Shown here piece after piece: positions 1-39,380 of a stretch of 39,380 bases of DNA; positions within the stretch are counted from its first letter, which is position 1; each line of letters opens with the position of its first letter. The notes beneath the pieces are model-generated. The model did no database searches and was not told the origin of the DNA. It worked only from the letters and a program-made list of their open reading frames with translations. Source of the DNA: Rubrivivax sp. (GTDB lineage: Bacteria > Pseudomonadota > Gammaproteobacteria > Burkholderiales > Burkholderiaceae_C); assembly GCA_020720385.1 (NCBI GenBank), contig DYOR01000019.1:1-39380 (forward strand). Reading direction: 5' to 3'. Both the position numbers and the translations under genes were made by a program.

Positions 1-136
1 AGGCCCCCCGAGGGGGATGAGGAAACTTCGGAGCGGCCGTGCGTTTCCTCATGAGTGCCCCCAGACCTGCCGCTGCGCGTCAGGCCCCCCGAGGGGGATG
101 AGGAAACTTCGGAGCGGCCGTGCGTTTCCTCATGAG
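1..136. repeat. Tandem pair of a palindromic element, 81-base period
   Basis: Bases 1-55 are repeated exactly at 82-136. The 26 bases between them (56-81) resemble the lead segment of the copies at 3964 and 37969 (GAGYGCCCCCAG start). Each unit has a CCCCCCGAGGGGG block followed by outer arms ATGAGGAAAC and GTTTCCTCAT around an inner CGG-AGCGG-CCG hairpin. 81 is a multiple of three, so the repeat reads through in the frame of the Lrp/AsnC gene. The first copy is cut by the left edge. Confidence 0.85.
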
Positions 137-596
137 CAGCCAGGTCCAGCCGCGGGTCGAACTTGGCGCGCTTCACGCTGAAGAAGGCCTTCACGTTGCG
201 CACGTTGGCGTCCTGCGTGAACAGGCGCTGCACCAGCGCTGCATATGCCGCCATGCCCGGGCAATGCACCACGAGCACGAAGTCCGGACCGGGCGAGACG
301 CGCCAGCACTGCTGCACCGCGGGCTCGGCCACGGCGCGCTGCTCGAAGGCCTGCAGATGCTCGGCGCCCTGGCGGTCGAGCGTGATCTCCACCAGGGCGG
401 TGAGGCCTGCCGGCAGCGCGTGCGGGTCGAGCAGGGCGACGCGGCGCTCGATGACCCCTTCGTCGAGCAAGCGGCGCACACGGCGCAGCGCCGTGGCCGG
501 CGAGGTGTGTGTGCGCGCTGCGAGCTCCTGGTTGGACACGGAGGCGTCGGTCTGCAGGAGTTCGAGTATCCGGAGGTCGGTGGTGTCGAATTTCAT
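1..596 (-). CDS. Lrp/AsnC family transcriptional regulator (open at left edge)
   Basis: The frame starts at ATG 596-594 (MKFDTTDLRILELLQ) and stays open to the window edge, giving at least 198 codons. Residues 1-60 form the winged helix-turn-helix typical of Lrp/AsnC (SNQELAARTHTSPATALRRV, then EGVIERRVALLDP). Residues about 65-150 form the RAM/AsnC effector domain (GLTALVEITL, then GPDFVLVVHCPGM). Family members are about 150-160 aa, and the recognisable body ends near residue 153. Beyond that the frame runs through two copies of a palindromic repeat with no stop codon, so the C-terminal tail is repeat-encoded. The gene diverges from glmS. It probably autoregulates and may act on glmS, which is inferred from position and the dyad between them. 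Family call is firm; effector and true C-terminus are unknown. Confidence 0.85.
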   Translation of the reverse strand, partial: MKFDTTDLRILELLQTDASVSNQELAARTHTSPATALRRVRRLLDEGVIERRVALLDPHALPAGLTALVEITLDRQGAEHLQAFEQRAVAEPAVQQCWRVSPGPDFVLVVHCPGMAAYAALVQRLFTQDANVRNVKAFFSVKRAKFDPRLDLAAHEETHGRSEVSSSPSGGLTRSGRSGGTHEETHGRSEVSSSPSGG

Positions 597-636
597 GGAG
601 AAATAATAGGGCTACAACGTCATTCCGAGAGACTGA

Positions 637-689
637 ATATTTCATGTGCGCAGTCAGATGGTGATTTAGCTCACAGCACATTGAAATAT
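637..689. promoter_or_regulatory. Inverted repeat in the lrp-glmS divergent region, candidate operator
   Basis: ATATTTCATGTGC at 637-649 is matched in inverted orientation by GCACATTGAAATAT at 676-689, with one extra T. The arm centres are about 40 bases apart, close to four helical turns. The surrounding 597-752 gap is visibly AT-richer than the flanking genes. Lrp-type regulators commonly bind such spaced dyads in their own promoter, so a role in autoregulation or glmS control is plausible but inferred. Confidence 0.4.
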
Positions 690-752
690 GAATGAAAACG
701 CCACTGAGTTGGACATAGCATCCGCCACCGCATTGCACGGGGTGAGTGAATC

Positions 753-2663
<1,911 letters not shown>

Positions 2664-2719
2664 GGTGCGGGGGCTGAGCGACCATGTGGGTCAGATTGCC
2701 CAGGTCAGATGACCAAGGC

Positions 2720-2758
2720 GTGGTCGGCAGGACGAGGCCTGCGAGACGCTCCGACCAC
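2720..2758. terminator. Hairpin between convergent genes, possible terminator
   Basis: GTGGTCGG (2720-2727) pairs with CCGACCAC (2751-2758), and CAGG/CCTG continue the stem inside with an asymmetric bulge. It lies between glmS (+) and the DUF3592 gene (-), where a bidirectional terminator is expected. There is no clear U-tract, so the call is tentative. Confidence 0.35.
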
Positions 2759-2775
2759 TTGCGGGACGCCGCTAT

Positions 2776-3759
2776 CTATGCGCGCCTGGCGGCAACCTGG
2801 AGGCGGTAGCCGCCCAGCATCAGTGTGCCGGCCAGGAACAGGAACGCCAGGCCGAAGGCAGAGATGAACAGCGTCATGCCCAGGGAAGTGACGCCCTCGC
2901 CATCCGGGAAGTTGCGGTTGGGGTCGTTCGGGTCGTAATGGATGCGGATGCGGTCCCCGGCCCGGTAGCCGCGCCAGCGATCGTCGTCCTCGCTCCAACG
3001 CCGCTCCATCGCACGGCCGTCCGGTAGGTTGAAACGATAGATCAGGCCATGGGTTTCGCCGGGCTTTGCCACCAGAAACCCGGCCCGGACGACGACGGCG
3101 TCCACCGTTACCGCCTCCCTCTCAATCCTGCTGTCATTCAGATAGGTCCCCCAGACGCCCGCCAGGATGAGCCCCGCCAGCAACAGGCTGATCGCGCCGC
3201 CCAGATAGTAGGGCAGCGGCCGGGATGGGCCCGACTCCTCGGCCACCGGAAAATCGAGCTTATCCCGTGTCGGCGCGTATTTCGGATAGAGGATGCCGGC
3301 CTCGGTGACGATCAATACCGGCCATTCCACGCCGTCCACGAAGCGCAGCTCGGCGGGGTAGTCGCCCGTTTTGGGAATCCACCCGGCGGGATTGAACTCG
3401 AACCGCCAGTCGCGGCCCTGCCGGTCAAGCATCCCGGCATGGTATTCGTCGGAGTCGCTGCCCTGAACGACCACGATGCGCAGGCTGTCCCGGACAGCCT
3501 CATGGCGGTCGAGCGCCAGGTGGGCATCGCTCAGTCGAGGGGCGAGCTGCCGGATGCTGTGGTTGATGCCGAGACCCAGAATGACCAGAAACAGAACGAA
3601 GGGGATGAGCACCCACACGCCCATGTAAAACGATGCCGCCAGGAGTCCGATGATCCCCAAGGCGATCACGCCCAGGCAGCCCATGCGGGAACGAGCCTGA
3701 TTCCGCGGCGTCGCGAATGCTCGCAAGTTCTTGAGTTGTGTTTCGACCGTCTCCGGCAT
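2776..3759 (-). CDS. DUF3592 family membrane protein
   Basis: This 327-aa protein is of unknown function. The start at 3759 (MPETVETQLKNL) is preferred over ATG 3780 because a GGGGGTGG tract sits a few bases upstream of it. Hydrophobic segments lie near residues 27-43 and 46-65 (a hairpin), 186-207 and 293-316. The loop before the last one carries the DUF3592 pattern: YRFNLPDGRAMERRW, then GYRAGDRIRIHYDPNDPNRNF. The region between TM2 and TM3 (about 70-180) is soluble and not recognised. The gene is single, convergent with glmS. Its DNA is visibly less GC-rich than its neighbours (36 G/C in the 60 bases 3241-3300), which may indicate transfer. Family call good, function unknown. Confidence 0.8.
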   Translation of the reverse strand: MPETVETQLKNLRAFATPRNQARSRMGCLGVIALGIIGLLAASFYMGVWVLIPFVLFLVILGLGINHSIRQLAPRLSDAHLALDRHEAVRDSLRIVVVQGSDSDEYHAGMLDRQGRDWRFEFNPAGWIPKTGDYPAELRFVDGVEWPVLIVTEAGILYPKYAPTRDKLDFPVAEESGPSRPLPYYLGGAISLLLAGLILAGVWGTYLNDSRIEREAVTVDAVVVRAGFLVAKPGETHGLIYRFNLPDGRAMERRWSEDDDRWRGYRAGDRIRIHYDPNDPNRNFPDGEGVTSLGMTLFISAFGLAFLFLAGTLMLGGYRLQVAARRA

Positions 3760-3963
3760 GTGCCCACCCCCTGGCGTCATTGAGCATAGTCAGTGTTGCC
3801 GTTCAGTGACACGTTCGCTGCGCCAGGATCTTGCGTTGTGCCCGCTGTGCCCGGTGTCCTGGCGGGCCTCTCGTGGCTGCCCATGGCCCCCGCACGCGCC
3901 ACCCGTGCGGAGATGATTCCAGTCGGCCGCGGACCGCACCCACGGCTCGAGAACCTCGCGCCC

Positions 3964-4046
3964 TGAGCGCCCCCAGGGCCGGCCCGAGCCGACCCGCCCC
4001 CCGCCGTGGCGGTTCGAGCAAAGCGGCGGAGCCACGTTTGTTCGAG
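3964..4046. repeat. Palindromic dispersed element, copy 3
   Basis: It starts TGAGCGCCCCCAGGGCCGGC, like the copy at 37969. Its outer arms are TCGAGCAAA (4014-4022) and TTTGTTCGA (4037-4045), which pair with one G-T wobble, enclosing GCGGCGGAGCCAC. Layout matches the 1-136 copies: G/C block, outer stem, inner stem. Confidence 0.75.
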
Positions 4047-4126
4047 AGGTGGCAAGGCTCGCCCACGCGGTTCCGGTTTCCGGGGGCACGGCCCGAAGCG
4101 GCCGCATCCAACCCCCATCCAAACCC

Positions 4127-4154
4127 GCATCCAAACGCTTGCCCCGTGCGTATG
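4127..4154 (+). promoter_or_regulatory. Putative ECF sigma promoter of the DUF4331 operon
   Basis: GCATCC (4127-4132) is followed after exactly 16 bases by CGTATG (4149-4154), about 75 bases before the DUF4331 start. The same GCATCC-N16-CGTA arrangement occurs upstream of the cupin-ECF operon and at 11198. It resembles ATCC/CGTA-type promoters described for RpoE/ChrR-like ECF systems. The CATCCAA heptamer at 4128 overlaps the -35 element. Confidence 0.65.
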
Positions 4155-4228
4155 GGGTTGCAAGCCGTCGATGACGCACACCCGTCGGTGGCCAACCCCG
4201 GCTTTCACAACCCATCGAGGAGAGCAAC

Positions 4229-5743
4229 ATGCGCAGTTCATCCCGCCGCCCGGCGGCACTTGCAGCCCTTGGCCTGGGCCTGGCCCTGGCCGGACAGCCG
4301 GCCTGGAGCGCCAGCCACAGCGACGCCCCGCTGAGCAAACAGGATCCGCAAACCAACATCACCGACGTCTACGCCTTCATCGGCAGCAAGTACGACAACG
4401 CGAGCCAGAGGGTGCTCAACGTCGTCGTCCAGGTGCGGCCGTTTTCGGAGCCCGGCGACGGCGTGACCTACGACCGCTTCGCCGACGACGCGCTGTACAG
4501 CATCCACATCACCCACCCCGCCACCGGCGTCACCCAGCAGCGCTACGACTTCCGCTTTTCCAGCGTCAATGCGCTGGCCGCGCCGGGCCTGAAAAACCCC
4601 AACACCGTCCTGTCCTACGGGCTGGGGACGGCGGCGGGCTCGATCGCCAGTGTCGGCGATGCGCAGCAGAATTTCACCCAGACCTACACCGTGACCAAGG
4701 TGGTGGGCGGGGCCTCCACCGTGATCGGCAGCGGCCTGATGACGCCGCCGCCCAACGTGGGATTGCGCACCACGCCGGCCTACAACGACCCGGCCACCGG
4801 CATGGCCGTTTCCGGCGCGACCACCTTCGCCCAACTGGACAGCTACACGCGGCAGACCGTCCACAGCCTGCCCTCGGGCGAAGCGACGTTTGCCGGTTCG
4901 CGCGACGACGGCTTTTACTCCGACATCCCCGGCATCTTCGATCTGCTGCATCCCCGCATCCTGGGCGGCAGCCTGGGCCAGGACGGCGGCGGCGTGGACG
5001 GATTCAAGGGCTTCAATGTGTTGTCCTTCGCCATCCAGATCCCCCTCTCCGGCCTGCCATCGTTCCCCTACACCGCGCCTTTCGCCGACCTCGCCCATGT
5101 CCTGCCGGCCCTGGGCGCCGCCCAGGGCGTTGGCGTGTATGCCTCGGTCAGCCGCCAGGCGGTGCGCGTGCTGCGCCAGACGGGCGGGCCGGTGAGCTCG
5201 GGGCCTTGGGTGCAGGTCAACCGCATGGGCAATCCGCTGTTCAACGAAGGCCTGGTCGCGCTCAAGGACAAGGACAACTTCAACCGCAGTTCGCCCGAAA
5301 CGGATGCTGCGAAGTTCGCCACCTACGCGCTCAATCCCGAGTTGGCTGGCCTGATCAACTTCGTCTTCGGCACCGGTTTCGTCGCTTCGGGACGCGCCGA
5401 CCTGCAGGCCGTGTTCATTCCTGAGGTGCTGCGGGTGGACACCACCACCCCGCCGGTGCGCCTGGCCGGTCAGGCGGGCTTCAGCCGCTTTGGTTTCGCC
5501 GGCGGCGACACCACCACCGACAGCAGCGGACGCGTCAAGTCCAGTGGCTGGCCCAACGGCAGGCGCCTGGGCGACGACGTGGTGGACATCGCGCTGACGG
5601 CGATCGCCAGCGGCCCGAGCTACAGCACGGTCACGGTGGTGGGCGACAACGTCAACGCCAACGACCAGCTCTACCACCAGGTCTTCCCCTATTCCGGCAC
5701 ACCCCACGCCGGCACCAGGAACCGCAAGGATCCCGCGCCCTGA
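4229..5743 (+). CDS. DUF4331 family exported protein
   Basis: This 504-aa protein has a signal peptide (residues 1 to about 28: positively charged start, AALAALGLGLALAG, then AWSASHSDAPL). The mature start HSDAPLSKQDPQTNITDVYAF is the DUF4331 hallmark. The rest is beta-rich with no membrane segment, so it is probably periplasmic or extracellular. The biochemical role of the family is unknown. It heads a four-gene operon with a PEP-CTERM protein, a TPR protein and a HupE/UreJ_2-like protein, a grouping that suggests an envelope assembly. A GAGGAGA ribosome-binding site sits six bases before the ATG. An ECF-type promoter lies about 75 bases upstream. Family call is strong. Confidence 0.88.
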   Translation: MRSSSRRPAALAALGLGLALAGQPAWSASHSDAPLSKQDPQTNITDVYAFIGSKYDNASQRVLNVVVQVRPFSEPGDGVTYDRFADDALYSIHITHPATGVTQQRYDFRFSSVNALAAPGLKNPNTVLSYGLGTAAGSIASVGDAQQNFTQTYTVTKVVGGASTVIGSGLMTPPPNVGLRTTPAYNDPATGMAVSGATTFAQLDSYTRQTVHSLPSGEATFAGSRDDGFYSDIPGIFDLLHPRILGGSLGQDGGGVDGFKGFNVLSFAIQIPLSGLPSFPYTAPFADLAHVLPALGAAQGVGVYASVSRQAVRVLRQTGGPVSSGPWVQVNRMGNPLFNEGLVALKDKDNFNRSSPETDAAKFATYALNPELAGLINFVFGTGFVASGRADLQAVFIPEVLRVDTTTPPVRLAGQAGFSRFGFAGGDTTTDSSGRVKSSGWPNGRRLGDDVVDIALTAIASGPSYSTVTVVGDNVNANDQLYHQVFPYSGTPHAGTRNRKDPAP

Positions 5744-5829
5744 ACGCGGCATCGCGGAACGAGGAGGTGGCCGGGGCGACCCGGCGACCCCATCCCGGTC
5801 ATCGTCCACGCCTCGAGGAGGAGATGTTC

Positions 5830-6516
5830 ATGCACAAGATCGCCGTCGCCCTGGTGCTCGGCCTGGCTGCCGCCAGCGTCCATGCCTTGCCCATCGTATT
5901 CACCAGCAGCACCTACACCACCACGGCCCTGGCCGACGTGGACGGCACGCTGGACGCCCACGCCGACGACACCGGCCTCGCTGCGCTGCCCCTTATCAGC
6001 TCGGCCAGCGTCGATGCGGGCGGCGGCAACCTGGCTGCCGCCCACGCCGTGGCCGACGCCTTGCTGCTCGCCGCGAGCAGCGAGGCGGCGAGCACCGGCG
6101 CCAGCGCCAGCGCCGCCGCGACCACCACTTTCCTGGGCGTCTTCACCACCGGCGGCACGGGGTTGTCCCTGGAGGTGCTGTTCGAGGACCTGCTCGACGC
6201 CCTGGGCGGCGCCAGCGCGGGCGCGGAGCTCTTCGTGCTCTTGCAGGTGGACGGCGTCGACCTGTTCCAGGACAGTTTCAGTGCCACCGAGCTCATCCAG
6301 GCCACCTTCATGACCCTGCCCGGCCTGGCCGGGGTGCTGGACCTCACCCTGGTCAGCACCGCCGCCGCAGACCGGGCTGGCAGCGGCTTCAACCTGGCCA
6401 GCGCGTCGTTTGCGCTGAACAGCGTGCCCGAGCCCGCCAGCCTGGCCCTGGTGCTGGGCGGTCTGGGCCTGCTGGGCGTGGGTCGTCGAGGCCTGGGCAG
6501 ACAGCGGTCTGCATGA
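5830..6516 (+). CDS. PEP-CTERM sorting domain protein
   Basis: This 228-aa exported protein has a signal peptide (MHKIAVALVLGLAAASVHA) and ends in a PEP-CTERM signal: VPEPASLAL, a hydrophobic helix, then an arginine-rich tail (GRRGLGRQRSA). Such signals are processed by an exosortase, normally in EPS-producing Gram-negatives; no exosortase is in this window. The body is Ala/Ser/Thr-rich, low in complexity, and not recognised. The AGGAGG at 5816-5821 is 8 bases from ATG 5830 but only 2 from ATG 5824, so 5830 is chosen. Its TGA overlaps the next gene's ATG (ATGA), implying coupled translation. Confidence 0.85.
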   Translation: MHKIAVALVLGLAAASVHALPIVFTSSTYTTTALADVDGTLDAHADDTGLAALPLISSASVDAGGGNLAAAHAVADALLLAASSEAASTGASASAAATTTFLGVFTTGGTGLSLEVLFEDLLDALGGASAGAELFVLLQVDGVDLFQDSFSATELIQATFMTLPGLAGVLDLTLVSTAAADRAGSGFNLASASFALNSVPEPASLALVLGGLGLLGVGRRGLGRQRSA

Positions 6517-7619
6517 GCATGCCCCGTCGCACCCGGGTCACGGCAGCCGCCATCGCCTGCCTGCTCGCCGTGCTCACCGTCTGCCCGGCGCTGGCGGGAA
6601 GTTCGCTGGGTTCGCCGGAAGATGCGCAAGCCGATCTGCTGGCCCAGCGCACGCGCCCGGACGCCGCCCGATTCGAGCGCGCCCGGGCCATTGCCGAGAG
6701 CGAGGTCGGGCGCGCCCCGAACGAGGCGCTGTCCTGGACGCTGCTCGCCTGGGCGCGCATGCTCGATCACCGTTTTGCGGACGCCCTCGAAGCCGCGCGC
6801 AGCGCCGACCGGCTGGTCGCCGGCGACCCGCTCAGCCTCGCCCTGATGTGCGATGCCCTGGTCGAACTGGGCCGCTACGAAGAAGCGGTGACCGTGGCCC
6901 AACGCCTGAACGACCTGAAGCCCGGCGTGCCGGCCTGGATACGCACGGCCCGCCTGCGCTTTCTGCACAACGACCTGGAGGGCGCGATCGCAATCCTGGA
7001 CAAGGCGGCCAACAGCAGCGGCCAGCGCGGCGAGGCGGCCGCCTGGACCTGGCTCGAACTCGCCCGGCTGCATCTGCATGCCGGGGGCACGGCCGCCGCG
7101 GCGCTGGCCCTGGACGCCGCGCGGCGCGCCTACCCTGAGTTGCCCGCCATCCTGCCCGTACGCGCAAGCCTCGAGCTTGCGCAGGGCGACGCGCATGCCG
7201 CCCTCGGCCACTACCGGCAGGCGCTTGCGCTCCAGCCCAGCGCCGAGGATGCCCTCGCCGCCTGGCGCCTGGCGCGACAGCTGGGCCAGGACGGCGTGGC
7301 GAAGCACCAGGCCGCCCTGCTCGACGGCCTGGCCAGGCTGGACAGCGCGGCCCTGTCGCGGCGCGCGCTGGCCGAGTATTTCAGCGCCAGCGGCCAGAGC
7401 GCTCGCGCGTTGGAGCTGGCGCGGCAGGAACTGGCCGCCCGACCCGACATCTACAGCCACGCCACGTTGGCCCGAGCGCTGGCGGGCGCAGGCGACCGCG
7501 CACAGGCACAAGCGCACGCGCGCCAGGCCCTGGCCCTGAACACCCCCGACGCGCAACTGCAGGCCGAGATGGCCGCCATCCTCGGTGCGCCAAGCATGGC
7601 GCGGGAGGCGCGCCAATGA
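6513..7619 (+). CDS. Tetratricopeptide repeat protein, exported
   Basis: This 368-aa protein has an N-terminal signal sequence (AAAIACLLAVLTVCPALAG) followed by helical repeats across almost its full length. Typical units are ALSWTLLAWARMLDHRFADA, AALGHYRQALALQPSAEDAL and YSHATLARALAGAGDRAQAQ. It is probably a periplasmic scaffold that binds other proteins. It overlaps the PEP-CTERM gene and the HupE-like gene by 4 bases each, so the three are translated as a unit. No enzyme motif is visible. The TPR call is good; the partners are inferred to be the proteins of this operon. Confidence 0.82.
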   Translation: MSMPRRTRVTAAAIACLLAVLTVCPALAGSSLGSPEDAQADLLAQRTRPDAARFERARAIAESEVGRAPNEALSWTLLAWARMLDHRFADALEAARSADRLVAGDPLSLALMCDALVELGRYEEAVTVAQRLNDLKPGVPAWIRTARLRFLHNDLEGAIAILDKAANSSGQRGEAAAWTWLELARLHLHAGGTAAAALALDAARRAYPELPAILPVRASLELAQGDAHAALGHYRQALALQPSAEDALAAWRLARQLGQDGVAKHQAALLDGLARLDSAALSRRALAEYFSASGQSARALELARQELAARPDIYSHATLARALAGAGDRAQAQAHARQALALNTPDAQLQAEMAAILGAPSMAREARQ

Positions 7620-8977
7620 TGCCCGGCAAGCAGGGCGTGGGCGGTCTCGTGGTGGCGGCGGCCCTCGCGGCCCTGCTGCTCGCCAACCTGGCCCACGCCC
7701 ATCCCCTGGGCAACAACACGGTCAACCGGGCAGCGGCGATCGAAGTGCGGCCGCAACAGGTCTCGGTGCGCTACCTGCTCGACCTGGCCGAGATTCCCAC
7801 GCTGCTTGCCGCCCAGGAGGCGGACACCGATGGCGACGGCAGCGCCTCCGCGGGTGAGTGGGAGGCCTACGCCGAACGCAGCGGCAAGGAGATCCGCGCC
7901 GGCATCGAACTCAGCGCCGATGGCATGCCGCTTGCCCTCGCCCTGGGCCCCAGCCGCTGGCATTTGGTGCCCGGCGCCGCAGGGCTGGACACCTTGCGCA
8001 TCGAAGCACAGCTCAGGGCCTCGCTGCCCAGCGCCGCGGTGGCGCGCATCGAGTATCGGGACCGGCGGCGAACCGACGAGCCGGGCTGGAAGGAGGTGCA
8101 GGCCGGCGCCGACGGCGGCCTGCACCTGGCCGGCGCCGACGTGCCCACCGTGAGCCCCAGCCGCCTGCTCAGCGCTTATCCGCCGGCCGAACAGGGCGTG
8201 CCCAATGTGCTGGCCGCGCGCATCGACCTTCAGGCCGCAACTGCGCTGTCCACGCCAGCCCCGGCAGCGGGCCCAGCCGAAACTTCTGCCCACAGTTTGC
8301 CGCTGGCCGCCACGGCTTTGTCGCCGGCGCACGCCGGGCCGGCCGCCGACGCGGCCCCGGCCCAGCCGAGGGCCGCCGAGCCGGCCGCGCTCGCCGCACT
8401 GCCGCCACGCACCGAGGTGCCCGTGCAACGCCAGCCCGGCGCCTTCTTCCGCCTGGGCGTGCATCACATCGCCACCGGCTGGGACCATCTCGTCTTTCTG
8501 CTCGGCCTGATCGTGGCGCAGAAGTCATTGCGCCGGCTGGCCTGGGTGATCACCGCCTTCACCCTCGCTCACAGCCTGACCCTGGGCCTGGCTGCGAGCG
8601 GACTCGTGCGCCCGCCCGGGGAGTGGGTGGAGCCGGCGATCGCGCTGACCATCGCCTACGTGGGGCTGGCCAACCTGACGGGCAGGCTGCACCACGGGGC
8701 GAGCGTGGCCTTTGCCTTCGGCCTGATCCACGGCCTGGGATTCGCCGGCGCCCTCGCGCAGAGCCTGCAGGCCGCGCAGACCGGTGGCAGCGGCTGGTTG
8801 CTCGAGCTGGCCGCTTTCAACCTCGGCATCGAGGCCTTCCAGCTTGCGCTGGTGCTCTTGCTCGTGCCTCTCATGCGGCTCGGCGCGCGCCTGTCCTGGT
8901 CCCTCGTGGCGCGGCAGGCGGCGTCGCTTGGCGTGCTCGCCGCCGGCCTGGGCTGGTTCATCGTGCGCCTGTCCTGA
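7616..8977 (+). CDS. HupE/UreJ_2-like membrane protein with EF-hand loop
   Basis: This is a 453-aa protein. After a signal peptide (residues 1 to about 28) comes HPLGNNTVNRAAAIEV, the usual start of the exported domain in this family. Residues 70-81 (DTDGDGSASAGE) are a canonical calcium-binding EF-hand loop with Asp70, Asp72, Asp74, Ser76 and Glu81. An Ala/Pro-rich linker follows (about 205-265). The C-terminal half is the HupE/UreJ_2 domain of about six helices, with VHHIATGWDHLVFLLGL and FTLAHSLTLGL carrying the conserved histidines. Related HupE/UreJ proteins are proposed metal transporters, but this branch is uncharacterised. Its end overlaps the convergent double-cupin gene by 20 bases. 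Confidence 0.85.
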   Translation: MMPGKQGVGGLVVAAALAALLLANLAHAHPLGNNTVNRAAAIEVRPQQVSVRYLLDLAEIPTLLAAQEADTDGDGSASAGEWEAYAERSGKEIRAGIELSADGMPLALALGPSRWHLVPGAAGLDTLRIEAQLRASLPSAAVARIEYRDRRRTDEPGWKEVQAGADGGLHLAGADVPTVSPSRLLSAYPPAEQGVPNVLAARIDLQAATALSTPAPAAGPAETSAHSLPLAATALSPAHAGPAADAAPAQPRAAEPAALAALPPRTEVPVQRQPGAFFRLGVHHIATGWDHLVFLLGLIVAQKSLRRLAWVITAFTLAHSLTLGLAASGLVRPPGEWVEPAIALTIAYVGLANLTGRLHHGASVAFAFGLIHGLGFAGALAQSLQAAQTGGSGWLLELAAFNLGIEAFQLALVLLLVPLMRLGARLSWSLVARQAASLGVLAAGLGWFIVRLS

Positions 8978-9905
8978 GCATCTCGCTCGATCCGCCCTGT
9001 GCCACGACCTCGAGCTCGAGGTCGCCGTGCGCGTAGATCACGGCGCCGGTGTCGGTCTCGGTGCTGCGGTGGCCGGTGCCGGCCGGCGCGAGCTGGTAGT
9101 CGCCTTCCTGGAGCAGCACGTCGTCGAGAAACAGTTCGCCCTGCAGCATCAGGCATTCCTCGTCGTGTCCGTGGGTGTGCCAGGGGATCGCCGCACCCGG
9201 TTGGGCGTGGTACAGCAGCGCCGCCTGGCCTTCGTGCTGCCACAACACGCGCCAGCGGATGCCGGGCGCGTGGTCGATCCAGCTGGCGTCGACGTCGCGC
9301 ACGGTGCATGGTGTCGCGCCCGCAGCCGCCGCGAGCGCCGACTCGCGCAGGAACAGCCAGGCACCTGCTTCGCTGCCCACAGGTCGCGAGGCGATGCCCG
9401 CGGGTGCCACGTGGTAGTCGCGCAACTGCAAGCGTTCCTCACCCATGCATGCCGACCCGCGCAGCACCAGCCACTCGCGCTGCTGCCCTGCATCGGGACC
9501 TGGCCACAGGGCGCCGGGCTGGAGTTCGATGAGTCGCGCCCGCACCGGCTCGCCGGGGCGCAGTGCACGCCCTGCCTGCGCCTCATACAGCGTGCGCGCG
9601 CTCACGCCTGGCGCCAGCTCGACCGCGGCCAGGCGCTGCGCACGGGAGGTGAACATCGCGCTGGCGGCGGCGCGCGACGCCATCAGGCGTTCCAGCAGGC
9701 GCTTCCTCACGCGGCCGGACTGCGTCGCGTGGTCCGACCCGTCCGCGCCCCACACGCGGGCAAAGGGGTCGCTGAGCAGGGGCTCCAGCTCGGGATGCAC
9801 CAGCTCGGGCGGCAACTCGACGTGAAGCGGCAGGGGCGCGGATGACATGGTGCGTGGGTCCGTGAGGCGGTGGATGCTTGTGCCGGCGGCGGCCGGGCGG
9901 TTCAT
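8958..9905 (-). CDS. Double-cupin (ChrR-like) protein, likely partner of the ECF sigma factor
   Basis: This 315-aa cytoplasmic protein starts at ATG 9905, overlapping the sigma factor stop as ATGA; an in-frame ATG at 9848 lacks a ribosome-binding site. A basic helix (RVRKRLLERLMASRA, about 65-80) precedes two cupin folds. The first (about 95-185) has lost the metal histidines. The second (about 205-300) keeps them: PWHTHGHDEECLMLQG with His243, His245, Glu249, then His279. ChrR of Rhodobacter holds its sigma factor through an N-terminal zinc domain and senses stress through a cupin; no HxxxCxxC zinc motif is visible here, so any anti-sigma action must work differently. Third gene of the operon. 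Confidence 0.78.
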   Translation of the reverse strand: MNRPAAAGTSIHRLTDPRTMSSAPLPLHVELPPELVHPELEPLLSDPFARVWGADGSDHATQSGRVRKRLLERLMASRAAASAMFTSRAQRLAAVELAPGVSARTLYEAQAGRALRPGEPVRARLIELQPGALWPGPDAGQQREWLVLRGSACMGEERLQLRDYHVAPAGIASRPVGSEAGAWLFLRESALAAAAGATPCTVRDVDASWIDHAPGIRWRVLWQHEGQAALLYHAQPGAAIPWHTHGHDEECLMLQGELFLDDVLLQEGDYQLAPAGTGHRSTETDTGAVIYAHGDLELEVVAQGGSSEMLRTGAR

Positions 9906-10636
9906 GACGCGCAGGCCGGCATGCCGCGTTCGCCGAGGATGCCTCGCAGCGCCTGCAGTGCCCGGCGGAGCTGCGACTTGACCGTGCCCAGGGGCAGCTG
10001 CGTCTGTTGCGCGATCTCCTCGTGGCTCAGGCCGCGGAAGAACGCCAGCGACACCAGCTGCCGCGGCTGCGCACCGAGCAGCGTCAGTGCCTGCTGAAGG
10101 TCCGACTGGTGGCGCGCCAGCTCCAGCAACTCGTCTGCCGGCGGCGTGTGGCCCTCGGCCCCGGCCTCCAACGCGTCGTCCAGGCTCTCGTGCTGAAAAC
10201 GGGCTTCGCGGCGCAGTGCATCGATGGCGCGCGAGTGCGCGATGGACAGGACCCAGGTCAGGGCCTTGCCGCGCGAGGCATCGAATCGGACCGCCTGTCG
10301 CCAAACCTGGAAGTAGGCATCCTCCACCACCTCGCTTGCTGTCGCTGTGTTGCGCACAATGCGCCGCACCAGCCCGAAGACACGCGCGAACGTGGCGTCG
10401 TACAGCGCGGCCAGCGCGCGTTCGTCGTGCTCGACCACGGCCGCTATCCAGTGAGCCAGTTGCTGCTCGGTGACGGCGCCGGGCAGGCCCGGGCCGGCAC
10501 GCCGTGCGGCCGGCTGTGTCGGCCACGGCCCGGCTTCGCAGTGCAGGGCATCGTCTTGCGCAAGATCCTCGGCCGGCAGCCACGGCGGGGCATCCGGGTG
10601 CGCGCCCTCGTCGCCCGTGTCCTGCGTCGTCCTCAT
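9902..10636 (-). CDS. ECF RNA polymerase sigma factor
   Basis: This 244-aa sigma-70 family factor starts at ATG 10636, with GAGGAGG 8 bases upstream overlapping the cupin stop region. It has a variable leader of about 55 residues. Region 2 follows (ALYDATFARVFGLVRRIV, then EDAYFQVWRQAVRFD and GKALTWVLSIAHSRAIDALR). Region 4 contains a clear helix-turn-helix (LSHEEIAQQTQLPLGTVKSQ). Region 3 is absent, as in ECF factors. It sits between two cupin genes, a context known from ECF11/RpoE-ChrR systems. It probably drives the three GCATCC-N16-CGTA promoters in this window, including its own operon. The family is certain; the stimulus is unknown. Confidence 0.93.
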   Translation of the reverse strand: MRTTQDTGDEGAHPDAPPWLPAEDLAQDDALHCEAGPWPTQPAARRAGPGLPGAVTEQQLAHWIAAVVEHDERALAALYDATFARVFGLVRRIVRNTATASEVVEDAYFQVWRQAVRFDASRGKALTWVLSIAHSRAIDALRREARFQHESLDDALEAGAEGHTPPADELLELARHQSDLQQALTLLGAQPRQLVSLAFFRGLSHEEIAQQTQLPLGTVKSQLRRALQALRGILGERGMPACAS

Positions 10637-10647
10637 GTCGCGCCTCC

Positions 10648-11082
10648 TCAGGCGAGCACGTGGTTTGCATGCGGCACGGCGCCGCGAAGGAAGATCGTCG
10701 CCCCCGTCGCGGTGGTGATGCGCGCGTGCAGTGCGCCGCCGTGGGCCAGGTGATAGCTTCCCGGGCCGAACTCGATCTTCGAGCCGACACGCAGCCGGCC
10801 CTGCAGCACGACGCACTCCTCGTCGAGCGCATGACGGTGCGCGGGCAGACAGGCGCCAGGCTGCAGCCGCAGCAGGTACGACAGGACGCCAGCGTGTTCA
10901 CGCAGCACCTTCATCGCCACGCCGTCGAGCAAGGGCTGCCACTCACCCTGGCCCGCGGCTATGGTCAGGTGCGAGCAGTCCGCGTCGGCGACCCGCTCCA
11001 TCAGGCGGCGTCGGATGCAGCGCGCCTGCGCCGATGGGTCGGCGCTCCAGGGCTCTGCGCATCGGGGGTCGGTGGGGTCCAT
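10648..11082 (-). CDS. Cupin (ChrR-like) protein, first gene of the ECF operon
   Basis: This 144-aa single-cupin protein has metal-site residues in PAHRHALDEECVVLQG (His82, His84, Glu88) and a later His in the YHLAHGGALHA segment. Residues 22-30 (CIRRRLMER) match the basic helix before the cupins in the other cupin protein, so the two are related. It lacks a zinc anti-sigma motif. The predicted -10 element ends 6 bases before the ATG and there is no good ribosome-binding site, so the mRNA may be leaderless. The next gene (sigma factor) starts 11 bases after its stop. It is probably a sensor or modulator of the ECF factor; this is inferred from context. Confidence 0.8.
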   Translation of the reverse strand: MDPTDPRCAEPWSADPSAQARCIRRRLMERVADADCSHLTIAAGQGEWQPLLDGVAMKVLREHAGVLSYLLRLQPGACLPAHRHALDEECVVLQGRLRVGSKIEFGPGSYHLAHGGALHARITTATGATIFLRGAVPHANHVLA

Positions 11083-11088
11083 GGTTCG

Positions 11089-11116
11089 CCTACGGATGAC
11101 ACGGTGCTACGGATGC
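11089..11116 (-). promoter_or_regulatory. Putative ECF promoter of the cupin-ECF operon (autoregulation)
   Basis: On the minus strand GCATCC (11116-11111) and CGTAGG (11094-11089) are separated by exactly 16 bases. The expected transcription start falls on or next to the cupin ATG at 11082. Match to the DUF4331 promoter suggests the sigma factor activates its own operon. Confidence 0.65.
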
Positions 11117-11197
11117 AAAGCCCTGGACACGACGCGGTCATGCCGGGTGAGGCGTGCTCGTCGAAAGCCGGGCTTGGCAGTCGGCGCGCAGCACACT

Positions 11198-11225
11198 GCA
11201 TCCAGGCGACGCAGCCACCCGTAAG
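11198..11225 (+). promoter_or_regulatory. Putative ECF promoter upstream of the SRPBCC gene
   Basis: GCATCC (11198-11203), 16 bases, CGTAAG (11220-11225). This is the third exact copy of the motif in the window, on the plus strand. It would start a transcript near 11232 that covers two small frames and the SRPBCC gene. Confidence 0.6.
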
Positions 11226-11264
11226 GTGGGAGATGCCGCTCGTTCCATCTCCGAAAGGCCTGCC

Positions 11265-11423
11265 ATGACCGGCTTTGCCGTCGTCACCCACCACGCATGC
11301 ATCGCCGCGCCGGTGTCGCCACGGTGCGCGCGCAGTGCGCCGACCTCGACCACCACATCCGGCGCAACGCGCACCCCAGCTTGCGTTTCGAAGTCCTGCC
11401 ACGCCGTGCTTGCCGCGACCTGA
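11265..11423 (+). CDS. Small ORF downstream of the ECF promoter, unrecognised
   Basis: This 52-codon frame begins MTGFAVVTHHACIAAP, is Thr/Ala-rich and has four cysteines. Its ATG overlaps the stop of an 11-codon frame (11233-11268) as ATGA, and AAAGG lies 6-10 bases upstream. The position directly behind a predicted promoter and 16 bases before the SRPBCC start suggests expression. The composition could equally be chance open frame in GC-rich DNA; I do not recognise a family. Confidence 0.25.
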   Translation: MTGFAVVTHHACIAAPVSPRCARSAPTSTTTSGATRTPACVSKSCHAVLAAT

Positions 11424-11439
11424 CCCACTCGGCCTGCCC

Positions 11440-11904
11440 ATGCCGTCGACCCACTTCGACCTGGCGAGCCAGTGGCGCATCCACGCGCCGGTGGACCGTG
11501 TCTGGGCCGCACTCACCGACCCGGCGAGCTGGCCGCGGTGGTGGCCCTACGTGCACGCGGTGCGCACGGTGCGCGAGGGCGGGCGCGACGGCCTGGGCGC
11601 GGTGCGTCGCATCGACTGGTCGACGCGGCTGCCGTATCGCATCGTCATCGTGGTCGAAAGCGTCGAGGCGCTGCGCCACCAGCGGCTGCGCGTGCGCTCG
11701 CGCGGCCAGCTCGAGGGCGAGGGCCTGTGGCTGCTGCGTGCCGAGCCGGGTTTCACCGACGTGACCTGCGTGTGGCGCGTGAAGCTGCAGCGGCGCTGGA
11801 TGCGCTGGCTCGCGCCGCTGCTGGCGCCGGTCTTTCGCTGGAACCACGACAGCGTGATGCGCGCCGGCGAAGCCGGCTTGCGTCGGCTGCTCGAAGGCGG
11901 CTGA
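11440..11904 (+). CDS. SRPBCC (polyketide cyclase/START-like) protein
   Basis: This 154-aa protein has the SRPBCC opening FDLASQWRIHAPVDRVWAAL and DPASWPRWWPYV. A series of strands follows (GLGAVRRIDWSTRLPYRIVI, then GEGLWLLRAEPGFTDVTCVW) and a C-terminal helix (FRWNHDSVMRAGEAGLRRLL). The fold binds hydrophobic ligands in a cavity; no ligand can be named. The start at 11440 is chosen because the domain begins there, although the ribosome-binding site is weak. It may belong to the ECF regulon through the promoter at 11198. Confidence 0.8.
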   Translation: MPSTHFDLASQWRIHAPVDRVWAALTDPASWPRWWPYVHAVRTVREGGRDGLGAVRRIDWSTRLPYRIVIVVESVEALRHQRLRVRSRGQLEGEGLWLLRAEPGFTDVTCVWRVKLQRRWMRWLAPLLAPVFRWNHDSVMRAGEAGLRRLLEGG

Positions 11905-11961
11905 CGACGCACTGCCGGGGACGGCCCGCCACTGCAGCTTGGATGCGGTGCGCCGCCGCCC

Positions 11962-11993
11962 CATAAGATGCACGCCACATATTGCTTATGTGG
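11962..11993. promoter_or_regulatory. Candidate NsrR-type operator upstream of the NO-response operon
   Basis: AAGATGCA (11965-11972) matches the left half of the known NsrR consensus. CATAAG (11962-11967) and CTTATG (11985-11990) form an inverted repeat around it. A second perfect palindrome, CCACATA-N5-TATGTGG, lies at 11975-11993. It is 55-86 bases upstream of the DUF2249 start, and nsrR is in the same operon, so repression by NsrR is likely. Confidence 0.5.
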
Positions 11994-12047
11994 AACGCGG
12001 CTGCCACAATGCGTGTCTGTCCTACCGACCTCATGAGCTGGAGTCGC

Positions 12048-12323
12048 ATGTCCCTTGCCGCTGAAACCCCTTCCATCGACCTGCGCTCGATCGCCGCGCA
12101 GGAGCGCCCCGCAAGGATCTTCGCTGCCTTCGAGTCACTCGCCGCGGGCGAGTCGATCGACCTGCTGAGCGACCGGGAGCCGCTTGCCCTGCGCGCCCGG
12201 TTCATGCAGCAATGGCCGGGCAAGTTCAGCTGGGATGTCCTGCAAGCCGGGCCGGCGCAGTGGCGCATCCGCGTCGGGCGCGTGGCTGCCGGCAAGAGCT
12301 GCTGCGGCTGCTGCGGCGGCTGA
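12048..12323 (+). CDS. DUF2249 domain protein
   Basis: This 91-aa protein matches DUF2249: IDLRSIAAQERPARIFAAF, then LLSDREPLALRARFMQ, FSWDVLQAGPAQWRIRVGR, and a Cys-rich end (KSCCGCCGG). It starts at ATG 12048 with GGAG four bases upstream; ATG 12033 in the same frame lacks one. Such small proteins often accompany denitrification and NO-response genes; their chemistry is unknown, though the cysteine cluster may bind metal. First gene of the NnrS/NsrR operon. Confidence 0.8.
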   Translation: MSLAAETPSIDLRSIAAQERPARIFAAFESLAAGESIDLLSDREPLALRARFMQQWPGKFSWDVLQAGPAQWRIRVGRVAAGKSCCGCCGG

Positions 12324-12337
12324 CCGGCGCGAAGCCC

Positions 12338-13531
12338 GTGGACAAGCTCATCCGACTCCAGGAACGCCTGGATGCCGCGCCGGCGCGCCGCCTGGCGCTG
12401 TGGGACCTGGGATTCAGGCCGTTCTATCTGCTCGCCGCGCTGTTCGCCGCGCTGTCGGTGCCGCTGTGGGCGCTGCAATTCAGCGGCGTCATTGCCCAGC
12501 CCTGGTTGCGCGGGCCGCTGTGGCATGGGCACGAAATGGTGTTCGGCTACACGCTGGCGATCGTCGTCGGCTTCTTGTTCACTGCCGGGCGCAACTGGTC
12601 GGGGCAAGCCACGCCCACCGGGCCGGCGCTGATGATGCTCGCGGCCCTGTGGGTGGCTGGCCGGGTGCTGGTGTTGACGCCCTTTGGCGTGGCCGCGGCC
12701 GCGGCGAACGTGGCCTTTGCGCTTCTGGCGGCTTGGGGGTTGTGGCGCGCGCTGCGCGCCGGGGGCAACCGGCGCAACTACTTCTTCGTCGGCCTGCTGC
12801 TGGCATTGGCCGGCGCCGCCGCGGTGCTGCACCTGGGCCAGCTGCAGTGGCTGAGTCTGCCCGGGGAGTTCGGGCTGCCGGTGGCGCTGGACGTGGTGCT
12901 GTTCATCATCGCGGTGATGGCGGGCCGCGTCGTTCCCATGTTCACCAACAACGGCGCGCCCGGCGCGCGCGCCCGACGCGAGCCCCGACTGGAGACCGTG
13001 GCGCTGGCCAGCGTGCTGGCCCTGCTGGTGGCCGATGCCCTGGGCGTGCAGGGCCTGCCTCTGGCCGCGCTGCTCAGCTTGGCCGCGGCTGCCCACGCGG
13101 CCCGCTGGTGCTTGTGGCAGCCGTGGAAGACGCTTCGCCAACCGCTGGTGTGGGTGCTGCACGCGGCCTATTTCTGGCTGCCGCTGCACCTGGGCCTGCG
13201 TGCCGCCGCGGCGCTGGGCTGGGTCGCGGCCGGCCCGGCCACGCACGCGTTGACGGTGGGGCTGATCGGTACGCTGACGCTGGGCATGATCACGCGCACC
13301 GCGCTGGGCCACACCGGCCGGCCGTTGCGTGCCGGGTCCATCGAGACCACGGCCTACCTGGCGATGCTGGGCGCGGCCGTGGTGCGCGTGGGCCTGCCGC
13401 TGCTCGACGCCGCCTGGCTGTTGCCCTCGGTGGGCCTGTCGGCCGCGCTGTGGTCCCTGGCCTTCGTGCTCTACCTGGTGCGCTACACGCCGATGCTGCT
13501 CTGGCCCCGCGTTGACGGTCAGCCCGGATGA
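12338..13531 (+). CDS. nnrS: NnrS family membrane protein
   Basis: NnrS is a polytopic heme- and copper-containing membrane protein linked to nitric oxide stress. Here about 397 residues include roughly twelve hydrophobic helices. Family landmarks are LWDLGFRPFYLLAALFA, PLWHGHEMVFGY, TAGRNWSGQATP, RVVPMFTNNGAPGA and GMITRTALGHTGRPL. The start is uncertain: GTG 12338 lies 14 bases after the DUF2249 stop and precedes the domain sensibly, but its ribosome-binding site is weak. The open frame itself extends back to 12212 inside DUF2249. nsrR follows 48 bases downstream. Confidence 0.88.
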   Translation: MDKLIRLQERLDAAPARRLALWDLGFRPFYLLAALFAALSVPLWALQFSGVIAQPWLRGPLWHGHEMVFGYTLAIVVGFLFTAGRNWSGQATPTGPALMMLAALWVAGRVLVLTPFGVAAAAANVAFALLAAWGLWRALRAGGNRRNYFFVGLLLALAGAAAVLHLGQLQWLSLPGEFGLPVALDVVLFIIAVMAGRVVPMFTNNGAPGARARREPRLETVALASVLALLVADALGVQGLPLAALLSLAAAAHAARWCLWQPWKTLRQPLVWVLHAAYFWLPLHLGLRAAAALGWVAAGPATHALTVGLIGTLTLGMITRTALGHTGRPLRAGSIETTAYLAMLGAAVVRVGLPLLDAAWLLPSVGLSAALWSLAFVLYLVRYTPMLLWPRVDGQPG

Positions 13532-13579
13532 GACGGTGCGCTCGAGACAGCACGCCACAGGCCCTGCGCCGCCCACGCC

Positions 13580-14050
13580 ATGCGACTGACCATCATGACC
13601 GACTACGCGCTGCGCCTGCTCATGCATGTGGGCCAGCACCGCGACCGGCTATGCACCATCGCCGAGGTGGCGCAGGTGTACGGAATATCCGAGGCGCATC
13701 TGATGAAGATCACCCACCAGCTTGGCCTGGGCGGCTGGATCGAGACGGTGCGTGGTCGCGGAGGCGGCATGCGGCTGGCCCGCTCGCCGGAGCAGATCAA
13801 CCTCGGTGAGCTGGTGCGCAGCGTCGAACCCGACTTCGAACTGGTCGAGTGCATGGCCCGAGCCAGCGCCTGCACGCTGACCGGCAAGTGCGGACTGACG
13901 AGCGTGTTCAGCGGCGCGAGGGATGCCTTCATGAAGCAGCTGGACGGCCACACGCTGGCCGATGTGCTGCCCAAGCCGGGCGCGGCCGTCGGGCGGCGCC
14001 AGACGGTCGCGAGGCCTGCACCCTCTCGCCCGCGCCGCAGCGCGAGCTGA
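13580..14050 (+). CDS. nsrR: Rrf2 family NO-sensing repressor NsrR
   Basis: This 156-aa protein has the Rrf2 winged helix (MRLTIMTDYALRLLMHVGQH, then YGISEAHLMKITHQL and GWIETVRGRGGGMRLA). Three cysteines, Cys91, Cys98 and Cys104, in ECMARASACTLTGKCGL are the NsrR iron-sulfur ligands, close to Cys91/96/102 of E. coli NsrR. NO destroys the cluster and relieves repression. It lies last in the operon with DUF2249 and nnrS, so it likely represses its own operon through the site near 11962. The C-terminal 25 residues are basic and Pro-rich, longer than usual. Confidence 0.9.
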   Translation: MRLTIMTDYALRLLMHVGQHRDRLCTIAEVAQVYGISEAHLMKITHQLGLGGWIETVRGRGGGMRLARSPEQINLGELVRSVEPDFELVECMARASACTLTGKCGLTSVFSGARDAFMKQLDGHTLADVLPKPGAAVGRRQTVARPAPSRPRRSAS

Positions 14051-14121
14051 GTGCGGCTTGCTCCAGGCGCGGTCTGCGCCCGGGGCGTGGATGCGTTTGC
14101 CCGAGGGCCACGCCCCGAGGC

Positions 14122-14244
14122 CTACTCGCCGCGCAGCTGCTCGCGGCGCATCCCTGGCCACAGCGCCAGGTCGTAGGCAATCTTGAGCAACCCGCAGGCC
14201 ACCAACGGCAGCGCCACGAATCCCGCGGCGAACAGGGCACCACT
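14122..14244 (-). pseudogene. Relic of a transporter C-terminus
   Basis: The minus strand encodes about 40 residues ending in a stop (GALFAAGFVALPLVACGLLK, then IAYDLALWPGMRREQLRGE). This is a hydrophobic helix followed by the LKIxYDL pattern I associate with C-termini of some MFS transporters. The frame upstream (above about 14245) changes abruptly to low-quality sequence antisense to the DUF3297 relic, so the rest of the gene is missing. Confidence 0.45.
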
Positions 14245-14251
14245 GATCGCC

Positions 14252-14402
14252 GGCCCCCGGCTGCGCGACCGCCTGTCGATCGATGTGCGCAGCCCGTACC
14301 ACGTCGCCGCGGCGTTCGGGCACGACATCGGCGTCCGCCTCGATGGCAAGGAGCGCTTCGACGTCGAGGAAGACGGCATCAGCGAAGGCGGGGTCGAGAT
14401 CA
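14252..14402 (+). pseudogene. Truncated duplicate of the DUF3297 gene
   Basis: The plus frame reads RLRDRLSIDVRSPYHVAAAF, then GHDIGVRLDGKERFDVEEDG, ISEGGVEI. This aligns residue by residue with the intact gene at 14523 (LPDRLSVDAHSPHHLAAAFE, then HEIGIRLNGKERVDVEEY). It lacks a start codon at the right place and loses the C-terminal third (VPVGRAVDRKG onward). It abuts the transporter relic on its left. Confidence 0.7.
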
Positions 14403-14408
14403 CGAATG

Positions 14409-14427
14409 CCCCCGGCTTTGCCGGGGG
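14409..14427. terminator. Perfect 8-bp hairpin
   Basis: CCCCCGGC-TTT-GCCGGGGG, directly after the DUF3297 relic. No U-tract follows, so it could be a terminator remnant or simply a stable palindrome at the edge of the broken duplicate. Confidence 0.4.
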
Positions 14428-14522
14428 ATGGTTACACGGCACGCCAAGCGCGGCCCCGGGCGGCGCGTGCCCCGTCCGCGACAATCGAGCCCTGTCCACC
14501 TACCCGAAGCACGAGCCCACCC

Positions 14523-14771
14523 ATGACCGAAGGCAAAGTCGCCCCCCCGTTGCCCGACCGGCTCTCGGTCGACGCGCACAGCCCGCATCACCTGGCGGCG
14601 GCGTTCGAGCACGAGATCGGCATCCGCCTCAACGGCAAGGAGCGCGTCGATGTCGAGGAATACTGCATCAGCGAAGGCTGGGTCAAGGTGCCCGTGGGCC
14701 GCGCGGTGGACCGCAAGGGCCGGCCGCTGACGATCAAGCTCAAGGGCAAGGTGGAAGCGTTCTACAAGTGA
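14523..14771 (+). CDS. DUF3297 family protein
   Basis: This intact 82-aa protein (MTEGKVAPPLPDRLSVDAHS) ends DRKGRPLTIKLKGKVEAFYK, the full-length form of DUF3297. The family is small, soluble and of unknown function. The gene stands alone: relics on its left, a convergent hydrolase 55 bases to its right. ATG 14523 fits the family's usual length. A truncated duplicate lies 120 bases upstream. Confidence 0.88.
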   Translation: MTEGKVAPPLPDRLSVDAHSPHHLAAAFEHEIGIRLNGKERVDVEEYCISEGWVKVPVGRAVDRKGRPLTIKLKGKVEAFYK

Positions 14772-14826
14772 GCCCCGGCTGGGCGCGCCGAGTTGGCGTG
14801 CTGCGTGGCCTTGGTCGCTGCGGGGC

Positions 14827-15732
14827 TCAGCGGTGGGTGGCGCCCAGAAAGGGCAGCACCCGCGCGAGCAAGGCCTCGGGCGCCTCCTCGGCGATGTAGT
14901 GGCCGCAGGGCAGGGCGCTGCCCTGCACGTCGTCGGCCACGCGCTGCCACTCGGCCAGCGGCTCGAAGCAGCGCTGCACCACGCCTTGTTCGCCCCACAG
15001 CGCGAGCAGCGGCATCGCCAGGCGGCGCCCCGCCGCACGGTCGGCGCGGTCGTGTTCGAGGTCGATGCCGGCGGCGGCGCGGTAGTCCTCGCACATGGCG
15101 TGGGCTGCGCCTGGCTGGCGCAGGCTGCGTTCGTACGCCGCCAGCGCGCGCGGGTCGAAGGGGGAAAGGCCGGCGCTGCGCCGGCCCATCACGTCGCGCA
15201 GGTAGGCGCCGGGGTCGGCCTCGATGAGGCGCTCGGGCAGCGGTGCGCTCTGGATGAGGAAGAACCAGTGCCAGTAGGCGCGGGCAAAGGCCTCGCTGGT
15301 CTGCTCGTACATGGCCAGGGTGGGCGCGATGTCCAACAGCACCATGCGGCCCACGGCCTGCGGGTGGTCCATGCCCAGACGGTGGGCGACGCGCGCGCCG
15401 CGGTCGTGGGCGAGCACGTCGAAGCGCGCGTGGCCCAGCGAGCGCATCAGCTGCAGCATGTCGCGCGCCATGGTGCGCTTGCTGTAGTTGCCGTGGTCCG
15501 CCTCCCCCGCGGGCTTGGCGGAGTCGCCATAGCCGCGCAGGTCGGCCATGACCAAGGTGAAGTGCCGGGCCAGCTCCGGCGCCACGCGGTGCCAGATGGC
15601 GTGGGTCTGCGGGTGACCATGCAGCAGCAGCAGCGCCGGGCCGTGCCCGCCAGTGCAGGCGTGGATGTGCACGCCTTCATCGACGGGCACGTCGCAAGTG
15701 GTGAAACCGGGAAAGAGCGGGGTCGGTGTCAT
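14827..15732 (-). CDS. Alpha/beta hydrolase, predicted haloacetate (fluoroacetate) dehalogenase
   Basis: This 301-aa protein (start ATG 15732; a GTG 36 bases upstream is also possible) has LLLLHGHPQTHAIWH for the oxyanion loop, ADLRGYGDS, and nucleophile motif AHDRGARVAHRLGMDHP. Counted from ATG 15732, Asp110, Arg111, Arg114, Asp134, His155 and Trp156 fall at the numbers known for the fluoroacetate dehalogenase RPA1163. Tyr217 and His278 correspond to its Tyr219 and His280. The enzyme class hydrolyses haloacetates to glycolate through an aspartyl ester. The gene starts 51 bases after the giant-protein operon ends and may be co-transcribed. Substrate specificity is inferred; epoxide hydrolase is the main alternative. 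Confidence 0.78.
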   Translation of the reverse strand: MTPTPLFPGFTTCDVPVDEGVHIHACTGGHGPALLLLHGHPQTHAIWHRVAPELARHFTLVMADLRGYGDSAKPAGEADHGNYSKRTMARDMLQLMRSLGHARFDVLAHDRGARVAHRLGMDHPQAVGRMVLLDIAPTLAMYEQTSEAFARAYWHWFFLIQSAPLPERLIEADPGAYLRDVMGRRSAGLSPFDPRALAAYERSLRQPGAAHAMCEDYRAAAGIDLEHDRADRAAGRRLAMPLLALWGEQGVVQRCFEPLAEWQRVADDVQGSALPCGHYIAEEAPEALLARVLPFLGATHR

Positions 15733-15783
15733 CGTCGGGTGCGGGGTGAGCACAGGCGAGGATGCCACGAGTGCCCCGGGCGC

Positions 15784-17724
15784 TCAGTTGATCGCCGAGC
15801 GCTTGCGCACGCTGTCGAAGCTCAGGCCGCTGTGGGACTCGCCCGTGCCTGACGTCTTGCTGCGGCCGATCCACAGGTAGGCACGGCCGTCGGAGGTGCG
15901 CGCGTACTGGAAGCTGCGGCGCACGATCGCGCCGGCGCGGGGCACCTCTTCCTCGGCCACAGCCAGGCTGTCGGTGGCCAGGGCGGCGCCCTGCGCGCCG
16001 GGGTCGACCTTGAGCAGCCGCCCGCGCGGGTGCAGCACGAACATCTGCACGCCGTTTTCCACGGCGGCCTCCTCGATGAACGTGTCCTGCAGGCGCAGCA
16101 GTTCGATGAACCCGGCGTAGGCCGGGTCGGCCATGAGGGCCGGCTCCACCGAATAGAAGCGCGCCATGCCGCCGCGCTGCAGCTTGACCGTGAAGCGCAG
16201 CGCGCCACCGTCGCCCTTGGGCACGAGCGGGATCCAGTGCGCCGGCACCTGCGTGGCCAGGCGGTAGACGAGCAGCGGGTCGTCGGGTGCCTCGGGCAGG
16301 CGTTGACGGAACGCCAGGTGGTCGGCCTCGAGCTTGCGGTCCAGCGGCTCGCCGCTCGTGCCCTGCACACGGCGCTCGATGCCCCAGGCAAGGTTGGCCA
16401 TTTCGTCGCGCACGAGCAGCAGTTCCTCCAGCGGCGGGCCTTCGAGCGTGCCGCTCAAGGTGTCGGGCAGGCACAGCGTGTCCTTCACCTCGGGGGCCAC
16501 GGCGCCGCGCGTGGCGAGCTCGAACATGCGCCACGGCGCGCCCGCCGCCGCGGGCAATGCGGCGTGGTCGGCGGCGCGCACCGTGGCCTCGACGCCGAAG
16601 GTGTCGCGCACCCTGAAACCGCCCAGGTCGTAGAGCGCACCCACCGGCAGATCCAGTGGCAGCAGGAACCAGTCGTTGCCGTAGGCCAGGCCGAACTCGG
16701 TCATGACCATGCGCACCACGCTCGCCGGCGAGGACTCGACGGCGGCGAAATTCACGCGCGCGTCCTCGAACTCCCAATACCGATCGGCGGGCATGCCCGG
16801 GTAGCGCACCGGCACGGGCAAGGCGTCGCGCAGCTTCACCACCGGCTCGGGTGGCGGCGCCGGGTTGGCCGCGCCTTCGGATTCGGCGACGAAGCTGTGC
16901 CAGTCGACGCGGCCGTCGGTGTATTCGTCGGCGCGCAGCGCGACATCGCGCGCGCGGCCCTTGGCGTAGAGCGAGAAGGCGTACTCGAAGCGTTCCTTGC
17001 GCCACGAGGCGTTGTCGGCCGCACCTTCATGCACCAGGGTGTCCAGCCATTGCAGCCAGGCGTCGAGCACCGCCAGCGCGTCGGCAACCTCGACTATCGG
17101 CAGCGGCAGCTCGGCCGGCACCGCGGCGAGGTGGCCGTCGGCGCCGCGCAGGGGTGCGAGCACGCCCGCCACCTTGGCCGCACTGATGCTGCGAGCGGCG
17201 AGCAGCAGATGCCACTGCTCGCCGGCCAGGTCGCTTTGCGGGTCGTCGGGTGCGCGCAGGTCCAGGGCGAAGTCCGGGCCACGCAGCGTGGCGACGAGCC
17301 CGGCAAGCCCGCGCGCGCGCGCCCGGCGCAGCAGGTTCAAGCCGGCTTCGCCGTCCAGGCGCGCGTGCGCGGCCAGCGCGGGCTCGGCCTCGACGCGCAC
17401 TTCGATGGGCGCGCCGCCGTCCTCCAGTGCCACCGTCTGCGCCAGCGTGGCGCCGGGGCCGGGGGCAAAGCGGTCGATGGGCGAGGCGTGGACATCGATG
17501 TCCACGCCGATCGGCGTGCCGGCATCCTCGCCGCGCAGCTCGTTGAACTGCCACTGGCGGCCGATGAGCCACAGCGGGTCGGCCAGCGGCGCCGACAGGC
17601 CGTCGTCGAGCTGGGGCGAGATGGGCGAGGTCTCGATGCGCGCGAATCCGGTGATCGTCGGCTTCACCGGCTCGAGCAGGTGGAGGTCCACCGAAACCAT
17701 GGCCTTGGGCAGCATGTAGAGCAT
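15784..17724 (-). CDS. Conserved giant-operon protein A, function unknown
   Basis: This 646-aa protein begins MLYMLPKAMVSVDLHLLEP; an in-frame ATG at residue 4 or 9 is possible. AAGGTC lies 8 bases upstream, and the gene starts 12 bases after the preceding stop. I recognise no domain, but DPLWLIGRQWQFNELRGEDA (about 49-68) recalls conserved hypothetical proteins I cannot name. No signal peptide, membrane helix or catalytic motif is evident. The middle is acidic and mixed alpha/beta (YWEFEDARVNFAAVESSP, then EFGLAYGNDWFLLPLDLPVG). It is the last and smallest gene of the four and probably acts with B, C and D as one cytoplasmic complex. Confidence 0.7.
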   Translation of the reverse strand: MLYMLPKAMVSVDLHLLEPVKPTITGFARIETSPISPQLDDGLSAPLADPLWLIGRQWQFNELRGEDAGTPIGVDIDVHASPIDRFAPGPGATLAQTVALEDGGAPIEVRVEAEPALAAHARLDGEAGLNLLRRARARGLAGLVATLRGPDFALDLRAPDDPQSDLAGEQWHLLLAARSISAAKVAGVLAPLRGADGHLAAVPAELPLPIVEVADALAVLDAWLQWLDTLVHEGAADNASWRKERFEYAFSLYAKGRARDVALRADEYTDGRVDWHSFVAESEGAANPAPPPEPVVKLRDALPVPVRYPGMPADRYWEFEDARVNFAAVESSPASVVRMVMTEFGLAYGNDWFLLPLDLPVGALYDLGGFRVRDTFGVEATVRAADHAALPAAAGAPWRMFELATRGAVAPEVKDTLCLPDTLSGTLEGPPLEELLLVRDEMANLAWGIERRVQGTSGEPLDRKLEADHLAFRQRLPEAPDDPLLVYRLATQVPAHWIPLVPKGDGGALRFTVKLQRGGMARFYSVEPALMADPAYAGFIELLRLQDTFIEEAAVENGVQMFVLHPRGRLLKVDPGAQGAALATDSLAVAEEEVPRAGAIVRRSFQYARTSDGRAYLWIGRSKTSGTGESHSGLSFDSVRKRSAIN

Positions 17725-17736
17725 GGCGTGGACCTT

Positions 17737-20700
17737 TCAGATCTTGCCCAGGGCGACCGTCTTGCTCGCCAGCGCGGCGTACTTGTGCGCCATCTGCCAG
17801 AGCTCGACGCTGGGCACCTCGGCGCCGAAGTGCTGCGGCAGGAAGTTGGCCGGCAGGAAGACACCCAGCCCGGCGACGAAGTCCTTGGGCCGCACGCAGC
17901 GCAGCTGCGCCAGGTCGAAGGCCTCGTGCACCGTGGCCAGCACCTCGTCGAAGCTCCACTGCGCCATCACCGCGCGCGGCGGCACGGCGAGCAGCACGGC
18001 CTGCGGCGGGCGCGCGCCCGGTGCGTCGTAGTGGAAGGCCACGCCGGTGGTCTGCATGCGCTCGGGGATGACCTCCTGCCACTCGTCGAGGCTCAGTCCG
18101 GCCAGCGGCGTGTCGGCATCCAGGCCTGCCAAGGCGTCGGCGCCGGCGGCGACCACCGCCAGCTGCGGCACGGCCTTGCGGATATCTTTGCCCGCCCAGG
18201 CCTCGGGCCGCGCGGCCCAGGCCTTGCCCTCGACGTGGGGCAGTTGCCACGCCACCAGATCGTCGGCCAGGCTGCTCTCGTGCAGCGCCTCGTGCGCGGT
18301 GAGGGCGGCATCCAGCCGGTCGGCGCCGGCGCGCACGCGCGCCAGCTTGGGCAACCAGCCGGCGAGCGCAAACGCGTCGTCGCCGAGCAGCGCCGCACGG
18401 TCGGCGAGCGACGCGGCCACCGAGGCCGCGTAGGGCCCGAGCGTGAACAGCGGCAGCACCGGGAAGTCCTTGCCGAAGACGAGCTTGATGCGGTCGATGG
18501 CCATGCCGATGGCCTCGGGCAGGGTGGGCTCGCGCTCTTCAGCCGGCGTGCGCCCGCGCGGCGGCAGGCGCGCCGAGCTGGCCAGGCGCTCGTCGATCTC
18601 GAGCACGACGCGGTCACGCCGCGCGCGGTGCTCGTCTTGCCAGCGCGCCTGCGCCGCTGCCTCGACCGGGGGCATGTCGGGCTCGGATTCGCGCAGGCCG
18701 AAGGGCCAGCAGGCGCGCAGGGCCATGGTGATGGCGTCGTCGTCGAGCGCGGCATCGACGAGGGTCTGCCTGGCGTTGCCCAGCAGGGTCAGCGCGGTGG
18801 CGGCGCGGCCTTCGATCTCCGCCGCATCGACGCCGGCGTAGTCGCCCTGGTCGCTCTGCGTGGCTTCGAGTTCGTCCTTGGGCACGACGAGGTCGTGCCG
18901 GTTCAGGGCGCGCACCCCCGCCACCAGTGCACGCACGCTGCCCGCCAGCGCCTCGAACTCGGCCAGGCCGGGGAGTTCGCCGGCGCCGTTGCGCTCCAGG
19001 ATCTCGAGCTGCAGGTCGGCGGCGTTGCCCGCCGCGCGCACGAAGGCCTCGGCGAGCCAGCGCCGCAGCGGCGCGGCGCGCACGCCGGCCTCGCCCGGGT
19101 GCAGGGCCGCGCCCAGCACCAGCGACAGGGGGCCGCGCTGCAGGTCCGCCGGCGTGAGCACGATCTCGCCGTCGAGCGCCCCGTGGCGCGTCTTCAGCGC
19201 CTTGAAGGCAAAGCCCGCAGGCGCACCGAGCAGGCGTGCCACGGCGGCGTCCAGGCGCGGCTCGATGGTGCTGCGCGGGTCTCCCGCGGCGGCGCCGGCC
19301 CAGGCTTGCGGCAGCGGCGCGCTGGCGCAGAGCAGCATCAGGCGCTGCGCGTACGACACGCCGCCGCGCGGCGTTTGCGTCACCTGCGGCGAGATCGGGC
19401 TGGCGTGCGCGTCGAGCATGGCCGCCGCGGCGGCCGCACGCTCGAGGTTGTTCTGCGCCAGCTGGTAGACGCTCTCGGCGACCATCACGTCGCTCACCGC
19501 GTCCCAGGTTTCGGCCAGGTCGGCGAGCAGCGGGCGCAGGGCGGGCTTGTCGGCGTTGGCGACGAAGCCCAGCACCGCAGCGTCGCCGCCGGTGCGCCAG
19601 GCGTCGAGGAGCGCCAGGCCATCGACGACATCGCGCGCGGCGATGGCTTCGGCAGGCTGCTCGGCCAGTGTCGTGCCGGCGGCGCGCAGCGGGTAGCGCA
19701 GGCGGAAGTCGAGGATGTACTGCGCGCCGACGAAATCCGTCGTCTCGCGCAGTGCGCGCTCGAAGCGGTAGCCGAGCAGTGCCGCCGGGCTCTGGCCGCG
19801 CTCGATGCCCTCGACCAGGTCGCGCGCCTTTTGCACCCGAGCCGAGCTCAGGTCGATGTTGAAGGCCTCGCCGCCGCGCTCGGCATTGGCGAGGAAGCCG
19901 CTGCGCAGCAACGCCGCCGCGGCGGCCTGCGTCAACGACGGCGCATGCGTGTAGCCCAGGCTGTCAGGCGCGATGTCGCGCTGCAGGTTCTCGACGAAAC
20001 CGTAGGCGCCCAGGTGCAGGCCCAGGGGCTGGCCGGCCTGTTCACGTGCCTGGCGCACCTGTGCGAGGCGCTTGGAGGCCAGGCCGGTGATCCACGCGTC
20101 AATGCGGTAGGAGAAGGTGTCGAGCGTCAGGCGAAACGCCAGGTCGAGTTCGCCCACCTCGAGCGGCGCGAGGTATCTGAGGCTCGCGCGCACGGCGCCG
20201 GTGTGGCGCCAGACGAAGGGCAGGCCCGCGTGGTAGTCGAGGAAGGCGCGCCCCGCGCCATGCCCGGCCACGGCCGCGTCCAGGGCCGGGGCCGTGTTGA
20301 GCGCACCCGCCACATGCGCCTCGATCGTCTTGCCGCCCGTCAGCGCCGGGATCTTCAGGTTGTTCAGCGCCCGCGTGGAGCCGACTTCCTGGAACGAGGC
20401 GGGCGCCGCCGGCGCTGCGATGCCGACGAACGACGGGGTCGACTTCGACAGTGCCAGGCTGCTCTTGGCGTGGGCATGCGGGCCTTCGGCCAGGGCGGTG
20501 TCGACCAGGCGCAGGCCGCTGCGGTCGAATTCCTCCTCGGCGGAGAAGGCGAGCAGCGCCTCGAGCAGCGAGTCGCCGTTCTGTTGCTGCGAGAGCTTCG
20601 ATTTCGCCTGCGCCTCGTCGCCCAGCGCGGCCTCGATGGTGGCGATGAACGGCGGGTCCAGGGCATCGCCGGCGGCGCGCGGCTTCTTCCTGTCCTTGGG

Positions 20701-22518
20701 GTCGGCCTGCACCCAGGGCACGTAGCCGAGGTCGTGGTCCTGCACGTCGTGCACCACGTGTTCGAGCAGCACCTCGACCCCCTGCTGGATGCCGAAGGCG
20801 GCGAGCATGTCGCGCACGATGGGGGCCTTGCTCTGCGTCTGCGCGGCGCCGTACTGCGTGGTCAGGCCGTTGACGATGACCGACTTGTTGGGGTTCTCGA
20901 TGTTGCGGAACTTGGCCACCGCCGACCAGGGGCCGCTTTGCACCAGCTCGCGCACCTCGTCGAGCTTGTTGCCGTCGACGCGCGGCACGCTGGCCAGCGC
21001 CTGGCCCCAGGCCGGGCGCAGCAAGCCCAGCACCTTGAAGACACCTGTTTCGATGCTGTCCTGCGGCTCGTACTGCGCGGCCACCGGCAGCACGCCGTAG
21101 GGCTGCTTGCCGATGCGCAGCACGGGCAAGGGCCCGCCGGGCCGCACCCAGCCGACGGCAAAGTTGCGTGTGGCGTCGATGGCGGCGTCGCTGACGTAGG
21201 TCTCGTTGATCTGCGAGACGTTCCACATCTCGTCGAGGTAGCGCCCGAAGGTGCCGCGCCACAGCGCGTTGATCATGTGCATCTGCGTGCGCTGTTCGGC
21301 GAGCCCCGCGCCGGCCACCATCTCGGGCCGCAGCAGCTGGCCGCGCAGGCCCAGGGCGCGCAGCGTCAGGTCGTAGGCGTCGGTGGCGCCGGCTGCGGGC
21401 ACGGGTTGGGCCTCGGCGGGGGGCGGCGGCACCTCGCCCGAGTTGCGCGCCGCGGCGCCGCGGCCGGTGTTGTTGGTGGCCGTGCCCAGCGGCGCGAAGG
21501 CCATGCCGTGGCTCGCGGCGTGGCCTTCGAGCAGTTCTTCCAGCGCATCGGCCGCAGCGTCGGGCGCGAGCGTCCAGTCCACGCCCACGACCACCAGGCG
21601 CTCCAGAGGCGAGCCCCAGGCGAAAGGCTGCGCGTCGTGGCGTTGCTGCAGTCGCCGGGCGACATGCGCGGCGGTGATGGACAAGCCCATGCCGACCTTC
21701 ACCGCCTCGTCGAACTTGCGCATCCATTCGCGGTCGGGCCCGAACAGCGCGTCTTTGGCCGGCCCGGTGGTGGCGAGCGCCGGGTCGAGCTCGGGGCTCA
21801 TGGGCAGGATGTCGGGCACGTTGGCGCCCCACTCGCGGAACACCTCGCGCCGCCCGGGCGCATAGCCCACGGCACAGAAGCGGTCGGGCAGGAGCATGGC
21901 GTAGGACTGGCGCGAGAGCGTGGTCACGGCCTGGGCTTCGTCGGGGTTGGCCGGGTCGGTGGCGCGCACGATGAACTGCGCGCGCGGTGCCCGATACGCG
22001 GCCACGAGGCGGCGCCACACGGTCTCTTCCTTGCCCACGCCGGCCCCGGCCTCGGCCCAGTACTCCTGCCCGCCGCGCCGCTCCGCGTCTGTCAGGCCGC
22101 GCAGGTGGCGCATGACGTGGATGGTGTCGGGGTAGATGCGGACCGCCAGGCGCGTGCCCTGGTCCAGGTAGCGCGTCTCCAGGCGCACGGGGAGCAGGGC
22201 GATGGGCACGTCGCCACTCAGTGCCTGCACCATGTCGGCGGGGTCGCGCTGCTCGAGCAGGCGCTCGGAATGCTGGCGGATCTGGTCGACCAGGCCCGTG
22301 CGACCGCCCGCCACCGCGGCGAGCGCGGCCTCGCCCTGAGTCACCGCCTGCTTCAGCGCGTCGACGCGAAAGGCCGCGTCGCCTTGCGCCAGCGCCGACG
22401 CCAGCGCGCCGCGCGCCAGGGCCACCTCGACGCGCGCCGCGTCCAGGCGGCGCTGCGTCTCGGCCAGCGCCGCACGCGCCTGGGCTATCGGTCCACGGGC
22501 TATGGGCAGCAGGGGCAT
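17737..22518 (-). CDS. Conserved giant-operon protein B, 1593 aa, function unknown
   Basis: The start at ATG 22518 (MPLLPIARGPIAQARAALAE) has AAGGAGAGAG just upstream; the frame is open much further back inside gene C but without this support. Residues about 10-90 look like a coiled coil (RRLDAARVEVALARGALASA). ALLPVRLETRYLDQGTRLAV and RIYPDTIHVMRHLRGLT (about 105-140) form a block I recall from large hypothetical proteins. The rest holds many blocks such as RIGKQPYGVLPVAA and VEVLLEHVVHDVQDHDLGY, without an enzyme signature. No signal peptide or transmembrane segment is seen. It is the largest gene in the operon, 26 bases after C and 12 before A. Confidence 0.7.
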   Translation of the reverse strand: MPLLPIARGPIAQARAALAETQRRLDAARVEVALARGALASALAQGDAAFRVDALKQAVTQGEAALAAVAGGRTGLVDQIRQHSERLLEQRDPADMVQALSGDVPIALLPVRLETRYLDQGTRLAVRIYPDTIHVMRHLRGLTDAERRGGQEYWAEAGAGVGKEETVWRRLVAAYRAPRAQFIVRATDPANPDEAQAVTTLSRQSYAMLLPDRFCAVGYAPGRREVFREWGANVPDILPMSPELDPALATTGPAKDALFGPDREWMRKFDEAVKVGMGLSITAAHVARRLQQRHDAQPFAWGSPLERLVVVGVDWTLAPDAAADALEELLEGHAASHGMAFAPLGTATNNTGRGAAARNSGEVPPPPAEAQPVPAAGATDAYDLTLRALGLRGQLLRPEMVAGAGLAEQRTQMHMINALWRGTFGRYLDEMWNVSQINETYVSDAAIDATRNFAVGWVRPGGPLPVLRIGKQPYGVLPVAAQYEPQDSIETGVFKVLGLLRPAWGQALASVPRVDGNKLDEVRELVQSGPWSAVAKFRNIENPNKSVIVNGLTTQYGAAQTQSKAPIVRDMLAAFGIQQGVEVLLEHVVHDVQDHDLGYVPWVQADPKDRKKPRAAGDALDPPFIATIEAALGDEAQAKSKLSQQQNGDSLLEALLAFSAEEEFDRSGLRLVDTALAEGPHAHAKSSLALSKSTPSFVGIAAPAAPASFQEVGSTRALNNLKIPALTGGKTIEAHVAGALNTAPALDAAVAGHGAGRAFLDYHAGLPFVWRHTGAVRASLRYLAPLEVGELDLAFRLTLDTFSYRIDAWITGLASKRLAQVRQAREQAGQPLGLHLGAYGFVENLQRDIAPDSLGYTHAPSLTQAAAAALLRSGFLANAERGGEAFNIDLSSARVQKARDLVEGIERGQSPAALLGYRFERALRETTDFVGAQYILDFRLRYPLRAAGTTLAEQPAEAIAARDVVDGLALLDAWRTGGDAAVLGFVANADKPALRPLLADLAETWDAVSDVMVAESVYQLAQNNLERAAAAAAMLDAHASPISPQVTQTPRGGVSYAQRLMLLCASAPLPQAWAGAAAGDPRSTIEPRLDAAVARLLGAPAGFAFKALKTRHGALDGEIVLTPADLQRGPLSLVLGAALHPGEAGVRAAPLRRWLAEAFVRAAGNAADLQLEILERNGAGELPGLAEFEALAGSVRALVAGVRALNRHDLVVPKDELEATQSDQGDYAGVDAAEIEGRAATALTLLGNARQTLVDAALDDDAITMALRACWPFGLRESEPDMPPVEAAAQARWQDEHRARRDRVVLEIDERLASSARLPPRGRTPAEEREPTLPEAIGMAIDRIKLVFGKDFPVLPLFTLGPYAASVAASLADRAALLGDDAFALAGWLPKLARVRAGADRLDAALTAHEALHESSLADDLVAWQLPHVEGKAWAARPEAWAGKDIRKAVPQLAVVAAGADALAGLDADTPLAGLSLDEWQEVIPERMQTTGVAFHYDAPGARPPQAVLLAVPPRAVMAQWSFDEVLATVHEAFDLAQLRCVRPKDFVAGLGVFLPANFLPQHFGAEVPSVELWQMAHKYAALASKTVALGKI

Positions 22519-22544
22519 GGCTCTCTCCTTGCGCGCGCACGCGC

Positions 22545-25500
22545 TCAGGGCAACAGGTCGGTGCCGATGTAGTAGGCGCGGAAGGGGCGTTGCAGCAAGG
22601 CCTTGGCCACGTCCGCGGCATGTGCCGAGTTCAGCAGCGACACCGGCCGCGCCGGCACCTGCGGCGTGGCCGGCGGCGCCGCCACCAGGTCGTTCAGGCG
22701 CAGGAAGCGGCGCGCCACGTTGGCCGGCAGCACCTGGTTCCAGGTCACGTCCTTCCAGCCGCCACCGCCGCTGGTGAGGCGGCCGCTGTCGGGCTCGTCG
22801 AAACCGAAGCGCGGTTCGGTCATCTGCTCTTCGAGCACGAAGCACCACTTGGCGACTTCGGCCTTGGCCTGCACGGGGTCGACGATGGGAATGTCGAAGC
22901 CCACGTAGACCAGGTCGGGGGGCAAGGGGCCGGCGAAGATCGGCCGCTTGACGATCATGTCCAGCGTCGCCGGCGGGCTGATGCCGGGCTCGGCCACGCT
23001 GAAGTCGGCGGGCTGGCCCAGCGAGTTCTTCGCCGGGTGCTTGCGCTGCGCATAGATGGTGAGGTTGGGAAAGCGCTTGATGAGCGTGGCGCGGATCACG
23101 AGCACGAGCTTGTCGCCGCCGGTGGCCGGGGGCGGGGGCGGCTGGTGCCCCAGGGCGAAGGCGGCATTCCAGGTGTGCAGCTCGCGGATGTCGGGCTGGT
23201 CGTCGAGGCGGTCCCAGAAGTGGCGCATCGGCGTGCCGCGCTGGTCCGTGGGGAAGCCGCGCCAGAGCAGCTCGCGCGCCATCTCGTGGTTGATGCCCAC
23301 CATGAACGACTCGATGAAGCGGTTGTTGGTGCGCGCCAGCACGAGGAAGTCGTTGGGGATCGCGTTCGCCCCGGGCATCATGGCTTCGGCGTCCATGCGC
23401 GCCAGGCGTACGGCCATCGGCTCCTCGAGCTTGGGAAAGGCCATGACGCGGTCGAAGAGCCGCGGCAGCACGAAGCGCACATCGGTGAACGCCGCCGCGC
23501 TGGCCAGGGCCGAGGCGATGAAGGGGTTGGACAAGCTGCGCGTCGCGGCGTCGAAAGCCAGCGCGCTGCCGCCGATGGAGAGCGTGGCGGCGAGGCGCGC
23601 GGGCACGGTGAGCTCGGGGTCGGTGCGCCGGCGCATTTCTCTCGCCACCGCCGCCAGCGGGAAGTCCAGCGCCTTGACCTTCACCCCGGCCTCGGCCAGC
23701 GGCGAGAACCACAGGCGGTTCACGTCCTTGAGCGCGGCCGTGAAGCGCGCCAGGGTGGCGCGGTCGTGCAGTGGCGCGGCGACGGTCACGGTGGCTGCGC
23801 CGGCGGGCAGGGCCACCGCGGCCTGGCCCTGGAACAGGCCCGCCAATGCCGACGCCGCGTTGGAGCCGATGGCGATGGGCACGGCCTGCTGCGCCAGCGG
23901 CAGCGAGTTCACCGGCAGGGTGGAGAAGATCGCCGCGTTGCCGAACTGGCCCACCTGCTGCGAGACCACCGTGCCGAAGCCCGAGCGCAGCGCGGCGGCT
24001 CGCGTGGCACGGCTGCGCGCCAGCTTGCGTTGGCGCAGTCCCGCACCGAAGGCCTGGATCGCACCGGTGCGCCCGTCGATGCGCAGGGGCACGACGGCAG
24101 CCTGCGCCAGGCCCTGCTTGTCGCTCAGCGCGATGAGCACGCCCTCGCTGCGCCGCACGTCGGCGTCGGCCTGCACCCGGCGCGCGATCTCGGCCAGCGG
24201 AATGCGCACCGTGGCGGTGGCGGAGAGTTGCGCGAAGCGGATGAAGTGCGCCTCGGTGAGCACACCCTGTGCGGTGGCGGGTTTGAGCTTGGGGCGCCAC
24301 GCGGCGCCTTCGCCCTTGGCCTGGTCGTACCACTGGCGGGCGGACTGCCCCGCAGCCTGCATCGCCTGCAGCTGGTCGGCGCGCAGGCTGCCGGCGAGGC
24401 CGATGGGCGAGAGGTCGACGAGCGCCGCGGGGTCGGCCGGCAGCGCCAGCCGGTCGTAGCTCTTGCTGCCGAGGATGCCGTCGGGCACGTAGCGGTTGGG
24501 GTCGATGGCGTGCGGGTTGCTCGAGCCCTTGACCAGCGTGGCCACCATGCCGGCCACCTGCGTGGCCACCGATGGGCCGGCGGCCTGGCGCACGGCGGCC
24601 TTGAGGGCCGGGCGTTGCGCGCTGGTGAGGCGGCGCAGGCCCGGGTCGGCGACGGCATTGGGCACGCTGGTGGCGCGGATGCGCGCATGCACGGTCTCTT
24701 CGGCGGCGACGCGGATGCGCGAGGCCGCCGGGCCGGCGACGGCGAGAAGGCGGTCGTCGGGCAGCTTCTTCAGCTTGGCGTGCAGCACGCGCTGCACTTC
24801 CTTGGCCATGGCGGCGCGGGCCAGCGCGCGCTCGATGCGCAGCACCTCGCCCACCTGGCTCCAGCAGGCGTCCATGAAGGCCTCCTGGTTGGCGCGCACG
24901 ACCTCGGTGCCCTTGCCGGCGGCGGCACGAAAGCGCGGGTCGCGGTTCAGCTCGTTGAGCCAGCGCCCCGGCGTGGCGTCGACGACATGCTTGCGCGCAT
25001 GCCAGGCGCCGTAGATCGGCGGCGCCACGGTGGGCGCGCGCTCGGGTGCGGCGGCCGAGATGAGCTGCGTCTGCGGTGCGTTGACGATGGTCTGCAGCTT
25101 GCCGGCGACGTCGTCGCGCGCATGCGGCTCGCTGGCGTAGCTCACCGAGGTGAGCGCGCCCTCGTAGAGCGGGTTGATGGGCTGCGCGTCGGCGGTGAGC
25201 AGGCGGTCGGCGTCGACCGACATGGGCACGGTGCCCAGGGTTTGCAGGCGCTGCGTCAGCGTGGCGTCGCCGACATAGGCCTTGGGCGTCTTGATGCGCC
25301 GCGCCAGGGTCTCGAAGTCACCGGCCGGGCCGGTGGAGAACTCCCAGTGGAAGTACACCGGCAGCTCGACGTCGCCGACGAAGGGCCGCGTCCAGGCCGA
25401 TTGCAGCACCGGCGCCGCGTCGGCCTGCGCCATCAGGGGCTGGCCCAGGCCGCGCCGGCAGCCGACGTCGAAGGCCGGAACGAGGCAGGCGAAGTAGTTG

Positions 25501-26111
25501 TGCGAGGCCTCGAGCCGGCGCGGGCTGACCAGGCGCGAGACGTTGCGCTCGGGCTGCTGCGCCAGCTCGCCTTCGATCTGCGCCTTGGTCGTTGCGGCGG
25601 AGGTGGCCTGGGCATGGGCCCAGAGCCACGATTCGTCCAGGTCCGGCAGCTCGGTCTCGGCCACGTCCAGCGGCACGCGCACCGAAGGCAGCGGCACCGT
25701 GCTGCCACGCATGCGCGGCAGCGCCACGCGGGCGCGGTCGAAGACCACCAGCACGAGCCAGGGGCGCAGGCGCTGCGACGCGCCGGCCTGTGCCGGGGTG
25801 AACATCCAGGGGAAGTCCGGCGGGTCGAAGTCCACCAGCGCCAGGTAATTGGGTTCGAAGCTCGTGGCGTGGGGCTTGGGGTCGGTGCGCAGGATCAGCC
25901 GCGTGTCCAGGCCCACGATGTCGGCCGGGCCGAACAGGCGCAGTCCCACCTGGCCGGTGACCGGTGCCACCGCGTTGCCGTCGCGGTCGGCGGCGATGGT
26001 CAGGCCGAGCTGGATCCCGGGACGCGCCGCGATGCCCAGGGCATCGGGGGTTTGCACGGCACGCACCAGGCCGCGCCGGGCCCAGGGCAGGAAGCGGTAG
26101 TCGATGGCCAT
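22545..26111 (-). CDS. Conserved giant-operon protein C, 1188 aa, function unknown
   Basis: The start MAIDYRFLPWARRGLVRAVQ has GAGGAG upstream, and D ends 12 bases before. The first 300 residues are beta-rich (VGLRLFGPADIVGLDTRLIL, then LRPWLVLVVFDRARVALPRM). A helical centre follows. Near residue 930-970 is the most distinctive block, NNRFIESFMVGINHEMAREL followed by LWRGFPTDQRGTPMRHFWDR, which I recall from unnamed bacterial proteins. It ends LLQRPFRAYYIGTDLLP. There is no signal peptide or membrane helix. HEMARE looks like a zinc-peptidase HExxH-type motif at first sight but lacks the second His. Its partner proteins are inferred from the operon. Confidence 0.7.
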   Translation of the reverse strand: MAIDYRFLPWARRGLVRAVQTPDALGIAARPGIQLGLTIAADRDGNAVAPVTGQVGLRLFGPADIVGLDTRLILRTDPKPHATSFEPNYLALVDFDPPDFPWMFTPAQAGASQRLRPWLVLVVFDRARVALPRMRGSTVPLPSVRVPLDVAETELPDLDESWLWAHAQATSAATTKAQIEGELAQQPERNVSRLVSPRRLEASHNYFACLVPAFDVGCRRGLGQPLMAQADAAPVLQSAWTRPFVGDVELPVYFHWEFSTGPAGDFETLARRIKTPKAYVGDATLTQRLQTLGTVPMSVDADRLLTADAQPINPLYEGALTSVSYASEPHARDDVAGKLQTIVNAPQTQLISAAAPERAPTVAPPIYGAWHARKHVVDATPGRWLNELNRDPRFRAAAGKGTEVVRANQEAFMDACWSQVGEVLRIERALARAAMAKEVQRVLHAKLKKLPDDRLLAVAGPAASRIRVAAEETVHARIRATSVPNAVADPGLRRLTSAQRPALKAAVRQAAGPSVATQVAGMVATLVKGSSNPHAIDPNRYVPDGILGSKSYDRLALPADPAALVDLSPIGLAGSLRADQLQAMQAAGQSARQWYDQAKGEGAAWRPKLKPATAQGVLTEAHFIRFAQLSATATVRIPLAEIARRVQADADVRRSEGVLIALSDKQGLAQAAVVPLRIDGRTGAIQAFGAGLRQRKLARSRATRAAALRSGFGTVVSQQVGQFGNAAIFSTLPVNSLPLAQQAVPIAIGSNAASALAGLFQGQAAVALPAGAATVTVAAPLHDRATLARFTAALKDVNRLWFSPLAEAGVKVKALDFPLAAVAREMRRRTDPELTVPARLAATLSIGGSALAFDAATRSLSNPFIASALASAAAFTDVRFVLPRLFDRVMAFPKLEEPMAVRLARMDAEAMMPGANAIPNDFLVLARTNNRFIESFMVGINHEMARELLWRGFPTDQRGTPMRHFWDRLDDQPDIRELHTWNAAFALGHQPPPPPATGGDKLVLVIRATLIKRFPNLTIYAQRKHPAKNSLGQPADFSVAEPGISPPATLDMIVKRPIFAGPLPPDLVYVGFDIPIVDPVQAKAEVAKWCFVLEEQMTEPRFGFDEPDSGRLTSGGGGWKDVTWNQVLPANVARRFLRLNDLVAAPPATPQVPARPVSLLNSAHAADVAKALLQRPFRAYYIGTDLLP

Positions 26112-26123
26112 GGTGCGGGCTCC

Positions 26124-29100
26124 TCAGATCAGCGCTTCGAAGGCCTCGGCGACCTGGAAGTCGTCGGCCGCCAGCGTGGCCGCATGGGCCTTGGCGTTCG
26201 AGTAGGTGCTGGTGCCCGCGGCCACCGCCTTGGCCGTGCTGCGTTCGGTGACGCGGTAGCCTGCCGGGGCGACCTGCGCCTTGGCCAGGACCTTGGGTTG
26301 CAGGCGCTGGCGCAGCGGGCTGCGCGCCGCGCCGCCGAAGGCGTACATCCACTGCGCGTCGGCGAGCAGGCCGAGGTGGTGCGGGCTGATGCGCTTGGGC
26401 TCGTCGCTGGAGAGGTTGACCTCTTCGTAGTCGAAGCTCTCGCCGATGGCGGGGCCGCTGTCGAAGCTGTCCACCGCCACGGTGACGCCGGCCTCGTACT
26501 GCTCGAACGACGGGCCCTGCAGGCGGTCCTGCTCGGTGACGTCGAAGAACTGCGCGGCGGCGAAATGGTCCTTCACCGCGCTGGCGGGGAAACCACCGGC
26601 GCCGCCGGGCAGGGTGAGCGCCGGCAGACCGAAGCGGTTCGGCCCCGAAGGCCGCTTCGTGCCCAGGCGCTCGAGCGTGGCGTCCAGCGGGATGTACTTC
26701 TGGCGGAAGGTGAGCGGGCTGCGCGGGTGCGCCATCAGGTCGGTCACCCCCTCGACCTTGGCCAGGGTGACGAAGGCGTCCTCGGGGCGCGGCAGCTGCG
26801 CCGACCAGTTTTCGACCTTGCCGATCTGCCGCGCGAGCTCGAGCTCGACGGCCTCGGTGGGCGTGGGCGTGTCGACGGCGCTGCCCCAGCTCTCGTCGAA
26901 ATCGACACTGTGCTCGCCGAAGAAACCCAGGTCCACCGTGGCCTGGCCGGCGGCGCGCCAGCGGCCCGGCCCGGCCAGGGTGCCCTCGATGTGTGCGCCC
27001 AGGGTGAAGCCCAGCAGCATGACCTTGGCCCACAGGCGCATGTCGGCCTCGAAGTGCAGGCGCGGCTCGAGGTAGACGATGACGTCGTAGCCGAAACCCC
27101 CGTCGAAGCTGGCCACGCCGACATCGGCCCAGACGCGCAACTCGGAGCCGCCCTGCACGGTGGCCGAGGTGACGGCGAAATAGCCTTCGAACTTCACGCC
27201 GACGATGCCGATGGAGAAGCCCGCGCCGATGCGGTCCATCTTCGGCACGTCGTCGGGGATGTCCTTGAAGCCGGGGTGGAAGCCGCCGGCGCTGAGCAGG
27301 AAGCTGGGCTTGTCGCCGAAGCTGGCACGGAAGGCAAAGCTGCCGGTGAGGGTGATGAAGAGCACGCGCGAGTCGCGCAGCAGGCCGTCGAAGCCGACCT
27401 TGAAGGGGTCGAAGATGATGTAGCCAATGAAGTCGACCTGCAGGCGCAGGATCGCCAGGTCCTTGCTCACCAGCGGCGGGATCTGGATCAGCGCCTGGCC
27501 GAGGATGACGATCTTGGAGGCTTCGATGAGCACGCCGGCGCGGATCGTCACCAGGTTGGGCGTGCCCCAGCCGACCTCGAGCATCGGGCCGATGACGAAG
27601 CCGCCGCGCTGGGTGGGGAAGAGGGTGCGCAGGGTGTTGATGATCTGCGGCGCGTCGGCCACCGGGTTGGCGGGGAAGAGCACGGCGTCGAGCGCGCCGC
27701 TGGCCAGGCCCTTGGACAGCGCATCCGTGCTCACCGTGTGCTGCAGGCCGATGAGCCCGCCGATGCCGGTGAGGGTGAAGCCGAAGGACAGCTGGATGGG
27801 CGGGAAGTTGCCGAAGATGAGCAGCAGCAGCGACCAGCCGGCGTCGGCCACCTTGGTGTTGAGGATGGCGATGGCCTTGATGCCGATGGCCATCATGCGC
27901 AGCTCGAGCACGCCGGCGTATTCGCCCTTGTCCGGGTCGAGATAGACGTAGCCGCCACCGGCGACCACGCCGGCATCGAGCGACAGGCCCGCGCCATTGG
28001 GCGGCTTGAGCGCAAAGGCCACGTCGGGGTCGTTGCCGAAGAGCTTGCGCAGGCGCACGATCACGCCCAGGCGGTCCACCGAGCCCTTGAACGGCCCGAG
28101 CGAGATGCCGAAGGAGGCCGAGAGCTCGGCATCGATCTCGTTGAACGAGCCGTTGAGCGGGTCGATGCCCAGGTTGATGAGCATCAGCTCGAGCGGCCCG
28201 CTGGGGATCTTGGGCACGGGCAGCGAGACATGCAGCCCGGTGCCGTCTTTCATGTGCAGCCGGCCCTTGGCGTCGATCTGCGCTTCGACGGCGAAGTCCA
28301 CCGTGATGTCGCCAGAGAGCACTTCCTTGAGCAGCTTGTCTTCGATGACGAGCTTGATTTCGCCTTCACGCAGGAAGAGATCGAAGCGTGGCGCGAGCGA
28401 CTTGCCGGCGACCTTCAGCGCGAGCTGGATCGCCGCGCCGATCTCCTTGACTTGCAGCGCCGCGCTGCCGAAGCCGGCCAGGTCGACCGGGCCCATCTTC
28501 AGCGCGAAACCGTCGGTCTGCTTCTTCGACAGCTCGATGCCTATCGACGGGTCGGTGCCTTCGACCTCGGCCGCGCCGGGGGGCATCACGGGTTGGTACA
28601 CCTTCAATGCCGCGCTGCCCTCGAGCTTGACCTTGGCCGGGCCGGCGGCGGCCGCGGCGTCGAGGTTCAGCGCGGCATCGAACTGCACCCCCGAGGCGGC
28701 GGGCGGCAGCGCCGCGACCACGTTCAGGCTGAGCTTGGCCGGCCCGGCGGCAAGGCCGAAGGGCAGCACGATGGGCCCGAGCGCGCCGGGAGGCACGGCG
28801 GCGGCCATGGCCTGCGCCGACCAGCCGAAATCCGCCGCGGTGACGGCCTTGGCGAAGCTGCGATCGATCAGGCCGCCGGTAAGTGCGGTGAACAGGCCCA
28901 GGGCCGAGGCGGCATCGTCGATCTGCGCCTGGTTCGGGTTGCCGCCGACGGTGCTGCGGGCGACGAAATCGGCCAGTTGCTGCGCGTGGGACTGCCCGGC
29001 AGCGACGCTGGCGCGCGCATCGCCCGACATCGTGAGCATGAGCTTGGCCAGGCCGAAGGCGCTGGGGTAGCGCGCCGCGGCATCCACGCCCTTGACGATG

Positions 29101-29486
29101 CCGTCGACCTGAGCCACCACCTGGCCCACGACGCGGAAGATGTCCTGGCGCGCGGCGGCGCTCATGCCGCCCTCGGCCACCGCCTTGATGGCATCCACGG
29201 CGGCCTTCACCGTGTCCAGCGCAGCGAGGAATTCCGCGGCGATGAGTGCGGCCAGGGCAATGCCCTGTGAGGCTGCGCCGGCGCCCTGGAACTGCTCCAG
29301 CGTCAAGGCACTGCCCGCGGGCAATGGCGCATTCACGTCGATGCGGCCGAGCAGGGTCCAGAGCAACTTCTCGACACTCGCCCGCTGCGCCGCCACCGCC
29401 GGCGGTGCCGCGGCAAGCGCGTGGTCGACGGCTTCGCGGAACCACGCGTAGCTTTGCACGAATACCGGGTCGGGCTGGGTCGCCAT
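26124..29486 (-). CDS. DUF6603-type giant protein D, first gene of the operon
   Basis: This 1120-aa protein starts at ATG 29486 (MATQPDPVFVQSYAWFREAV); the frame is open 80 codons further up, but that part is non-protein-like. Residues 1 to about 230 are helical. From about 230 on it is a long series of alternating beta strands (KLSLNVVAALPPAASGVQFD, KVKLEGSAALKVYQP). The segment around 480-870 matches DUF6603 as I know it (PPNGAGLSLDAGVVAGGGYV, then YLDPDKGEYAGVLELR). The last 200 residues are a mixed tail. It has no signal peptide. The strand pattern could form an elongated hydrophobic groove or barrel, which is a guess. Family moderately sure, function unknown. Confidence 0.75.
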   Translation of the reverse strand: MATQPDPVFVQSYAWFREAVDHALAAAPPAVAAQRASVEKLLWTLLGRIDVNAPLPAGSALTLEQFQGAGAASQGIALAALIAAEFLAALDTVKAAVDAIKAVAEGGMSAAARQDIFRVVGQVVAQVDGIVKGVDAAARYPSAFGLAKLMLTMSGDARASVAAGQSHAQQLADFVARSTVGGNPNQAQIDDAASALGLFTALTGGLIDRSFAKAVTAADFGWSAQAMAAAVPPGALGPIVLPFGLAAGPAKLSLNVVAALPPAASGVQFDAALNLDAAAAAGPAKVKLEGSAALKVYQPVMPPGAAEVEGTDPSIGIELSKKQTDGFALKMGPVDLAGFGSAALQVKEIGAAIQLALKVAGKSLAPRFDLFLREGEIKLVIEDKLLKEVLSGDITVDFAVEAQIDAKGRLHMKDGTGLHVSLPVPKIPSGPLELMLINLGIDPLNGSFNEIDAELSASFGISLGPFKGSVDRLGVIVRLRKLFGNDPDVAFALKPPNGAGLSLDAGVVAGGGYVYLDPDKGEYAGVLELRMMAIGIKAIAILNTKVADAGWSLLLLIFGNFPPIQLSFGFTLTGIGGLIGLQHTVSTDALSKGLASGALDAVLFPANPVADAPQIINTLRTLFPTQRGGFVIGPMLEVGWGTPNLVTIRAGVLIEASKIVILGQALIQIPPLVSKDLAILRLQVDFIGYIIFDPFKVGFDGLLRDSRVLFITLTGSFAFRASFGDKPSFLLSAGGFHPGFKDIPDDVPKMDRIGAGFSIGIVGVKFEGYFAVTSATVQGGSELRVWADVGVASFDGGFGYDVIVYLEPRLHFEADMRLWAKVMLLGFTLGAHIEGTLAGPGRWRAAGQATVDLGFFGEHSVDFDESWGSAVDTPTPTEAVELELARQIGKVENWSAQLPRPEDAFVTLAKVEGVTDLMAHPRSPLTFRQKYIPLDATLERLGTKRPSGPNRFGLPALTLPGGAGGFPASAVKDHFAAAQFFDVTEQDRLQGPSFEQYEAGVTVAVDSFDSGPAIGESFDYEEVNLSSDEPKRISPHHLGLLADAQWMYAFGGAARSPLRQRLQPKVLAKAQVAPAGYRVTERSTAKAVAAGTSTYSNAKAHAATLAADDFQVAEAFEALI

Positions 29487-29838
29487 GGCGGTGCCTTTGC
29501 ATTCAAGGGCGCCGGAGCAAAGTGCCGGCCCTGCGCGCCAGTGCAGCGTGGCACCTGCGGCGACTGCGGGTCCCATGCCCGAGCGGCCGCATCCTAGGCA
29601 GCACGCCGGGCCATGCACACCCCTATGTTCCTGCTCGGGCGGGGTGCAGCGTAGGGGGTCGGCGGACGGTATTCGATGTCTGACGATCGGCGCGGCCGTC
29701 ATGGCCGGTGCCGCGGCGCTGGTCATGCCGCGTGCGTGGTCATTTCCTGGGTATTGACACCATCCACCGGCCGGCGCAGAAATGCGCGCCCGGGCGCCAC
29801 GTGCGCTCAGTTAGCGATCGATTCTCCAGGAGACGCGC
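29487..29838. other. Divergent intergenic region between giant operon and TPR genes
   Basis: These 352 bases hold no gene I believe. A perfect -35 hexamer TTGACA is present at 29754-29759 on the plus strand. On the minus side nothing resembling a promoter could be identified with confidence, although the giant operon must start here. AGGAGA precedes ATG 29839. Confidence 0.5.
29754..29782 (+). promoter_or_regulatory. Possible sigma-70 promoter of the TPR operon
   Basis: TTGACA at 29754-29759 is a perfect -35. With a 17-base spacer the -10 would be CAGAAA (29777-29782), a weak match. The start codon of the TPR gene is 56 bases further on. Confidence 0.4.
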
Positions 29839-31446
29839 ATGAGCATGAATTGGCACCCGATGCGCAGCGCGCTGGCCACAGCCGCGCTCTGCACCATCCT
29901 CCCCGCTGCTGCCGACGACCCTGGCGTCAAGCTCGGCAGCGTGCACTTCGAGGTCGGCTGCAACGCCCAGGCGCAGCGCGAATTCGATCTGGCGATGGCC
30001 TACTTCCACTCCTTCGCCTGGGAGCAGATCAAGGCACCGCTAGACCGCGCTCTGGCCGCCGATGCGACCTGCGGCATGGCCCACTGGGCGCGCGCGCTGG
30101 CCTCGCTGGACAACCCCTTCGTCTGGCCGGCCAATGTGTCTGCCAAGACCCTCGCCGAGGGCGCCGCACTGATGGAGCAGGCGCGCAAGGCGGGCCTGGC
30201 CACGCAGCGCGAGCGCGACTACGTCGACGCGCTGGCGGCCTTCTTCGAGGGCGCCGACAAGCTCAGCCACCGCAGCCGCACCAAGGCGCTGGAGAGCGGC
30301 CTGGAAAAAGTTGCCACCACGTACCCCGCGGACAGCGAGGCGAGCATCCTTCATGCCCTCGTGCTGTCAGCCAATTTCGACCCCGCCGACAGACAGTACG
30401 GCAACCAGTTGCGCGCCGCCAGGCTGCTCGAGCCGATCTTCGCGAAGCAGCCCGAGCACCCCGGCGCCGCGCATTACCTGATCCACAGCTACGACTATCC
30501 ACCGCTGGCCGTGCATGGGCTGCCAGCGGCACGGCGCTACAGCAAGATCGCCCCGGCGGCCTCACATGCGCAGCACATGCCGTCGCACATCTTCACGCGC
30601 GTCGGCGCCTGGACCGATTCCGTCGCGGCGAATCTGGCCTCGGCGAGAGCCGATGCCGCCAGCGGCCCCAACACACTGCATGCCTACGACTACATGACCT
30701 ACGCCTACCTGCAGATGGGGCAGCACCGGGCCGCGCAGGCGGTGCAAGAGAGTGCCGTGGCGATCGCCAAGCGGCCCGACAACTTCGCTGCTGCGTTCGC
30801 CTATGCCGCGATTCCGGCCCGGCTCGCCCTTGAACGCGGCGACTGGGCCGCGGCGGCCGAGTTGCCGCTGACGCCGGCCGCCGACGCCTATCCGTGGGCC
30901 AAGTACCCGCAGGCCGAGGCGGGCAACGCCTATGCGCGAGCGCTGGGGGCGGCGGCGTTGGGCGATGCGGCAGCGGTCGACGCGGAACTGGCTCGCCTGG
31001 CACGCCTGCGCGACGCGGCCACCGCGCTGAAGATCGGCTACTGGGTCGAGCAGATCGGCATCCAGATCGATGTGGTGCGTGGCCTCGCCGTCTTCAAGGC
31101 GGGCCCTGTGCAGGCCGGCATCGCCGGCCTGCACAAGGCCGCCGACCGCGAGGACGCGAGCGAGAAGCACGCCGTCACGCCGGGTCCGCTGCTGCCGGCG
31201 CGCGAGGTGCTGGCCAGCGCGCTGCTCGAGAGCGGCGACGCGGCCGGTGCGCTGCGTGAATTCGAGGCCGTGCTGCGCAAGGAACCCAACCGCCTGCGCT
31301 CGATGGCCGGAGCGGCCGTCGCAGCCGAGCGCGCGGGAGATGTGGGCAAGGCGCGCGATCACGCCGACAAGGCTTCGCGCCAGACCGCGCGGGCCGATGT
31401 CGGTATTCCAGGCCTCAAGCTGGCACAGCATTCGGTGACGCGATGA
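29839..31446 (+). CDS. Exported TPR protein
   Basis: This 535-aa protein has a signal peptide (MRSALATAALCTILPAAADD). LGSVHFEVGCNAQAQREFDL and AMAYFHSFAWEQIKAPLDRA open the TPR array. Characteristic blocks HPGAAHYLIHSYDYPPLAVH, HAQHMPSHIFTRVGAW and HAYDYMTYAYLQMGQ identify a known family of large TPR proteins of unknown role, likely periplasmic. The C-terminal TPRs (REVLASALLESGDAAGALRE) are separated from the N-terminal ones by an Ala-rich stretch. The histidines in HMPSHIF and HYLIH could bind metal, which is speculative. It overlaps the next gene by 4 bases (ATGA). A good AGGAGA ribosome-binding site supports the start. Confidence 0.85.
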   Translation: MSMNWHPMRSALATAALCTILPAAADDPGVKLGSVHFEVGCNAQAQREFDLAMAYFHSFAWEQIKAPLDRALAADATCGMAHWARALASLDNPFVWPANVSAKTLAEGAALMEQARKAGLATQRERDYVDALAAFFEGADKLSHRSRTKALESGLEKVATTYPADSEASILHALVLSANFDPADRQYGNQLRAARLLEPIFAKQPEHPGAAHYLIHSYDYPPLAVHGLPAARRYSKIAPAASHAQHMPSHIFTRVGAWTDSVAANLASARADAASGPNTLHAYDYMTYAYLQMGQHRAAQAVQESAVAIAKRPDNFAAAFAYAAIPARLALERGDWAAAAELPLTPAADAYPWAKYPQAEAGNAYARALGAAALGDAAAVDAELARLARLRDAATALKIGYWVEQIGIQIDVVRGLAVFKAGPVQAGIAGLHKAADREDASEKHAVTPGPLLPAREVLASALLESGDAAGALREFEAVLRKEPNRLRSMAGAAVAAERAGDVGKARDHADKASRQTARADVGIPGLKLAQHSVTR

Positions 31447-31955
31447 GCGCAGCGTCGGCACCGCGGCTGGCGCTGCTGACGGCGCTGGCGGCGCTGGCGG
31501 CAGGCGGCGCCGGCGCCGCCGAGAGCGATCCGCTGCCGCTGTCGACGGCCGGAGGGCGCGCTGACGCGGTGCGCCATTACAACGACGGTGTCGTGCTGCT
31601 GCGGGCGCGCAACTTCCGCGAGGCGCAGCAGAAGTTCGAGGCCACGCTCGCGCTCGACGAGGGCCTGGCCGAAGCCCACAACAACCTGGCGTTCGCCCTG
31701 AGGATGCAGGGGCGCCACAACTTCACGGCGTCGCTCGCGCACTACAACCGCGCCATCGAACTGAAGCCCGATCTCGCGCAGGCCTACATGTACCGCGGCG
31801 TGCTCTTCGTGCAGCAGGGCGACAAGCAGCGCGCACGCCAGGATCTCGAGCGCCTGCGCGGCCTCGATGCAAGGCTCGCGGCGGATCTCGAGCGCGTCGT
31901 CTCTGGCGCCGACGAGGGCGCAGGCCAGGGTGGTGTCGCGGCGCAGTACGACTGA
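31443..31955 (+). CDS. Small exported TPR protein
   Basis: This 170-aa protein has a signal peptide (LALLTALAALAAGGAGAAES). About three TPR motifs follow (AVRHYNDGVVLLRARNFREA, EAHNNLAFALRMQGRHNFTA, AYMYRGVLFVQQGDKQRARQ). It is translationally coupled to the larger TPR gene upstream and probably works with it in the periplasm. No other motif is present. Confidence 0.85.
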   Translation: MSAASAPRLALLTALAALAAGGAGAAESDPLPLSTAGGRADAVRHYNDGVVLLRARNFREAQQKFEATLALDEGLAEAHNNLAFALRMQGRHNFTASLAHYNRAIELKPDLAQAYMYRGVLFVQQGDKQRARQDLERLRGLDARLAADLERVVSGADEGAGQGGVAAQYD

Positions 31956-32206
31956 CGGCCCGATCGAGCCCGCGCTGCAAGTCCAGGCTGCCCGCGCCAC
32001 CTTCTGAAGACCCGCAGGACCCGGGAATTCATGCACCCTCTTTCGCGCTCTGCGCCGCCCTGGGCTTGCCCGGCGCTGCACTTGATGCCGCGCTCGACGC
32101 CGCACCCCGCGGGCACGCTGCAAAGCATGAACTGGGGATTGCCGCCCCGCGCCAGGCCGACGTGCAATGCGCCCGCGCCCACTTCTCAGGGCGTGAGGTC
32201 AAACCC

Positions 32207-32959
32207 ATGATCAAGCCCATGAAGTGCCCGCGCAGTTCAGCTCTCACGGCCGCGGCCGCCGTCGCGGCGACCCTGGTCCAGGTCGCCTGTGGCGGTGGCG
32301 TCGGGGAACTCGCCCTGGCGACGTTCCTCGGCACGGGCGGCGGCCAATTCCTGCTGGAACCGCAGCCGATGCCGGCCGACTACGGCATTTTCGACGACGC
32401 GCTCACCTTCAGCCGCTCGGGCACGCAGGTTGACACCACACCACCCGACCTGTACGCCAGCGAGTACAACGTCTTCGTATCCGGCGTCAACGGCGCGCGG
32501 CTGGGCGCCTGCACTGGCGCCAGCGGCCGCGTGGTGGGCGAGCGTGTCACCATCACGGGCTGCTTCACCGGCCGCTACGTCAACGTCAACCGGCTCGTCT
32601 CGGACGATGGCACCAGGGTGCTGTACCACAGCTTCGACCCGGACCTGGCCACGGGACTGTGGGTGGACGTCAACGACGCGTCGCATGCGCTGAAGTTCGT
32701 CGGCCAGACAGCGGCCTGCGAGTATGTCGGCGCCACGAAGCGCGCGGCGAGCTACCAGCGGCGCCTGGCCGAGGTCTCGCAGGCGGCCAACGGGCGGCCC
32801 TTCGTCCTCACCACGGCCGGCATCACTTCGCTTGCCGTCACCGGCGGTCAGACCTGGACGGGCGAGTTCATCGGCATCAGCGGGCTGCGCCTGACCAGCG
32901 GCACCGGCTCGGTTGATCTGCAGCGTCGCGACACCGCAGCGCCGGCAGCTTGCCCCTGA
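32207..32959 (+). CDS. Probable lipoprotein, function unknown
   Basis: This 250-aa protein starts at ATG 32207 (MIKPMKCPRSS) with GAGGT 9 bases upstream. A hydrophobic stretch (LTAAAAVAATLVQVACGGG) ends in a lipobox-like VAC; the -3 residue is Gln, so the box is imperfect. The mature part is beta-rich with paired cysteines (GACTGASG, TGCFTGRYVNVN, AACEYVG) and ends APAACP. I do not recognise the family. A gap of 251 bases separates it from the TPR pair, and its end lies 9 bases from the convergent protease-like gene. Confidence 0.65.
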   Translation: MIKPMKCPRSSALTAAAAVAATLVQVACGGGVGELALATFLGTGGGQFLLEPQPMPADYGIFDDALTFSRSGTQVDTTPPDLYASEYNVFVSGVNGARLGACTGASGRVVGERVTITGCFTGRYVNVNRLVSDDGTRVLYHSFDPDLATGLWVDVNDASHALKFVGQTAACEYVGATKRAASYQRRLAEVSQAANGRPFVLTTAGITSLAVTGGQTWTGEFIGISGLRLTSGTGSVDLQRRDTAAPAACP

Positions 32960-32968
32960 CGGGGCGCC

Positions 32969-34177
32969 TCAGCCCACGCGCGCGAAGAAGCGCTCGCGCG
33001 CCAGGGCCGTGCTGCGCCGGCCATCGCCGCGCCGCCACTCGAATTCCGCCGCCGCGCGGCCGCGCAGCGGGCCCCATGCGGCCGGCGGCACCGGCCGCGC
33101 CAGCGGCTGCCCGTCCAGTGCGATGAGCTCGTCGCCGGCACGCACCCCGGCGGTCGCCGCCGGGCCGCCGGCCAGCACCTGTTGTGCCACGAGCCGGTCT
33201 CCCGCGGTCGCCAGCACGACGCCGAACCCGCCCGGCAACGACGTGCCGGCGGCGGCCGTGGTCCATGCGCTGCGCCGCGTGGCATCGAAGCCTAGCGCAG
33301 CGTGCTCGAACAAGGCCATGCCGACCGCGCCTACCACCCCGTGCAGCGCGACCGACGCGCCGAGCGGGGACGCGGGCAGCAGCAGTGCCGGCACGTCACT
33401 CCACGCGGCCGGCCCGATGCTCAGCCGCGCCAGCAGCACGGCCGTCACCGCGGTGCGGCCACCGACACCGTCGACCTGGATGCGTGCACCACCGCCTGCG
33501 GTGCGGCCCAGCGCCGTGGCGACGTCGCCCCACAGCATCAGCGCGCCGGCGAAGCCGGTATCCAGCAGCAGCGGAGCCGGCGCACGTTCACCCCACTGGC
33601 CATCGACGACCGGCAGCACCGAGGCGCCGCTCCACGGCATCTGCAGCGCGACCCCAGGCGGCGCGAGGGCCTCATCGCCACGGCTCCACCGGCCGGCGGG
33701 CGGCTCCAGCCGCCAGGGCAGGGTGGCCAGCGTGGGCCAGCCGACGATGCCCTGCACCGGCTCGCCGGCCGCGGCGCCATGCGCGCCGAGATCGATCACC
33801 GTCGCCTCCCGCAGCGCCAGGCAGGTGCCGGCGGCGCACAGGCCGGGCGGCTCGACGATGGGCGCAGCCGCCACCCGCCCGCCAGGGGCGCGCAGGTCGC
33901 GCGAGCCGCGCTGGCGCAGGCCCAGGCGAAGCGCCAGGCCGGTGTGCACCGCGGCGGCCTCGGCGCCCGTGTCCAGCAGCCAGGCGCCGGTGGCCGTGCC
34001 CTCGGGGCCGCTGGCGTGTGCATCCAGCACCGCCAGCCCGCCGATGTCGCCCAGCGCCAGCCAGCGTAGCGGCCCGGTCGCGCGCTCTGCCTGGGGCGCG
34101 GCCGTGCCTGGCCAAGCCGCAGCGGCCAGCGCCTGCAGCACGCGCCGGCGCGGCACGGCGGCCTCACGCAGCGTCAC
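32969..34177 (-). CDS. Exported aspartic-protease-like protein with PDZ domain
   Basis: This 402-aa protein starts with GTG 34177, overlapping the TIR gene stop as GTGA. A twin-arginine-like leader (RRRVLQALAAAAWPGTAAPQ) suggests export. Two retropepsin-type motifs, GAWLLDTGAEAAAVHT (Asp69) and LLLDTGFAGALMLW (Asp206), resemble the two lobes of a pepsin-like enzyme in one chain. The C-terminus is a PDZ domain (LAGGPAATAGVRAGDELIAL, DGQPL, about 325-375). Similar aspartyl protease plus PDZ proteins occur in many bacteria, mostly uncharacterised. Coupling to a cytoplasmic TIR protein is unusual. Protease activity is inferred from both DTG motifs being intact. Confidence 0.8.
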   Translation of the reverse strand: MTLREAAVPRRRVLQALAAAAWPGTAAPQAERATGPLRWLALGDIGGLAVLDAHASGPEGTATGAWLLDTGAEAAAVHTGLALRLGLRQRGSRDLRAPGGRVAAAPIVEPPGLCAAGTCLALREATVIDLGAHGAAAGEPVQGIVGWPTLATLPWRLEPPAGRWSRGDEALAPPGVALQMPWSGASVLPVVDGQWGERAPAPLLLDTGFAGALMLWGDVATALGRTAGGGARIQVDGVGGRTAVTAVLLARLSIGPAAWSDVPALLLPASPLGASVALHGVVGAVGMALFEHAALGFDATRRSAWTTAAAGTSLPGGFGVVLATAGDRLVAQQVLAGGPAATAGVRAGDELIALDGQPLARPVPPAAWGPLRGRAAAEFEWRRGDGRRSTALARERFFARVG

Positions 34178-35094
34178 GTGATCTCCCGTTCCAGGGCTGC
34201 AATGGTCTGCGTCGAGCGACGTGAGAGTTCGTCCAGCGCCGCGCCGGCGTGCGCCAGCACGGCGTCACGCTGCGCCTGGTCGTCGGCTGCGGGCACCTGC
34301 GGCGGATCGGTGACCATCAGCGCGTGCACGATCTCGTGGATGCGATTGAGGGCGAACATCTCGCCGCGGTAGACCTGCTCGATGCGCTCGGTGAGCGCGC
34401 GCACGTCATCGCACAGGCCACGGTAGCGCGACCACGCGGCGGTGATGCGGTCGCGGTGCGCGCCGAGGTGCGCGATGAAGGGATCGGCGGCCTCGTTGTA
34501 CAGGCGCACCGATTCGCGCACGTGCTCGCAGGCCTGCGGGTTGGTGGTGAGCACGTCGAGCGCATTGCCCAGCGAGGCGCGCCACTGGAACGCGGCCTGC
34601 TTGTAAGCGGTGAGCTCGCGCGAGAAGGCCTCCAGCAGCGAGCGGCGCGCGGTGCTGCGCAGCGATTCCACCAGCAAGCTGGCGTGGAAGAACAACTGCT
34701 CCGAGAGTTCGGCCGCCGCCCGCGCGACGCCGGCGGGCGATTTGTCGGGCGCCATCAGGTACAGCCGCTTGTCCAACTGCGGGATCTCATGCAGCCGCTC
34801 GCGCACGTCTTCGAGCAGCACCGGAATGACGAAGGTGCGGCCGAGGCTTGCCTCGCGCTCCAGGCCCCAGGCCACTTCGCGCGGAACCCAATCGCGCGAC
34901 AGCGCTGCATCGTCGAGGAAGACCACCATGTAGTCGCAGGTCTGCGCGATGGCGTCCTCGATGCGACGGCTGAACTGTTCACCGGCGGCCATCTGTTCCT
35001 TGTCGAGCCATCGGTCCACGTGGGCGGGCAGGCCTGCAGCAATGCGCTCGACGACGGGCTTGGACTCGCTGGCGTGGCTGAGGAACAGTCGCAT
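34174..35094 (-). CDS. TIR domain protein
   Basis: This 306-aa protein starts at ATG 35094 (MRLFLSHASESKPVVERIAA), where the TIR fold begins. Residues 1 to about 135 are a TIR domain: FLSHASE, then DRWLDKEQMAAGEQFSRRIE, CDYMVVFLDDAALSRDW, VPREVAWGLE. Trp69 to Glu73 forms the WxxxE motif holding the catalytic glutamate in NAD-cleaving TIRs such as SARM1. The C-terminal half (about 150-306) is helical and unrecognised, perhaps a sensor or oligomerisation part (ALTERIEQVYRGEMFALNRI). It overlaps the protease-like gene by 4 bases. Bacterial TIR proteins often act in anti-phage defence by NAD depletion or signalling; that role here is inferred. Confidence 0.85.
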   Translation of the reverse strand: MRLFLSHASESKPVVERIAAGLPAHVDRWLDKEQMAAGEQFSRRIEDAIAQTCDYMVVFLDDAALSRDWVPREVAWGLEREASLGRTFVIPVLLEDVRERLHEIPQLDKRLYLMAPDKSPAGVARAAAELSEQLFFHASLLVESLRSTARRSLLEAFSRELTAYKQAAFQWRASLGNALDVLTTNPQACEHVRESVRLYNEAADPFIAHLGAHRDRITAAWSRYRGLCDDVRALTERIEQVYRGEMFALNRIHEIVHALMVTDPPQVPAADDQAQRDAVLAHAGAALDELSRRSTQTIAALEREIT

Positions 35095-35319
35095 GCCTGC
35101 ACTGTGAGGCGCGGCACGCCGGCTCGTCAAGCGCCCCGGCCGCCCTGCGCGGTGGGGGCCAGGCGCCGCCCGCCTTTCAGCGAGCGGGTTGCGGCCAGCG
35201 GGCGATCCGCGCCCGGCGGTGTGCGAGCTGCGCGACGGCAGCGATCCTGGAGCGCGCACAGGCGGGGCGTGTCGCCGCTCCCCTTATCCTCCCGTGTCTT
35301 CCACACGCCGAGTCGCTTC

Positions 35320-36567
35320 ATGATCCTCAATGCCATCTGGGTCGCCTTCATCCTGGTCGGCTTCGTGGCAGCGCTGGTCCAGCTGGCGCAGGGCGACGCG
35401 GCCATCTTCACCAAGGTGCTCGCGGGGCTGTTCGATACCGCCAAGACGGGCTTCGACATCTCGCTCGGGCTGGTGGGGGTGATGAGCCTGTGGCTGGGCC
35501 TCATGAAGGTCGGCGAGCGGGCGGGGATGATCGCGCTCTTCGCGCGCGCCATGGACCCGCTCTTCCGGCGCCTGTTCCCGGACATCCCGCGCGGCCACGC
35601 GGCCGGCGGCAGCATCGTCATGAACTTCAGCGCCAACATGCTCGGGCTGGACAACGCCGCCACGCCGCTTGGGCTGAAGGCCATGCGCGAGTTGCAGGAG
35701 ATCAACCCCGTCAAGGACGTGGCGAGCAACCCGATGATCATGTTCCTGGTGCTCAACACCGCGGGCATCACGCTCATCCCGACCTCGGTGATCGCCATCC
35801 GCCAGGCCATCGCCGCCGAGCAGGGGCTGGCGGGCTTCAACGGCGCGGACATCTTCCTGCCCACGCTCATCGGCACCTTCATCTCCTTCGTCGCCGGGCT
35901 GGTGGCGGTGGCCTGGGTGCAGAAGATCCGCCTGCTGCAGTGGCCCCTCATGCTCTTCTTCGGCGGCTTCGCGGCGCTGATGGCGGCGCTGTACCTGGGT
36001 CTGCGCGGCCTGCCCGCGGCGCAGATGGCGCAGGCCATCGGCCTGCTCGGCAGCGCGGTGATCTTCGGCGTCATCGTGCTCTTCGTCGCCGCCGGGGCGC
36101 TGCGCCGCGTGAACGTCTACGAGGCCTTCGTCGAAGGCGCCAAGGACGGCTTCGGCGTCGCCATCCAGATCGTGCCCTACCTCATCGCCATCCTCGTGGC
36201 GATCTCGGTCTTCCGCGTCACCGGCTGCATGGACTACCTGGTGCGCGGCATCGCCGCGGCGGTGGCCGCGCTGGGGCTGAATACCGACTTCGTGCCGGCG
36301 CTGCCGGTGGGGCTGATGAAGACGCTCTCGGGCAGCGGCGCGCGCGGGCTGATGGTCGACGTGATGAAGACCTACGGCGTGGAGTCGTTCCAGGGCAAGC
36401 TGGCGGCCATCATCCAGGGTTCGACCGAAACCACCTTCTACGTGCTGGCGGTGTACTTCGGCAGCGTCAACATCCGCCAGACGCGCTACGCGCTGAGCTG
36501 CGGCTTGTTCGCCGATTTCGTCGGCCTGGTGGGCGCCATCCTGGTGGGCTACGCCTTCTACCACTGA
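35320..36567 (+). CDS. SpmA/SpmB-like nucleoside recognition domain membrane protein
   Basis: This 415-aa polytopic protein carries two Gate (nucleoside recognition) domains. The SpmA-like half includes GLFDTAKTGFDISLGLVGVM, GGSIVMNFSANMLGLDNAAT and NPMIMFLVLNTAGITLIP. The SpmB-like half includes EAFVEGAKDGFGVAIQIVPY, LPVGLMKTLSGSGARG and IIQGSTETTFYVLAVYFGSV. In Bacillus these halves are separate spore maturation proteins; fused versions are common in non-sporulating proteobacteria and are of unknown role, possibly transport. The start ATG 35320 has no strong ribosome-binding site but fits the family N-terminus. Confidence 0.88.
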   Translation: MILNAIWVAFILVGFVAALVQLAQGDAAIFTKVLAGLFDTAKTGFDISLGLVGVMSLWLGLMKVGERAGMIALFARAMDPLFRRLFPDIPRGHAAGGSIVMNFSANMLGLDNAATPLGLKAMRELQEINPVKDVASNPMIMFLVLNTAGITLIPTSVIAIRQAIAAEQGLAGFNGADIFLPTLIGTFISFVAGLVAVAWVQKIRLLQWPLMLFFGGFAALMAALYLGLRGLPAAQMAQAIGLLGSAVIFGVIVLFVAAGALRRVNVYEAFVEGAKDGFGVAIQIVPYLIAILVAISVFRVTGCMDYLVRGIAAAVAALGLNTDFVPALPVGLMKTLSGSGARGLMVDVMKTYGVESFQGKLAAIIQGSTETTFYVLAVYFGSVNIRQTRYALSCGLFADFVGLVGAILVGYAFYH

Positions 36568-36733
36568 GGTGGCGGCGGTCGGCGCGCGCGGGTGAGCCCG
36601 CGCCCCAGCACCTGGGGGGGCGAGGGTGAATCTCGGGGTAGGCGCACGCCGGCCTGGCCCACAAGATGTTCCGGGCCAGCGGTGCGTTCTTGCTTCCCTG
36701 GCACGTCGAACCCAACTCCTGGAGGAAGCCTAA

Positions 36734-37954
36734 ATGAAGCGAGTGCATGGACTGTGGTGGATCGGTCTGGCGGCGTGGGCCCTGGCCCTGCCGGCGGCGC
36801 AGGCGCAGGCGCAGGCGCAGCGCCCGCCGCGCCCGGACGGGGAGTGGAGGAAGGTGGAGAACCTGCGCCCGATCATCGGTGTCGACGGCAAGCGTCACGA
36901 AGCCACCTGCTCGGGCTATCCGGGCACCGACCCGACGTTCAGCTTCTGGGCCAAGCGCGGATCGTCGAAGAACCTCGTCGTCTACTTCGAGGGCGGCGGC
37001 GCCTGCTGGGACAGCCTGACCTGCACCTTCCCGACAGACGCCAGGCTGCCGGCGCAGGTGCCGCAGTTCTTCGTCCCCGCCGTGCCGGCGAACAACAACC
37101 CGGCCAACTACGACGGCATCTTCAAGGACGACGCGGCCAACCCGGTGAAGGACTGGAGCATCGTCTACATCCCCTATTGCACGGGCGACCTGCACGCGGG
37201 CTCGTCGACGAAGACCTACGCCAACGTCGGGCACCCGGTGTTCCCGCTGCCCTCGACCTTCGAGATCCAGCACAAGGGCTTCGACAATTTCATGGTCGTG
37301 CTCGACTGGGTGAAGAAGCACTTCAAGCACCCGCGCAACGTGCTCGTCGCCGGCTCCAGCGCCGGCGGCTATGGCGCCAGCGTCAACTTCCCCTGGGTCG
37401 CCAAGACCTTCCCGCAGGCCCACATGTCGGTGATTGCCGATGCCAGCCAGGGCGTGACGACCCCGGCCTGGGACGTGGGCACGCCGGGCCGCGGCTCGTG
37501 GAACATGCAGCTCGCGCCCTGGGTCTTCGGCAGCGACCCGTCGCAGACGCGCGGCGCCGACCTGCTGCGCGTGGCGGCCAGGGCCTATCCGCACGCCAAG
37601 GTGGCGCAGTTCACCACCGCGCTGGACGGCGTGCAGATCGGTTTCTACAGCCTGATGAAGGCCTACTACGGGCCCGGCGGCGCGTGCCCCAACCCGGCCG
37701 TCGACTGGTACCAGCAGATGAGCACGACGCTGCAGTCCTACGACGACACGCTGCGCAACTATCGCTACTACGTGGCCGCGGGGTCCTACCACACGACCCT
37801 GCGCGCGCCGACCTTCTACACCGAAGCCTCCGCCGGGCCGGTGTACAGCGAGTGGGTGGGCGACATGCTCGCCCACCGCGGCGGTAGGCATGGCCACGGC
37901 GGATGGGACGACGCGGCGTGCCCGACCTGCCTGGTGCCGCTGGCCTGCCCCTGA
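36734..37954 (+). CDS. Secreted pectinacetylesterase/Notum-like hydrolase
   Basis: This 406-aa protein has a signal peptide (LWWIGLAAWALALPAAQAQA) and GGAGGAA as ribosome-binding site. The alpha/beta hydrolase core shows YFEGGGACWD (oxyanion loop), VLVAGSSAGGYGASVN (Ser209 nucleophile in GSSAG), TTALDGVQIGFY (Asp298) and GSYHTTL (His353), the triad order of the PAE/Notum family. Several cysteines (Cys59, Cys91, Cys97, Cys149 and others) suggest disulfides. Substrates in bacteria are unknown; acyl esters of polysaccharides are plausible. A four-copy GCGCAG hexamer repeat (36797-36820) encodes the QAQAQAQ around the cleavage site. Confidence 0.82.
   Translation: MKRVHGLWWIGLAAWALALPAAQAQAQAQRPPRPDGEWRKVENLRPIIGVDGKRHEATCSGYPGTDPTFSFWAKRGSSKNLVVYFEGGGACWDSLTCTFPTDARLPAQVPQFFVPAVPANNNPANYDGIFKDDAANPVKDWSIVYIPYCTGDLHAGSSTKTYANVGHPVFPLPSTFEIQHKGFDNFMVVLDWVKKHFKHPRNVLVAGSSAGGYGASVNFPWVAKTFPQAHMSVIADASQGVTTPAWDVGTPGRGSWNMQLAPWVFGSDPSQTRGADLLRVAARAYPHAKVAQFTTALDGVQIGFYSLMKAYYGPGGACPNPAVDWYQQMSTTLQSYDDTLRNYRYYVAAGSYHTTLRAPTFYTEASAGPVYSEWVGDMLAHRGGRHGHGGWDDAACPTCLVPLACP
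36797..36820. repeat. Hexamer microsatellite (GCGCAG)4
   Basis: Four perfect copies of GCGCAG encode alternating Ala and Gln at the end of the signal peptide of the pectinacetylesterase-like protein. Copy number change would stay in frame. Confidence 0.8.
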
Positions 37955-37968
37955 AAGCCTGCCGGCGC

Positions 37969-38048
37969 TGAGCGCCCCCAGGGCCGGCCCGAGCCGGCCC
38001 GCCCCCCGTGGGGGTTCAAGCAAAGTGGCGCAGCCACATTTGCTTGAA
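37969..38048. repeat. Palindromic dispersed element, copy 4
   Basis: It starts TGAGCGCCCCCAGGGCCGGC, then GCCCCCCGTGGGGG. Perfect outer arms follow, TTCAAGCAAA (38015-38024) and TTTGCTTGAA (38039-38048), around an inner GTGG-CGCAG-CCAC stem. It lies between the convergent esterase and metallo-hydrolase genes and may act as a bidirectional terminator. Confidence 0.8.
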
Positions 38049-38083
38049 AGGCCAACCCCGCCCTGCGTGCCCGCGGACCGCGC

Positions 38084-38722
38084 TCAGGTCCCCTGCACGT
38101 AGGGGTTGGTGCGGCGCTCGCGGCCGAAGCTGCTTTCCGGGCCGTGGCCGGGGATGAACACCGTGGCATCGCCCATGGGCCACAGGCGTTCGGTGATGCT
38201 GGCGATGAGCGTGTCGTGGTCGCCGCCGGGGAAGTCGGTGCGGCCGATGCTGCCGGCAAAGAGCACGTCGCCGACGAAGGCGCGGCCTGCCTCGGCACTG
38301 TGGAAGACGACGTGCCCCGGGGTGTGGCCCGGGCAGTGGCGCACGGTCATGGTGCTGCGGCCGACCTGGACGCTGTCGCCGTCGTGCAGCCAGCGCGTGG
38401 GCGTGAAGGCCTCGACGGCGGCCAGGCCGAACTGTCGCGCCTGCTGCGCCAGCGCGTCTATCCAGAACTGGTCGCCCGGGTGCGGGCCGACGATGGGGAT
38501 GGCGAGGTCCCGCGCCAGCGCCGCCGAGCCGCCGGCATGGTCGATGTGGGCATGGGTGAGCAGGATCTGCTCGAGCGTCACCCCCAGGCGCTGCGCTGCG
38601 GCCTTGATGAGCGGCAGGTCGCCGCCGGGGTCGATGACCGCGCCCTCCATGGTCTGGTCGCACCAGACGATGGAGCAGTTCTGCTGGAAAGGTGTGACGG
38701 GGATGGTCTGGTAGCGCAGCAT
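38084..38722 (-). CDS. MBL-fold metallo-hydrolase, glyoxalase II-like
   Basis: This 212-aa protein starts MLRYQTIPVTPFQQNCSIVW. It has the metal-binding THAHIDHAGG motif (His57, His59, Asp61, His62), CPGHTPGHVVF (His133), VGDVLFAGSIGRTDFPGGD (Asp152) and IPGHGPESSFG (His193). These are all the ligands of a di-metal site. The short length and motif pattern match the YcbL-type glyoxalase II group, which hydrolyses S-lactoylglutathione-like thioesters. It lacks the C-terminal glutathione-binding domain of classic GloB. The substrate is therefore not fixed. Confidence 0.9.
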   Translation of the reverse strand: MLRYQTIPVTPFQQNCSIVWCDQTMEGAVIDPGGDLPLIKAAAQRLGVTLEQILLTHAHIDHAGGSAALARDLAIPIVGPHPGDQFWIDALAQQARQFGLAAVEAFTPTRWLHDGDSVQVGRSTMTVRHCPGHTPGHVVFHSAEAGRAFVGDVLFAGSIGRTDFPGGDHDTLIASITERLWPMGDATVFIPGHGPESSFGRERRTNPYVQGT

Positions 38723-38934
38723 GGTGCAGTGGGCCTGTTTGCAATGCAGGGTCGACTCTTCGCCCGGGTCACGCCAGCGCCTTGAGCGGGTTGAGCAAGA
38801 ACTTGCCGCCGGTGTGACGCGGCGTGTTGCGGCCAGTGTAGGCCGCGCGGCCGGGCAGGCTCAGCCCGGACCACGGAGGGTGCGGGCCTTCGGCAGGCGC
38901 CAGGCCGCGCGCAGGCGCGCCCTGGCGTCCAGGC

Positions 38935-39192
38935 TCAGCCCCCACTGAGCGCGAGCACGACGGCCACGAAGTCGTGCGGCTGCAGGGCATGCCCGAGCTC
39001 GCGCACGCCGATGCCGTTGACGAAGACGCGCAGGTTCGGCCGCAGCCGGTGCTGCTCGTCGAGCACACGGAAACGCAGTCCGGGGTAGCGGCGGTCGAGG
39101 TCTGCGAACAGACCGTCCAGCGTGTCGCCCAGCGCCTCGACCTGCGACGCGCCGGTGTACGAGCGCAGCGCGCCGGGGATCAGCACCTTCAT
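38935..39192 (-). CDS. MoaD/ThiS-like ubiquitin-fold protein
   Basis: This 85-aa protein (MKVLIPGALRSYTGASQVEA) ends FVAVVLALSGG. The beta-grasp fold with a C-terminal Gly-Gly is the mark of MoaD/ThiS sulfur carriers. RFRVLDEQHRLRPNLRVFVN and GIGVRELGHALQPHD fill the middle. No molybdopterin or thiamine genes are near. It follows a sialidase-like gene by 28 bases, so its role is probably different, perhaps a conjugated or sulfur-carrying modifier. Downstream bases 38723-38934 hold no gene I can support. Confidence 0.8.
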   Translation of the reverse strand: MKVLIPGALRSYTGASQVEALGDTLDGLFADLDRRYPGLRFRVLDEQHRLRPNLRVFVNGIGVRELGHALQPHDFVAVVLALSGG

Positions 39193-39220
39193 CGGCGCGT
39201 CTTCGTTCCAGTACCGCGAT

Positions 39221-39380
39221 TCATGCGGGCTGCACCACTTCCACGGCGTAGATCTCCGGCAGGTGCCGGGCGATGTTCGACCAGCGCGCGCCTTCCTCAT
39301 GCCCGATCCACAGCTCGCCGCTGGTGGTGCCGTCCATCGGGAAGACCCAGGCCGTGTCCGCGTCGCGCGGATGCACGACC
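39221..39380 (-). CDS. C-terminal end of a sialidase/BNR-repeat-like protein (cut by right edge)
   Basis: About 52 residues are visible before the TGA at 39223-39221: VVHPRDADTAWVFPMDGTTS, then GELWIGHEEGARWSNIARHL, PEIYAVEVVQPA. The pattern of a short strand, DPRDPDTAW-like turn and WSNIARHLP matches the end of exo-alpha-sialidase or glycosyl hydrolase-like beta-propellers with BNR repeats. The N-terminus lies outside the window. It probably forms an operon with the MoaD/ThiS-like gene. Confidence 0.6.
   Translation of the reverse strand, partial: VVHPRDADTAWVFPMDGTTSGELWIGHEEGARWSNIARHLPEIYAVEVVQPA

What the first reader, a model, noticed from the sequence alone, without database searches (positions are those of the whole stretch)
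15784..29486. Operon of four giant proteins of unknown function, 13.7 kb
Four large genes (1120, 1188, 1593, 646 aa, in transcription order D, C, B, A) are packed with 12, 26 and 12 base gaps, with Shine-Dalgarno-like sequences before at least C, B and A. None shows a signal peptide, membrane helix or catalytic motif. D looks like DUF6603; A, B and C carry blocks I know only from unnamed conserved proteins. So much coordinated coding for unannotated proteins implies one large machine and is the strongest candidate for an undescribed system here.
Basis: partly seen in the sequence, partly recalled or inferred. Interest (0 to 1): 0.88.

Follow-up and report, generated by a model that had tools for sequence, protein, structure and literature searches.

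The report
Travelling operon of four giant proteins
Four very large proteins of unknown function are encoded side by side, in the same order, in unrelated bacteria and in salt-loving archaea, and seem to be inherited and swapped as one unit, so they probably work together in one undescribed cellular machine.

Summary
D, C, B and A (1120, 1188, 1593, 646 aa) lie at the stated coordinates with gaps of 12, 26 and 12 bases, under purifying selection (dN/dS 0.12-0.19 against the nearest relative). D is DUF6603 (E 1.1e-112); A, B and C match no Pfam, NCBIfam or PADLOC family above threshold. In 23 of 25 fetched loci two or more of the genes lie together, always in the order D>C>B>A on one strand, in Pseudomonadota, Streptomyces, Nocardia, Gemmatirosa and four haloarchaea. 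Their distance matrices agree (r 0.87-0.98, 0 of 2000 permutations), and the tree conflicts with taxonomy, so the four seem to move as one unit. The DUF6603 gene was followed by a relative of C wherever I looked; a second class is D-c-y(-z). Mechanism is not shown: structure predictions failed (pLDDT 34 and 44). Variable hydrolases beside some copies suggest a signal-less scaffold with exchangeable effectors, but the window's closest relatives share no such gene. No paper in the held library names DUF6603 or PF20248.

The parts
26124..29486 (-). gene D, 1120 aa, DUF6603 protein; first gene of the unit
   Evidence: followed by C or a C relative in the DUF6603 loci examined
26529..28202 (-). DUF6603 core of D (residues 429-986), beta-amphipathic
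   Evidence: Pfam E 1.1e-112; 6.4e-114; beta periodicity z 3.7-8.3 over 20 of 20 homologue rows
22545..26111 (-). gene C, 1188 aa, two-part protein; N-terminal third shared with class II partner c
   Evidence: hhalign probability 97.9, E 6.3e-13 between the c family and C, profile positions 53-305
22548..23510 (-). conserved C-terminal block of C (NHEMxRELLWRGFPTDxRGTP, FVLEExMTEPRFGFD, QRPFR)
   Evidence: alignment A9 of 12 sequences
17737..22518 (-). gene B, 1593 aa, no known family
   Evidence: 0 Pfam families at E 0.01 in the 19 rows of alignment A4
15784..17724 (-). gene A, 646 aa, no known family; motif DPLWxLxRQWQxxEFxGEDAG
   Evidence: haloarchaeal homologue L047 carries a C-terminal lamin tail domain

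Best explanation
Shown: D-C-B-A is a conserved four-gene unit whose proteins evolve in step, whose tree points to horizontal transfer, and in which I recognised no signal peptide, membrane helix or enzyme family. Inferred: the four proteins assemble in the cytoplasm into one large, mainly structural complex. The DUF6603 protein and the N-terminal part of C are its core, since they stay paired even where B and A are replaced by unrelated giant proteins (class II). The complex probably holds, or on a trigger releases, an exchangeable hydrolase encoded next to it in some genomes (PhoD-like phosphatase, caspase with an alpha/beta-hydrolase-like part, trypsin-like or subtilase protease, metallo-beta-lactamase fold). 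The most likely purpose is conflict, that is, defence against mobile elements or attack on competitors, rather than housekeeping. In the window's own lineage the hydrolase, if one is needed, must be encoded elsewhere or be replaced by an activity of the giant proteins themselves.
For: Order D>C>B>A in all 23 loci with two or more members, of 25 tabulated; 17 hold all four. 13 plasmid records hit by all four queries, of 18 hit by any. Distance correlation r 0.96-0.99 over 14 taxa and 0.87-0.93 over 11 without close kin; 0 of 2000 permutations each. Tree: three haloarchaea grouped with two Streptomyces (0.95), Paraburkholderia with Nocardia (1.00). Patchy: DUF6603 in 9 of 398 phylum genomes; A in 1 of 398, the window's own. 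D followed by C or c in the 9 phylum genomes and in the 16 plasmid records with a D hit. Linked enzymes vary: PhoD-like before D in L047 and L070, and a diverged relative in L050; caspase after A in Sulfuriferula, with an N-terminal GHSLG motif; S8 after A in Nocardia; metallo-beta-lactamase fold before DUF6603 in L064, and a sub-threshold match in L012; sub-threshold Trypsin_2 matches in Gemmatirosa.
Against: The hydrolases are not universal. Comparing the flanks of the window and six relatives (L035, L037, L038, L042, L044, L046) showed no flanking gene common to all; only sister genomes shared whole flanks (L037 with L046; the upstream flank of L042 with the window). The window's own alpha/beta hydrolase (14827-15768) has no match in 32 loci and looks like a metabolic dehalogenase (motif recalled). 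Several enzyme matches are below the curated cut-offs, and no enrichment test was made. No P-loop pattern in A, B or C rows and no PADLOC match in A-D. Flanks were not searched for defence systems; toxin-antitoxin or NB-ARC genes lie near three copies, while others have ordinary neighbours. Some homologues carry surface-protein domains, which fits an extracellular role better. C and B are each split into two genes in Rhizobium. No structure or complex was obtained.
Confidence: 0.33

Rival explanations
1. A signal-less particle released by lysis or an unknown route that carries hydrolases to other cells, working like Tc toxins or extracellular injection systems but unrelated to them.
For: Giant proteins without recognised signal peptides; papain-like, amidase and patatin genes further downstream of A in Sulfuriferula; a PLD-like gene 2.5 kb after the Paenibacillus operon; GH25 lysozymes about 10 kb from A on the Rhizobium plasmid; baseplate V and DUF4280 genes about 9-12 kb before the Paenibacillus operon.
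Against: No VipB or Phage_sheath_1 match in the window's genome (93% complete) or in Sulfuriferula G657; no Tc-type Pfam match in A-D; no relative of D in viral contigs or phages.
Confidence: 0.2
2. A cell-surface or matrix complex for adhesion or biofilm.
For: Lamin tail domain in a haloarchaeal A (two more so annotated); haloarchaeal surface domains in two B homologues; decapeptide repeats inserted in one B; a C annotated with VCBS repeats and a peptidoglycan-binding domain in the protein upstream of D in S. longwoodensis.
Against: No signal peptide or anchor recognised in the families; the insertions were seen only in haloarchaea and one Streptomyces species.
Confidence: 0.17
3. A lipid- or hydrophobic-ligand handling machine: the DUF6603 core forms a large beta groove or barrel and linked hydrolases act on lipids.
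For: Strong beta amphipathicity over 20 of 20 rows, glycine 11-14%; lipid-hydrolase-like genes near some copies (patatin, PLD-like).
Against: Alternation only shows beta structure; the model of D is too poor to show a groove; many linked enzymes are proteases.
Confidence: 0.12
4. Four separate genes kept together by chance or by simple co-transcription, with no joint function.
For: No interaction has been shown, and A occurs alone in one plasmid.
Against: Fixed order across two domains of life, congruent distances and apparent joint transfer.
Confidence: 0.03

Closest known systems
DUF6603 (Pfam PF20248)
   Same: D is a clear member (E 1.1e-112).
   Different: The family line I saw says only 'family of unknown function'; it does not speak of a four-gene context or two operon classes. 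No paper with 'DUF6603' or 'PF20248' in the held PMC library of 5.39 million texts.
NTP-dependent ternary conflict systems (Kaur et al. 2020, PMC7159879; abstract start and passages seen)
   Same: Exchangeable trypsin- or caspase-type peptidases; a passage states that caspase domains in its VMAP systems always have an alpha/beta-hydrolase neighbour, resembling the Sulfuriferula protein.
   Different: No NTPase component recognised among A-D; the giant proteins matched no family of such components.
Tc toxin complexes and contractile injection systems
   Same: Multi-gene sets of giant signal-less proteins accompanied by hydrolases (analogy, recalled).
   Different: No family or solved-structure match and no sheath or VipB match in the window's genome.

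Membership tests
DUF6603 (PF20248) | Match to the family profile above its curated cut-off | tested here: met
   377.7 bits against a cut-off of 27
NTP-dependent ternary conflict systems | NTPase core (MoxR/vWA, STAND or GTPase) | tested here: not met
   No NTPase family in A-D; P-loop-like pattern in 3 of 20 D rows and in no A, B or C row. Flanking genes were not searched for NTPases as such
NTP-dependent ternary conflict systems | Linked caspase with alpha/beta hydrolase, or trypsin-like effector | tested here: inconclusive
   Caspase in Sulfuriferula, alpha/beta-hydrolase part by motif only; Trypsin_2 in Gemmatirosa below cut-off and 1.4 kb or more from D; not common to the relatives compared
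Contractile injection systems (T6SS, eCIS, tailocin) | Sheath protein in the genome | tested here: not met
   PF05943 and PF04984: no match in G000 or G657; 2 of 11 and 1 of 11 genomes positive
Tc toxin complexes | Tc-family Pfam domains | tested here: not met
   No such family reported for A-D at E up to 1
Known or candidate anti-phage systems (PADLOC 2.0.0) | Match to a PADLOC model | tested here: not met
   0 families for A-D at E up to 1

The most novel reading that the evidence does not exclude
A new kind of prokaryotic multi-protein machine shared by Bacteria and haloarchaea. It has an invariant DUF6603-plus-C core, two alternative sets of giant partners (B-A, or y with or without z) and a plug-in slot for different hydrolases. 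It spreads between domains of life as a single cassette.
Probability: 0.45. Interest if true: 0.85.

Novelty: categorically new. Interest (0 to 1): 0.66.

Why it matters
About 4,500 residues of coding sequence per carrier genome, kept in fixed order across Bacteria and Archaea, are mostly annotated as hypothetical. If the four proteins form one machine, it would be a large soluble prokaryotic assembly without a known role. The cassette gives a direct handle on DUF6603, for which I found no paper. The boundaries, the core pair and two classes are now defined well enough to test by deletion or purification.

Tried and rejected
Window hydrolase 14827-15768 (15 bases after A) as a fifth member: rejected. 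tblastn found no relative in 32 fetched loci, and it carries HDRGAR, which I recall as typical of haloacetate dehalogenases.

Phage or viral origin: rejected. D has no confirmed match in viral contigs or phages. The one phage-collection hit for A (MT835531.1, marked UNVERIFIED) is a scaffold that I read as actinobacterial chromosome from its ORFs and that carries the same gene order. One short A fragment in IMG/VR was not followed.

Similarity among A, B, C and D, or of y and z to A or B: none by profile comparison. Solved-structure relatives: none with E below 0.1. Structure predictions of D (pLDDT 34) and of the C-terminal block of C (pLDDT 44) were too poor to use; a Foldseek PDB search with the latter gave no match with E <= 0.001.

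Catalytic role for the H of NHEM in C: rejected, since L035 has Q and G548 has F there. Promoter, terminator, Rfam and tRNA scans gave nothing useful. Papers: a haloarchaeal biofilm paper (PMC5118699, passages seen) speaks of lamin tail domains but the passages do not concern this operon; Sulfuriferula genome papers were seen only as a listing and not opened.

Rows left out: the family alignments hold the rows I judged clean (C 17 loci, A 19, B 18, D 20). Only the 14 present in all four entered the mirror-tree; L034, L036, L041, L050, L051, L053, L055 and L058 did not. The concatenated tree used 18 taxa with at least three of the four genes. Second D places on the Natrinema and Halobellus plasmids were not examined.

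Full report
Observation. Codon-position substitution counts and dN/dS (A 0.14, B 0.19, C 0.18, D 0.12 against L042; 0.19-0.30 against L035; C 0.32 and D 0.22 against L034) show that the minus-strand frames are real, selected genes. D carries DUF6603 (residues 429-986); A, B and C have no family above threshold in Pfam, NCBIfam or PADLOC, and the 19 rows of the B alignment gave 0 Pfam families at E 0.01.

Distribution. A scan of genome contigs with an alignment of B, which used two short peptide patterns, gave 13 loci: Burkholderiales and other proteobacterial MAGs plus Sulfuriferula multivorans TTN. tblastn against PLSDB plasmids gave 15 records for A, 13 for B, 16 for D and 13 for C. The same 13 records answer to all four: Streptomyces (5 records, three of them S. 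longwoodensis), Nocardia, Rhizobium lusitanum, Paraburkholderia caribensis, Gemmatirosa and four haloarchaea. So the loci were found through B or through plasmid hits; the test is what lies beside the hit. Of the 25 loci tabulated, 23 hold two or more members and all 23 read D>C>B>A on one strand; 17 hold all four. The other two are L039 (a 3.5 kb contig with B only) and L058 (S. anthocyanicus, A alone). Further cases in the same order are a scaffold filed as a phage, L070 and L071. The system is rare: A in 1 of 398 Pseudomonadota genomes, the window's own; C in 3 of 300 genomes of the order, the window's own included; D profile in 5 of 274 genomes of the class, some of them class II.

One unit. 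Pairwise distances of the four proteins over 14 taxa correlate at r 0.962-0.985, and at 0.866-0.933 after leaving out L035, L042 and L046 (11 taxa); no permutation of 2000 reached any observed value. Shared species history also produces such correlation, so this alone does not prove interaction. The concatenated, midpoint-rooted tree of 18 taxa departs from taxonomy: three haloarchaea grouped with S. europaeiscabiei and S. longwoodensis (0.95), Paraburkholderia with Nocardia (1.00), Rhizobium drawn beside Streptomyces NBC_01724 (no support value printed). Some deep nodes are weak (0.69, 0.73). This points to transfer of the whole cassette between lineages, probably between domains.

Two classes. 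The eight other DUF6603 loci of the phylum sample are built differently: a DUF6603 ORF of about 1,500 or about 3,250-3,400 aa, then c, then y, and in four of the eight z. The c family matches the N-terminal part of C (probability 97.9, E 6.3e-13), whereas y and z match neither A nor B. D-c-y also occurs in Paenibacillus polymyxa and two Embleya plasmids and, with z, in G677. A C or c relative therefore follows DUF6603 in the 9 phylum genomes with a match and in the 16 plasmid records with a D hit; of these I fetched 14, and two S. longwoodensis duplicates rest on the coordinates. This makes D plus the N-terminal part of C the likely core.

Linked genes. Directly upstream of D are a PhoD-like phosphatase in Salinigranum and G921 and a relative of it in S. 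longwoodensis whose metal motifs look degraded; a 900-aa unknown family in Halalkalicoccus and Natrinema; and in Paraburkholderia a GDSG-bearing protein with no Pfam match that is related to a Gemmatirosa trypsin-like protein (E 2.8e-9). The Gemmatirosa genes lie 1.4 kb or more from D, and their Trypsin_2 scores are below the cut-off. Metallo-beta-lactamase-fold genes stand before class II DUF6603 in L064 and, with a score just under the cut-off, in L012. Downstream of A are a caspase-domain protein in Sulfuriferula whose N-terminal half has a GHSLG motif that I read as an alpha/beta hydrolase (no Pfam match there), with SGHG and DCCHSG caspase motifs, and further on papain-like, amidase and patatin genes; S8 in Nocardia; WD40 in Streptomyces NBC_01724; and pentapeptide repeats in S. 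europaeiscabiei. Against this, a six-frame comparison of the flanks of the window and six relatives found no gene common to all, only flanks shared by sister genomes. The hydrolase beside the window's A is not found in any of 32 other fetched loci.

Reading. The passages I saw of Kaur et al. 2020 (PMC7159879) describe peptidase-effector conflict systems in which caspases have an alpha/beta-hydrolase neighbour. The Sulfuriferula protein resembles that pairing, but no NTPase core was recognised here, so membership is rejected and only the analogy is kept. DUF6603 is beta-amphipathic over 20 of 20 rows, which shows beta structure and no more. The window's genome has no detected contractile sheath or VipB. 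I therefore favour a signal-less structural complex with exchangeable hydrolases, at 0.33, and keep delivery, surface and lipid-handling rivals open.

Novelty. Two searches of the PMC library (DUF6603, PF20248) returned no paper; other phrase searches found nothing on the system. Subscription papers and preprints are not held, so absence from print is not proven. 'Categorically new' means that no known kind of system fitted the tests made here; it does not mean that a new function has been shown.

Noticed in passing
window 34177-35259 (-): A protein with a TIR_2 domain (E 2.5e-16), a possible effector or defence gene about 5 kb beyond D.
   Followed up: no
window 4229-8977 (+): A tightly packed run of DUF4331, PEP-CTERM, TPR and HupE/UreJ_2 genes that looks co-transcribed.
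   Followed up: no
window 32972-34177 (-): An aspartyl-protease-like protein with a PDZ domain.
   Followed up: no
L060 (MT835531.1): A record filed as 'Bacteriophage sp.' (UNVERIFIED) looks like an actinobacterial chromosomal scaffold and carries A, B, C and the end of D.
   Followed up: partly
L050 8984-13528: The PhoD-related protein upstream of D in S. longwoodensis has degraded versions of the metal-binding motifs seen in L047 and L070, and a peptidoglycan-binding domain.
   Followed up: partly
L016-L025, L072: Class II DUF6603 operons with a single protein of about 3,250 aa or more, preceded by a conserved gene of about 250 aa in five genomes.
   Followed up: partly
G548:C67: The C homologue has one in-frame TAG; described only.
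   Followed up: no
L049, L055: In Rhizobium C and B are each annotated as two genes, and in Halobellus they lie in several ORFs, so the giants are not always single chains.
   Followed up: no
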